Below, piece after piece: positions 1 to 64,000 of a DNA stretch of 64,000 nt. The first letter of the stretch is position 1, and the number at the start of each line of letters is the position of its first letter. The stretch is taken from assembly GCA_033675265.1 (NCBI GenBank), contig JAUJYZ010000070.1, positions 111,450-175,449 on the forward strand. The letters run 5' to 3'. Below the pieces are notes generated by a model. The model was given only the letters and a program-made list of their open reading frames with translations. It searched no databases and was not told where the DNA came from. This stretch comes from Actinostola sp. cb2023 (lineage: Eukaryota; Cnidaria; Anthozoa; Actiniaria; Actinostolidae). The position numbers and the translations under genes were made by a program.

Positions 1-236
1 CACACAACATTAGATGTTTTCACTGGTCAATGGCCAGGGTCAATCGGCCAACTTTTAGGGTAGTTTTCCAATATCTTGGAACTACGACAACTCTCACCAT
101 GCACCACGCATTCATTTAAACCACACCCCGGCTTTAGGGAGATTTCTTCGTTTTTAGGTCTTAGGTTAGTGCTGACCAGGCACCACGATGTTCACGTTGT
201 TACGAACAATCGGGATTTTAAAATCGTACATATCAA

Positions 237-524
237 GAAATCTGTGCTTTTTTCGTAGACCAGCTACGGGGACTGGGCACGAGTTTACCGGTCCCCCTGT
301 GTTAGGTTTCCCAGTCTTTTTGGCCGTGTTACAAAATGGAGGACAATGTTTACATTCATTTACTCGATTTGCTGTAAGTTTGGATGGATTTTTCGATAAA
401 AATCGTACTTTTAAGCGAAAAATATTTACAGGGTTTCCAAATATGGTAAGTACAATGCCCAAATATGGACATAGGAAAGCTGGCCGAGCAACAGCACACT
501 TTAATGGGGGATTTCTTGATATGA
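237..524 (+). repeat. 288-bp duplicated segment, copy 1 (first-exon-like)
   Basis: A segment repeated almost unchanged at 5891-6178. Near its middle is an ATG in good context (caaaATGG, about 334) that opens a 12-codon frame, MEDNVYIHLLDL, followed at once by GTAAGT, a consensus splice donor. Another GTAAGT lies about 85 bp further on, after an acceptor-like tttacag. Read without splicing the small frame hits a stop immediately, so if it codes at all it is a first exon. Longer frames cross the segment but match nothing I know. It could be a captured first exon or simply part of a dispersed repeat. Confidence 0.5.
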
Positions 525-1448
525 TCGGCAATTCAACTGTCGTCCACACCCTTTGCATCGGTAAAAGTACGAGTACGTATAGTAAAGGGTGGAGGATTTT
601 GTTTAGAATTTGTACTCTGATTTACTTGGCTTACCACTAGTTACCCTCCCCTATCCTCCCTTGTTTGGTATAATTCTGGTTGTGCGTACCGACGGCAATG
701 GTCTTACTCTAGATTAGCTCAATCCAAATTTAGTGTACCGCATTCCGAAACATTTTGGCCCGGTTTATACTAACACCTTGTAAATGCCATGATGACCCTG
801 TATATTTAATCCCATGGCATTTACATGTACTCTCTTGCAGCCAAGTCTACCAAGAACAACCATACTCGGTTGCGACGACGAGTCTTCGATAGATTATTCG
901 TTTTTCAAGTGGTAGCTTTAGATTAGAAATAAACCTATCTTAAAAGTACTTAAAATTCTTCTTAGCCTCGCATTCAGGAGTAGCTTGTTTTGTTATTCTA
1001 ATTTCTCCTTTTGTTTTGTAGTTAATTGGAAGTGAGGCTAAGCTGAATTTCAAGTAATTTTAAAATGGGTTATTGATTTAGGATTGAAATTTGGCTAATT
1101 GGCAATTAATGATAATAAATATAATAATGATGTTATTATGTTTATTAATCATGTTATCACTGCACCTGACATTGACGTTAACTGACTGACATTTGAATTG
1201 CTTTAAGGTTGTTTATTGTTATTTCTGTTTAGATCATGAGTTGGCTTTCTTTAGATTATTGTAGATTATGAATTCAATGTTTCTTACCTTCTTTATTTCA
1301 TTACTTTATTGAGTACAAACTAGGCATGTGTTTCCGACATCTGGTCGATCGAGACCATCTGTAGCTTCATTAGTAATGAGGTTTCCCTGGGATCATTAGT
1401 ATAGATACGTAGATGTATATGTATATATAGTTCAGTAACATAGTTAAC
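525..1448. other. Intergenic, no gene seen
   Basis: AT-rich sequence without a convincing exon. It holds two small hairpins: GTAAATGCCATG (780-791) with its complement (813-824), and CTTAGCCTC near 962 with GAGGCTAAG near 1035. They are probably relics of small foldback elements. Confidence 0.5.
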
Positions 1449-1542
1449 CATTTACACTACACATGTCTTTGGTATCGCTACGGTAAAAGTGGTACGTGTA
1501 CCTATTTTACCCAAACCATACCAAAACATTGTAGTGTAAATG
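1449..1542. repeat. 94-bp foldback, MITE-like
   Basis: Bounded by perfect 13-bp inverted repeats, CATTTACACTACA at 1449-1461 and TGTAGTGTAAATG at 1530-1542. The interior has no coding potential. Only one copy is seen in the window. Confidence 0.5.
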
Positions 1543-1903
1543 AGATTAATCTTGTATCCGGCAAAGTGCGTGAATGTGTGTGCACCATAGATCTATAAAC
1601 TATACTTTTTCTTTACTTCCGGTTTCCTGTTCCTGGAATTGTTATACCATGTTTTTTTCGTACTTCCGGCTTCCATTTCCTGTTCCTGAAATTGTTTGGT
1701 CCGAATGCCTGCGCAATGTCCTTTTTACGTTCTGTCTTTGCATGTATCAGTATTGGCCATTACAAAAAAGGGCAGGGGACTGGGACCAAGTCCGTAAAAC
1801 TAATTCAATAAGAAACTAGCAAAAGTGGGCAACATTTTCTGACAGAGCAGATCAAACTTAGCTAATCTGGAAAGTTTGGTGAACTTTGACTTAATATTGA
1901 CGA
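1543..1903. other. Intergenic with a short tandem duplication
   Basis: Contains two diverged copies of a roughly 48-bp block, ACTTCCGG-tttcctgttcctg-aattgtt, at about 1614-1650 and 1661-1698. The block around 1740-1790 (GGCAGGGGACTGGGA) reappears inverted near 2825-2885, which suggests a larger foldback around the next element. No gene seen. Confidence 0.4.
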
Positions 1904-2602
1904 CTCAAGTATATTAAGGCCTGACACATCAGCCTAATTAGCATAAACACATTATTTTCTATAAACTGAAAACTATTCATGTTTTGAAGCTAAAACTTCT
2001 CCAAAATGCTAAGACCCATGAATTTGTGAAAATGTAGTCGCGATAATAGCAAATGAAGTGTCACGTGACAAATCACGTGGTCAAGACTGGTTGAAAAATT
2101 CAATCGAAAATGGGGTACGTAGAGACTTTTCTTAGAACGCTAACTAATGTTTCGGTAAATACCTTTGGTAGATGTCTTTCTAATCCCGCCTTTTAATGCT
2201 GTCTACATATTCTCATCAACGAGAAAAATACAAATATGCAAATAACTGGATTGGTCACGTGACCTGTTTTATCAATTATCTCTATAGCTAATGATTAAGG
2301 ACAACGTTAAAAGGCGGATTTAGAAAGACCTTTCTAAATGTAACTTTTTGACATCTGATTCATTATTCTTAGAAAAGTTTCTATGTACCCCATTTTAAGC
2401 TGAAATATTTGGACATATGTTGCCATGTGATTTGTCACGTGACCCAGCACATGCAATAAACCACATCAAATTTTCACACACTCAAGGGACTAAACATCTT
2501 GGCCGAAGTTTTATCTCCAAAGCATGAATAGTTTTCAGTTTATAGAAAATCATGGTTTTTATGCCAATTGGGCTCATGTGTCAGGCCTTAATATACTTGA
2601 GG
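1904..2602. mobile_element. Foldback element, family A copy 1
   Basis: About 700 bp whose two halves are diverged reverse complements. The left arm begins CTCAAGTATATTAAGGCC and the right arm ends GGCCTTAATATACTTGAG. The centre is near 2250, beside a GGTCACGTGACC palindrome. The same centre (GTCACGTGACC next to GACAAAACAGG) is in the larger element at 9.7-14.3 kb, so they are one family. Non-coding; the autonomous partner is unknown. Confidence 0.75.
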
Positions 2603-3330
2603 ATGCTAGAGGGCATCAAAGATGTACATTTTCCCATACAAACTCTTCATTTTATTACGTTGTCTACCCAAACCATACATTCACTGTAAAATTTCAAAAT
2701 TTCAAAAGTTTATAATTCCGACAGAATTCACTCAAATCACATCAAACTTTGCACATATGATAATTTCAACATGTTGTTTCATGTCATAAACTTAAATTCG
2801 TAATTACATTAATTCAAATAAACTCGTTCTCAGTCCCCTGCTCTTTTTTGTAGTGGCCAATTGATACACCTGGGGCATGAAGTACTAATGCTATAGAGAG
2901 TAAAAACTGTACCCATGCATGAAACATCTGCTGAACCGGCCAGTAATCCAGTCTCTTTAGTTTGTTCTCTGTATCATGATTGGTATATACGTCTAGGTAA
3001 TCGTTTGGTTTCCAGTACAATTTAGGATTAAATTGGCAAGTGTTATTTTTCATAAAGCCCTAATTTCGGGCTTTTTGAAATCCACACTCGCTCAAATTAA
3101 TCCCAAATTGTACTCCAGTCCATCTGATTACCAAATTAATAATATTCATGAAAATATTTGTGATTTGCTATTTGGAGTGCAATAAATGTTTAATTTGCTC
3201 TGCAATTTGTTAGTTGCAAATTACACATTAATTGCACTGCTCAGCCAATCAGAGTCGAATATTTTCATGAATATTTGTCCGGTGTATGTTTCATGGGTTC
3301 GATCAGTTTTTGCACTCTAAATTTTCTTTC
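2603..3330. other. Intergenic with repeat fragments
   Basis: Holds the inverted partner (about 2825-2885) of the block at 1740-1790. It also has an inverted pair built on AATATTCATGAAAATATT (about 3139-3157 and 3259-3278), separated by AT-rich sequence that includes CCAATCAGAG. No exon or RNA gene recognised. Confidence 0.4.
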
Positions 3331-3682
3331 AGGCCATATTAACATACAATATAGTTTCTCATTTCAGTTCAACGCGTTGTCATCATGCTAACGTGTTTTT
3401 CTAGCTTTCAGGTCTACTAACGAACTATCTTTTCTATTTCAGACGATTCCAACGTTGATGTCTCAGTTGCTAGTTTGACGGTTTAAACTCTCGGTTATTA
3501 CTAACGGCGTATTCTTTCTCGTTGTAGATGTTTGCAACCCTTTCTCTATCCAGTTGTTTTTCCTTTCAGATTTACTAACTGACTATATTTTATCTTTCAG
3601 ACGTTTCAGTCTAACGTAATTGATGTATATCGCTATGTTCAGCAGAGTTTTGAACGCCCAGTTATTCAGTACTAACGAAGTA
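3331..3682 (+). other. Tandem 3' splice-site-like modules
   Basis: A run of diverged modules. Several contain a branch-point-like TACTAAC (or CTACTAACG), a pyrimidine-rich stretch and a terminal CAG/TAG, for example TACTAACgaactatcttttctatttcag, TACTAACggcgtattctttctcgttgtag and TACTAACtgactatattttatctttcag. Another TACTAAC at about 3669-3675 is separated from its pyrimidine tract (ending CAG at 4131) by the MITE at 3683-4096. The modules look duplicated. Each has the parts of a plus-strand acceptor, but I cannot identify the gene they would serve. Confidence 0.4.
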
Positions 3683-4096
3683 GAGTGATGGCATTTAACC
3701 CGTGAAACAAAATCACGTAACAACCGATTTGTCCAAATTTTGACAACAAAAATATGAATTGGTGATTTCGGCTCGATCAATTTCCTTCTTACCTCGTCAA
3801 AAGATTACTAGAGACCTTAAAAGGCCGTTCACGAAGTTTAAAAAAAATCGTACGAGGGAATAACGCTTGGCAGCAGTTTTAGTGAAAATAGTGTCGTTTG
3901 AATTAATATCAGCTGGCATTCACAAACGCGGCTTACAATGATAATTTTGAATAAACCTTCCAAAAGCAGAATAGTTGAATTAGTATTTGTGTTAAGCATA
4001 ATAAAATCCAAGCAATATTGACGCGGAGCGAGCGAGTTAAAAAATACGGCAAACCGGTCATTCATTATGCTGGAACCGCCTTAAGTGCCATCACTC
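3683..4096. mobile_element. TA-flanked MITE
   Basis: The terminal inverted repeats GAGTGATGGCA and TGCCATCACTC are each bordered outside by TA, the target duplication of Tc1/mariner-type insertions. The 414-bp interior has no transposase. It separates a TACTAAC branch-point-like motif from a pyrimidine tract and acceptor CAG at 4131. Confidence 0.7.
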
Positions 4097-4155
4097 TAAC
4101 AGAACATGTATTTTATTTTCGCTCGTTTCAGAACCAAGGTTACTAATGGCCAAGT

Positions 4156-4296
4156 ATGGATGGCAGCGGTGTTGGATCGACACTTACCCGAGCTAAACTG
4201 AATAAAGAAAGCTTCGCACTGAAAAGACTCAGAAGAGGGAACGAAACTGAGCCTCCACTAGAACCTTGTCCATTCTGTGCTGCTACTGTCCTGTAG
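4156..4296 (+). CDS. Possible small exon or relic frame, 46 codons
   Basis: It lies 24 bp downstream of a good acceptor (cgctcgtttCAG ending 4131). The frame starts MDGSGVGSTLTRAKLNK, contains CPFC, and ends at TAG. The same frame stays open for about 36 more codons after that stop (RRAIDDLIQDP and on), as expected for coding sequence broken by one nonsense codon. I do not recognise the protein. It may be a pseudogene exon, a short real exon, or chance. Confidence 0.25.
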   Translation: MDGSGVGSTLTRAKLNKESFALKRLRRGNETEPPLEPCPFCAATVL

Positions 4297-4662
4297 AGAC
4301 GTGCCATTGACGATTTAATTCAAGATCCCATGCATAGTCCATTGACGCCCATCTGCGCACTCGGCATCGATGTGCTAGCTCTAGCTCCTCAGTTGCTTCA
4401 GTGATGGATGCCGTGTCAGGACAGTATAATCCGCGTAACGGACCGGCGGCAGAAAGTACTGAGTAGACACGATTTCATATGGATAATGTTAATGCATTTG
4501 TGTATTTAGTAACCTACAGCGAAAATAATAGTATTACAATATTACACTATGTCTTTCAAATCATGCAAGATACAAATTGGAAATGCGATCAAATTGAACC
4601 TTATGAGTTCATATGCCCATATATGGAACGTCGAATGTTAATCCCTTACGAATGGGCGTTAA

Positions 4663-5401
4663 AGTGTACATGAATTACATTTTTTTATTTTGAAAATCGA
4701 TTACATATGAAGTGAACAGTGGGATGTTTCAGGGTTTTTTTTTATTTGAGCTTCGCATTTGCGAGTTATGCTAATTCAGTGACGTCAGTTGATTGTTTTG
4801 CCGTAACTTATTTATCATTTTTCAAGCAGTTCTCTTAGTACAAAAAAAAAGTTTAGCATCATTTATATATATAAAAGTTGTAAAAAACGTTTTGCCTGAT
4901 TAAAAATGTCAATAATTTGCACAAGGACACTTTTGTATAATAAATTATCGAATTCATGAATAATTAATGAGGGAAATACAATAGAAATCATAAGCGTAGC
5001 AGACATCTGTATTTCGGCAAGAGATTCGTCCTCATTTGCATTCAACTTTAACTTGGATTTTCTCGGCCAAACTGTTTCCTATCATCCAAATTATAGTAAA
5101 ACATCCACCTATACATCGTTGAATTCGATAAGTAATATACAATATTCGCGTCCGATCTGTATGGGATTTACAAACTCTCGCCTGCGGCTCGAGTTTGTAA
5201 ATCCCATACAGATCGGCCGCTCATATTGTATATAGTACTTAGAAATCAACTGACGTCAGCAAATTAGCATATCACGATTTCAAACCTTTATAACTCGAAA
5301 ATTCGAAGCTCAAATCACAAAATACTGAAACATCCCACTACATTCACTTTATATGTAATCGATTTTTAAAATAGTCTAACAAAATATAATTCATGTACAC
5401 T
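4663..5401. mobile_element. TTAA-flanked foldback element, family B copy 1
   Basis: The terminal repeats AGTGTACATGAATT and AATTCATGTACACT are bordered by TTAA on both sides (4659-4662 and 5402-5405), the piggyBac-type target. Sub-terminal arms carry GAAGCTCAAATCACA and CTGAAACATCCCAC, found again at 34.96 kb and 41.2-41.5 kb. At the centre a 26-bp hairpin (CCGATCTGTATGGGATTTAC and on, about 5151-5213) closes on a 12-nt loop. No transposase. Confidence 0.75.
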
Positions 5402-5405
5402 TTAA

Positions 5406-5890
5406 ACCTAGTACCGTAACTTTAAAAATAATATGTACTTCTTCTAATAAAGATTCTCTTGTATATTCCAGGTGTTTGCAACGACGCCAAGACTACACAC
5501 AGAATAGAAGATCGTCAGACCATGGAATATTTTAGTCTTATTTTATATTAAAAGTTCTAGAAAAAGCCATGGAGTCATTGAATAATGTAAAGCCAAAGTG
5601 GCTCTTTCTCGATATACGCAACACTCGAAGAACGTGCATAGAGAGACTATTGACTCGCTAGTAGAGATCGCACTGAAGAGGAACAAGAATATGACTTTAT
5701 AAGTGTTGCATATACACTCAATTGCAGAAACGTTGTAGTATACATTTATACAAATATACAAATATCTAATGAGATGCAAAATGTCAAACATGCTAAAATA
5801 CAACTGTTTAAGCACAAAATATGGTGCTGAAAATTATTGTGTTATCCTTGTTGGATGCGATACTAATCTAAAATTGATCATATAAAGCTA
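5406..5890. other. Intergenic with inverted-repeat fragment
   Basis: About 5706-5790 (GCATATACACTCAATTGCAG to AATGAGATGCAAA) recurs inverted at about 6186-6270, so the two flank the second copy of the 288-bp segment. A tattcCAG followed by GTGTTTGCAACGACGCC near 5470 resembles an acceptor; no gene could be built from it. Confidence 0.4.
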
Positions 5891-6178
5891 GAAATCTGTG
5901 CTTTTTACGTAGATCAGCTACGGGGACTGGGCACGAGTTTACCGGTCACCCTGTGTTAGATTTCCCAGTCTTTTTGGCCGTGTTACAAAATGGAGGACAA
6001 TGTTTACATTCATTTACTCGATTTGCTGTAAGTTTGGATGGATTTTTCGATAAAAATCGTACTTTTAAGCGAAAAATATTTACAGGGTTTCCAAATATGG
6101 TAAGTACAATGCCCAAATATGGACATAGGAAAGCTGGCCGAGCAACAGCACACTTTAATGGGGGATTTCTTGATATGT
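5891..6178 (+). repeat. 288-bp duplicated segment, copy 2
   Basis: Second copy of 237-524 with only a few substitutions. It keeps the ATGGAGGACAATG start and the following GTAAGT donor. It lies between two inverted copies of a roughly 85-bp sequence (5706-5790 and 6186-6270), so it may have moved as part of a foldback structure. Confidence 0.55.
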
Positions 6179-6417
6179 TTCTGCACTTTGTATCTCATTT
6201 GATATGTTGTATCTCATTAGATATTTGTATAAATGTATACTACATTAACCTTTCTGCAATTGAGTGTATCGAGAAAAACATAAGTAGAGCAGTTGTGTAG
6301 ATTGTAGATTAAACCTTATTTGACCATGAATAAATAAAAGTGTTGGTTTCGAGTCATTTGGTTTAGTGTTAGTTGGAGTCCTGGTTTACACTAGCAAAGT
6401 ACGCATAAGCCCAAGTA

Positions 6418-6562
6418 TAGAGTGCAATTTAGAAAAGCTTGAAATAGTACTAACTTTAAATAGTACTAAATAGTGCTATTTCTATTGTTTTCTATTGTTT
6501 CATTAGTGCTATTTAGTACTAATTAGTTATTTAGTTTTCAAGCTTTTCTAAATTGCACTCTA
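6418..6562. mobile_element. TA-flanked MITE, 145 bp
   Basis: Near-perfect 27-bp terminal repeats: TAGAGTGCAATTTAGAAAAG and on at the left, complement ending CTAAATTGCACTCTA at the right. The interior is AT-rich with repeated AGTACTAA motifs. The terminal TA fits a Tc1/mariner-type target site. Confidence 0.75.
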
Positions 6563-6570
6563 GTGTGCAA

Positions 6571-6641
6571 ACACTAAAACCGTGAAACAGTACAAACAAG
6601 AGACAATCACACCAATGCACGGTTTACGGTTTTAGTGTGAG
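6571..6641. repeat. Small hairpin
   Basis: ACACTAAAACCGT near 6571 pairs with ACGGTTTTAGTGT near 6629. Non-coding; possibly a minimal foldback element. Confidence 0.4.
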
Positions 6642-6669
6642 CAAACTACAACAGCATTCACCATTTGAA

Positions 6670-9468
6670 GTAGGCACAGACTTCCCGCTAGCAATACACA
6701 AGCAGTCGCTCAGGCTTTCCGCTAGCAATACACGAGTATTCACACTCTTCCCGCTAGCTATACACGAGTAGTCGCACAGGCTTCCCTTAATACACGAGTA
6801 GTCGCACAGGCTTCCCGCAATACACGACTAGTCGCACAGGCTTCCCGCTAGCTACACACGAGTAGTCGCACAGGCATCCCGCAATAAGCGAGTAGTCGCA
6901 CAGGCATCCCGCAATACACGAGTAGTCGCACAGGCATCCCGCAATACACGAGTAGTCGCACAGGCATCCCGCAATACACGAGTAGTCTCACAGGCTTCCC
7001 GCAATACACGAGTAGTCGCACAGGCATCCCACAATACACGAGTAGTCGCACAGGCTTCCCGCAATACACGAGTAGTCGCACAGGCATCCCGCAATACACG
7101 GCTAGTCGCACAGGCATCCCGCAATACAAGAGTAGTCGCGCAGGCATCCCGCAATACACGAGTAGTCGCACAGGCATCGCGCAATACACGAGTAGTCGCA
7201 CAGGCTTCCCGCAATACACGAGTAGTCACACAGGCATCCTGCAATACACGAGTAGTCGCACAGGCATCCCGCAATACACGAGTAGTCGCACAGGCTTCCC
7301 GCAATACACGAGTAGTCGCACAGGCATCCCCCAATACACGGCTAGTCGCACAGGCATCCCCCAATACACGAGTAGTCGCACAGGCATCCCGCAATACACG
7401 GGTAGTCGCACAGGCATCCCGCAATACACGAGTAGTCGCACAGGCATCCCGCAATGCACGGCTAGTCGCACAGGCTTCCCGCAATACACGAGTAGTCGCA
7501 CAGGCTTCCCGTTAGCTACTAACGAGTAGTCGCACAGGCTTCCCGCAATACAGGAGTAGTCGCACAGGCTTCCCGCTAGCTACTCACGAATAGTCGCACA
7601 TGCATCCCGCAATAAGCGAGTAGTCGCACAGGCATCCCGCAATACACGAGTAGTCGCACAGGCATCCCGCAATACACGTGTAGTCGCACAGGCATCCCGC
7701 AATGCACGGCTAGTCGCACAGGCTTCCCGCAATACACGAGTAGTCGCACAGGCTTCCCGTTAACTACACACGAGTAGTCGCACAGGCTTCCCGCATTACA
7801 CGAGTAGTCGCACAGGCATCCCGCAATACGCGAGTAGTCGCACAGGCTTCCTGCAATACACGAGTAGTCGCACAGGCATCCCGCAATGCACGGCTAGTCG
7901 CGCAGGCATCCCGCAATATACACGAGTAGTGGCACAGGCTTCCCGTAATACACGAGTAGTCGCACAGGCATCCCGCAATGCACGGCTAGTCGCACAGGCT
8001 TCCCGCAATACACGAGTAGTCGCACAGGCTTCCCGTTAGCTACACACGAGTAGTCGCACAGGTTTCCCGCAATACAGGAGTAGTCGCACACGCTTCCCGT
8101 TAGCTACACACGAGTACTCGCACAGGCTTCCCGCAATACACGAGTGGTCGCACAGGCATCCCGCAATACACGACTAGTCGCACAGGCTTCTCGTTAGCTA
8201 TACACGAGTAGTCGCACAGGCATCCCGCAATACACGAGTAGTCGCAAAGGCTTCCCGCAATACACGAGTAGTCGCACAGGCTTCACGCAATACACGAGTA
8301 GTCGCACAGGCATCCCGCAATACACGATTAGTCGCACAGATAATCCGCAATACACGAGTAGTCGCACAGGCTTCACGCAATACACGAGTAGTCGCACAGG
8401 CATTCTGCAATGCACGGCTAGTCGCGCAGGCATCCCGCAATATACACTAGTAGTCGCACAGGCTTCCCGCAATACACGAGTAGTCGCACAGGCTTCCCGC
8501 AATACACGAGTAGTCGCACAGGCATTCTGCAATGCACGGCTAGTCGCGCAGGCATCCCGCAATATACACTAGTAGTCGCACAGGCTTCCCGCAATACACG
8601 AGTAGTCGCACAGGCATCCCGCAATGCACGGCTAGTCGCACAGGCTTCCCGCAATACACGAGTAGTCGCACAGGCTTCCCGTTAGCTACTAACGAGTAGT
8701 CGCACAGGCTTCCCGCAATACAGGAGTAGTCGCACAGGCTTCCCGCTAGCTACTCACGAATAGTCGCACATGCATCCCGCAATAAGCGAGTAGTCGCACA
8801 GGCATCCCGCAATACACGAGTAGTCGCACAGGCATCCCGCAATACACGAGTAGTCGCACAGGCATCCCGCAATACACGAGTAGTCGCACAGGCTTCCCTT
8901 TACACGAGTAGTCGCGCAGGCATCCCGCAATATACACGAGTAGTCGCACAGACTTCCCGCAATACACGAGTAGTCGCACAGTCATCCCGCAATACACGAG
9001 TAGTCGCACAGTTATCCCGCAATACACGAGTAGTCGCACAGGCATCCCGCAATACACGAGTAGTCGCACAGGCTTCCCGCAATACACGAGTAGTCACACA
9101 GGCTTCCCGCAATACACGGGTAGTCTCACAGGCATCCCGCAATACACGAGTAGTCTCACAGGCATCCCGCAATACACGAGAAGTCGCACAGGATTCCCGC
9201 AATACAATACACGAGTAGTCACACAGGCTTCCCGCAATACACGGGTAGTCTCACAGGCATCCCGCAATACACGAGTAGTCTCACAGGCATCCTGCAATAC
9301 ACGGCTAGTCGCACAGGCATCCCCCAATACACGAGTAGTCGCACAGTCATCCCGCAATACACGGGTAGTCGCACAGGCATCCCGCAATACACGAGTAGTC
9401 GCACAGGCTTCCCGCAATTATCGAGTAGTCGCACAGGCATTCTGCAATGCACGGCTAGTCGCACAGGC
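6670..9468. repeat. 30-bp minisatellite, about 93 units
   Basis: Head-to-tail copies of a 30-bp unit, approximately AGTCGCACAGGCATCCCGCA plus ATACACGAGT. CATCCC and CTTCCC variants are intermingled, and the first units are diverged. A longer variant (GTTAGCTACTAACGAG) at about 7511 recurs at about 8681, exactly 39 units (1,170 bp) later, showing a larger internal duplication. Because 30 is a multiple of three and the unit lacks minus-strand stops in two frames, it reads as decapeptide repeats (VLRDACATTR, YCGMPVRLLV). I take that as a property of the unit, not a gene. Confidence 0.95.
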
Positions 9469-9516
9469 TGGAAGCGAGAGCGTATATGACAAATGAGCCG
9501 TCTGAAATTCAGGCTA

Positions 9517-9661
9517 ATAGTCCATTTCCGAGTTCCTTTTATCTCTGTTTCAAAATGAGTCTAAGTGCGAAAGCTTTTATATGAAAAGTATTTGCATAAG
9601 AAAGGTTTCGCACGTAGACTCGTTTTGAAACAGAGATAAAAGGAACTCGGAAATGGACTAT
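9517..9661. mobile_element. TA-flanked MITE, 145 bp
   Basis: Long terminal repeats (ATAGTCCATTTCCGAGTTCC and on) fold back along about 60 bp. TA flanks both ends (9515-9516 and 9662-9663). Non-coding, Tc1/mariner-like by target site. It abuts the end of the 30-bp array. Confidence 0.75.
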
Positions 9662-10177
9662 TATGTTGTGGATGCTATACGCCCTATTCACAAGTGCTGA
9701 TTTTCGAGATCAGATTACTAGAATCTTTTTACATAAAAATAACCACTGCCATCTGAAAAAGCAATTATTCATCAATATTTTTGGAAAGGTTCAAAAGTAT
9801 TGGATAAAATCCCTCGGAGATATCGTAAATGACATTTATAGAGTTTAATATGGGATTTTACCGTCATGAGTACACAGCCTCGTTCTGGTGTACATCAATT
9901 TTTTAAATTGCTAGCTTACTCAGGTGTATTAAGGCTTGGCTCAGAGACTAATTAGCATAAAATCACAATTTGTGAATTATTGAGTCAGGCCTAGGAATTA
10001 AACCTACCAAGCTGAAACTCGGCTAGTAGCTGTAGTTCGTTGAATCAAATAATATTATATGGTAACTGATGGAAATGCCGTATCACGTGACAAACCACGT
10101 GGTCACAAATGTACGAAAGTTTCAACAAAAAATGGGGTGTACAGAGACCCTTCTCAGAATAATAAAACATATATTAA

Positions 10178-11595
10178 AGGAGAACTGAAGCCTAAATGTA
10201 TCTATAGATAAAACCAAAGAGAATGTTGTGTACATTCATTTTCTGAAATAATTTCCAATTGTTTTTATTTTATGGAGAAGAAGCTTGAGTTTGAATTGTA
10301 AAAAGACATGGATTACCGCTGAAATGATCGCGGCTCACTTCAGTAATTATTCCCCATGTCTGACGTCACCTATCCCAAGGGAAAGTGCAATCACAATGTA
10401 GAGTAATTATAAGTACATTGCATTTTCATGTACCCGAGAGAATGTTGTGAGCGGACATCGCCAACTATTCCGGTCATCTTGAGCCCGCGACGAACAGCGG
10501 TCTTCCCCAATCGAATAATGACAATCGCGAACAAAAATACAAGGCTTGACTGGGAAGCGAGCAAATTAAGGGAAATAAAAGTGTACGTTCTGAAGAAAAT
10601 TAATTTACCAAGATTGAATAGCATTCTACTACTCCTTATAATTTCCTCTGGCTAATAAAAATTACGAAAATATAATTTCCTACCATTCCTTTTATTAAAG
10701 TCGATCGACGTGTATATCATCCATACTGCCTCTGTAAATTTGGATAAAAACATGCGAAAGTGCGAAGTTCCAAGTCTAATTGTGGAAATATAAATAACTC
10801 TGTCCAATTTGCTGAAATGGTTATATAAAGTAGACATACCTATAAGGTTATTTACGAAAGCATGTCTAGATTGTATATAATCACACCATTCCCTATTGAC
10901 TTTGAAAATGCTCCATTATCACCAAATTAGAACACCAAATGTCCGCTTCCGGTGGGCAAAATATAGTGAAGTTTGAAGTCGAAACTTTACCGAAAATCGT
11001 CATGTTTGGTACCCAAATAAAGCTCAGTTATCCAGCTTTCATTTGCCGTAAAGATCCATGGGATAGCTGTTAAAGCACAGGGATACCGTCGCAAGTAAGT
11101 TAGATTTATCCAAGTCCGGGCCTGAGGGCGCTTGGGCTCCCTGTGCTATTGCTCAAAATCGTCGAACCGAGTTAGTATTTCCGTTCTAAAATGTTTCTTC
11201 GATAATATTGAGCTCTAGATATACATAACACATACAGTTTGGTAGTTGCTTTCAATTCGAATGGTGTTTAATTCACAAGAGGAGCCTTATTGAACGTGTT
11301 TAGGAGCGAATTTGACTGATACTCTAAGTATATTTTCCAAAGTCACGCCGTTGCGTGACCTACGGGTCAGGATGACCGGAATAGTTGGCGATGATTTTAC
11401 TATTCCCCATAAACGACGTCACAAACAAAAAGATCTGAGCCGACGGTAAAACGGCAAAATGGCGGATGATATTCCATATTGAACGTAAATTATGTTGATA
11501 TCTAAGAAAGATTTACAAAAATCAATACTCAAGTAATGTTAATATAAGTGATATCTAACTTTCTTGAGAAAATAAATTTTGCCTTCAGTTCCCCT
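10178..11595. mobile_element. TTAA-flanked element, family C copy 1
   Basis: Terminal repeats AGGAGAACTGAAGCC and GCCTTCAGTTCCCCT lie between TTAA sites at 10174-10177 and 11596-11599. The same family occurs at 11904-12383 with the same internal order (AATGTTGTGTACA, GACGTCACCTATCCC, AAACGACGTCAC). This copy is longer because a 938-bp element sits inside it. Target site and structure suggest a piggyBac-type non-autonomous element. Confidence 0.85.
10456..11393. mobile_element. 938-bp TIR element nested in family C copy 1
   Basis: Bounded by CATCGCCAACTATTCCGGTC and its complement ending GAATAGTTGGCGATG. It interrupts sequence that is continuous in the sister copy (gaacggattttaatattcc near 12178), so it inserted later. 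No clear target duplication could be defined. No transposase; the internal open frames are short and unrecognised. Confidence 0.7.
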
Positions 11596-11903
11596 TTAAA
11601 CAAGGACAATTGTAAAGGTCTTTCCAAAATAGCCTTTTCTCGTTGTCCATCATTGTTGTTTATGGAGATAATTGACAAAACAGGTCACGTGACCAAGCTG
11701 AAAATTATATATTCTCATTTTTCTCTGTACCGTTTAGCTGGAGACAACCATCAAAGGCTAACTTAGGAAGACCTCTTCAAACATCATCAAATGACACCCA
11801 TTTTATTATTCTTAGAAAGGTCTCTGTACTCCCCATTTTCAATTTTCTCTTTTTCTCATTTTAAGGTCACGTGACCCCTGGAAACTAACATAATTGCACT
11901 TAA

Positions 11904-12383
11904 AGGAGAACTGAAGCCTGAATTTATCTTTCGATAAAAACAAAGAGAATGTTGTGTACAATCATTTTCTAAATGAATTTCCAATTGTTTTTATTTTTAT
12001 GGAGAAGAAACTTGAGCTTTAATTGTAAAAAGACATGGATTACCGCTGAATTGAGCGCGGCTCACTTCAGTAATTATTCCCCATGTCTGACGTCACCTAT
12101 CCCAAGGGAAAGTGCAATCACAATGTAGAGTAATTATAAGTGCATTGTATTTTCTTGTACCCGAGAGAATGTTGTGAACGGATTTTAATATTCCCCATAA
12201 ACGACGTCACTAACAAAAAGATCTGAGCCGACGGTAAAACGGCAAAATGGCGGATGATATTCTATATTGAACGTAAATTATGATGATATCTAAGAAAGAT
12301 TTGCAAAAATAAATACTCAAGTAATGCTAATATAAGACATATCTAACTTTCTTGAGAAAATAAATTTTGTCTTCAGTTCCCCT
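11904..12383. mobile_element. TTAA-flanked element, family C copy 2
   Basis: A 480-bp sister of the element at 10178-11595 with the same terminal repeats. TTAA lies at 11900-11903 and 12384-12387, and the right-hand TTAA is shared with the next element. Non-coding. Confidence 0.85.
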
Positions 12384-12958
12384 TTAAAGGGGCAGTGTCA
12401 AGCCTCACGCATGCGCATTAAAATCAAAACAATAACACTCGGTTGAGAAGCCTACCTTGCCCGGTAGCGAGTTACAAAACCCCCCTAAAACCGTTCTAAT
12501 CGCTAAATAAATGACCTACAGGACTCATGTAGATACTAATCTTTATTTAGAAAGCAATATTAGAACTTCAATATATCAAAAGGACTGAATTCTAGATGTG
12601 AATTCACGGCGATATCATTTTCCAACGGCCGATCAAATAAAACACAGGAAGCCCAACACATAAATAGATGGTGGGAAGCTCACCGGGTTTACAAGTCGTT
12701 CTACGTGAGTTTTTCTCTTCAAAAGTCATGAACAGTACTGCACTTACGATTGATGATCAAGATTCCTTCGCAATCGATCAGAATTGCCGGTTCACAATTC
12801 GGTTTTCTTCACTCGAGGATGATGGCGGGCTGACTCTCTACGGCTGTTCGACACTTTTTTCAACGGCTTCAAAGTCAGTTCTAAGATGAAATAATCTCCA
12901 CTAGGAATTGTTGAAAATGAAGAACATGCTTTGAATAATTACTAGTGATCCATTAGAC

Positions 12959-13731
12959 TAGGGTAAGATATATTATGCTCGAAGATTCAAGTATTATGCT
13001 TTTGAGCAATGCCTCCAAAATCATAGCATTATGCTCAAAATTATGCTCGAAAAAACGCATTATGCTCGAAAAAAAAAAAACATTAAGCACTAGTTTCCAA
13101 GTTTCCCATGTCCTTCTATCAAAAAAGCTCTTCAAGTAGAAACACAACTACTTTATTGCATATATTACAAGCGACAAAAGAAATAACATTCTGACGAAAA
13201 TGTTTTATTTCTTTACACCTCACTATTTTCATATTGTTTCGTTTTATTTGACGAAACCACCCGACTTCTGGCTAGGTCTGAAGCTTTGGGACTTTTTAAT
13301 TGCATCAAGGCATTCCTTACAGCTTCTGATGGCTCCGAGCCAGCCAAATCAACAGCGTTTATCTCCGAGCTCGAACTGGCAGCCATGACTGATGAGTGAT
13401 GAGAACTGTGAGGGCTTAGCAGCCTGGCATAAATAGGCAACCACCAGGCCTTCAATAAGCAGCCAAGCCTTTATAACATGAAATCCTTTCTTGGAGCAAT
13501 CAAAACAAACTGCACTCATTAATATTTCATGGTATATTGATTTTATTGGAAAACAGAGAACAGAAAACGATAAATCAGATAACCACAGGAAGCCCACGCG
13601 ACCACAGAGAAAGTCGTCAGTGTTTTTTTAGATATTTTTCCTGAAATATGAGCATTATGCCGGCATTATGCTCGATGCTCCAACTATAGTATTATGCTCA
13701 AAATTATGCCGGCATAATATATCTTACCCTA
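12959..13731. mobile_element. Non-autonomous hAT-like element with 8-bp TSD
   Basis: Perfect 20-bp terminal repeats (TAGGGTAAGATATATTATGC and complement) are flanked by an exact 8-bp duplication, CATTAGAC, at 12951-12958 and 13732-13739. An 8-bp duplication is the hallmark of hAT transposition. The 773-bp element is too short for a transposase but keeps what looks like its promoter and amino-terminal exon on the minus strand. Sub-terminal ATTATGCTC/GAGCATAAT motifs are repeated near both ends, as expected of transposase binding sites. It is the deepest insertion in the stack. Confidence 0.9.
13213..13386 (-). pseudogene. Candidate hAT transposase N-terminal remnant
   Basis: An ATG at 13386 opens a 57-codon frame, MAASSSSEINAVDLAGSEPS continuing to PKASDLARSRVVSSNK, ending at a TAA near 13213. 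A TATTTATG box lies about 45 bp upstream and an AATAAA follows the stop. The serine/acidic start and a K-S-P-x-x-S-D-x-A-R-x-R motif resemble amino termini I remember from cnidarian hAT/BED-type proteins; this is recollection, not a search. No catalytic region exists inside the element, so any product could not be a transposase. Confidence 0.4.
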
Positions 13732-14280
13732 CATTAGACGCTTGAACAAACATGATTAATGTCGATGGAAACGGATTGAAAACATCGCTAATAATAAAAG
13801 TCCACGGTGGACTTTTATTATTTCTCGCTTCTTCGTACCCAGGCTTGCGCGGTCATATGGCTTGACACTGCCCCTTTAAGATATTACAAAACCTAAATGC
13901 CTTCTAAGGACCAAACACCATAATCATGTGTTATATACGCATATAGATATTGTAAAAAATGTGATTTTACGTGTTGCTCTAAAAAGCCAAGCCTTAAGTA
14001 ATTTCAAGGTTTAACATGTTCCACTTAAAGAACATATTTATATAAGATAAGTGTAAAAGTTTTAGGACGAAATGTCCCTGCGGAGTTATGAACGTCTTTA
14101 ATTCTGAAAATACACCAGAACGAGGCTGTGTACTCATGACGGTAAAATCCCATACTAAACTCTGTAAATGTCATTTACGATATCTTCGCGGGATTTTATC
14201 CAATACTTTTGAAATTTTCCAAAAATATTGATGAATAATTGCTTTTTCAGATGGCAGTAGTTATTTTTATGTGAAAGATT

Positions 14281-14890
14281 TAGCTTCTACTGATAATTTT
14301 ATTTCACCATACGAAGTTTCAGGGAAAAAACATGGATAGTTTGTTTTTCCCGCGAAAGTCCTTAAATTGGTACAAAATTATACAAGAATACACAACACAT
14401 GTAGATATTTTAAGTCATACAACACTATGGCTAGAGTGACATAGAAAAATAATATATTGACGCGACTTCACTCTCTACAGTTTTTGGGTCATTTGCACCC
14501 TGAGCATCCCATAATGTTTCAGCCAAAAGAATCCATAATGGCCGCCGTATCGGTAAAAAAGGTTTATCATATGACCCGTATTTACCCGTGCGCGCGCTCT
14601 TAATAAAACCATTGGGAAAACGTCACGTGGTAAGGGCCGGACGTGTGGACGTACCCGGTCCGGAAAAAGCCGTCCGCCCCTGCTCGATTTTTGTCAGAAG
14701 ATTTTTTTTATGCTTTTTTTGCAGCAAAATTTATTTTTTAACTCTGAATGATAAAAGTGAAAAAAAAAATTTGATAAAATTTTTAGATTGATTCTTCTAG
14801 CGTAATCGTGCGTTTGTGTTCACTTTCTCTTGGCTGTGAATGATGTTTAGTACCAGAATGGTCCACATGAAATGGTCATATGATAAAATG
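14281..14890. other. Intergenic, no gene seen
   Basis: AT-rich sequence with a GC-rich patch around 14580-14690 (CGTGCGCGCGC, GTCCGGAAAAAGCCGTCCGC) and homopolymer runs. A short open frame at 14588-14791 matches nothing I recognise. Confidence 0.4.
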
Positions 14891-15030
14891 CTTATTGACT
14901 GAGTTAGGTCGGGCCGTACGGGAAAATATTTGGCTCTTGGTCATTTGTACGGACCTCGCTGCGCTCGTTCCGTACGGCATGACCTCAAGCCAAATATTAT
15001 CCCGTCCGGACCTCCCACTCATTCAATAAG
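14891..15030. repeat. Foldback repeat with GACCTCGCTGCGCTCG core
   Basis: TTATTGACTGAGTTAGGTCG and CGTACGGGAAAATATTTGGC on the left pair with GCCAAATATTATCCCGTCCG and CATTCAATAA on the right, around GGACCTCGCTGCGCTCGTTC. A related core lies at about 20.15-20.28 kb. I associate this palindrome type with anthozoan genomes from memory. Confidence 0.6.
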
Positions 15031-15085
15031 TACATAATATTATCAGATATAATCGAGATGCAATGGGCGCGTTTTTCGGAACGCG

Positions 15086-15274
15086 CACAGGGACCCCAAC
15101 ATAAGAAGTTACTCAGCACAGGGAGCCCAACATAAGAAGTTACTCGGCACAGGGAGCCCAACATAAGAAGTTACTCGGCACAGGGAGCCCAACATAAGAA
15201 GTTACTCGGCACAGGGAGCCCAACATAAGAAGTTACTCGGCACAGGGAGCCCAACATAAGAAGTTACTCGGCAT
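15086..15274. repeat. 31-bp minisatellite, about 6 units
   Basis: About six nearly identical tandem copies of a unit beginning CACAGGGAGCCCAACATAAG and ending AAGTTACTCGG. The first copy has GGGACCCC and CTCAG variants. Non-coding. Confidence 0.95.
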
Positions 15275-15866
15275 ACCCTGGACTGAGCCAAACATATATC
15301 CCTGCCATAGCACAAACGTGTAAATACCAAAATGTTTTGAAATGCTTTTATTTAATCATCAGAATCACACCGTGAACTAAAAAATGTTGACAAATGACTA
15401 AGAATTGTTTCCATTGAATGAGTAAATGGCCATCCCGCGCGGGTAGCAATTGGAACTGAAACCCCGTCGGACATTGTCAATATTTTGTTGATTCAACACC
15501 ATGTCATTTTGATTCAAATGCACTCTCTTCAGCTTGTTAATGATCTTAATCTTATCCTTCAAGAGCACAAGCGCATCAAAACCCGCGTCCAACGCAGCAC
15601 ACTGGCAGCCACTAGGTACGGACATTACGATGGGATGGTGATCGAATCTGTTGTGAAACCTTTGTGGCCTTTTAGTAAAAAATTCCTGGCGACTGAACAA
15701 AATATCGCCATTTCTCGACTTTCTCGACTTGTGCAAGATTAAAGCTGTAATGAATCAGAATGATTATCAGGTAACGTCATCGAAAAGTATTCAAAATGAA
15801 GTTAAATTAAGTCTCTGGAAAACATGTCAGATGTATTTATATTATGAATTATATTGCTTTCCTATA
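15275..15866. other. Open frames on both strands, gene not recognised
   Basis: Overlapping open frames of 85 codons (plus, 15485-15742) and 112 codons (minus, 15398-15736) cross this stretch. Neither has a recognisable domain, splice-site framing or promoter. They may be a degraded gene fragment; I would not call either one a gene. Confidence 0.25.
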
Positions 15867-16101
15867 TACAGTCATTCTCAAAAAGGCTGTCCAGATGAAA
15901 AGACTACAATAGGCTCCCTACAATACTAACATTAAAGTCACGTGATTCGCAATGTACTCAGTTCAGCCTCGCGTGGAATTTCGAAAATTTCAGAGATGCA
16001 AAAGTACAGTTCCGCACTCAGAAATTGAATACACAATGAATCACGTGATTGAAATCGAGTCTTTTCATCTAGACAACCTTTAATTTTGGAGAATGACTGT
16101 A
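15867..16101. mobile_element. TA-ended MITE, family E copy 1
   Basis: Terminal repeats TACAGTCATTCTCAAAAAGG (left) and complement ending GAATGACTGTA (right); sub-terminal GTCCAGATGAAAAGACT and AGTCTTTTCATCTAGAC. A second copy is at 35090-35343. The TACAGTCATT end is shared with the element at 57884. TA ends indicate a Tc1/mariner-type target. Confidence 0.8.
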
Positions 16102-16252
16102 TATCCCTTGCGTTCTTTACGGGCTTAATGTCATACGTACCGTAATTCATCTGGCAGATCAGTGGCTGGATTGCATTCAGGTCAACCTTCTCAGGACATA
16201 ATGGACAATGTTTGGGAATATCTTGAAACAAAAGAACAGTTACCGCCAGGAG

Positions 16253-16532
16253 TTACCGCCGATTCCGATGAAACGCGATCGACGTTGATTTGATGGTTTG
16301 TAGTTTGCATTAGATGGACGTCAATCACATGTGAATCATCGAAGTATGAATATTTTTCACTCAATAATTCAATTGAATCGTTTATTAGCCATTTCCAACC
16401 AGAACAAACCAATATGAAAGTTATTCTAGCTCGTTATAGAGCTTAATCTACATTCCGTAATTCCGCCTAAAGCAATGTACAAACTCAATCCTCAAAGTCT
16501 AGGTGGTCGCGTTTCATCAGAATCGGCGGTAA
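16253..16532. mobile_element. TA-flanked MITE, family F copy 1
   Basis: Terminal repeats TTACCGCCGATTCCGATGAA and complement ending GAATCGGCGGTAA. A closely similar copy is at 39012-39298 inside an A2M intron. Interior landmarks shared by both are GGACGTCAATCACATGTGAA and ATGAAAGTTATTCTA. No coding capacity. Confidence 0.85.
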
Positions 16533-16892
16533 TAATACATCTGCATACACGCGTCTTCATGGCAAACCAGTAATTCTCATCGTTTTTTTTTATATTTCCG
16601 AAATGGACACCGACGTCCGGCACATACTGATAAAATAAATGCAGGGTGGGCGTGGCGTTACTTGGCTAAAACACTTAGCTGTGTGAAACTGACAGTTCGG
16701 CTGACCGACGAACATTGTCCTCAAAGTTAATTTACGACGCCGAATGACAGTTTGCGCAATATACTAGGGTTTAACGGTCGAGGGTTAATTTAACGAACTG
16801 GCTAAAGTTCCCTAAACTTAATTTTCAGTTTAAAATATTAAATTGTGCATATAAAATCGGCAAAAGGCGTCAGTATATGTTGCTTGTTTGGG
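16533..16892. other. Intergenic, upstream of a TATA box
   Basis: No exon recognised. The stretch ends at a TATA box 125 bp before the 34-bp minisatellite and may hold its promoter-proximal elements, but no specific site is evident. Confidence 0.3.
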
Positions 16893-16900
16893 TATAAATA
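16893..16900 (+). promoter_or_regulatory. TATA box upstream of the 34-bp array
   Basis: TATAAATA in a GC-flanked context (gggTATAAATAcctgg) predicts a transcription start near 16925. Two ATGs follow at 16990 and 16997; the second opens a short frame (MEEMMRPVVIQILLVGYLC) that runs into the minisatellite and stops in its second unit. A transcript through the array is plausible but not shown. Confidence 0.4.
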
Positions 16901-17017
16901 CCTGGCTTTGAAAAACAAAGATCTTCTGTGATAGTATAGTTAGTAGTAGCTGCTTTATCTACAATAGAATAGACAAACAACTGGAATCAATGAATCATGG
17001 AAGAAATGATGAGGCCT

Positions 17018-17816
17018 GTCGTAATACAAATATTGCTAGTGGGCTACCTGTGTCGTAATACAAATATTTCTAGTGGGTTACCTGTGTCGTAATACAAATA
17101 TTGCTAGTGGGCTACCTGTGTCGTAATACAAATATTGCTAGTGGGTTCCCTGTGTCGTAATACAAATATTGCTAGTGGGTTCCCTGTGTCGTAATACAAA
17201 TATTGCTAGTGGGTTCCCTGTGTCGTAATACAAATATTGCTAGTGGGTTCCCTGTGACGTAATACAAATATTGTTAGTGGGTTACCTGTGTCGTAATACA
17301 AATATTGTTAGTGGGTTACCTGTGTCGTAATACAAATATTGCTAGTGGGTTACCTGTGTCGTAATACAAATATTGCTATTGGGTTACCTGTGTCGTAATA
17401 CAAATATTGCTAGTGGGTTACCTATATCGTAATACAAATATTGCTAGTGGTTACCTGTGTCGTAATACAAATATTGCTAGTGGGTTACCTGTGTCGTAAT
17501 ACAAACATTGCTAGTGGGTTACCTGTGTCGTAATACAAATATTGCTAGTGGGTTACCTGTGTCGTAATACAAATATTGCTAGTGGGTTACCTGTGTCGTA
17601 ATACAAATATTGCTAGTGGGTTACCTGTGTCGTAATACAAATATTGCTAGTGGGTTACTTGTGTCGTAATACAATATTGCTAGTGGGTTACCTGTGTCGT
17701 ATTACAAATATTGCTAGTGGGTTCCCTGTGTCGTAATACAAATATTGCTAGTGGGTTACCTGTGTCGTAATACAAATATTGCTAATGGCCGTAGTGGGTT
17801 ACCTGTGTCGTAATAC
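17018..17816. repeat. 34-bp minisatellite, about 23 units
   Basis: Tandem copies of a unit beginning GTCGTAATACAAATATTGCT and ending AGTGGGTTACCTGT, with TTCCCTGT and TTGTTAGT variants clustered in neighbouring units, as expected from local duplication. Length 34 shifts the frame at every unit, so it does not encode a repeat protein. Confidence 0.95.
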
Positions 17817-18297
17817 TCGAATACAGTCACTGATGCCGGCTTGGTTTTCTTTACAACAGCTGTTTGATGAATTCCAAAACTAACACAAATGTTCTTGATC
17901 TGATAAAAGGAAAGAGAAACTGCTATCGCAATTCTGGGGAAAGCATTTTTCTTTAAAAAGTTAATTTACATAATTGGCGCGAAATGTTCACCAACAACGC
18001 GCCCACGTCCCGCGTATCACAAGTTGTTGTACAAAATGGACGACATACAGCAGTTGGTCGATTGTATGTTTTAGTGGCGTTTTTAAACGATATTTTGAGT
18101 GAATACGTTTGAAATTCAACTAATGAACGATCCTAAAATATAACAGGTATGTTTTGTAGTCTTTTTGTTGAGTCAAAAGTACTTTTATGTCAAGATTTTA
18201 GTACTAATTTTCGCACACACATTGAATGGCAGCTTATGTTTTACTTTTCATTGTCTGGCTTGTGGTGATTTTCTTTCAAAAAAGTATTGTTTCTGAG
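17817..18297. other. Intergenic with a possible short first exon
   Basis: Near 18035 an ATG in good context (caaaATGGACGAC) opens MDDIQQLVD, followed by GTATGT, a usable donor. This resembles the ATG-plus-donor arrangement in the 288-bp duplication (MEDNVYIHLLDL then GTAAGT). No downstream exon was identified. Confidence 0.3.
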
Positions 18298-19622
18298 TGA
18301 AACCACAGGCTGAGAAGCTCACCATCCTCTCAGTTTGTGTATTGGAGTTATTGGGCTTCCTTTGTCTTATTTGGGGGCTGCTTGTGTATTGGGCTTCCTG
18401 TGTCTTATTTGAATGGCCGGCAGTTGAAATAAAGCCGAAATATGGCCGTGAATTCACCTCTAGAATCCTGTCCTTTTGATATCTTGAATTTCTAAAACTG
18501 TTTTCAAAACAAAGATTAATATCTAATTGAGGCCTGTGTGTGGTTTATTTAGCGATTAGAGCGAGTTTTGGGAGAGAGAATAATTCGCTCCCCAGAGAGA
18601 GGAAGAAACACAAGGTAGGCAACTCGCCACTTCAAAATCGCCAATCAAGCGTGGTTTTCGCTCGAATATCACCCTTTTCCCTCATCGCCTGCTCCTCAAA
18701 CTTTGGAATATCACAAGACGAATATCTACCAACGTCGTGGCCAAGTTTAAAGTCAATCCCATCAAGAGAAATATTTTTAAATCGGGATTGAAGTAATAAT
18801 AATAATAATAATAATACTCTTTATTTTGAGTGGGTTTACAAATACAGCAATACAACAATACTGGTTTCCAATTTGGCCCACTAGTAAGTATATTGGCTTT
18901 CTGCTAGGGACATGTCGCAAAAAAACGAACCCAATGGCATCCTAGGAATGCAGTTTCGGTAGAATTCTACCCCACCCTACCCCTAGTAAGTAGTTGCTAC
19001 TATGTAGACTATAAGGAACAAATCTGCTTACTAGGGGTAGGGTGGGGTAGAATTCTACCGAAACTGCATTCCTAGGATGCCATTGGGTTCGTTTTTTGCG
19101 ACATGTCCCTAGCAGAAAGCCAATATACTTACTTCAATCCCGATTTAAAAATATTTCTCTTGATGGGATTGACTTTAAACTTGGCCACGACGTTGGTAGA
19201 TATTCGTCCTGTGATATCCCAAAGTTTGAGGAGCAGGCGATGAGGGGAAAGGGTGATATTCGAGCGAAAATCACGCTTGATTGGCGATTTTGAAGTGGCG
19301 AGTTGCCTACCTTGTGTTTCTTCCTCTCTCTGGGGAGCGAATTATTCTCTCTCCCAAAACTCGCTCTAATCGCTAAATAAACCACACACAGGCCTCAATT
19401 AGATATTAATCTTTGTTTTGAAAGCAGTTTTAGAAATTCAAGATATCAAAAGGACAGGATTCTAGAGGTGAATTCACGGCCATATTTCGGCTTTATTTCA
19501 ACTGCCGGCCATTCAAATAAGACACAGGAAGCCCAATACACAAGCAGCCCCCAAATAAGACACAGGAAGCCCAATAACTCCAATACACAAACTGAGAGGA
19601 TGGTGAGCCTGTGGTGAAACAG
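18298..19622. repeat. 1.3-kb palindrome
   Basis: The left arm (18298-18988) and right arm (19028-19622) are near-identical reverse complements around a roughly 40-bp centre. Both arms contain the same 83-codon open frame (plus 18540-18791, minus 19134-19385), so that frame is a palindrome by-product. The outer quarter matches the left part of the TTAA element at 12388. The left arm alone carries a 96-bp retroposon with target duplication AGTAA. Confidence 0.9.
18797..18892 (-). mobile_element. Short (TTA)n-tailed retroposon
   Basis: On the minus strand it ends with an AATAAA and a TTA-repeat tail. It is flanked by AGTAA (18792-18796 and 18893-18897). The other palindrome arm lacks it and has a single AGTAA at the matching site, so the empty site is visible in the same window. 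Probably a 5'-truncated LINE end or a SINE. Confidence 0.75.
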
Positions 19623-20275
19623 ATCGTTGGTCGGTTGGTTTCGAGTGCAATTTGGAAGAAATGTGACTGCTCGTGGGTTTTTAAAGAGCTCAAATTTCAC
19701 TCCTAATAATATATATGGGTGTTTCACTGAAAAACACCAAAATTCAGAAGAAAACAAACCCAGCGAGCGTTCGATGGCGACGTGATGATAGCGACAGTAG
19801 CGCGCACTGCTTCCACTACAATTTTATTCAGAAACACAACAGAATCCTCAACATTCTTGCCATTTTCTTCACCATTCTTGTTCATTTTATCAAAAATCCA
19901 TAGTTCCTCGGTGTATCGCAATATTTTCAACACCAAAGTCGAGGAAATGTTCGATTTTAAGATTGTTTTAGTTATTCATCATCGAGCTAGAAATACCTCG
20001 CTTCACACACTTTCTTGTCAAACCGGTTTTCAAACAAGTTATGTAGTAAAAATAACTGGGAAGCCATTCTAGTGTAAGGCTTGTAAGATGCAATTAAAAT
20101 GAGTTAATTTTTAGCTTACTAAAATATGGTCATATAATAAAACTCTTATTAGCCGAGCTTGGTCGGTCTGTATAGGAAAATCTTGACCTCGGTTAAGATC
20201 TTGACCGATCAATATTGACCTCGCTGCGCTCGGTCTGTACTTTCACGACCTCGTTCAAGATTTTCCTGTACAGAC
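19623..20275. other. Intergenic with an unrecognised minus open frame
   Basis: A minus-strand frame at 19724-19936 includes an ATG-started stretch, MNKNGEENGKNVEDSVVFLN, with good codon variety but no domain I know. It ends beside a ttttcag. About 20120-20275 is a foldback repeat with a GACCTCGCTGCGCTCGGTC core, related to 14891-15030. Confidence 0.3.
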
Positions 20276-22644
20276 CTCCGGCTCGGCGGCGCGATTTTAT
20301 ATTTTACGCCCACTTCAAGATGGCGGATATTTCCGAGATGGCCTGGAATCTATTAATATGAGCAGCTCAACTTCCGGTGAATCATATTATTTTCTATTTC
20401 TATTTCACACAGAGTTATTCTTGTCATTTTTTTTGTTTTCTTCGATAAATGTTGAAGGTTATACATATTTGCTTAGATATTTTCCGCAATTGTATGTATT
20501 TATTGTCTGAAATAAAACGATCCATTGTGATAAAGTTGGAGATTATTTTCGACTCTCATTTGCTACCAATGCGAAGTCATAAAAGTGGTAAGTATTGTAG
20601 GACAACTAAACATCAAGACAGCGGCATAAGATAAAACACGCTTTATCGTGGAAAAATTCGACTCATTTACGAATAACAAATGAGATTCGGCGTACGGCAG
20701 TCTGATATATGTCACACCGGAATTAAATTATTCAGTCTCTTATACTGTGCTCAGCGTAAACCAAAACTTGGCATCGAAATTTATCAAGCTGTTCTGAATC
20801 GCTTTGTACGTCTTAACAAAGATAGGATAGTTTGGATTCAATACGTTTCTTCAACTTTTCATAAAATCATAGAAATAATCGACTCAACGGTACGAATAAC
20901 AAAATCAGAGTCGGCGTACGGTTACCGTACGAATAGCCACTGCATATTTTCATTTACTTACTGGCTATCCAACGGATTGTTCCCCTCAAAACACTTTAAA
21001 AAAGATCCAGCTTTACTCATCGATCACTGCGGGTAAAACGCTTGCTTTTTAGTGGGCGTAAAGTGTGAGCTCACTTCGCATTTTACGCCCACTAAAAAGC
21101 AAGCGTTTTACCGCAGTGATCGATGAGTAAAGCTGGATCTTTTTTAAAGTGTTTTGAGGGGAACAATCCGTTGGATAGCCAGTAAGTAAATGAAAATATG
21201 CAGTGGCTATTCGTACGGTAACCGTACGCCGACTCTGATTTTGTTATTCGTACCGTTGAGTCGATTATTTCTATGATTTTATGCCAGTTGAAGAAACGTA
21301 TCGAAACGAAACTATCCTATCTTTGTTAAGACGTACAAAGCGATTCAGAACAGCTTTATAAATTTCGATGCCAAGTTTTGGTTTACGCTGGGCACAGTAT
21401 ACGAGACTGAATAAATTTAATTATGGCGTGACACATCAGACTGCCGTACGCCGAATCTCATTTTTGGTTATTCGTATGAGTCGAATTGTTCCACGATAAA
21501 GCGTATTTTATCTTATGCCGCTGTCTTGATGTTTAGTTGTCTTACAATACTTACCGCTTTTATGACTTCGCATTGGCATTTAAAATTATACTCGCATACG
21601 AATACGGTAGCAAATGAGAGTCGAAAATAAAGCTCCAACTTTATCACAATGGATCGTTTTATTTCAAACCTGATAAATACATACGATTTCTCCAAATATG
21701 TATAACATTCACCATTTATCGAAGAAAACAAAGAATATTGAAAAGAATACTGAACTCTATGTGCAAATAATACGATTCACCGGAAGTTGAGCTGCTCATA
21801 TTAGTAGATTCCAGGCCATCTCGGAAATATCAGTAGTATAGGGCGCACCGCACGACCCCCGTTTGGTAGGTGGATTTCATTAATTTAGTAGGTGGAAGTA
21901 GGTGGGATCGAAATTGAGGATCCAAAGTGAGGATCTGGTAGCTGCTTAGCATCATTTAACGAGGAAGGAGGAGGTTTTAATTAATTTAGGGGGAGGAATC
22001 CTTGTTTGGTAGGTGGATTTCATTAATTTAGTAGGTGGAAGTAGGTGGGAGCCAAAGTGGGGAGCCAAAGTGAGGATTCAAAATTAAATAATGAGCTGTA
22101 TAAATTAAAAAAGGGGGGTGTGACAGGTTTGTTATTGTTTTGATAAACCCTCTATTGTGTTGATTCGGCTTCTACTGCTTTCCACATTCAGGTCCAAGGT
22201 TGAATAAATAACTTAGAAATTACTGTGAATTCACGGAATGTCACATTTGACTTCTTATAACTGTAATCACATTTGTAATAAAATATGATTCGAGAACCAA
22301 TTGAAAAAGGTTGCTGGTAAGCTAGCTCATTAGCCATGCAAAATGGTGAGCTCTCTGGTCATGCCTAAAGCAAAACAATAGACCCTTTTGTTGTCCAAAA
22401 CAATGAACAACTCCTTGTAACAAGCTTAAGAACAAAAGGTTGGTTTTCAACAAGAAGTTTATTTAACCACTGCAAAGTAAGAATTACATGAGCTGATAAT
22501 AATAATAATAATAACTTTATTTCAAGAGGGTAAACACTTTACAGCTAAAGCTGATAAACTAGTGGCCCTCAATACTACAATACTATAATAAAACTACATA
22601 TATATATATTGATCAAGTTACATTTCAATCTATTAACAGTGATA

Positions 22645-23145
22645 TTATAACTTGTACACAGGATAATGGTTCGCATTGTGTTCTAGAATAGGCAGTTTAT
22701 TCAGCAAGAACTTTCGTTGATGTATAGCTGCCTCAGTTGCTTCTTCCCATCCAAAGCCTTCTGTGTCCATAAGATTTTGCTTTGTTTCCATTACTTTTCG
22801 ATATTCAGCATTTTTCTTTAAACCATGCATCCATTTGAGATACTCAAATAAAACAGCCCGTAGCTCTTTTCTGTATGTTGGTACCAAGTCGTTACTGGCT
22901 TTGATTTTAGCAGTTTCTGTATTTTCGCCAGCTTGTTCATAATTATCAACTAAATGTTGCCAGTTGTTCTCATGGCGTTCTATTGCTTCTGTCTGAATCC
23001 GTTGCCACACACTTTCTTCAACTCCATCATGACTGTCGTTTGAAGACTCCGATGTTGTTGTTTCCTGAGACTGACTCCCAACTGAACCTTCACTTTCCTG
23101 ATTACTATCTAAACTGGATTCTTCATCCTGGTAATGAGCGGACAT
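22645..23145 (-). CDS. Unknown acidic/helical protein, 166 aa (intact copy)
   Basis: The start at 23145 is chosen over an upstream in-frame ATG (23265), because a TATA box at 23217-23225 puts the transcription start near 23190 and this ATG has a full Kozak context (GCCACCATGT). Residues 1-50 are rich in Ser, Glu and Thr (low complexity). Residues 50-166 look helical and charged, with VWQRIQTEAIERHENNW, LFEYLKWMHGLKK and KRKFLL-like basic stretches near the end. An AATAAA lies at 22516-22521. I do not know its function. The FLEYLKWMHGL pattern resembles uncharacterised cnidarian proteins by memory only. It reads outward from the centre of the palindromic element. Confidence 0.65.
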   Translation of the reverse strand: MSAHYQDEESSLDSNQESEGSVGSQSQETTTSESSNDSHDGVEESVWQRIQTEAIERHENNWQHLVDNYEQAGENTETAKIKASNDLVPTYRKELRAVLFEYLKWMHGLKKNAEYRKVMETKQNLMDTEGFGWEEATEAAIHQRKFLLNKLPILEHNANHYPVYKL

Positions 23146-23216
23146 GGTGGCCTTGTCAGTTTTCTCCCTCTCTCCTCCGACTGTTAAATCAAATGAACTA
23201 GTTTGATTGTGGCCCC

Positions 23217-23225
23217 TTATATATA
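23217..23225 (-). promoter_or_regulatory. TATA box, left-arm gene
   Basis: TATATATAA on the minus strand, 72 bp before the Kozak ATG at 23145. Identical in the other arm. Confidence 0.65.
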
Positions 23226-23497
23226 CATTTAACACAGGCGTGGTCACCAAGCAAAGGAACATCATTCACCATGATAAATAAGCCTCTACCTCAACTAGTG
23301 TTCCAAGTATCTATTCATCCACCCATGCGTGTATGTTTACTTGGTTTTATGGTAGATGCAATTATACTCAAATGAAAGTTGTCTTGACAATGCGGACACA
23401 TTCGTTCATCGTTTTTGGACTACTTCATAGGTTAGCCATTTTGCGCCAACTTTATATACTTCTTTGCTGTAGGATGATTTCCCTCTCTTTTTTAAAA

Positions 23498-23812
23498 CTA
23501 TTCTTGTGGGATTGTATTTTTTTTATCCAAATCACGATCTCTCAAGTAAGTATAAAACTTGCGTTCTATTTCATTTTGCCTTTGTAACACATCGTCAAAG
23601 CTCTTCTGTACACATGTTTCTTGTTCTTTTCCTATGTATTCTCTTATCTCTTGACCTTGAAGTGTATTGCATAATCCCATTTTACTCCTATTCAACCATT
23701 TCTTTCTTTCCTCTTGTTCCATATGATGCACTTGGTCTAAATGATTTGCCAACCTAACAAGATTGGTGCTGGTGCAACCAAACACTGGACAATTTCTATG
23801 AGTGCGACCCAT
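23498..23812 (-). CDS. Small C2H2-like zinc-finger protein, 104 aa
   Basis: ATG at 23812 and stop TAG at 23498. Residues 8-29 form a C-x4-C-x10-H-x4-H finger (CPVFGC, then NHLDQVH). The rest is basic then acidic and likely helical (residues 30-95, including SFDDVLQRQNEIERKFYTYL). The amino-terminal half lies in the unique centre of the palindromic element and the carboxyl half in its left arm, so only this copy is complete. Small proteins with one such finger and the LANHL-x-x-VH pattern are familiar to me from cnidarian gene sets, without known function. A DNA-binding accessory role is inference. Confidence 0.6.
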   Translation of the reverse strand: MGRTHRNCPVFGCTSTNLVRLANHLDQVHHMEQEERKKWLNRSKMGLCNTLQGQEIREYIGKEQETCVQKSFDDVLQRQNEIERKFYTYLRDRDLDKKNTIPQE

Positions 23813-23955
23813 TTCTCACTCAGGATGCACTCCCTACGGTGACTCGAACCAAATGATCTTCTAGCGGATTATGACGACAAATATAAGGCCCGAAGTGGCC
23901 CTTGGATGTGGCCCGATAAGGTCCGATGTGGCCCGATAAAGGCCCGATAAGCATA

Positions 23956-24090
23956 GGAAAAGAACAAGAAACATGTGTACAGAAGAGCTTTGACGATGTG
24001 TTACAAAGGCAAAACGAAATAGAACGCAAGTTTTATACTTACTTGAGAGATCGTGATTTGGATAAAAAAATACAATCCCCACAAGAATAG
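23956..24090 (+). pseudogene. Truncated copy of the zinc-finger gene
   Basis: The right arm repeats only the last third of the 104-codon gene (from IGKEQETCVQKSF to the stop). It lacks the zinc finger and the start. A small indel near the end changes the last residues (KKIQSPQE against KKNTIPQE). The truncation point is the inner end of the palindrome arm. Confidence 0.7.
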
Positions 24091-24361
24091 TTTTAAAAAG
24101 AGAGGGAAATCATCCTACAGCAAAGAAGGATATAAAGTTGGCGCAAAATGGCTAACCTATGAAGTAGTCCAAAAACGATGAACGAATGTGTCCGCATTGT
24201 CAAGACAACTTTCATTTGAGTATAATTGCATCTACCATAAAACCAAGTAAACATACACGCATGGGTGGATGAATAGATACTTGGAACACTAGTTGAGGTA
24301 GAGGCTTATTTAACATGGTGAATGATGTTCCTTTGCTTGGTGACCACGCCTGTGTTAAATG

Positions 24362-24370
24362 TATATATAA
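24362..24370 (+). promoter_or_regulatory. TATA box, right-arm gene
   Basis: TATATATAA about 72 bp upstream of the GCCACCATG at 24442; predicted start near 24392. Mirror of the left-arm box. Confidence 0.65.
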
Positions 24371-24441
24371 GGGGCCACAATCAAACTAGTTCATTTGATT
24401 TAACAGTCGGAGGAGAGAGGGAGAAAACTGACAAGGCCACC

Positions 24442-24943
24442 ATGTCCGCTCATTACCAGGATGAAGAATCCAGTTTAGATAGTACTCAGGAAAGTGAAGG
24501 TTCAGTTGGGAGTCAGTCTCAGGAAACAACAACATCGGAGTCTTCAAACGACAGTCATGATGGAGTTGAAGAAAGTGTGTGGCAACGGATTCAGACAGAA
24601 GCAATAGAACGCCATGAGAACAACTGGCAACATTTAGTTGATAATTATGAACAAGCTGGCGAAAATACAGAAACTGCTAAAATCAAAGCCAGTAACGACT
24701 TGGTACCAACATACAGAAAAGAGCTACGGGCTGTTTTATTTGAGTATCTCAAATGGATGCATGGTTTTAAAGAAAAATGCTGAATATCGAAAAGTAATGG
24801 AAACAAAGCAAAATCTTATGGACACAGAAGGCTTTGGATGGGAAGAAGCAACTGAGGCAGCTATACATCAACGAAAGTTCTTGCTGAATAAACTGCCTAT
24901 TCTAGAACACAATGCGAACCATTATCCTGTGTACAAGTTATAA
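24442..24943 (+). pseudogene. Right-arm copy of the 166-aa gene, frameshifted
   Basis: Same promoter, Kozak start and nearly the same sequence as the left-arm gene. It has one extra T in a short T run near 24768 (ggttttaaag against ggtttaaag). The frame therefore ends early at a TGA near 24781, and the remaining codons continue in another frame to 24943. A serine-region substitution (DSTQ against DSNQ) is the other visible difference. The AATAAA at 25065-25070 is kept. Confidence 0.8.
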
Positions 24944-25064
24944 TATCACTGTTAATAGATTGAAATGTAACTTGATAAATCAGTATATGTAGTTTTATTA
25001 TAGTATTGTAGTATTGAGGGCCACTAGTTTATCAGCTTTAGCTGTAAAGTGTTTACCCTCTTGA

Positions 25065-25070
25065 AATAAA
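25065..25070 (+). terminator. Polyadenylation signal, right-arm gene
   Basis: AATAAA followed by a TTA-repeat. The mirror signal is at 22516-22521 on the minus strand. The surrounding sequence (GTTTACCCTCTTGAAATAAA) has the form of a LINE/SINE 3' end, so the gene's tail may come from a retroposon. Confidence 0.5.
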
Positions 25071-25828
25071 GTTATTATTATTATTATTATCAGCTCATGT
25101 AATTCTTACTTTGCAGTGGTTAAATAAACTTCTTGTTGAAAACCAACCTTTTGTTCTTAAGCTTGTTACAAGGAGTTGTTCATTGTTTTGGACAACAAAA
25201 GGGTCTATTGTTTTGCTTTAGGCATGACCAGAGAGCTCACCATTTTGCATGGCTAATGAGCTAGCTTACCAGCAACCTTTTTCAATTGGTTCTCGAATCA
25301 TATTTTATTACAAATGTGATTACAGTTATAAGAAGTCAAATGTGACATTCCGTGAATTCACAGTAATTTCTAAGTTATTTATTCAACCTTGGACCTGAAT
25401 GTGGAAAGCAGTAGAAGCGCGCCGAATCAACACAATAGAGGGTTTATCAAAACAATAACAAACCTGTCACACCCCCTTTTTTAATTTATACAGCTCATTA
25501 TTTAATTTTGAATCCTCACTTTGGCTCCCCACTTTGGCTCCCACCTACTTCCACCTACTAAATTAATGAAATCCACCTACCAAACAAGGATTCCTCCCCC
25601 TAAATTAATTAAAACCTCCTCCTTCCTCGTTAAATGATGCTAAGCAGCTACCAGATCCTCACTTTGGATCCTCAATTTCGATCCCACCTACTTCCACCTA
25701 CTAAATTAATGAAATCCACCTACCAAACGGGGGTCGTGCGGTGCGCCCTATACTACTAATATCCGCCATCTTGAAGTGGGCGTAAAATTTAAAATCGCCC
25801 GGCTCGGTTAAAAACTGGACCTAAATAA

Positions 25829-26100
25829 TTGCATAATCGTTGTCGGGTTGAAAATCATGAAAGCTATGACCAAAAGAAATTCTGGAAACTAAAACTCTCA
25901 AATAACACCGTCAAATGATCGTCCTTTTTATGCAGACTTGTATGATCTTACAATGTAGTTAAACAGCTCATATACCTTCAATACTACGAGAACATTCAAT
26001 ATATCTGCACGTAATGCGGGTCATGAACTGATTTCCCATCCATCCTTGCGGTCTCACCTTCTACGATTTATCAGTTTTCAACCCGACAACGATTATGCAA
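25829..26100. mobile_element. 272-bp MITE
   Basis: Terminal repeats TTGCATAATCGTTGTCGGGT (left) and complement ending CAACGATTATGCAA (right); the match continues a few bases into AT-rich flanks. Non-coding. It separates the last recognised A2M exon from the palindrome cluster. Confidence 0.75.
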
Positions 26101-26211
26101 TTAATACTATTAATTACTAATCATCTAATAATTACTATTATTGAGAACCCCTTGTTTACACACTTATATTGTAATGTATGTTTAGTTTTTGATTGTAATG
26201 TAAAGCCATAC

Positions 26212-26286
26212 CTCGTTGAAGTAGAATACCACCTTATTATCCTCAATTTCAAATCTCATCAGACCCAGGTCAACACGATTCAACAA
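26212..26286 (-). CDS. A2M: A2M-family exon 16 (last recognised)
   Basis: 25 codons, LLNRVDLGLMRFEIEDNKVV and FYFNE. Acceptor attgtttag, donor GAG|GTATGG. The family needs about 40 more residues. Unspliced reading adds about ten codons and stops. The next recognisable exon was not found. Confidence 0.88.
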
Positions 26287-26371
26287 CTAAACAATAATTG
26301 TGTTGTTAGTTTAAATAACTGTAGTTATAATGCAGCTGTGAAAAGTCTTGTGCCACAGTATTCTGTATTAC

Positions 26372-26459
26372 CCTTTCTAACGATTCTTCATCAGGCGTAA
26401 ACCCAGATACCAGTTTAACATCAATGACAGCCATGTCAGATTTGCCTTCTTCAAGCCAT
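26372..26459 (-). CDS. A2M: A2M-family exon 15 (receptor-binding domain)
   Basis: Encodes WLEEGKSDMAVIDVKLVSGF and TPDEESLER, the most conserved receptor-binding segment. The acceptor (gatcaag) is weak and was placed by phase. Donor AGG|GTAATA. Confidence 0.88.
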
Positions 26460-26561
26460 CTTGATCAACAAATATCATGAGTTAAAATAATCTTGTTTAC
26501 CTTTATACATTGCTGTCATGATTTTAAAGGATATATATTATTTGCACAATATAGCACTTAC

Positions 26562-26716
26562 TCTGCACAAACTGTGATGTCTAGAGGCTGGCACAGCCGT
26601 TCTCCTGCCTCGGATTTCAAAACGATAGGTTTCTCGACTTTTCGACGGCGCACGAAGGTTGAGAGGTTGAAAGCTGGCTTTTCTTGGATGGTTGGGATAT
26701 TGTAGGACACGTGGGC
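26562..26716 (-). CDS. A2M: A2M-family exon 14 (receptor-binding domain start)
   Basis: Encodes AHVSYNIPTIQEKPAFNLST and on to PLDITVCA, the start of the receptor-binding domain. Acceptor acatctag, donor AGA|GTAAGT. Confidence 0.93.
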
Positions 26717-26788
26717 CTAGATGTAAAATTTAAAGGATGCTCAGAACTGTCATTGTTTAGTCAGACTTGAATGAAATAGGAACCTTAC

Positions 26789-26857
26789 TTGAACAAGGGC
26801 GCAACCACGGCCGACAGCCTCAATTGGGATTTTCATTGGCAGACTATTTGTTGGCAC
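26789..26857 (-). CDS. A2M: A2M-family exon 13
   Basis: 23 codons, VPTNSLPMKIPIEAVGRGCA plus LVQ, with acceptor caatttag and donor CAA|GTAAGG. Corresponds to the G-x-GC-x-L-x-Q motif before the receptor-binding domain. Confidence 0.93.
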
Positions 26858-26882
26858 CTAAATTGTAAAGAGATTGTTTTAA

Positions 26883-26971
<89 letters not shown>
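26883..26971. repeat. (AAT)n microsatellite with retroposon tail
   Basis: About 29 AAT units, followed by ACTTTATTCCTC, so on the minus strand it reads AATAAAGT then (TTA)n, the tail form seen at 18.8 and 22.5 kb. Lies in the A2M intron before exon 13. Confidence 0.9.
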
Positions 26972-26972
<1 letters not shown>

Positions 26973-27055
26973 TTTATTCCTCAAAACAAATTACAAATAA
27001 GAGATAGAAAAATAGATAAAAATCCTTATTTACAAAATTTAAAATGATCGCTTAT

Positions 27056-27163
<108 letters not shown>

Positions 27164-27182
27164 CTCATTGAAAATCAGCTGA

Positions 27183-27298
27183 TACTCCTTTTTACAGTTC
27201 CCGGCGCCATCTTGAAAGGTAGCCATGCCTTTGCATCGAAGCGAGACAAACGGCACGGCTACCTTTCAAAATGGCGCCGGGAACTGTAAAAAGGAGTA
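27183..27298. mobile_element. TA-ended MITE, family G copy 1 (short)
   Basis: Terminal repeats TACTCCTTTTTACAGTTCCC and complement; the arms contain GGCGCCATCTTGAAAGGTAG and GCATCGAAGCGAGAC. A longer copy is at 62061-62275; this one lacks the centre. Confidence 0.8.
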
Positions 27299-27405
27299 TT
27301 AGAGGAATTTTAGTAGCGTAAAGAGAAAACGAAAATAAGAAAAAAGAGAACCACTAGAATGGACAACATATATTGCGACGATTTTCTTAGAAATGAAATA
27401 CTTAC

Positions 27406-27567
27406 CTCAACTCGTTGCAATACCAATCTGTTGTTATCGTTAATGTGGAAATTATGGTAGAAATTCCTGTCGTTGGTGTGACCAATGTCTATTCTCATCC
27501 ACGTTAGTGTTCCACCGTATACATACCCGGCATACCTTGACAGTGCTTGAAGAGCTACGCACGTATC
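27406..27567 (-). CDS. A2M: A2M-family exon 12
   Basis: 54 codons, phase 0 at both ends: DTCVALQALSRYAGYVYGGT continuing to NNRLVLQRVE. Joins exon 11 as GGFASTQ/DTCVALQ, the conserved family junction. Donor GAG|GTAAGT. Confidence 0.95.
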
Positions 27568-27592
27568 CTAAACGTAGAATCCGCATAAATAA

Positions 27593-27637
<45 letters not shown>

Positions 27638-27925
27638 TTGATGGTGAATATGGATGATGATGATGATGATGATGATAATAATGGATGATGATGATGATGA
27701 TGTTGATGGTGGTGATGGATGATGATGATGATGATGATGATGATGGTGATAATGGATGATGATGTTGATGTTGATGGTGATGATGGATGATGATGATGAT
27801 GATGATGATGATGTTGATTGTGATGATGATGTTGATGTTGATGATGATGATGATGTTGATGTTGATGATGGACGATGATGGTGATGACGCTGATGATAAT
27901 AATGATGACGATGATGTTAATAATA
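27593..27925. repeat. (GAT)n-rich microsatellite
   Basis: Interrupted GAT/GTT repeats directly upstream of the BEL insertion; similar GAT repeats recur at about 33957-34021 on its other side. The His/Ser-rich minus frame over it is not a gene. Confidence 0.9.
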
Positions 27926-27926
27926 A

Positions 27927-28071
27927 TGTTGACAATTGAACATGTAAAGTGTGATAAATTCCAGTATGTAATTCAATATGATGATTAATGCAAATTATGG
28001 AAAGTTTTGCAACTTGTGAAATAAAGTTAGTTGAAGCATGACATCGGTGAGAGTATACAGGACTTATTTTC
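27927..28071 (+). repeat. 5' LTR of BEL element
   Basis: 145 bp from TGTTGACAATTGAACATG to GGACTTATTTTC, containing AATAAAG. Identical to 33707-33851. Unusual in not ending in CA; the boundary is set by the AATAA duplication. Confidence 0.93.
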
Positions 28072-28091
28072 TGAAACGAATTGGAACATTT

Positions 28092-28103
28092 TGGTAGCAG
28101 AGC
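28092..28103 (+). other. Primer-binding-site candidate
   Basis: TGGTAGCAGAGC, 20 bp after the 5' LTR, begins with the TGG complementary to a tRNA CCA end. This form is typical of BEL elements. The tRNA was not determined. Confidence 0.55.
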
Positions 28104-28171
28104 AAGGTTATTTCCATCCCACAAGAGTATAGTTTTAAGTTTCAACGTTTCAATGATGTGAAAAGTACGTA

Positions 28172-30628
28172 ATGACGTCTAATAAGTCTCCAAAGTCTCC
28201 TGGCGTAGCATGCAGATTCGCTTCAACTCCTACCGACGAAATGGATGGTTCAGTCGTCGAAGGAACATCAGAGCTACGCTCGTTGTACACCACACTATTC
28301 AAGAAGCGAACACCAACCCGTGGAAAATTCACAAGATTGTTTGGCCAAGCTCAAGGACTTACTATGGTACCTGAGCCGGATGTGTCAAAGCTAAAATGGT
28401 ATGTGAATGAATTAACCGATGTATTTATGAAGTTGAAAGCGTTGGATACGCAAATGGAAGAAGTTATCGTTGAAATTGGCGATCATGAGGAAGTCAATAA
28501 GTTTTACAAAGAAAAAGATGAAAGAAATGAAAACGATTCACTGCGTTTACATGAGCTAAGCGAATTTGTTAAGAGCAAAGAACAAGATGTTTCAACGGTT
28601 GAGCATGGATTTTCTCTATTGAGTAAGAATCTCGTGGAAATGGTTAAAGTTCAGGAACGAACTATAAAATCGCTCGAGAGAAACGTTGTTGGCATCAAAT
28701 TACCAGAAATTAAACTTCCCAAGTTTGACGGCAATCCATTGAAATGGACAGAATTTTGGGACTTGTATAAATCCACCGTACATGAAAACCCACGTATTTC
28801 GAATGCTCAGAAGCTTGCATATTTACGAAATCAGCTAGAAGACCGAGCCTTAGAAACCGTGGAAGGATACAAGCAGGTTGAAGTGAATTATCCTGTTATA
28901 ATCGAAACACTCATTAAGAGATTTGGAAAGCCTCGATTAATTGCAAAAGAGCATGTTAAAACATTACTCAAGACGCCACGTGTAATGGATTCAAGTGATT
29001 TCTCTGCACTTCGTAAGCAGTTAGACCGATGGGAGGCGCATGTTAGATCATTGAAAGAGATGAATTTAGACCCGATGTCAAGCAAAATTGGAAATTTAAC
29101 TTACTTGACAGTCTTCGAGGAAAGAATTCCCACCGACATTCTGCGACGATGGGAGATCAAGTGTCATGACAAAGTGGAGAAAGAGATAACCCTAGAATCT
29201 TTTTTCAAGTTTCTATCCACAGAGGTCGAAGCTACTGAAGTAAAAGCAAGAGCGGAAACATCACGGACGACAACAAGATTCAAAGTGCGACCAAGGACGC
29301 AAGATCGACAAGAAAACCCTCCAAACAGCACATTTGCTTCAAGTTGCAGCGGTATGGTAGAAGAAGTGGAATGCGGTTTCTGTGATCAAAGACACCATGT
29401 TGAACTTTGTTGTGAAGATCTTCTCAAGATGGATAGTAAAGAACTCTTGAACAAGGTATTTGAAAGAAAACTATGTTTACGATGTCTTTCAAAAAACAGT
29501 CATTTTTCAAGAAATTGTCAAATAAATGCAGTTTGTCTTGTTTGCAAGAAAAGAGACCATCACACGTTGTTACACGCATCATTGGAGAAAAGTGCGTCGA
29601 GAAACCAGAGTACCCTACAATCGAATATTGCAAGAGAAAAGAAAGACACTGGAATATTGTTGCAGTCTGCAGTTGCTAATCTGAAGTTACCCGATGGAAA
29701 CCTAACGGAAGTGAGAGTGTTATTGGATTCTGGATCAAACAGATCGTTTGTCAGAAAGAGTCTCGTCGAGACATTTGGTATAAAAGGCAGAAAAGAAAAC
29801 GTCACTGTCAAGACGTTAGGAGGAAATAGGATCAACTCGCAATGGAGAGAATGTGTCAAGTTAGAACTCCATCCAGCATTCGAGAATTTATCAAAGAAGC
29901 CAGTACAGATAGAAGCTATCGCTTTGCCTACAGTTTGTGAGAAATTGGATCAAGTTGCAGTAGACGTGAAAGGGTTTCGACATCTTCGTAGATTGAATTT
30001 AGCTGACAAGTACCCCAGGAATCGAAAAGAGGTGGACATTCTCATTGGTATGGATTATTATCACCAAATATTGAAAGCAAAAACTGTACGAGGTAAAAGA
30101 TGTGAGCCAGTTGCTACCTTTTCCGTATTTGGGTGGATCTTGTCTGGACCTGTTCCTGCTGGAGGTAAGGTAGAACAACCAAGTTCAAATCTTGCAGAAG
30201 TCATCTCTAACACGGAACTAAATCTAACTCTGAAGAAGTTTTGGGAATTGGAAGCTGTTGGAATATCTGGAGAAGAAACAAAGAACTACAGCCCAGATGA
30301 GCAATTTACCATTCGACATTTCAAAGACACTGTAAAATTTGAAAATGGTCGATATGTCACAACCCTTCCAAAGAGTGAGAAGTTCCCTCCTACCAAGACT
30401 AATTATCGTCAGTGCAAATCACGACTCGAGCAAATTGAAAGAAAATACAAGAACTTACAAGTGAGAAGGCAAGCCTATCAAGAGGCAATCAACAAGTACG
30501 CCAGTGATGGAATAGCTGAGGAAATAATTGATGATTCTAATGGTGATCATAAAGTTGTGAGATATCTACCTCATCATGCAGTCCTAAAGGCAGATAGCAT
30601 TACCACAAAGACAAGAATAGTTTTTTGA
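28172..30628 (+). CDS. BEL Gag-protease polyprotein plus start of RT
   Basis: 818 codons from the ATG at 28172. Residues 1-170 are charged and helical. From about 174 (LPEIKLPKFDGNPLKWTEFW) comes the gag-like region typical of BEL/Pao. Cys/His knuckles lie at about 410-465 (CLRCLSKNSHFSRNC). The aspartic protease active site is LLDSGSNRSF near 517, closing with VDILIGMDYY near 622. The frame enters the RT amino terminus (PHHAVLKADS) and stops at TGA (30626-30628), caused by the length of a six-T run that moves the RT into another frame. Confidence 0.93.
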   Translation: MTSNKSPKSPGVACRFASTPTDEMDGSVVEGTSELRSLYTTLFKKRTPTRGKFTRLFGQAQGLTMVPEPDVSKLKWYVNELTDVFMKLKALDTQMEEVIVEIGDHEEVNKFYKEKDERNENDSLRLHELSEFVKSKEQDVSTVEHGFSLLSKNLVEMVKVQERTIKSLERNVVGIKLPEIKLPKFDGNPLKWTEFWDLYKSTVHENPRISNAQKLAYLRNQLEDRALETVEGYKQVEVNYPVIIETLIKRFGKPRLIAKEHVKTLLKTPRVMDSSDFSALRKQLDRWEAHVRSLKEMNLDPMSSKIGNLTYLTVFEERIPTDILRRWEIKCHDKVEKEITLESFFKFLSTEVEATEVKARAETSRTTTRFKVRPRTQDRQENPPNSTFASSCSGMVEEVECGFCDQRHHVELCCEDLLKMDSKELLNKVFERKLCLRCLSKNSHFSRNCQINAVCLVCKKRDHHTLLHASLEKSASRNQSTLQSNIAREKKDTGILLQSAVANLKLPDGNLTEVRVLLDSGSNRSFVRKSLVETFGIKGRKENVTVKTLGGNRINSQWRECVKLELHPAFENLSKKPVQIEAIALPTVCEKLDQVAVDVKGFRHLRRLNLADKYPRNRKEVDILIGMDYYHQILKAKTVRGKRCEPVATFSVFGWILSGPVPAGGKVEQPSSNLAEVISNTELNLTLKKFWELEAVGISGEETKNYSPDEQFTIRHFKDTVKFENGRYVTTLPKSEKFPPTKTNYRQCKSRLEQIERKYKNLQVRRQAYQEAINKYASDGIAEEIIDDSNGDHKVVRYLPHHAVLKADSITTKTRIVF

Positions 30629-32990
30629 CGCAAGCGCGCAAGATGAAGATGGCGTATCGCTGAATGATTGTTTGTTGCCAGGGCCAGCCCTACAACCGGA
30701 CCTTGTGTCATTGTTGTTGAGATTCAGGAAAAATCGGGTGGCATTGATGGCTGACATAAAAAAGATGTTCCTTCAAGTAGTGCTAGATGAGGAAGATCAA
30801 GATCTTCATCGATATCTCTGGAGAGACTTTGATGTAAATGCTCCGATCAAGGAATTCCGAATGCTTAGACTAACGTTTGGAATTAATTCAAGTCCTTTCC
30901 TTGCCATCTCAGTTACAAGAGAGCTTGCAACAGAACATCAAAAGAAGTACCCTGTGGCATCTAAAGAAATACAGACCAACATGTATGTTGATGATTATCT
31001 TGGAGGTGCTCAAGACTCTAAATCTGCGGTTGAGTTATACAGTGAGTTGAAAGACTTGATGAACGAAGGAGGATTTGATCTTACAAAATGGTCTTCTAAC
31101 TCAATAGAAGTACTGGAGGTAATACCAGCTGAAGATAGAGCATCGATGAAGACTGAAGATACCGCAAACGAACCTGAGCTACTGAAAGCTTTGGGGATCA
31201 CGTGGAACCCTAAGAAAGATGTCTTCCAGTTTATCCTTACCAAGAAAATCGACTTGAAGGAAGTCAAGACAAAAAGAACACTCTTAGGAGCTATTTCAAA
31301 GGTTTTTGATCCTTTGGGACTTGTTTCTCCATTTATAATAACAGCGAAGTTGATCATGCAAGATCTATGGGTCAAGGGAATTCCATGGGACGAGAAGTTA
31401 GATGAAGGAACTCTACGTCGATGGACAGAGTGGTACACACAGTTGGAAACCTTGGCTACAATGGAGATTCCTAGATCCTTTCTCCCCAAAGTTGGAGAAA
31501 TTGTTGAGGTACAAGTCCATGGTTTTGCTGATGCTTCTGAAAAGGCGTACGCAGGCGTTGTTTATGTACGACTAGAAACCGATGATGAACAAGTGAAAAC
31601 ATGCATGGTGATGTCAAAGAGTAAACTAGCACCTTTGAAAAGGTTAACATTGCCAAGATTGGAATTAATGGCAGCATTAATTACAGCCAGACTTGCTAGA
31701 TACGTAATCAAAGCGCTCAATCTACAAGCCAACAGTGTCTACTTGTGGACTGATAGCATGATAGTACTACAGTGGATTTGTGGTTACCCCAACGATTGGA
31801 AGCCCTTTGTGTGTAACAGAGTGCAAGAAATTCAGCAGTTATTTGAGCCTGAATGTTGGAGACACTGTTCCAGTGTTGATAACGCCGCTGATCAAGCCTC
31901 TAGAGGAAGTAGTTTGTCAGATCTACAAGAGAAATGGTGGACAGGACCGTCTTGGTTAACGGGACATCAGTCAAAGTGGCCAAAGACGCTGAAGCAGATG
32001 ACACAAGACGATGATCTTCTCGAAAAGAAGAAGAACAAAGAGGAAAGTCTGACATCAAATGTTGCTCAAACAAAAGCACAAGAACCACTCACAGACACAA
32101 CAAAATTTGAGAAGTGGTCAAAGATTGTAGCTGTTACAGCACGTGTAATGAAATGTTATTCAATTTGGAAGCAGAAAGCTTTGAACAAAGACACTGATTT
32201 CAAGAATAACATTGAGAACGGAGTGACGTCAGAAGAAATCAAGCAAGCAGAAGTACACTGGATGAGAAAGATTCAAGAGGAATGCTACAGCGACGAGATC
32301 AATTGCTTACGACAGCATCAAAGAGTTCATCCCAAGAGCAGTTTGTTATGTTTGGATCCCTTCTTTGATGATCACGATAATCTACTCAAAGTTGGAGGAA
32401 GATTGAGAAATGCTGAGCTACAAGAAGAACAGCGACAACAAGTCATACTCCCAAGCCATCACGATTTGGTCGGAAAGATCATAAAAAGTTACCATGAAAA
32501 ACTTTTACATGCTGGTGTAGAACATGTATTGTCCTGCACAAGACAAAGATTATGGATCATTCACGGACGAAGAGAAGTCAAGAAAGTCAGCGCTAAATGT
32601 GAAGTATGTAAACGATGGAGTGCACCACGTGCGTGTCAAAAGGCTGGACAGTTACCTAGGGAACGTGTTGTTCCAGAGCCTTGTTTTACTAATGTTGGAA
32701 TGGACTTTGCAGGACCATTCTATCTGAAGGAGTTTCAAGCCACAACGAAGACAGCGAAAGCTTCAAAAGCGAAAGCTTCGAAGAAGGACAACCTGAAGAA
32801 AGCTTATGTATGCTTATTTTCTTGCATGAGCTCAAGAGCCGTTCATTTGGAACTAGTCATGTCAATGGACACAGACAGAGTTCTCATGGCCTTGAGGCGT
32901 TTGTTTGCAAGAAGAGGTTTGTGCCAAATTATCTGGTCAGACAACTTTAGAAGCTTCAAAGCCGCTAATCGACAACTTCAAGCTTTGTGA
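30629..32990 (+). CDS. BEL Pol: RT, RNase H, integrase N-part (broken frame)
   Basis: Same polyprotein in the next frame after the T-run. RT has the YVDD catalytic box (30984-30995) and MADIKKMFLQV. RNase H follows (FADASEKAYAGVVY, LPRLELMAAL, LWTDS, VDNAADQASRG). Integrase begins with an HHCC region (HHDLVGKIIKSYHEKLLHAG, then C-x2-C in KCEVC), the first catalytic Asp in VGMDFAGPF and the second in IIWSDNFRSF. A TGA at 32988-32990 ends it inside the integrase core. The segment has no natural ATG start because it is the continuation of a polyprotein. Confidence 0.93.
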
Positions 32991-33638
32991 AAAAGAATTG
33001 ATGTCAATAAAGTCTCCAAGGAGCTAGCCAACTTACAGATCGAATGGAAGTTCATACCCGAAAGAGCACCACACATGGGAGGATTTTACGAAAGAATGGT
33101 GAAAAGTCTGAAGATTCCTCTAAAGAAAGTACTTGGCAAGGCGCTCGTCGATGCAGAAGAATTCACCACCATACTGATAGAAATTGAAGGACAAATTAAT
33201 TCTCGACCTCTGACGCAGGTGAGCAGTGACCCCAACGATTTGAATGCAATTACACCAGCACATTTGTTGTTAGGAAAACCACTCTATCAGTTACCAAGCC
33301 CTTCAAAGGATCCTGACAACATGACGGTAGTGAAACGTTGGAGACAGCGCCAAAGAATCGCAACCCACTTCTGGAACAGATGGACCAAAGAGTACCTGAC
33401 AGGACTAACACAGTACAAGAAATGGATGAAGACGGAAACTAACGTGAAGGTTGGAGATATTGTTCTTGTTGGCGAAGATAACACCCCAAGAGGATTGTGG
33501 CGGCTTGGACGAGTGATCGTGACTTACCCAAGTACCCAAGATGGACTCGTGAGAGTGGTAAAGCTCAAGACAGCGAAAGGGGAGCTGAAAAGACCTATCC
33601 ACAAGCTGCACCTCTTAGAAGCAGACGTTAACCCGTAG
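32991..33638 (+). CDS. BEL integrase C-terminal part
   Basis: In the same frame as the preceding segment, separated from it only by the TGA. Carries the catalytic Glu region (HMGGFYERMVKSLK), INSRPLT, and a carboxyl domain with VGDIVLVGED and GLWRLGRV, ending LHLLEADVNP. The frame has no other break. Confidence 0.92.
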   Translation, partial: KRIDVNKVSKELANLQIEWKFIPERAPHMGGFYERMVKSLKIPLKKVLGKALVDAEEFTTILIEIEGQINSRPLTQVSSDPNDLNAITPAHLLLGKPLYQLPSPSKDPDNMTVVKRWRQRQRIATHFWNRWTKEYLTGLTQYKKWMKTETNVKVGDIVLVGEDNTPRGLWRLGRVIVTYPSTQDGLVRVVKLKTAKGELKRPIHKLHLLEADVNP

Positions 33639-33693
33639 AACAATATCTATAGACAATGAACAATGAACATTGATGTTTCTATTAAGAATCATC

Positions 33694-33706
33694 AAGGTGT
33701 GGAGAA
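33694..33706 (+). other. Polypurine tract
   Basis: AAGGTGTGGAGAA directly before the 3' LTR, the expected plus-strand primer. Confidence 0.7.
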
Positions 33707-33851
33707 TGTTGACAATTGAACATGTAAAGTGTGATAAATTCCAGTATGTAATTCAATATGATGATTAATGCAAATTATGGAAAGTTTTGCAACTTGTGAA
33801 ATAAAGTTAGTTGAAGCATGACATCGGTGAGAGTATACAGGACTTATTTTC
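33707..33851 (+). repeat. 3' LTR of BEL element
   Basis: Identical by eye to 27927-28071 and followed by the AATAA duplication. The downstream sequence (AATCTTTATTTATCC) is the broken-off end of the (TTA)n-tailed repeat the element entered. Confidence 0.95.
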
Positions 33852-34127
33852 AATAATCTTTATTTATCCTACAAAATGGATCAGCGGATACAAGTACAAA
33901 CTGGTATAAACCCATGTGTAGCCAAGTATAATAACTATCAAGCTATAAACAATTGTGGATGATGATGAAATGATGATGATGATGATGAAATGATGATGAT
34001 GATGATGATGATTAGATGATGATACGTAACTAATGGCAATGAAATAATCACTATCATCAATTACGATATTAGTATACTTTTTATTTAACAATTAGACACC
34101 AAAGGCGAGGTGAATATCGGTGAATAA

Positions 34128-34447
34128 TTATTGGTTATTACATGGTTTTCTATGGAATACGGGAGGATATTTCACGAAAAAAATATATTATTTGGTATAC
34201 AATGAGCCTATTAATTTTTGAGTGTAATTTTCGCCCGTATTCCATTGAAAACCATGGAATAACCATATTATCCTATACATATTACATCAACAATTAAAAT
34301 TTACAACGTTTTGATTGGCTAATACAAACTATGAAATACCGCTCTGTATTTCATAGAAAAAACTATGAAATACCGCTCTGTATTTCATCATAGAAATGGT
34401 GAGCTCTGATTGGCTGAGATGTAATATGTATAGGATAATAACCACTC
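34128..34447. repeat. Overlapping foldback repeats
   Basis: GGTTATTACATGGTTTTCTA (34131) pairs with the complement ending at about 34266, and TAACCATATTATCCTATACA (34262) pairs with TGTATAGGATAATAACCA (to about 34444). Inside lies a tandem duplication of AAACTATGAAATACCGCTCT. Intronic, non-coding. Confidence 0.6.
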
Positions 34448-34467
34448 AGCCTGAGTTGACTAATTGT

Positions 34468-34658
34468 TTTAGTAGAATTGCACAGGTGATTATTTGAAAA
34501 AAATAAAATAATTAAGCATTTTAAAGAAAATAATTCTTTATTTCATATATCCATTTTGTCTAAACGCTGTAGGTAACTATCTAGAAATAGTCCGAAGTTC
34601 TCGACCAATCAGCGCGCTTCAATTCATTTTCTATAATCCCCTGTGTAATTCTACTAAA
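34468..34658. mobile_element. 191-bp MITE
   Basis: Terminal repeats TTTAGTAGAATTGCACAGGT and complement ending TGTGTAATTCTACTAAA. It ends 33 bp before the donor of A2M exon 11. Confidence 0.7.
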
Positions 34659-34690
34659 TATTGATAGTCTTGACGGGCGTGAGATATTAC

Positions 34691-34917
34691 CTGTGTGGAT
34701 GCAAATCCTCCAAGTGCGTTCCTTTGCTTAGACAACCATCGTACAATAGGCCTAGCCATAGCAAGTGCATTCGAATCGGTCCCGTCACCAATCATCGCCA
34801 TGAGTGCGTAAGAAGTCCTTTCAATGTTACTTGAGGACGAACGATGATATGGTGCAACCCAATCACCTGCTTCTTGTTTGACTGGCTTTTCTTTTCCCTC
34901 CCAGTACATTTGTCCAT
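34691..34917 (-). CDS. A2M: A2M-family exon 11
   Basis: Acceptor aatatttag, donor ACAG|GTAATA. Encodes [20 protein letters not shown], and [20 protein letters not shown] plus Q. The 7.1-kb intron after it contains the BEL/Pao element. Confidence 0.95.
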
Positions 34918-35089
34918 CTAAATATTATTATTAAAATAATGATATAAAACCTCTTTAACTCATTAATGCGAAGCTCAAATCACATAACACTGAACCACCC
35001 CAATATTCACTTCATACTGATCATGAATTAAGTGATTTCTAAAATAAAAAAATAATGGTAATAGGCACTTAAAAAAACTTATAAATAAC

Positions 35090-35343
35090 TTACAGCCATT
35101 CTCAAAAAGGTTGTCCAGATGAAAAGACTACAATACTACAATAAAGTCACGTGATTCATTATGTATTCAATTTCCTATTTCAATTTGAGATGAAAAAGTA
35201 TGCGGCATTGTGAGAACTGAATGCAATGCCGCTGGTATCAACTAGCAGTTCAGCGCGCAGAAATTGAAAACTTAATGAATCACGTGACTTTATTGTAGTA
35301 TTGTAGTCTTTTCATCTGGACAACCTTTTTGAGAATTATTGTA
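35090..35343. mobile_element. TA-ended MITE, family E copy 2
   Basis: Same terminal and sub-terminal sequences as 15867-16101 (TACAGCCATTCTCAAAAAGG, GTCCAGATGAAAAGACTACA). The arms here are closer to perfect (ATGAATCACGTGACTTTATT). It ends 11 bp from A2M exon 10, so it supplies most of that intron. Confidence 0.8.
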
Positions 35344-35353
35344 TATTAATCAC

Positions 35354-35513
35354 CTTTCACTGTGGCTTGAGACTTGAGACGTGTAAGGTATTTTCCGTGG
35401 TCTTGATGTCTTGCGAGTGTTAGAGCATAAGCAATGATTGCGTTACTGTAAGAATCTGTCACGCTATCTTTTTGGGCCGTGATGCACTCGAGAGCTCTAA
35501 CGATTACATTACT
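35354..35513 (-). CDS. A2M: A2M-family exon 10
   Basis: Acceptor tttttcag, donor AAG|GTGATT. Encodes helices of the thioester domain (SNVIVRALECI, SNAIIAYALTLARHQDHGKY). Confidence 0.93.
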
Positions 35514-35583
35514 CTGAAAAAATATTATTGCATTTAAAAACTGAAAAGTATATTCAATGTCAGTTATCGTAATGATGACGTAC

Positions 35584-35658
35584 CTTAGGGTTTACTTTAC
35601 TTTCCAGGAGTGATATCACAACATAGGCCGTTAATGTGGCAGAAGTCGACACACCACC
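35584..35658 (-). CDS. A2M: A2M-family exon 9
   Basis: 25 codons, phase 0 at both ends: GGVSTSATLTAYVVISLLES and KVNPK. Donor AAG|GTACGT, acceptor gcattag. Confidence 0.93.
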
Positions 35659-35670
35659 CTAATGCATAGA

Positions 35671-35862
35671 AAGGTATTAGAGTCGTTTTCGTATGAGTGG
35701 GAAACCTACGTCACGGAGTTACCGTCAAAATCACAGCGCAAAATAATCGCTCAACCAATTAAAATTCTTGGATACCGCACGATCATGGCGCAACTAAATA
35801 CCGTTAAGGTACGGCACGAACCATACCGTAACTACTTTCCACTCGTACGAAAAAGACTCTTT
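35671..35862. mobile_element. 192-bp MITE
   Basis: AGAGTCGTTTTCGTATGAGT and complement (ACTCGTACGAAAAAGACTCT) at its ends. It starts about 13 bp beyond A2M exon 9. The 106-codon plus frame over it is an artefact. Confidence 0.65.
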
Positions 35863-36159
35863 CAATTAATATGGATTACAGCGATTTCCAAAGGAATAGT
35901 GATTAACTTTTTCCTTAATATCGGGTCTACATTTCAGTTACATTACAATCCTTGGAATGGGTATGACTTTTCCACTTTTTAGTCGGGCTTCCTGTGGAAG
36001 CCCCGACTCTAAAAATGGGATTTGTTCGTCGTCTTGGGCTTGAAATCGACATGTCACATTACAGGCGTTCCTTGTTTGTTGGCGCGGGGATTGGGGCGAG
36101 AGGAATGGCTTCTTCAACACGAGACATCAGTTGGCCTCTTTCTTCACAAACAAATCAGA

Positions 36160-36655
36160 TTGCTCTGTTTTAATCGCACTGCGATATCTATATTTAGTTC
36201 AAATAGGCTATATGAGTTAGAAGCCCCACTTCACGCTAGTAGAGCGTCTAGTTTTATATTAAGCTACGCAGGCTATTAAACGTCGAGCTAAAGCCGAAGG
36301 AGACATGAAGTCTGGCCAAGAAAGATTACAAAGCACAAATTAACCAATCAGGGAAAGCACCGGAGGTCAAGGGGCCAAAATATAAGTCTTTTCTCGTCTA
36401 AATCTAAATTTAGATTGAAACAGGACGCTCTAGTAGCGTGAAGTCGGGCTATTAACGTTTTTACTGATATACTGTAAAGTTCGCAGTACTGAAATGGCAA
36501 GGAAAGCATGTTCTATCGAGCTCGAGTCATGCAACGACGAGCAACCAAAAACTGTTTCAATCGCACTAAAAATCGCACTATAAGATATCTATATTTAGTT
36601 CAAATAGGTTACATTTCATTTAGAAGCCCGACTTCACGCTAGAAGAGCGTCTAGT
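36160..36655. repeat. Direct repeat pair, about 95 bp
   Basis: The block GATATCTATATTTAGTTCAA ... CTTCACGCTAG-AGAGCGTCTAG occurs at about 36181-36253 and again at about 36586-36655. A GTCGGGCTTCCTGTGGAAGC palindrome lies near 35984. Intronic. Confidence 0.6.
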
Positions 36656-36663
36656 TCATCCTT

Positions 36664-36868
36664 AAATAGGGTCAGGGTTTCGACATCCCGGTGGCACACG
36701 CCTATTCTAAATTTACGGGAGTACCCCCCGGGGTGCCACTACAAGAGCTTGATATAGTATTCTATAAATAGGGTCAGGGTTTCGACATCCCGGTGGCACA
36801 CGCCTATTCTAAATTTACGGGAGTACCCCCCGGAGTGCCACTACAAGAGCTTGATATAGTATTCTATA
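36664..36868. repeat. 102-bp tandem duplication
   Basis: Two nearly identical units, each with AAATAGGGTCAGGGTTTCGA, GGTGGCACACGCC and GGGAGTACCCCCCGG. One difference (GGGGTGCC against GGAGTGCC) is visible. It ends about 45 bp from A2M exon 8. Confidence 0.9.
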
Positions 36869-36915
36869 AAAATCATCCAATGAAGAGTGTTCATCACTCT
36901 AGCAATATGAACTAC

Positions 36916-37072
36916 CTTCAGCTCTTTGACGAATAATTCTCCATATTTTTCAAAGCAGCCAGTGTCGAGTTGTTTAGATTTGATCCACCTCGTGATGGAA
37001 ACGATTTCTTTCTCATCGACAAATATGAATTGTCGAGCTTGAGAGAAGGAGCGAAGAACAAATGCAGTCAGC
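36916..37072 (-). CDS. A2M: A2M-family exon 8
   Basis: Acceptor ttttctag, donor AAG|GTAGTT. Reads LTAFVLRSFSQARQFIFVDE to TGCFEKYGELFVKELK. The residue aligned to the catalytic His of C3-type proteins is Val. Confidence 0.95.
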
Positions 37073-37112
37073 CTAGAAAAAAAAACAACACATTTTTATC
37101 GATTGAGCTGGA

Positions 37113-37493
37113 ACGAAATGCAATAATGGCGGAATGATTTGCATAAACTGAGAAAAAATAAGAATTTAATTTTTTTTTTTTTTGCAAGACCATACATAGT
37201 CTAGTAATACATCAAAAGCCCATCAATTTAAATGAAACCCTCGTAAAGTTATAACCATTTGAATTCTAGCAATTGCATGGAAACGAGGCTACAATAGTCA
37301 GTCCAAAACTCAATTTCCCATACAAATGTTTGTGATTTCAATTCGCTATAACTTTTTACATTATTGTAGGATCGCTCTAAAATCTTGTAGGTTTGTTTTT
37401 GTTATTATACTCTTTGAAACGATGGCTGTATAACAACATATCACTAACTACACAATAAATGAGATTTACTGATTCCGCCATTATTGCATTCGG
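37113..37493. mobile_element. 381-bp MITE
   Basis: Ends CGAAATGCAATAATGGCGGA and complement ending TCCGCCATTATTGCATTCG. Intronic, between exons 7 and 8. Confidence 0.65.
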
Positions 37494-37810
37494 TCTATGC
37501 TCTTCAAATCTTGAAAATGCGTTGGATCCAAACCCCTGATTTTGAATTTACAAGGTTAAATTCACTGAATGCCGGTAAATTCGGTGGAAATTGTCATAGT
37601 TATAAATGTGATTGGTTCTAAACCTTCAGTAAATCTTTACGCACAGCAAAGTCATCATAATGGGAATATGTTTCGTCCTTACGGACCTTATCAAGACGTC
37701 GTACTTTCCAAATATCCGGGAAGGTGTTAATGGCAAGAATAGTGGTTGTCTTTCAACCACATGGTATCTTTCTAAACATTGAGGAGGTGTATAATTATTC
37801 CCTGACTTAC

Positions 37811-37892
37811 CATAAACTTCCTTCCGCATCTTCTTCTCCATAAGCACTATACGAGCCGTCGTTATGCTTGTATGTCAGTTCTCGCTGGTATC
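37811..37892 (-). CDS. A2M: A2M-family exon 7
   Basis: Acceptor ctttttcag, donor ATG|GTAAGT. Encodes [20 protein letters not shown], the first helices after the thioester; a Trp codon is split with the next exon. Confidence 0.95.
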
Positions 37893-38358
37893 CTGAAAAA
37901 GGTTGTTACATATTTCTTGAATAAGTTCGACAAAGTGTGTTAGTGCGGTCACCTTGATAGAAATCGAGCGTTGAAGGTCATTTTTTACGCGGGACAACAA
38001 GGAACGAAGCAATTGAAGGAGACATGCGCAGGATTATAACGTAGTTCATATTATCGGTGATCAAATTCATTAGCGCGAGCATGCATCCATAACTCGATGG
38101 TGCACGCCCGTGCTCCATCAACGGACGTGTGCAAATGTTTTCACCACACGACGAAGAAACTTTTCCTTAGCGAGTCTCACTGCAGGTAAAAAATCAAAGA
38201 TAAATACTAAAACCTTAAAAGGTTTTCCTAACTTTCCAACATTTTATCGGAAACACGTCGTTTGTTTCAGTAAAATATGAATGCGTCGTATTAGAGAATT
38301 TAGCACTCAATCGCAATGAAAAGTTTGTTTCTCGTCATTCCTTATTGTCGCTATGTTA

Positions 38359-38670
38359 TAAAAGAATTGGTTCATGCTTTTAGCTGTACGTCTATCGAGT
38401 TATGGATGCACTTGGGAAGTTTGGAGAGCACACGAACAGCTAGAGCGCTTCTCTCGTGCCGCTCTCCAAACTTTCCGCGTGTTTCTTGGTGTTGCAGTCT
38501 GCATTGCATTCTTGGTTAGGTTTCTTTGTATGCAGAGAGTATTGTTTTGGTTCAAGTTCATTCTTCTCGTTCTTTGTGTTCATTGTCTAACGTCATCTAG
38601 TGGTGTTCTGCAACACCAAGAAACCTCCATAACTCGATAGACGAACGCTAAGCATGAACCAATTCTTAAA
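38359..38670. mobile_element. 312-bp foldback element
   Basis: Arms AAAGAATTGGTTCATGCTTT...GTCTATCGAGTTATGGA and the complement ending at 38670. The interior repeats TTGGGAAGTTTGGAGAGC and its complement. A fragment (GCATCCATAACTCGATGG) lies at 38083. Between exons 6 and 7. Confidence 0.7.
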
Positions 38671-38711
38671 AAGCATCCAATAAGCAAAGATAAATATTAA
38701 ATTACTTGTAC

Positions 38712-38888
38712 CTGTTCTCAGAAAGTCCACAGCCTTTGTATGTATCTCGTCTGTATTCTGATTAGTACTGTTCAGATACTGCATGACAAAGATGTTAGGT
38801 GCAAAATTAACCATGTTCTGTTCTCCACAACCAACTGGAAGATCCAATAATCCTGCAAGACCAGTTAGGCTAGGACCCATTACGTCAC
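38712..38888 (-). CDS. A2M: A2M-family exon 6 (thioester)
   Basis: Acceptor ctttcag, donor CAG|GTACAA. Holds the internal thioester GCGEQ (codons at 38818-38832), whose Cys and Gln form the reactive bond, followed by NMVNFAPNIFVMQYLN and FLRTG. Confidence 0.97.
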
Positions 38889-39011
38889 CTGAAAGTAAAG
38901 TGTCCAGTTGTTGGAACGTTGGCTTTTGGGCGTGGCTATAAACTCTGCGAGCTCCACCCATATTTTATGCCAAATCATACAGACAATAGAGAGTGCACAT
39001 GGAAGTTTATG

Positions 39012-39298
39012 TTACCGCCGATTCCGATAAAACGCGACCACCTAGACTTTGATTTGATGGTTTGTACTTTGCATTAGGTGGACGTCAATCACATGTGAAT
39101 CATCGAAGTATGAATATTAGTTTTCGCTCCATAATTCAATTGTAGCATTTATTACCATTTCCAACCAGACCAAACCAGTATGAAAGTTATTCTATAGCAC
39201 GCGCTAGAACTTAAGTAGAATTCCGCGCCTAAAGTAATGTATAATTAACAGCAATCCTCAAAGTCTAGGTGGTCGCGTTTCATTAGAATCGGCGGTAA
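39012..39298. mobile_element. TA-flanked MITE, family F copy 2
   Basis: Close copy of 16253-16532 with the same ends (TTACCGCCGATTCCGATAAA). The terminal arms here extend through ACGCGACCACCTAGACTTTG on both sides, so this copy is closer to the ancestral form. Between exons 5 and 6. Confidence 0.85.
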
Positions 39299-39397
39299 GT
39301 GAACTATTTTGACGTACGGTTGCTGTTCATATTTCCAACTCATCGAAGGTACATCGTGAGTGTGCGACGTTCATGTCATCATTGTAGATGAACTCAC

Positions 39398-39481
39398 CTA
39401 TGGCAGACACGGTTGCGTGAACAGAATCAGGGACAACAACGTTTGGAAGCTTGAGGTTTACTTCATCGTTGATTAATGTCC
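39398..39481 (-). CDS. A2M: A2M-family exon 5
   Basis: 84 bp, donor AG|GTGAGT. Encodes TLINDEVNLKLPNVVVPDSV and ATVSAI. The acceptor (gaataag) has a weak pyrimidine tract, so the exact left boundary rests on phase. Confidence 0.85.
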
Positions 39482-39572
39482 CTTATTCAATAAGCAAACA
39501 ACTAAAAATTAGTCATTTTGATACTGATTTCACTCGAAAAATGTAGAAATTGTATGTAGTAGTATTTCTTAC

Positions 39573-39624
39573 CATTTGGACATATGAAATCACTGTAGGT
39601 ATATTCTTGTCGTACACCTTCAGG
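39573..39624 (-). CDS. A2M: A2M-family exon 4 (microexon)
   Basis: 52 bp, acceptor tattgcag, donor ATG|GTAAGA. Encodes PEGVRQEYTYSDFICPNG, the family's PEG...CP motif. Ends with one base of a split Gly codon. Confidence 0.9.
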
Positions 39625-39710
39625 CTGCAATATAGCAACAAAGAATTCCATCTTAAATAACTCTTGGATTATCGATATTTTATCTGCTTTAGTTTTCCAT
39701 TTCGCTGTTG

Positions 39711-40217
39711 AATAAGCCACTTTACGATTTTGTACGCCATTTTGAATTGGGGCAAACGCGCGGAAATTTATGAGAAATCTAGATCATTTTTACTTCCCAT
39801 AACTCAGCTAGAATTTGTTGTCAATGAATTTTCAAAATTTAAACTTCGATAATCAGCAAGAATGCATGCCAGTTGTTGCAGTGAAAATAAGACAAATGTA
39901 GGTGTTTTAACTACCTTTTACGAGTCAATCTTCTTTACACGAATGTATCTAAAAAATTCAAGCTAATTTGCATATTCACGTGCCGAATGTTTTGCTTTGA
40001 AAATAAAAATCTGTTTTTCTCGATTTGTAGCCTTCCAATACTCAACATATTATAGGTCATCAATAACGAATAAATCATCTTGTCCAAAATGGTAAGTTTT
40101 TGAAAATCCAACGAAATCGAGCGGAGTTAAGGAAACTCAAATTGATCCAGATTTCTATAAATTTTCGCGTGTTTGCCCCAATTCAAAATGGCGGACGAAA
40201 GCGTAAAGTGGCTTATT
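39711..40217. mobile_element. 507-bp foldback element
   Basis: AATAAGCCACTTTACG at the left and CGTAAAGTGGCTTATT at the right, with long arms containing CGCCATTTTGAATTGGGGCA. Fills most of the intron between exons 3 and 4. Confidence 0.75.
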
Positions 40218-40238
40218 TTCAAAGTGCACGAGAAATAC

Positions 40239-40475
40239 CTCGACTAATAGCATCCGTGTCACAGTCTCTGATATTCCTAGGGGGGTTTCTTTAGATGGGT
40301 CTCCACACAGACTTGGAACAACGTTCTGGACTGTGACCTTGAGGGGTATGTGACCAAGTTGAACAGGTGTAATGACGTACTTGACAGACTTCGCTTCGTT
40401 ACCACAAACACAAAGGTTTTGGTCACCAGGGGAACTTAGTTGGAAATGGTCTGTCTTTGTCAAACTTATACGAAC
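40239..40475 (-). CDS. A2M: A2M-family exon 3 (MG8-like)
   Basis: Acceptor tttccacag, donor GAG|GTATTT; 79 codons, phase 0 at both ends. Contains CVCGNEAKSVKYVITPVQLG and VTRMLLVE, matching the segment before the CUB/thioester region. Confidence 0.95.
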
Positions 40476-40743
40476 CTGTGGAAATAAGACGCACACATGA
40501 AAAAGCGAAACACTTTGACATTTGCATGTAGGCGGGGCGGATCCAGGATTTTTTTATAAGGTTGGTGCACCATCTTTTAGGAGGGAGTGCTCCATCTTTT
40601 AGGGGGTGCACCATTTATAATCAGGACGTACACAATCTCAAGCACCAATAACGCAGTAGATATCAGCTCATCCAGGGGGGTGTGCGCACCCCCTGATCCT
40701 CTCCCCTAGATCCGTCCCTGGCATGTGTTTTTTTGTCACTCAC

Positions 40744-40975
40744 TGATGAACAGCGACTCATGTAGTTGAAGACAGTCGCGACGACGCTGACTTGTTCCCC
40801 ACGAACCACAGAGTAGGGAAGAGTGAAGGAAACGAACAACGGCTGGAAGGCTCTGAGAGTAGACGGATCGGCCACGCCCATGCCAGTACTGGACGACATG
40901 GCAAATGCAGTGGTATACCAACTAGTGATAGTGTCTGGCACTTTGACTGTGATCGTCTTTTGACCAGTAGTGTTG
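40744..40975 (-). CDS. A2M: A2M-family exon 2 (A2M domain)
   Basis: Acceptor tttctgtccag, donor CA|GTGAGT. Reads NTTGQKTITVKVPDTITSWY, then FQPLFVSFTLPYSVVRGEQ and VATVFNYMSRC, the conserved core of the A2M domain. Confidence 0.95.
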
Positions 40976-41212
40976 CTGGACAGAAACAAAACATATATAA
41001 TAATAGGTCATAATAGCATGAACTAAGATAAAGTTAGCGAATAATACATCAAACGTGTGTAACGGTCAGTATTCAACTTTTCAGTGTTTCACAGCCGGAG
41101 ATCATGACAATCAATACCTCATCACAGGACATTCATTATGAGGCTATTTTACAAGACGCTTGTCAGCAAGCATAAATACATGTATGACAATATTTAAAAG
41201 GTCGAAGAAAGT

Positions 41213-41526
41213 ACGTTTTGTGTCTTGAACTTCGCATTTATGAGTTATAAATGTTATAAAATCGTGACGTCAATTTGGTTGCACACCGTCACCAATAATA
41301 AAAATAATAAAAATAATAAAAATACAAATCCAATACGTGGGAGAAACATCTTTAAAGTGAAGATTAACATCATTTATTGTTAGTTGTAGACATTTCAACC
41401 AAAATGACGTCAAAATGACGTCGTGATATTAGCATATCACGATTTCAAACCTGTATAACTCGCAAATTCGAAGCTCAAAACACAAAACACTGAAACATCC
41501 CACTATTCACTTCATGTAATCGATTT
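41213..41526. mobile_element. Family B foldback copy (incomplete)
   Basis: Arms TTGTGTCTTGAACTTCGCAT...GAGTTAT and ATAACTCGCAAATTCGAAGC plus CTGAAACATCCCAC, as in 4663-5401. The TTAA ends are not evident. It is next to the left edge of the 35-bp array. Confidence 0.65.
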
Positions 41527-41559
41527 TTTTTTAAAGAAAAAAAATTGCCGTTTCATACG

Positions 41560-44500
41560 CACTTTGCTCTCAGTTTCGAGCCATGCACTCCGAACTGAAG
41601 AGAAAAATAAGTTACCATGAATAGTGGTGTACAAGCTAAATGGTAGTTACCATGACTAGTGGTGTACAAGATACCTAGCTATAGGCCTGGTAGTTACCAT
41701 GACTAGTGGTGTACAAGCTACCAGGTAGTTACCATGACTAGTGGTGTACAAAAAAAAAAATCGTTTCATATGCACTTTGCTCTCAGTTTCGAGCCATGCA
41801 CTCCGAATTGAAGAGAAAAATAAGTTACCATCAATAGTGGTGTACAAGCTACCTGGTAGTTACCATGACTAGTGGTGTACAAGATACCTAGCTATAGGCC
41901 TGGTAGTTACCATGACTAGTGGTGTACAAGCTGCCAGGTAGTTACCATGACTAGTGGTGTACAAGCTACCTGGCCTGGTAGTTACCATGACTAGTGGTGT
42001 ACAAGCTATCTGGTAGTTACCATGACTAGTGGTGTACAAAAAAAAAATCGTTTCATATGCACTTTGCTCTCAGTTTCGAGCAATGCACTCCGAACTGAAG
42101 AGAAAAATAAGTTACCATGACTAGTGGTGTACAAGCTAAATGGTAGTTACCATGACTAGTGGTGTACAAGATACCTAGCTATAGGCCTGGTAGTTACCAT
42201 GACTAGTGGTGTACAAGCTACCAGGTAGTTACCATGACTAGTGGTGTACAAAAAAAAAATCGTTTCATATGCACTTTGCTCTCAGTTTCGAGCCATGCAC
42301 TCCGAACTGAAGAGAAAAATAAGTTACCATGAATAGTGGTGTACAAGCTACCTGGTAGTTACCATGACTAGTGGTGTACAAGATACCTAGCTATAGGCCT
42401 GGTAGTTACCATGACTAGTGGTGTACAAGCTGCCAGGTAGTTACCATGACTAGTGGTGTACAAGCTACCTGGCCTGGTAGTTACCATGACTAGTGGTGTA
42501 CAAGCTATCTGGTAGTTACCATGACTAGTGGTGTACAAAAAAAAAATCGTTTCATATGCACTTTGCTCTCAGTTTCGAGCAATGCACTCCGAACTGAAGA
42601 GAAAAATAAGTTACCATGACTAGTGGTGTACAAGCTAAATGGTAGTTACCATGACTAGTGGTGTACAAGATACCTAGCTATAGGCCTGGTAGTTACCATG
42701 ACTAGTGGTGTACAAGCTACCAGGTAGTTACCATGACTAGTGGTGTACAAAAAAAAAAATCGTTTCATATGCACTTTGCTCTCAGTTTCGAGCAATGCAC
42801 TCCGAACTGAAGAGAAAAATAAGTTACCATGACTAGTGGTGTACAAGCTAAATGGCCTGGTAGTTACCATGACTAGTGGTGTACAAGCTATCTGGTAGTT
42901 ACCATGACTAGTGGTGTACAAAAAAAAAAAATCGTTTCATATGCACTTTGCTCTCAGTTTCGAGCAATGCACTCCGAACTGAAGAGAAAAATAAGTTACC
43001 ATGACTAGTGGTGTACAAGCTAAATGGTAGTTACCATGACTAGTGGTGTACAAGATACCTAGCTATAGGCCTGGTAGTTACCATGACTAGTGGTGTACAA
43101 GCTACCAGGTAGTTACCATGACTAGTGGTGTACAAAAAAAAAATCGTTTCATATGCACTTTGCTCTCAGTTTCGAGCCATGCACTCCGAACTGAAGAGAA
43201 AAATAAGTTACCATGAATAGTGGTGTACAAGCTACCTGGTAGTTACCATGACTAGTGGTGTACAAGATACCTAGCTATAGGCCTGGTAGTTACCATGACT
43301 AGTGGTGTACAAGCTGCCAGGTAGTTACCATGACTAGTGGTGTACAAGCTACCTGGCCTGGTAGTTACCATGACTAGTGGTGTACAAGCTATCTGGTAGT
43401 TACCATGACTAGTGGTGTACAAAAAAAAAAATCGTTTCATATGCACTTTGCTCTCAGTTTCGAGCAATGCACTCCGAACTGAAGAGAAAAATAAGTTACC
43501 ATGACTAGTGGTGTACAAGCTAAATGGTAGTTCCCATGACTAGTGGTGTACAAGATACCTAGCTATAGGCCTGGTAGTTACCATGACTAGTGGTGTACAA
43601 GCTACCAGGTAGTTACCATGACTAGTGGTGTACAAAAAAAAAATCGTTTCATATGCACTTTGCTCTCAGTTTCGAGCAATGCAATCCGAACTGAAGAGAA
43701 AAATAAGTTACCATGACTAGTGGTGTACAAGCTAAATGGTAGTTACCATGACTAGTGGTGTACAAGATACCTAGCTATAGGCCTGGTAGTTACCATGACT
43801 AGTGGTGTACAAGCTACCAGGTAGTTACCATGACTAGTGGTTTACTAAAAAAAAAATCGTTTCATATGCACTTTGCTCTCAGTTTCGAGCCATGCACTCC
43901 GAACTGAAGAGAAAAATAAGTTACCATGAATAGTGGTGTACAAGCTACCTGGTAGTTACCATGACTAGTGGTGTACAAGATACCTAGCTATAGGCCTGGT
44001 AGTTACCATGACTAGTGGTGTACAAGCTGCCAGGTAGTTACCATGACTAGTGGTGTACAAGCTACCTGGCCTGGTAGTTACCATGACTAGTGGTGTACAA
44101 GCTATCTGGTAGTTACCATGACTAGTGGTGTACAAGCTACACTGCAGTTACCATGACTATATAGTGGTGTACAAGCTACATGGTAGTTACCATGACTAGT
44201 GGTGTACAAGCCACCTGGTAGTTACCATGACTATATAGTGGTGTACAAGCTACCTGGTAGTTACCATGACTAGTGGTGTACAAGCTACCTGGTAGTTACC
44301 ATGACTAGTGGTGTACAAGCTACCTGGTAGTTACCATGACTAGTGGTGTACCAGGTAGTTACCATGACTAGTGGTGTACAAGCTACCTGGTAGACACCAT
44401 GACTAGTGGTGTACAAGCTACCTGGTAGTTACCATGACTAGTGGTGTACAAGCTACCAGGTAGTTACCATGACTAGTGGTGTACAAGCAACCTGGTAGTT

Positions 44501-47500
44501 ACCATGACTAGTGGTGTACAAGCTACCTGGTAGTTACCATGACTAGTGGTGTACAAGCTACCTGGTAGTTACCATGACTAGTGGTGTACATGCTACCTGG
44601 TAGTTACCATGACTAGTGGTGTACAAGCTACCTGATAGTTACCATGACTAGTAGTGTACAAGCTACCTGGTAGTTACCATGACTAGTGGTGTACAAGCTA
44701 CCTGGTAGTTACCATGACTAGTGATGTACAAGCTACCTGGTAGTTACCATGACTAGTGGTGTACAAGCTACCTGGTAGTTACCATGACTAGTGGTGTACA
44801 AGCTACCTGGTAGTTACAATGACTAGTGGTGTACAAGATACCTGGTAGTTACCATGACTAATGGTGTACAAGCTACCTGCATGTAGTTACCATGACTAGT
44901 GGTGTACAAGCTACCTGGTAGTTACCATGACTAGTGGTGTACAAGCTACCTGGTAGTTACCATGACTAGAGGTGTACAAGCTACCTGGTAGTTACCATGA
45001 CTAGTGGTGTACAAGCTACCTGGTAGTTACCATGACTAGTGGTGTACAAGCTACCTGGTAGTTACCATGACTAGTGGTGTACAAGCTACCTGGTAGTTAC
45101 CATGACTAGTGGTGTACAAGCTACCTGGTAGTTACCATGACTAGTGGTGTACAAGCTACCTGGTAGTTACCATGACTAGTGGTGTACAAGCTACCTGGTA
45201 GTTACAATGACTAGTGGTGTACAAGCTACCTGGTAGTTACCATGACTAGTGGTCACAAGCTACCTGGTAGTTACCATGACTAGTGGTGTACAAGCTACCT
45301 GGTAGTTACCATGACTAGTGGTGTACAAGCTACCTGGTAGTTACCATGACTAGTGGTGTACAAGCTACCTGGTAGTTACAATGACTAGTGGTGTACAAGA
45401 TACCTGGTAGTTACCATGACTAATGGTGTACAAGCTACCTGCATGTAGTTACCATGATTAGTGGTGTTTAAGCTACCTGGTAGTTACCATGACTAGTGGT
45501 GTACAAGCTACCTGGTAGTTACCATGACTAGAGGTGTACAAGCTACCTGGTAGTTACCATGACTAGTGGTGTACAAGCTACCTGGTAGTTACCATGACTA
45601 GTGGTGTACAAGCTACCTGGTAGTTACCATGACTAGTGGTGTACAAGCTACCTGGTAGTTACCATGACTAGTGGTGTACAAGCTACCTGGTAGTTACCAT
45701 GACTAGTGGTGTACAAGCTACCTGGTAGTTACCATGACTAGTGGTGTACAAGCTACCTGGTAGTTACCATGACTAGTGGTCACAAGCTACCTGGTAGTTA
45801 CCATGACTAGTGGTGTACAAGCTACCTGGTAGTTACCATGACTAGTGGTGTACAAGCTACCTGGTAGTTACCATGACTAGTGGTGTACAAGCTACCTTGT
45901 AGTTACCATGACTAGTGGTGTACAAGCTACCTGGTAGTTACCATGACTAGTGGTGTACAAGCTACCTGGTAGTTACCATGACTAGTGGTGTACAAGCTAC
46001 CTGGTAGTTACCATGACTAGAGGTGTACAAGCTACCTGGTAGTTACCATGACTAGTGGTGTACAAGCTACCTGGTAGTTACCATGACTAGTGGTGTACAA
46101 GCTACCTGCATGTAGTTACCATGACTAGTGGTGTACAAGCTACCTGGTGTAGTTACCATGACTAGTGGTGTACAAGCTACCTGGTAGTTACCATGACTAG
46201 TGGTGTACAAGTTACCTGATAGTTACCATGACTAGTGGTGTACAAGCTACCTGGTAGTTACCATGACTAGTGGTGTACAAGATACCTGGTAGTTACCATG
46301 ACTAGTGGTGTACAAGCTACCTGGTAGTTACCATGACTAGTTGTGTAGAACATACGTGGTAGTTACCATGACTAGTGGTGTACAAGCAACCTGGTAGTTA
46401 CCATGACTAGTGGTGTACAAGCTACCTGGTAGTTACCATGACTAGTGGTGTACAAGCTACCTGGTAGTTACCATGACTAGTGGTCACAAGCTACCTGGTA
46501 GTTACCATGACTAGTGGTGTACAAGCTACCTGGTAGTTACCATGACTAGTGGTGTACAAGCTACCTGGTAGTTACCATGACTAGTGGTGTACAAGCTACC
46601 TGGTAGTTACCATGACTAGTGGTGTACAAGCTACCTGGTAGTTACCATGACTAGTGGTGTACAAGCTACCTGGTAGTTACCATGACTAGTGGTGTACAAG
46701 CTACCTGGTAGTTACCATGACTAGTGGTCACAAGCTACCTGGTAGTTACCATGACTAGTGGTGTACAAGCTACCTGGTAGTTACCATGACTAGTGGTGTA
46801 CAAGCTACCTTGTAGTTACCATGACTAGTGGTGTACAAGCTACCTGGTAGTTACCATGACTAGTGGTGTACAAGCTACCTGGTAGTTACCATGACTAGTG
46901 GTGTACAAGCTACCTGGTAGTTACCATGACTAGAGGTGTACAAGCTACCTGGTAGTTACCATGACTAGTGGTGTACAAGCTACCTGGTAGTTACCATGAC
47001 TAGTGGTGTACAAGCTACCTGCATGTAGTTACCATGACTAGTGGTGTACAAGCTACCTGGTGTAGTTACCATGACTAGTGGTGTACAAGCTACCTGGTAG
47101 TTACCATGACTAGTGGTGTACAAGCTACCTGATAGTTACCATGACTAGTGGTGTACAAGCTACCTGGTAGTTACCATGACTAGTGGTGTACAAGATACCT
47201 GGTAGTTACCATGACTAGTGGTGTACAAGCTACCTGGTAGTTACCATGACTAGTTGTGTAGAACATACCTGGTAGTTACCATGACTAGTGGTGTACAAGC
47301 TACCTGGTAGTTACCATGACTAGTGGTGTACAAGCTACCTGGTAGTTACCATGACTAGTGGTGTACAAGCTACCTGGTAGTTACCATGACTAGTGGTCAC
47401 AAGCTACCTGGTAGTTACCATGACTAGTGGTGTACAAGCTACCTGGTAGTTACCATGACTAGTGGTGTACAAGCTACCTGGTAGTTACCATGACTAGTGG

Positions 47501-50500
47501 TGTACAAGCTACCTGGTAGTTACCATGACTAGTGGTGTACAAGCTACCTGGTAGTTACCATGACTAGAGGTGTACAAGCTACCTGGTAGTTACCATGACT
47601 AGTGGTGTACAAGCTACCTGGTAGTTACCATGACTGGTGGTGTACAAGCTACCTGCATGTAGTTACCATGACTAGTGGTGTACAAGCTACCTGGTGTAGT
47701 TACCATGACTAGTGGTGTACAAGCTACCTGGTAGTTACCATGACTAGTGGTGTACAAGCTACCTGATAGTTACCATGACTAGTGGTGTACAAGCTACCTG
47801 GTGTAGTTACCATGACTAGTGGTGTACAAGCTAAATGGTAGTTACCATGACTAGTGGTGTACAAGATACCTAGCTATAGGCCTGGTAGTTACCATGACTA
47901 GTGGTGTACAAGCTACCAGGTAGTTACCATGACTAGTGGTGTACAAAAAAAAAAAATCGTTTCATATGCACTTTGCTCTCAGTTTCGAGCCATGCACTCC
48001 GAACTGAAGAGAAAAATAAGTTACCATGAATAGTGGTGTACAAGCTACCTGGTAGTTACCATGACTAGTGGTGTACAAGATACCTAGCTATAGGCCTGGT
48101 AGTTACCATGACTAGTGGTGTACAAGCTGCCAGGTAGTTACCATGACTAGTGGTGTACAAGCTACCTGGCCTGGTAGTTACCATGACTAGTGGTGTACAA
48201 GCTATCTGGTAGTTACCATGACTAGTGGTGTACAAAAAAAAAATCGTTTCATATGCACTTTGCTCTCAGTTTCGAGCAATGCACTCCGAACTGAAGAGAA
48301 AAATAAGTTACCATGACTAGTGGTGTACAAGCTAAATGGTAGTTACCATGACTAGTGGTGTACAAGATACCTAGCTATAGGCCTTGTAGTTACCATGACT
48401 AGTGGTGTACAAGCTACCAGGTAGTTACCATGACTAGTGGTGTACAAAAAAAAAATCGTTTCATATGCACTTTGCTCTCAGTTTCGAGCAATGCAATCCG
48501 AACTGAAGATAAAAATAAGTTACCATGACTAGTGGTGTACAAGCTAAATGGCCTGGTAGTTACCATGACTAGTGGTGTACAAGCTATCTGGTAGTTACCA
48601 TGACTAGTGGTGTACAAAAAAAAAATCGTTTCATATGCACTTTGCTCTCAGTTTCGAGCAATGCACTCCGAACTGAAGAGAAAAATAAGTTACCATGACT
48701 AGTGGTGTACAAGCTAAATGGTAGTTACCATGACTAGTGGTGTACAAGATACCTAGCTATAGGCCTGGTAGTTACCATGACTAGTGGTGTACAAGCTACC
48801 AGGTAGTTACCATGACTAGTGGTGTACAAAAAAAAAATCGTTTCATATGCACTTTGCTCTCAGTTTCGAGCCATGCACTCCGAACTGAAGAGACAAATAA
48901 GTTACCATGAATAGTGGTGTACAAGCTACCTGGTAGTTACCATGACTAGTGGTGTACAAGATACCTAGCTATAGGCCTGGTAGTTACCATGACTAGTGGT
49001 GTACAAGCTGCCAGGTAGTTACCATGACTAGTGGTGTACAAGCTACCTGGCCTGGTAGTTACCATGACTAGTGGTGTACAAGCTATCTGGTAGTTACCAT
49101 GACTAGTGGTGTACAAAAAAAAAATCGTTTCATATGCACTTTGCTCTCAGTTTCGAGCAATGCAATCCGAACTGAAGAGAAAAATAAGTTACCATGACTA
49201 GTGGTGTACAAGCTAAATGGTAGTTACCATGACTACTGGTGTACAAGATACCTAGCTATAGGCCTGGTAGTTACCATGACTAGTGGTGTACAAGCTACCA
49301 GGTAGTTACCATGACTAGTGGTTTACAAAAAAAAAATCGTTTCATATGCACTTTGCTCTCAGTTTCGAGCCATGCACTCCGAACTGAAGAGAAAAATAAG
49401 TTACCATGAATAGTGGTGTACAAGCTACCTGGTAGTTACCATGACTAGTGGTGTACAAGATACCTAGCTATAGGCCTGGTAGTTACCATGACTAGTGGTG
49501 TACAAGCTGCCAGGTAGTTACCATGACTAGTGGTGTACAAGCTACCTGGCCTGGTAGTTACCATGACTAGTGGTGTACAAGCTATCTGGTAGTTACCATG
49601 ACTAGTGGTGTACAAGCTACACTGCAGTTACCATGACTATATAGTGGTGTACAAGCTACATGGTAGTTACCATGACTAGTGGTGTACAAGCCACCTGGTA
49701 GTTACCATGACTATATAGTGGTGTACAAGCTACCTGGTAGTTACCATGACTAGTGGTGTACAAGCTACCTGGTAGTTACCATGACTAGTGGTGTACAAGC
49801 TACCTGGTAGTTACCATGACTAGTGGTGTACAAGCTACCTGGTTGTTACCATGACTAGTGGTGTACAAGCTACCTGGTAGTTACCATGACTAGTGGTGTA
49901 CAAGCTACCTGGTAGTTACCATGACTAGTGGTGTACCAGGTAGTTACCATGACTAGTGGTGTACAAGCTACCTGGTAGACACCATGACTAGTGGTGTACA
50001 AGCTACCTGGTAGTTACCATGACTAGTGGTGTACAAGCTACCAGGTAGTTACCATGACTAGTGGTGTACAAGCAACCTGGTAGTTACCATGACTAGTGGT
50101 GTACAAGCTACCTGGTAGTTACCATGACTAGTGGTGTACAAGCTACCTGGTAGTTACCATGACTAGTGGTGTACATGCTACCTGGTAGTTACCATGACTA
50201 GTGGTGTACAAGCTACCTGATAGTTACCATGACTAGTAGTGTACAAGCTACCTGGTAGTTACCATGACTAGTGGTGTACAAGCTCCCTGGTAGTTACCAT
50301 GACTAGTGATGTACAAGCTACCTGGTAGTTACCATGACTAGTGGTGTACAAGCTACCTGGTAGTTACCATGACTAGTGGTGTACAAGCTACCTGGTAGTT
50401 ACAATGACTAGTGGTGTACAAGATACCTGGTAGTTACCATGACTAATGGTGTACAAGCTACCTGCATGTAGTTACCATGACTAGTGGTGTACAAGCTACC

Positions 50501-53500
50501 TGGTAGTTACCATGACTAGTGGTGTACAAGCTACCTGGTAGTTACCATGACTAGTGGTGTACAAGCTACCTGGTAGTTACCATGACTAGAGGTGTACAAG
50601 CTACCTGGTAGTTACCATGACTAGTGGTGTACAAGCTACCTGGTAGTTACCATGACTAGTGGTGTACAAGCTACCTGCATGTAGTTACCATGACTAGTGG
50701 TGTACAAGCTACCTGGTGTAGTTACCATGACTAGTGGTGTACAAGCTACCTGGTAGTTACCATGACTAGTGGTGTACAAGCTACCTGATAGTTACCATGA
50801 CTAGTGGTGTACAAGCTACCTGGTAGTTACCATGACTAGTGGTGTACAAGATACCTGGTAGTTACCATGACTAGTGGTGTACAAGCTACCTGGTAGTTAC
50901 CATGACTAGTTGTGTAGAACATACCTGGTAGTTACCATGACTAGTGGTGTACAAGCTACCTGGTAGTTACCATGACTAGTGGTGTACAAGCTACCTGGTA
51001 GTTACCATGACTAGTGGTGTACAAGCTACCTGGTAGTTACCATGACTAGTGGTCACAAGCTACCTGGTAGTTACCATGACTAGTGGTGTACAAGCTACCT
51101 GGTAGTTACCATGACTAGTGGTGTACAAGCTACCTGGTAGTTACCATGACTAGTGGTGTACAAGCTACCTGGTAGTTACCATGACTAGTGGTGTACAAGC
51201 TACCTGGTAGTTACCATGACTAGAGGTGTACAAGCTACCTGGTAGTTACCATGACTAGTGGTGTACAAGCTACCTGGTAGTTACCATGACTGGTGGTGTA
51301 CAAGCTACCTGCATGTAGTTACCATGACTAGTGGTGTACAAGCTACCTGGTGTAGTTACCATGACTAGTGGTGTACAAGCTACCTGGTAGTTACCATGAC
51401 TAGTGGTGTACAAGCTACCTGATAGTTACCATGACTAGTGGTGTACAAGCTACCTGGTGTAGTTACCATGACTAGTGGTGTACAAGCTAAATGGTAGTTA
51501 CCATGACTAGTGGTGTACAAGATACCTAGCTATAGGCCTGGTAGTTACCATGACTAGTGGTGTACAAGCTACCAGGTAGTTACCATGACTAGTGGTGTAG
51601 AAAAAAAAAAATCGTTTCATATGCACTTTGCTCTCAGTTTCGAGCCATGCACTCCGAACTGAAGAGAAAAATAAGTTACCATGAATAGTGGTGTACAAGC
51701 TACCTGGTAGTTACCATGACTAGTGGTGTACAAGATACCTAGCTATAGGCCTGGTAGTTACCATGACTAGTGGTGTACAAGCTGCCAGGTAGTTACCATG
51801 ACTAGTGGTGTACAAGCTACCTGGCCTGGTAGTTACCATGACTAGTGGTGTACAAGCTATCTGGTAGTTACCATGACTAGTGGTGTACAAAAAAAAAATC
51901 GTTTCATATGCACTTTGCTCTCAGTTTCGAGCAATGCACTCCGAACTGAAGAGAAAAATAAGTTACCATGACTAGTGGTGTACAAGCTAAATGGTAGTTA
52001 CCATGACTAGTGGTGTACAAGATACCTAGCTATAGGCCTGGTAGTTACCATGACTAGTGGTGTACAAGCTACCAGGTAGTTACCATGACTAGTGGTGTAC
52101 AAAAAAAAAAAATCGTTTCATATGCACTTTGCTCTCAGTTTCGAGCAATGCACTCCGAACTGAAGATAAAAATAAGTTACCATGACTAGTGGTGTACAAG
52201 CTAAATGGCCTGGTAGTTACCATGACTAGTGGTGTACAAGCTATCTGGTAGTTACCATGACTAGTGGTGTACAAAAAAAAAATCGTTTCATATGCACTTT
52301 GCTCTCAGTTTCGAGCAATGCACTCCGAACTGAAGAGAAAAATAAGTTACCATGACTAGTGGTGTACAAGCTAAATAGTAGTTACCATGACTAGTGGTGT
52401 ACAAGATACCTAGCTATAGGCCTGGTAGTTACCATGACTAGTGGTGTACAAGCTACCAGGTAGTTACCATGACTAGTGGTGTACAAAAAAAAAATAGTTT
52501 CATATGCACTTTGCTCTCAGTTTCGAGCCATGCACTCCGAACTGAAGAGAAAAATAAGTTACCATGAATAGTGGTGTACAAGCTACCTGGTAGTTACCAT
52601 GACTAGTGGTGTACAAGATACCTAGCTATAGGCCTGGTAGTTACCATGACTAGTGGTGTACAAGCTGCCAGGTAGTTACCATGACTAGTGGTGTACAAGC
52701 TACCTGGCCTGGTAGTTACCATGACTAGTGGTGTACAAGCTATCTGGTAGTTACCATGACTAGTGGTGTACAAAAAAAAAATCGTTTCATATGCACTTTG
52801 CTCTCAGTTTCGAGCAATGCACTCCGAACTGAAGAGAAAAATAAGTTACCATGACTAGTGGTGTACAAGCTAAATGGTAGTTACCATGACTAGTGGTGTA
52901 CAAGATACCTAGCTATAGGCCTGGTAGTTACCATGACTAGTGGTGTACAAGCTACCAGGTAGTTACCATGACTAGTGGTGTACAAAAAAAAAATCGTTTC
53001 ATATGCACTTTGCTCTCAGTTTCGAGCAATGCAATCCGAACTGAAGAGAAAAATAAGTTACCATGACTAGTGGTGTACAAGCTAAATGGTAGTTACCATG
53101 ACTACTGGTGTACAAGATACCTAGCTATAGGCCTGGTAGTTACCATGACTAGTGGTGTACAAGCTACCAGGTAGTTACCATGACTAGTGGTTTACAAAAA
53201 AAAAATCGTTTCATATGCACTTTGCTCTCAGTTTCGAGCCATGCACTCCGAACTGAAGAGAAAAATAAGTTACCATGAATAGTGGTGTACAAGCTACCTG
53301 GTAGTTACCATGACTAGTGGTGTACAAGATACCTAGCTATAGGCCTGGTAGTTACCATGACTAGTGGTGTACAAGCTGCCAGGTAGTTACCATGACTAGT
53401 GGTGTACAAGCTACCTGGCCTGGTAGTTACCATGACTAGTGGTGTACAAGCTATCTGGTAGTTACCATGACTAGTGGTGTACAAGCTACACTGCAGTTAC

Positions 53501-56500
53501 CATGACTATATAGTGGTGTACAAGCTACATGGTAGTTACCATGACTAGTGGTGTACAAGCCACCTGGTAGTTACCATGACTATATAGTGGTGTACAAGCT
53601 ACCTGGTAGTTACCATGACTAGTGGTGTACAAGCTACCTGGTAGTTACCATGACTAGTGGTGTACAAGCTACCTGGTAGTTACCATGACTAGTGGTGTAC
53701 AAGCTACCTGGTTGTTACCATGACTAGTGGTGTACAAGCTACCTGGTAGTTACCATGACTAGTGGTGTACAAGCTACCTGGTAGTTACCATGACTAGTGG
53801 TGTACCAGGTAGTTACCATGACTAGTGGTGTACAAGCTACCTGGTAGACACCATGACTAGTGGTGTACAAGCTACCTGGTAGTTACCATGACTAGTGGTG
53901 TACAAGCTACCAGGTAGTTACCATGACTAGTGGTGTACAAGCAACCTGGTAGTTACCATGACTAGTGGTGTACAAGCTACCTGGTAGTTACCATGACTAG
54001 TGGTGTACAAGCTACCTGGTAGTTACCATGACTAGTGGTGTACATGCTACCTGGTAGTTACCATGACTAGTGGTGTACAAGCTACCTGATAGTTACCATG
54101 ACTAGTAGTGTACAAGCTACCTGGTAGTTACCATGACTAGTGGTGTACAAGCTACCTGGTAGTTACCATGACTAGTGATGTACAAGCTACCTGGTAGTTA
54201 CCATGACTAGTGGTGTACAAGCTACCTGGTAGTTACCATGACTAGTGGTGTACAAGCTACCTGGTAGTTACAATGACTAGTGGTGTACAAGATACCTGGT
54301 AGTTACCATGACTAATGGTGTACAAGCTACCTGCATGTAGTTACCATGACTAGTGGTGTACAAGCTACCTGGTAGTTACCATGACTAGTGGTGTACAAGC
54401 TACCTGGTAGTTACCATGACTAGAGGTGTACAAGCTACCTGGTAGTTACCATGACTAGTGGTGTACAAGCTACCTGGTAGTTACCATGACTAGTGGTGTA
54501 CAAGCTACCTGGTAGTTACCATGACTAGTGGTGTACAAGCTACCTGGTAGTTACCATGACTAGTGGTGTACAAGCTACCTGGTAGTTACCATGACTAGTG
54601 GTGTACAAGCTACCTGGTAGTTACCATGACTAGTGGTGTACAAGCTACCTGGTAGTTACCATGACTAGTGGTGTACAAGCTACCTGGTAGTTACCATGAC
54701 TAGTGGTGTACAAGCTACCTGGTAGTTACCATGACTAGTGGTCACAAGCTACCTGGTAGTTACCATGACTAGTGGTGTACAAGCTACCTGGTAGTTACCA
54801 TGACTAGTGGTGTACAAGCTACCTTGTAGTTACCATGACTAGTGGTGTACAAGCTACCTGGTAGTTACCATGACTAGTGGTGTACAAGCTACCTGGTAGT
54901 TACCATGACTAGTGGTGTACAAGCTACCTGGTAGTTACCATGACTAGAGGTGTACAAGCTACCTGGTAGTTACCATGACTAGTGGTGTACAAGCTACCTG
55001 GTAGTTACCATGACTAGTGGTGTACAAGCTACCTGCATGTAGTTACCATGACTAGTGGTGTACAAGCTACCTGGTGTAGTTACCATGACTAGTGGTGTAC
55101 AAGCTACCTGGCCTGGTAGTTACCATGACTAGTGGTGTACAAGCTATCTGGTAGTTACCATGACTAGTGGTGTACAAGCTACACTGCAGTTACCATGACT
55201 ATATAGTGGTGTACAAGCTACATGGTAGTTACCATGACTAGTGGTGTACAAGCCACCTGGAAGTTACCATGACTAGTTGTGTAGAACATACGTGGTAGTT
55301 ACCATGACTAGTGGTGTACAAGCTACCTGGTAGTTACCATGACTAGTGGTGTACAAGCTACCTGGTAGTTACCATGACTAGTGGTCATAAGCTACCTGGT
55401 AGTTACCATGACTAGTGGTGTACAAGCTACCTGGTAGTTACCATGACTAGTGGTGTACAAGCTACCTGGTAGTTACCATGACTAGTGGTGTACAAGCTAC
55501 CTGGTAGTTACCATGACTAGTGGTGTACAAGCTACCTGGTAGTTACCATGACTAGTGGTGTACAAGCTACCTGGTAGTTACCATGACTAGAGGTGTACAA
55601 GCTACCTGGTAGTTACCATGACTAGTGGTGTACAAGCTACCTGGTAGTTACCATGACTAGTGGTGTACAAGCTTCCTGCATGTAGTTACCATGACTAGTG
55701 GTGTACAAGCTACCTGGTGTAGTTACCATGACTAGTGGTGTACAAGCTACCTGGTAGTTACCATGACTAGTGGTGTACAAGTTACCTGACAGTTACCATG
55801 ACTAGTGGTGTACAAGCTACCTGGTAGTTACCATGACTAGTGGTGTACAAGATACCTGGTAGTTACCATGACTAGTGGTGTACAAGCTACCTGGTAGTTA
55901 CCATGACTAGTTGTGTAGAACATACGTGGTAGTTACCATGACTAGTGGTGTACAAGCTACCTGGTAGTTACCATGACTAGTGGTGTACAAGCTACCTGGT
56001 AGTTACCATGACTAGTGGTCATAAGCTACCTGGTAGTTACCATGACTAGTGGTGTACAAGCTACCTGGTAGTTACCATGACTAGTGGTGTACAAGCTACC
56101 TGGTAGTTACCATGACTAGTGGTGTACAAGCTACCTGGTAGTTACCATGACTAGTGGTGTACAAGCTACCTGGTAGTTACCATGACTAGTGGTCACAAGC
56201 TACCTGGTAGTTACCATGACTAGTGGTGTACAAGCTACCTGGTAGTTACCATGACTAGTGGTGTACAAGCTACCTTGTAGTTACCATGACTAGTGGTGTA
56301 CAAGCTACCTGGTAGTTACCATGACTAGTGGTGTACAAGCTACCTGGTAGTTACCATGACTAGTGGTGTACAAGCTACCTGGTAGTTACCATGACTAGAG
56401 GTGTACAAGCTACCTGGTAGTTACCATGACTAGTGGTGTACAAGCTACCTGGTAGTTACCATGACTAGTGGTGTACAAGCTACCTGCATGTAGTTACCAT

Positions 56501-57645
56501 GACTAGTGGTGTACAAGCTACCTGGTGTAGTTACCATGACTAGTGGTGTACAAGCTACCTGGTAGTTACCATGACTAGTGGTGTACAAGCTACCTGATAG
56601 TTACCATGACTAGTGGTGTACAAGCTACCTGGTAGTTACCATGACTAGTGGTGTACAAGATACCTGGTAGTTACCATGACTAGTGGTGTACAAGCTACCT
56701 GGTAGTTACCATGACTAGTTGTGTAGAACATACCTGGTAGTTACCATGACTAGTGGTGTACAAGCTACCTGGTAGTTACCATGACTAGTGGTGTACAAGC
56801 TACCTGGTAGTTACCATGACTAGTGGTGTACAAGCTACCTGGTAGTTACCATGAATGGTGGTCACAAGCTACCTGGTAGTTACCATGACTAGTGGTGTAC
56901 AAGCTACCTGGTAGTTACCATGACTAGTGGTGTACAAGCTACCTGGTAGTTACCATGACTAGTGGTGTACAAGCTACCTGGTAGTTACCATGACTAGAGG
57001 TGTACAAGCTACCTGGTAGTTACCATGACTAGTGGTGTACAAGCTACCTGGTAGTTACCATGACTAGTGGTGTACAAGCTACCTGCATGTAGTTACCATG
57101 ACTAGTGGTGTACAAGCTACCTGGTAGTTACCATGACTAGTGGTGTACAAGATACCTGGTAGTTACCATGACTAGTGGTGTACAAGCTACCTGATAGTTA
57201 CCATGACTAGTGGTGTACAAGCTACCTGGTAGTTACCATGACTAGTGGTGTACAAGCTACCTGGTAGTTACCATGACTAGTGGTGTACAAGCTACCTGGT
57301 AGTTACCATGACTAGTGGTGTAGAACATACCTGGTAGTTACCATGACTAGTGGTGTACAAGATACCTGGTAGTTACCATGACTAGTGGTGTACAAGCTAC
57401 CTGGTAGTTACCATGACTAGTGGTGTACAAGCTACCTGGTAGTTACCATGACTAGTGGTGTACAAGCTACCTGGTAGTTACCATGACTAGTGGTGTACAA
57501 GCTACCTGGTAGTTACCACGACTAGTGGTTTACAAGCTACCTGGTAGTTACCATGACTAGTGGTGTACAAGCTACCTGGTGGTTACCATGACTAGTGGTG
57601 TACAAGCTACCTGGTAGTTACCATGACTAGTGGTGTACAAGCTAC
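41560..57645. repeat. 35-bp intronic minisatellite, about 16 kb, with composite blocks
   Basis: Tandem units of 35 bp (GTAGTTACCATGACTAGTGG plus TGTACAAGCTACCTG). Simple 35-bp blocks (about 44.15-47.85, 49.6-51.5 and 53.5-57.6 kb) alternate with composite blocks (41.6-44.1, 47.85-49.6 and 51.5-53.5 kb). In the composites a roughly 75-bp segment, A8-A12 then TCGTTTCATATGCACTTTGC and on, is inserted every few units. That segment is also present once in the unique left flank (about 41545-41612). A marker variant (ACTGCAGTTACCATGACTAT) recurs at 44141, 49621, 53490 and 55183, showing kilobase-scale duplications. On the gene's strand each unit reads ACTACCAG|GTAGCTTG, the exon 1 donor junction. 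Confidence 0.97.
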
Positions 57646-57862
57646 CTGGTAGTTTGCTCTGTCCATAACCATGTTTCAGGGACTTTCCACGGTCCTGCAG
57701 TGAAGGACGGGGAATTCTCGATTGGTGGTGGTGTTCTTTTCTGTTGAAGTTTGTTCTGATTTTGGAATCTTGAGCCAGAACGAAGTTCACCATTACAATA
57801 TTTAGAATAATCGAGCATCCGGATCCAGCGAGAGCAGTACCAGACGTATGTATCCGGTATAC
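57646..57862 (-). CDS. A2M: A2M-family exon 1 in window (bait/PETW region)
   Basis: Acceptor tatttcag before 57862; two bases complete the previous codon. It encodes a polar, proline-rich stretch probably spanning the end of the variable bait region, then VPETWLWTEQTT. The donor is CCAG|GTAGCT at 57646/57645, supported by phase (AG plus C of the next exon). The last 8 exon bases and the donor are also part of the 35-bp minisatellite unit that fills the following intron. Confidence 0.85.
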
Positions 57863-57883
57863 CTGAAATACACGACAATAGAT

Positions 57884-58167
57884 TACAGTCATTTGCAAAA
57901 ATTCTGGCCGCCACGATATATCAATATATCAATATATCGGGTGCATTATGGGTAATTAAATAATACTATTTTGAGTTTCCTAATTTATTAAATGAAGCAA
58001 AATACAAACGTAAGACTAAAATAAACATTATACTAATTATTTCTACCAACTTTGCTGGCGTTAACCCGCTTTAAGGGGAATTTTCGATTATTTAATTACC
58101 CATAATGCACCCGATATATTGATATATTGATATTTCTTAGCGGCCAGAATTTTGGCAAATGACTGTA
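57884..58167. mobile_element. TA-ended MITE, 284 bp
   Basis: TACAGTCATTTGCAAAAATT at the left and GGCAAATGACTGTA at the right; arms contain CTGGCCGC and ATTATGGGTAATTAAATAAT. The first ten bases match family E. It lies 22 bp beyond A2M exon 1. Confidence 0.8.
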
Positions 58168-58837
58168 TCAAGACTATTTTGGTTCATTTTGCGGTATACG
58201 TAAGCAACGTTGTATACTAATTATAAAACATTGTAAAACTAGATCTATTTAAATCAAAAATTAGAATTAGTTATAAAATATGGCAAGAAACAAATGGAAG
58301 TAATAATTCAACTTTGAGGCGATGCTATGTCAGCAAAAAGGGAATAATATTAAAATAAATAAGTATTAATCTATTTCTTTTGACTATAGGATGTAATACC
58401 ACAGGCAGCCCAATCTCTTTATCTGACAATATTTAGCGTATCAACAAAGCCATAAATAGATGGAAATTTATAGTTGCAAAAATACGAATTCTTTGAAATA
58501 AAAACACGAAATACATTTTATTTTTACGATTAAAGCCTTATTTCAATAAGGTTTTAATCGTTAGGTTACAATTTTCCGGTTAGACGTCGTCCATTCCATC
58601 CCGGCCACAGGAAGCCCGACAGCAGCATGTCATTCGATTGGTCCAAAGTCGAAACCATGGCAACACATGATGACCACGAGGTACGGTATCGGTTCTTCGA
58701 TGGGTTCAGTGATCGCACAGGTATCCCAAGTTCAATATTAGTGATGTATGGCGGTTTTTGAACGCCATAATCATTTGGTAAAAATTCAGTTTGAATAAAA
58801 TATCGAAAACGCTTGTTTGGAGTCATCTCTTCTGTGT
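58168..58837. other. Intronic/intergenic, no gene recognised
   Basis: AT-rich to about 58560. A minus open frame (58566-58901) is unrecognised and its apparent start is GTG, not ATG. It includes CACAGGAAGCCCGAC, a motif scattered elsewhere in the window. A small TTTCAATAAGG hairpin is near 58540. Confidence 0.35.
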
Positions 58838-58987
58838 CCGAGCCGATTTTAAGCCGAATCCGTTCAGTTTTTGGTGAGTTATAGTTGATTTGGTTTGTCA
58901 CGTATCACACACTAGAATAATACGTGACAAACCAAATCAACTATAACTCACCAAAAACTGAACGGATTCGGCTTAAAATCGGCTCGG
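58838..58987. repeat. Perfect 68-bp inverted repeat, 14-bp spacer
   Basis: CCGAGCCGATTTTAAGCCGA onward at 58838-58905 is exactly mirrored at 58920-58987. Divergent open frames (58566-58901 minus, 58924-59253 plus) share about 20 amino-terminal residues only because of this mirror. Perfect identity implies recent formation or conversion. Confidence 0.9.
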
Positions 58988-59262
58988 AAAACATTGAGGT
59001 GAATATGATAAATTTAGTATTGTTTTGCCTTTTACTTGTTGTTAGTACAATGTATATGTCACAAAATACTACTTTTGGAGTGGTCTTGTCGATCGTGTCT
59101 CTTGTCTCTTGTTACTTGTATGCTACTCATTTGTCATGGCGGTCGGCGACAAAAAATCGCTCTTGTGAGGGAGGGGAGAGTCTAAAATTTGAACATTCAC
59201 AGTTTATATACGTATACAGTACTGAAATCGGCGCTTCTAACCCGGCGTTCTAGCATATCGTG
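58988..59262. other. Unrecognised plus-strand open frame
   Basis: The plus frame to 59253 includes a hydrophobic stretch (MINLVLFCLLLVVSTMYMS), possibly a membrane segment. No ATG-to-splice model or family could be assigned. Confidence 0.25.
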
Positions 59263-59282
59263 TATTATTATTATTATTATTA

Positions 59283-59355
<73 letters not shown>
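59263..59355. repeat. (ATT)n microsatellite
   Basis: About 30 ATT units with one interruption. Confidence 0.95.
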
Positions 59356-59555
59356 GTATCGTTGAGCACGAAAGTATTTTGTCTCACTAATTAAGAATCA
59401 GGATAAGTAGGAATCCACTCATTTAATATTCAGTCAACCGCAGTACCTTGAGCATTAGAGTTAAGTAAGAGACCATCGGGTAAGTGTAATAACACATTTA
59501 TAATCATGTATTTCAGAATTTAAGTAATGTATAGTTTCATGTATTTTGTACGTTC

Positions 59556-59627
59556 GGATTTCGAATGAATCAACCACAGTAAACAATCAGGATTTAGAAA
59601 CCATGTTTTCAAACGAGTCGGTAGTGT
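59556..59627. repeat. 72-bp terminal repeat, left copy
   Basis: GGATTTCGAATGAATCAACC to GAGTCGGTAGTGT. Repeated in direct orientation at 61713-61784, so it frames the gag-protease frame. An inverted copy of the wider sequence is at 61786-61880. No TG...CA ends or target duplication could be defined. Confidence 0.75.
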
Positions 59628-61668
59628 ATAGTTTCATGTATTTTGTACGTTCAGATTTCTGCTCGGGTTCTGGGTGAAGTCCTGCGTAACTGTAGCCAAT
59701 GAGCACGTCCACTGATCCTGTAGGCCTTGTAATTTCTTCTTTGCTTATTCCTTTGAACAGGTGAACAACATTGCCAACGTTTACACTCTGAATATTTGAC
59801 GTGATTCTTTCTATTCCATACACAACAATGTTCACAGTTTTTCCTTCTTTGTCGATGAGCGGGAGTAGATATTTCTTGGAAGATAGTTGTTCCACTTTCC
59901 CTCCAACAGTGACGATAGATAATTCTACATCTTTACCTTGTAACTTTTCAGCTTTGGCTTTTTCAAAGGTGATAAAACACAACGATGCGGCATTGTCCCA
60001 AAGAACGGTAACTGTTCCCTTGGGGGTCTTGATGACTTGATATTGAAGTAGGCACCTTTCACTGTAGTTGGATGTTTTGCACATGGACACGCCAAATTCT
60101 TCCTTGTTCTCGTGTAGCGTCTTGTGATGATTCGAAGTGCATCCACTTTCTCCACAATTCTTCTTTCTTTTACAATCACGACTGAGATGTCCACTCTTTA
60201 AACAAGACCAGCAGGCTTTCTTTTCCTTGATCAGTTCCATTCTCTCGCTTAATGACTTTAAAAGATAAACTCTGCATTCATCAGTCCAGTGGTTTGCATC
60301 ACCATGTAGTAAACATCTCCGATGGGATTTCACAGTTTCTGGTTTTGTTGTTCTTTCTTCTTTGTTCTCTTTTCCAGTAGTGTAATGAGTCTGAACAAGT
60401 GGTCTTGATGAAAAGGTGTTTGTGCGTAAATCTGCAGCGTCATATTCCATCGCTCTTTTCTGATTAATTAAGAACTCCAGAAGACTTGGAAACTTGTCCG
60501 TTTTGTCGATTTTGCTTGAGCTGTCGGTCACCATTTTGGCCCATTCTCTTCTTATGTCAGGTGGCAGCTTCTTCTCTATCACACTAACAGAACTGGTTGT
60601 CGTTATTTCCTTTTCCAATCCAAGATTGACGAGATCTCTGTAACTGTCTTCTACGACGCTCACGAATTCAATGAATTTCTTGTTGTCATTCTCTTTGATT
60701 AGTTTGAAGCTTTGTATGGTGTTAATTACAACATCAGTTATCTTTGCTGGATCAGCGTACTTTTCATCCAAACGTTTCCACATCTTCTCTATGTCGTCGT
60801 CCACACTTTTTACGAGATTGAGAGACTCTTTACTAAGACATGATCTCAGTGTATACGGAGCAGAGTCCTTTGATAAATTTGGCATGACTTGTTTATGGAA
60901 ATCGGTCTTGAATCTAGCGTAGTTTCTCAAGTTTCCATCAAAAGTTGGCAGCTTTACCTTTTCCAAACGCACACTACAGGATTCTTGCTTTCGATTTTCA
61001 GCGGTTTTCTTCTCGATTTCATCGGTTATTCTGTTATAACATTTCTGTATTCCCTTCATCCACGATATTTCAGACATCATATCTTCTTGACTCAATAACT
61101 CGATGTATTTGTCATTGGCTTCCTTGCACTCGTTGAAAGCGGTATTCATTTCTTTGTTTACTTTACTGAAAATTCTTGATATTACTAGGGGTTCTTGGTC
61201 TGTATCTTCTTTCTCAATCAGATTTTCAACATCATCTAATGTTTGCTTAAACATTGCTTCTTTCATGTCTCTCTTCATTCGTGCTTGTTCCACCATTCTT
61301 TTGAGCTTCGAGCATTCTTTTTCTTGATGAGTCTTTTGTTCTTCTTGAAGTTTAAATGCGTTTTCCGTCGTTTTAATTGCTTTCTCGTAATATATATGTT
61401 TTTCCATTGCTTGCGTGAAACGCTCTTGTAACTCTGTTATCCATGGTTCTTCTTTTGCACAATCTTCGTCACTTAAAAAGGTGCAGTAGTTATCGTGTTT
61501 CGCTTCTACATTCGTCCAGGCTTCGTTCAATCCCATGAAGATTCTTTTGACAATATCCATGCTCCTTCTTTCATCAAGCGATTTGATAAGCTCGTTTTCT
61601 TTTCTGGTGAATTTTGCTTTAGCATTTCTTCTACGATTCCTTGCATCTTCGGCCATATCCTCGTCCAT
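59587..61668 (-). CDS. BEL-like Gag-protease frame without Pol
   Basis: The first ATG is at 61668 (the frame is open back to 61743, from a TTG); it reads without a break to a TGA at 59587, about 693 residues. It has a charged coiled amino half, then KLPTFDGNLRNYARFKTDF (BEL/Pao gag-like region), Cys/His knuckles (CLLHGDANHWTDEC; CWSCLKSGHLSRDC), a protease-like domain and VDVLIGYSYAGL. The expected active-site triad D-S/T-G reads D-N-A (LWDNAASLCF), so activity is doubtful. The end (YMKLYTTDSFENMVSKS) lies in the 72-bp repeat. No RT, RNase H or integrase follows. It differs strongly from the BEL element at 28 kb. Confidence 0.85.
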   Translation of the reverse strand: MDEDMAEDARNRRRNAKAKFTRKENELIKSLDERRSMDIVKRIFMGLNEAWTNVEAKHDNYCTFLSDEDCAKEEPWITELQERFTQAMEKHIYYEKAIKTTENAFKLQEEQKTHQEKECSKLKRMVEQARMKRDMKEAMFKQTLDDVENLIEKEDTDQEPLVISRIFSKVNKEMNTAFNECKEANDKYIELLSQEDMMSEISWMKGIQKCYNRITDEIEKKTAENRKQESCSVRLEKVKLPTFDGNLRNYARFKTDFHKQVMPNLSKDSAPYTLRSCLSKESLNLVKSVDDDIEKMWKRLDEKYADPAKITDVVINTIQSFKLIKENDNKKFIEFVSVVEDSYRDLVNLGLEKEITTTSSVSVIEKKLPPDIRREWAKMVTDSSSKIDKTDKFPSLLEFLINQKRAMEYDAADLRTNTFSSRPLVQTHYTTGKENKEERTTKPETVKSHRRCLLHGDANHWTDECRVYLLKSLSERMELIKEKKACWSCLKSGHLSRDCKRKKNCGESGCTSNHHKTLHENKEEFGVSMCKTSNYSERCLLQYQVIKTPKGTVTVLWDNAASLCFITFEKAKAEKLQGKDVELSIVTVGGKVEQLSSKKYLLPLIDKEGKTVNIVVYGIERITSNIQSVNVGNVVHLFKGISKEEITRPTGSVDVLIGYSYAGLHPEPEQKSERTKYMKLYTTDSFENMVSKS

Positions 61669-61712
61669 GTGTACTCGTAGCGTCTTTAGTTGTTCTTTCA
61701 CATGACTTCGAC

Positions 61713-61877
61713 GGATTTCGAATGAATCAACCACAGTAAACAATCAGGATTTAGAAACCATGTTTTCAAACGAGTCGGTAGTGTTCGAAATCTGAACGTA
61801 CAAAATACATGAAACTATACACTACCGACTCGTTTGAAAACATGGTTTCTAAATCCTGATTGTTTACTGTGGTTGAT

Positions 61878-61880
<3 letters not shown>
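61713..61880. repeat. 72-bp terminal repeat, right copy, plus inverted copy
   Basis: 61713-61784 is the direct repeat of 59556-59627. 61786-61880 is the inverted repeat of about 59566-59660, so the two halves form a hairpin around GTTCGAAATCTGAACG. Confidence 0.8.

Positions 61881-61923
<43 letters not shown>
61879..61923. repeat. (ATT)n microsatellite
   Basis: About 15 units directly after the inverted repeat. Confidence 0.9.
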
Positions 61924-62060
61924 GTGGATTGACTCATAATACAAAGATACAGTCAATGTCGTTGTCCATGCAGCTTGAAATACTACAATATCTCATTCTA
62001 TATTCGTTTTGCCTGCACGAAACAAGCAATTAGTACTAGTGTATGTGGAGCTGATATCAG

Positions 62061-62275
62061 TACTCCTTTTTACAGTTCCCGGCGCCATCTTGAAAGGTAG
62101 CCGAGGCTTTGCATCGAAGCGAGACTGGCTATGACCTTGCAATGATAGAGACCGTTTTTAACACTTTGGACAATTATTCACATGTCTCTATCATTGCAAG
62201 GTCACCGCCAGTCTCGCTTCGATGCAAAGGCTCGGCTACCTATCAAGATGGCGCCGGGAACTGTAAAAAGGAGTA
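62061..62275. mobile_element. TA-ended MITE, family G copy 2 (full)
   Basis: Nearly palindromic over its whole length: ends TACTCCTTTTTACAGTTCCC and complement, arms running through GGCGCCATCTTGAAAGGTAG, GCATCGAAGCGAGAC and CCTTGCAATGATAGAGAC to a small loop. Confidence 0.85.
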
Positions 62276-64000
62276 TTCAAAGTATGATGTATATCGGCTC
62301 CACGTGCAGAATAATCATTCAGCTTTATAAAAAAGGCGAGTGATTTTAAAGCTTTTCAAGTGTTCTCTCGACATCCCAAGTGTTGATATAAGAGCACAAA
62401 ACATGGAAAACCATTTTATAAGGCTTTTATAAAATAACTGCAAGGATTTCTTTCGTAAAAATCCTGTATTTACGCGAGGTTTTAATTACTGATCAAATTT
62501 TCAATTCTCCTGAAAAGCGTCAGAAATCGCCAATCATATCATCCAATCAAATCTCTCGAAAGAAATCAAAATGGCAAGCGACTCGACAACTTTTATCTGT
62601 GCCGTTTCCCCGTTTGGTCAGTTTTGACACGAAAAACGTTTTGAAGAATGCTGTCAGAAAATTACAGAAGAATGGTTGTTGCACTTTGTTTTTGTATTCT
62701 GTGAACACGAAATACGAAGAAAAGTGAGAAAAGCTGAGCCGAATCACGATCATATCAATGACGAAGAGTCATCAAACGACAACTTGATGAATGGAGCACG
62801 GAATCAGGTAGCCAAATATCCACAGTTTTTGTCGTATTTTTGAATCTTTTCATCGCTTTTCTCGACAAGAATGTATAAACGATGGACGTTTCTGAGACAT
62901 TTCAATATATTTTTTCTCTTTGACATATTTTACTAGAGATATGGATGTTCTATCTGGCAAACCCGCCGTGTAGCTACAAGAATCGCTCTGTTTTCACTCT
63001 TTTGTCAGTATAAATAAATGTTCTTGATATTTTCAGCCGTACACTTGAGAAAATATGTGTAGCTATATAATATATAACTTACAAAATGGTTAGTATGTGA
63101 TTGAGAACACTGAGCCGTTATATTTAGTTTTCTTCGTCATTGTGGACAAAAATAATTGGACGATTCGTCGAGTTTTTCTTGCCGTGTTTGAATTCTTGCA
63201 AAATTAATTTTCGGATTAAAATCTTCAGAATCTACATAGAACTTGAACTTAACTAAACAAGAAAAAATATAATTCTATGGCTTTTGTTTAGTAAATAAAA
63301 CATGTTTGACAACAGAAAAAAATACTTTTGTGGTCGATCAAATCCACTGCATCGCTTCAAGGTCGTTCAAGGTCATGAACCATGTTTATGTGCTCTTATA
63401 TCACATAGCTTTTTAGCCAATCAGAGCGCGCGTTATATATATATATATATATATATATATGTTATTTTATAATTAACAATTATTCCACGAAATCAAGTCA
63501 TACATAGCCATATACGACGAGATTGAGTGCAATAATTATTTTATTATTATATAGACAAACACTGAATTGTGAGAAATATAACATGTGCTTTTATTTTTAG
63601 TTCGGCAAAACCGGTCTACCATTGTTGAAAATCGCAAACTTTCTCTTCTCGTGGTATATGAGCTGTTATAACCCATCAATACATTTTCGCGCGCGCTCAT
63701 CGTTCAAAACGGGTCACGTGGTACAATTTCACTGGACGGATGTCAGGTAATATCCCCCAGTTTTGAGATGATATCCCCCACTTTGGAGAACAATGAAATT
63801 ATCTGAACGTAGATTATTGTACAACATATATGAGGTGTACTTGTTCCTTTTGGGGGATTTTAACGTCGATACGACGTATTTGAGGTATTTTTATAATTTT
63901 TCGATCCTTGAACTACGAACTGAACATCAAAATCGGCGCCTCAAAAAGTTACTGTTTTGTCATCTTTGTAAATATGGGTGTAAAAATAGACTTAATGAAC
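62276..64000. other. Intronic/intergenic, no gene seen
   Basis: AT-rich. TGATATAAGAGCACAAAACA (62383) is inverted at about 63382-63404, suggesting a 1-kb foldback element that may continue into CCAATCAGAGCGCGCG (63418). An (AT)n run lies at 63434-63461. No A2M exon was recognised on the minus strand, so the next upstream exon must be outside the window. Confidence 0.4.

Follow-up and report, generated by a model that had tools for sequence, protein, structure and literature searches.

A minus-strand gene of the deep-sea vent anemone Actinostola sp. contains an intron that is almost entirely filled with copies of a 35-bp unit, and the unit includes the intron's own splice donor. The locus raises the questions of which came first, the exon edge or the repeat array, and of how a cell would choose the first of many identical donors. 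Below, "the window" is the whole stretch of DNA analysed, 64,000 nucleotides long.

Host gene and intron array

The window gene belongs to the alpha-2-macroglobulin (A2M) family and carries an A2M domain, the thioester motif GCGEQ and a TED domain. The features around the intron between exons A and B are the following (a vertical bar marks the exon-intron boundary):

57646..57862, minus strand: exon A, contains PETWLWTEQTT and ends in phase 2; the A2M domain and the human A2M alignment cross its junction
57646..57654, minus strand: last 9 coding bases of exon A (AACTACCAG), also within the 35-bp consensus unit
57644..57645, minus strand: genuine 5' splice site by homology, the GT of CAG|GTAGCTTG, first in the series
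41549..57654, minus strand: 35-bp minisatellite (GTAGCTTGTACACCACTAGTCATGGTAACTACCAG), 396 unit cores, 16.1 kb
51671..53265, minus strand: higher-order cluster 3, 8 spacer copies
48016..49396, minus strand: higher-order cluster 2, 7 spacer copies
41607..43916, minus strand: higher-order cluster 1, 11 spacer copies (TTTTTCTCTTCAGTTCGGAGTGCA...), recaptured distal array flank
40976..41548, minus strand: last 573 nt of the intron, outside the array, including the acceptor TTTGTTTCTGTCCAG
40744..40975, minus strand: exon B, NTTGQKTITVKVPDTITSW...NYMSRCSS, its first Ser split by the intron

Exon A terminates as ...GAGCAAACTACCAG|GTAGCTTGTACACC, its last bases and the intron start reading AACTACCAG|GTAGCTTG, and exon B begins at 40975, directly after TTTGTTTCTGTCCAG. 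The joined frame, PETWLWTEQTT|SNTTGQKTITVKVPDTITSW, lies within Pfam A2M (E 3.3e-31), and human A2M aligns over the junction with a gap of one residue. At the exon A edge, most of the aligned stony corals keep the residue positions and lack indels; Orbicella (P0009) shows a single-residue gap there. Comparison of the window gene with C313b, one of two related copies on contig C313, gave a dN/dS of 0.16 (13 synonymous and 7 nonsynonymous differences, 375 codons), and the coding sequence therefore stays constrained.

The array occupies 97% of the 16.67-kb intron and contains 194 exact copies of ACTACCAGGTAGCTTG and 242 of CAGGTAGCTTG; CAG|GTAGCTTG is likewise present in 242 exact copies, the genuine donor being counted in these figures. 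A preliminary description of this DNA had claimed a 16-kb minisatellite with the exon's own donor in its unit, hundreds of donor copies behind the genuine one, and an immediate in-frame stop upon use of a later donor. All of this was borne out: the frame crosses the junction through the A2M domain, and any later donor reads ACC AGG TAG. The extent then given for the array, 41560..57646, needed correction to 41549-57654, and the repeat periodicity does run into the exon, though by 9 nt and not by 8. The pattern [CA]AG|GT[AG] is retained in 269 of the 396 segments, including all of the first 48 after the true donor. A spacer of non-unit sequence recurs 26 times in the three clusters. Within the unit of this array, variability is highest at the junction bases; seven arrays at another junction, that of exon Q (see below), showed no consistent excess of variability at these bases.

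A genome-wide search with the 35-bp unit, allowing up to 3 mismatches, retrieved 347 places, all on one strand, and the reversed-pattern control retrieved none. The window holds 313 of them; the others fall into two stretches of contig C313 (14 and 20), where both arrays sit at the same edge of exon A. At this sensitivity, therefore, the unit is not a dispersed repeat, and we rejected a dispersed satellite or a transposon-borne repeat, as no copies occur at unrelated places.

The array could be real and still owe its 16-kb length and higher-order blocks partly to assembly, its true length being closer to the 0.7-0.8 kb found in the related copies. The genome was, according to the account of its sequencing, assembled from PacBio long reads of a 20-kb library with LoRDEC and DBG2OLC (PMC10803348). 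Block pairs within the array are 95-100% identical over 0.5-1.6 kb (best 25 listed), and the best of them, of ~1 kb, reach 98.7-99.9% at offsets of 3.6-3.9 and 9.4 kb, as an assembly product might. Against this, 60 distinct unit sequences are laid out in order, both unique flanks lie on one contig, and other large arrays of the family exist in the same assembly, e.g., one of 4.39 kb at exon S of C957-1. We thus consider substantial inflation by assembly doubtful.

Choice among identical donors

Judging from the sequence, the first of many identical donors would have to be selected, since decoys stand in rows and the cell must pick the single true splice site. The first copies match the true donor at every position between 9 nt upstream and 26 nt downstream, so whatever picks out the true one should reside in more upstream parts of the exon or in exon definition. 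The likely means of coping is exon definition combined with an immediate stop for mis-splices. The real exon, and none of the decoys, would recruit U1, by way of its acceptor and of exonic enhancers situated over 9 nt upstream of the donor; as use of any decoy puts AGG TAG into the frame, nonsense-mediated decay would remove such transcripts.

RNA folding was rejected as the selector. The accessibility of the first donor calculated with ViennaRNA (0.25) is no higher than that of the copies (0.24-0.28), and folding therefore does not explain the choice; four units also folded no better than shuffled-unit arrays (-40.4 versus -31.0, sd 8.8). Selection against decoys near the exon is unsupported as well, because losses fall mostly in the distal clusters and spare the first 48 copies.

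Could the repeated CAG|GT instead serve the gene, either in recursive (ratchet) splicing via zero-length exons or as a decoy-donor switch that lowers expression? AG and GT stand back to back in every intact unit, so that a splice from the donor to any CAG would restore the same donor, and the immediate stop from any decoy is also in keeping with such a role. However, no pyrimidine tract is seen by eye in the 28 nt through the unit's CAG (GTACACCACTAGTCATGGTAACTACCAG), the genes differ in array length by more than 20-fold, four gene copies have no array at the exon A junction at all, and the unit of a similar array at exon S is without an AG|GT junction (...TTTTAT|GTAAGT). A function of either kind is unlikely.

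Order of exon edge and array

The four array-free gene copies of the same genome have the exon A end, phase and GTAG intron start of the window gene, their edges reading ACTATCAG|GTAGGG, ACAATCAG|GTAGCC, ACTATCAG|GTAGGC and ACTATTAG|GTAGGG, with introns of ~150-690 nt. This set consists of the array-free exon A edges that were read and represents at least two lineages: three copies are close to one another in exon B (3-7 differences in 234; they could include alleles), and the fourth is distinct (21-24 in 234). In all seven copies read at this place, the intron has one position and phase; it spans from about 0.2 to 16.7 kb. The three array-bearing copies have both array ends in common, AACTACCAG|GTAGCTTG and CATGGTAACT|TATTTTTCTCTTCAG, and their arrays measure 0.68 and 0.78 kb (the two C313 copies) and 16.1 kb (the window gene).

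The agreement between array-free and array-bearing copies in exon end, phase and intron start supports the view that the exon edge preceded the array, which would be a tandemly duplicated exon-intron boundary. The preliminary description had left two origins side by side, and expansion from the exon edge is the one that fits these data. For the other, in which an existing array lent one of its units to the exon as a donor, speak the short overlap into exon A, only 9 nt, and the penultimate codon of the exon, which is unlike that of the array-free copies. It has to contend with the four array-free edges, with residue positions that are the same in most aligned corals, and with the fact that 347 of 347 genome matches lie at the window locus or at the same exon edge of the two C313 copies; we regard it as very unlikely. 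The description had further suggested a test of array length variation, which the copies of this one assembly display, and had named repeats of unrelated sequence in orthologues as a sign against its reading; within the Actinostola genome, the related arrays have the same unit.

One codon of exon A specifies Thr in the array-bearing genes versus Ile in the array-free copies and Ile, Val or Leu in corals, and 10 units of the array keep the ATC form. Some exchange of sequence between array and exon is therefore possible. Because exon C of C313a is frameshifted, some array-bearing copies may be without function. Between the window gene and C313b, 4 of 234 positions in exon B differ and dS is 0.051, and the former could be a diverged allele of the latter instead of a separate gene; the reported heterozygosity is 0.9% (PMC10803348).

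We think it probable that the array is a "mirage", a minisatellite that arose by tandem duplication of an exon-intron boundary and was lengthened later, and whose decoys are ignored through exon definition. The founder state would have been exon ...CA[AACT]ACCAG|GTAGCTTGTACACCACTAGTCATGGT[AACT]TATTTTTC, the ends of the array, rather than a single-copy allele, being the source for the AACT microhomology. A duplication of 35 bp, from one AACT tetranucleotide to the other and presumably primed by this microhomology, would have created the second donor in the common ancestor of the window gene and the two C313 copies. Later growth, by unequal exchange or slippage, may have brought the array to 0.7-0.8 kb in the C313 copies and to 16.1 kb in the window gene, where the array would have recaptured its own distal flank to give the 26 spacers.

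Copied boundaries across the gene family

Copied boundaries were found at five junctions of the family (exons A, Q, I, S and V), four of them donors and one an acceptor. Sorted by length and not by junction, the units are of 34, 35, 55, 88 and 109 bp, and the repeats extend into coding sequence, likewise sorted, by 9, 14, 25, 30 and about 57 nt. At four of the five (exon A and three of the other four), the single-copy state persists in some gene copies. The window holds the following:

17803..17899, minus strand: exon Q (IKNICVSFGIHQTAVVKKTKPASVTVFEYYDT), ending GTATTACGACACAG|GTAACC
17017..17816, minus strand: second mirage, a 34-bp array (GTAACCCACTAGCAATATTTGTATTACGACACAG) that copies the YYDT codons
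35629..35683, minus strand: single-copy form of the third mirage site, 25 nt of intron end and 30 nt of exon I

The 34-bp array (17017-17788 by Tandem Repeats Finder) covers the intron after exon Q except for its last 58 nt, reaches 14 nt into the exon and has a 9-nt insertion in its first unit. The unit copies these 14 coding nucleotides in all 7 loci whose edge was read, two of them identical, and no array-free exon Q was seen among the 7. The unit occurs at 186 places in the genome, with C313 and C558 among the matches listed. The intron-exon piece at exon I, which in the window gene has AACG just before it and at its end, is present there once versus 7.1 copies in C313a and 6.1 in C313b. 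For exon S (VDSSKAFY), three loci have arrays, of 3-50 copies, and three have a single copy; at exon V (TICA), there are arrays at three loci versus three single copies, two of the array loci, 1 nt apart over 989, probably being one.

A2M exon ends were overlapped by 16 of 55 array clusters versus 5.2 +/- 2.2 in 2000 shuffles (maximum 14); the test covers the stretches scanned, and related sites in it do not count as independent. In 18.5 kb around kinase exons (five stretches), a sample too small to tell whether the A2M family is special, no minisatellite with at least 3 copies and a unit of at least 20 bp was present. That an ordinary intronic minisatellite merely happens to end at the exon is most improbable: minisatellites are frequent, the 55 clusters being expected to touch about five A2M exon ends by chance, but the repeat continues into coding sequence at five different junctions, and single-copy states exist at three sites besides exon A. 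The duplication process proposed for exon A would have struck at least four other junctions of the family.

Mirages have been described in amphioxus, in Adh3, troponin C, the globins BflGb6 and BflGb9, and PGBD5; by these accounts they leave normal splicing undisturbed, and their copy number differs between haplotypes or assemblies (PMC3087553, PMC3902484). As reported there, they are minisatellite-like tandem repeats across an exon-intron boundary that contain AG/GT signals, at a donor or an acceptor. The Actinostola array is similar in that its unit has exon and intron sequence of one junction, many repeats retain AG/GT, and its length is unstable, here between gene copies. For undisturbed splicing of the Actinostola gene, the dN/dS of 0.16 may count as an indirect sign. 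The Adh3 mirage is also said to be somatically unstable. Unlike those of amphioxus, the present arrays belong to another phylum, Cnidaria, affect five junctions of one gene family with the pre-duplication state seen at four, and include higher-order repeats in which the distal flank has been recaptured; against the 3-6 units reported for BflGb6 and 2-7 for PGBD5 stand 396 here, over 16 kb. The preliminary description called either origin unusual; the architecture is on record elsewhere and recurs within this gene family, while its size and its cnidarian host do set it apart. Our literature search found no report of mirages in anemones or macroglobulin genes.

Duplication of AGGT segments or intron-exon boundaries has been proposed as a route of intron gain (Rogers model; potato RdRp, PMC4974935). 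As in that model's published outline, duplication at or near splice signals yields spare donors and acceptors in Actinostola; unlike it, no new intron appeared at exon A, where the copies extend an existing one. Intron gain was rejected here, as the intron is present at the same position and phase in the four array-free copies. With ordinary intronic minisatellites (VNTRs) the array shares head-to-tail units, near-identical blocks and higher-order repeats; it differs in that part of its first unit is coding sequence and that this unit contains the donor of the gene itself.

A wider and rather speculative proposal is that exon-intron junctions might be preferred birthplaces of minisatellites in Actinostola, with short direct AACT/AACG repeats next to splice signals priming duplications and exon definition tolerating the decoys, and that array exchange may rewrite the last codons of exons (Ile to Thr in exon A). 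If this is true, arrays of splice sites would be a continuing engine of intron growth. Mirages, for which the reports found otherwise come from amphioxus, occur in a cnidarian, where they are very large and recurrent and can set intron length. The gene copies provide states before and after duplication at several junctions, which makes it possible to date when splice-site arrays arise and expand, and the Actinostola gene is a natural experiment on how a 5' splice site is chosen.

The macroglobulin gene and its exon A junction

An alpha-2-macroglobulin (A2M)-type gene lies on the minus strand of the window; its product contains the thioester motif GCGEQNM, matches the Pfam domains A2M and TED_complement and aligns to human A2M. 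The best matches in a protein search were Actinostola sp. cb2023 proteins (66, 68 and 61% identity), which are related copies from the window's own genome; the cross-species comparison covered corals and other cnidarians at the protein level only. Exons are lettered A to V.

28157-33635, plus strand: BEL/Pao-type retroelement (DUF1759, aspartyl protease, Peptidase_A17, reverse transcriptase, integrase zinc-binding)
40975, minus strand: start of exon B, preceded by a good acceptor
41549-57654, minus strand: 35-bp array, 396 unit cores
57646-57862, minus strand: exon A, 217 nt, ending AACTACCAG before an intron beginning GTAGCTTG
57884-58167: MITE-like imperfect inverted repeat, ~284 bp, 73%
59590-61743, minus strand: 718-aa open frame, DUF1759 and DUF1758

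Exons A and B are joined in the frame ACT ACC AG/C AAC, so that any later donor adds AGG TAG; the in-frame stop that the preliminary description had claimed for the second-copy donor is thus borne out, and for every subsequent copy as well. The intron after exon A is 16,670 nt long, with only 573 nt, at its 3′ end, outside the array, whose length depends on the PacBio/DBG2OLC assembly.

The MITE-like repeat stops 22 bp upstream of exon A, and the 718-aa frame, also upstream of it, is a second BEL/Pao-like gag part. The retroelement at 28157-33635 is split over three open frames and lies in the exon K-L intron, antisense to the host gene. The exon P-Q intron contains a near-perfect palindrome (21827-25762; arms of ~1.8 kb, 93-100% complementary in pieces, the innermost found 315 nt apart), which is either a recent inverted duplication or an assembly fold-back.

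Anatomy and origin of the 35-bp array

Unit spacing is exactly 35 bp in 287 of 395 cases, and the repeat extends 9 nt into exon A. There are 60 distinct unit sequences and 242 exact copies of CAGGTAGCTTG. The array is interrupted by 26 spacers of ~60 nt, in three clusters, with the sequence of its distal flank (GGTAACTTATTTTTCTCTTCAGTTCGGAGTG...); since the same sequence serves as the distal flank in both relatives on contig C313, the array has taken copies of its own border into its interior. Identity among the 25 best block pairs listed is 95-100% over stretches of 0.5-1.6 kb, with many different offsets, which points to recent duplication of blocks or to assembly effects. The donor motif [CA]AG/GT[AG] is kept in 269 of 396 segments, including all of the first 48 past the true donor, and segments without it concentrate in spacer-bearing stretches. 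The junction bases (TACCAGGTAG) show more distinct variants than the remaining unit bases and sit in a near-perfect palindrome (CTACCAGGTAG).

A search of the genome (424,152,321 bases, 1594 contigs) found the unit at 347 places, all of them in the window (313) or in gene copies C313a (14) and C313b (20), where arrays of 0.68 and 0.78 kb lie at the exon-A edges. Four other gene copies are array-free at exon A, which ends ACTATCAG, ACAATCAG, ACTATCAG and ACTATTAG, each followed by GTAG and a short intron. Three are mutually close (3-7 differences of 234 in exon B), so that alleles may be among them; C1230-1, the fourth copy, stands apart. Exon-A residue positions are the same in most aligned stony corals, one coral having a one-residue gap. 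Judged from the array-free copies and the coral positions, the exon-A edge and its donor predate the array. Of the two origins proposed in the preliminary description, expansion from the exon edge is therefore upheld, and recruitment of an array unit as donor is not, since the array-free copies already have both the edge and the GTAG donor; the comparison of exon end and intron start proposed there, run on gene copies within the genome, puts the edge first. The founder, as read from the array ends, would have had AACT on either side, 35 bp apart.

Ten array units keep ACTATCAGG (window 57217, 56620, 54112, 51445, 50811, 50243, 47789, 47155, 46242 and 44658), as does one unit in C313a and none in C313b. 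This is the exon-A end of two array-free copies, the window exon itself having ACTACCAG (Ile to Thr); such units are possibly founder relics or products of array-exon exchange.

Boundary arrays elsewhere in the gene family

Minisatellites spanning exon-intron boundaries, termed mirages, are described in two papers for the amphioxus Adh3, globin, troponin C and PGBD5 genes (PMC3087553, PMC3902484), and the definition given there also fits the Actinostola A2M arrays. The globin paper proposes them as an intron-gain route. In potato, boundary duplication is reported to have created a new intron (PMC4974935), whereas the Actinostola exon-A intron is not new. The literature searched yielded no account of mirages from anemones or from macroglobulin genes.

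Boundary arrays occur at five junctions of the family (exons A, Q, I, S and V), a tally of sites rather than loci, since the assembly may contain some loci twice. At the exon Q donor, a 34-bp unit duplicating 14 coding nt (window 17017-17816) forms arrays at 7 of 7 loci with the edge read, none showing a single-copy state; the loci C957-3 and C1230-3 show no difference over 285 nt. This unit has 186 genome places, with contigs C313 and C558 among the matches listed. The deposited model QZH41_015940 ends ...YYDTGNPLVIFVLRH, which is translated intron plus the first array unit past the exon-Q donor; the array probably misled the gene annotation there.

At the exon I acceptor, a 55-bp unit (25 intron and 30 exon nt) is repeated 7.1 and 6.1 times in two gene copies on C313 and occurs once, flanked by AACG, in the window; four further loci have one match apiece. 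In these acceptor-side arrays (L009:39-430 and L011:864-1196, in extracted genome stretches) the reading frame resumes in the exon behind the final one of 6-7 copies. The spliceosome must therefore pick the final copy here, the reverse of the situation at the donor arrays. The exon S donor unit (88 bp, 25 coding nt) has ~50 copies in C957-1, ~10 in C313b and 3 in C313a, and is single in C957-2, C1230-1 and C1230-3. The exon V donor unit (109 bp, ~57 coding nt) forms arrays at three loci and is single at three; two of the array loci, with 1 nt difference in 989, are by that likeness probably one.

A2M exon ends were overlapped by 16 of 55 array clusters, against a shuffle mean of 5.2 (sd 2.2, maximum 14; 2000 shuffles). 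The test missed the window exon-Q array, where the Tandem Repeats Finder start lies after the first, interrupted unit, and the exon-Q array at 207.5 kb in C1230, where N bases mask the exon. Control genes for array frequency were few (18.5 kb). Two array loci differ between the C957 and C1230 stretches (L013-L032) at just 0 of 285 and 1 of 989 positions, so part of C1230 may be the C957 region assembled a second time. Minisatellites of 30 and 31 bp (window 6681-9468 and 15085-15273) lie away from recognised A2M exon edges, and their consensus units have no CAG/GT donor.

Donor choice and possible allelism

Across 375 codons, 13 synonymous and 7 nonsynonymous changes separate the coding exons of the window gene from those of C313b (dS 0.051, dN 0.008). 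The ratio of 0.16 indicates constraint on the window gene and suggests that its transcripts are usually spliced accurately past the array. Exon C of C313a (L009:3575-3810) is divided between two frames, pointing to a frameshift or a sequence error.

The true donor and the first decoys, the array donors behind it, are identical from 9 nt upstream to 26 nt downstream, and so exon definition over the 217-nt exon A is the likely discriminator; single-strand folding gave no preference for the first donor over its copies. Decoy-spliced products would be removed by nonsense-mediated decay.

Heterozygosity in Actinostola is reported as 0.9% (PMC10803348), and the window gene and C313b might be diverged alleles of each other. 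If so, the array would be a length polymorphism, and its origin would be unchanged.
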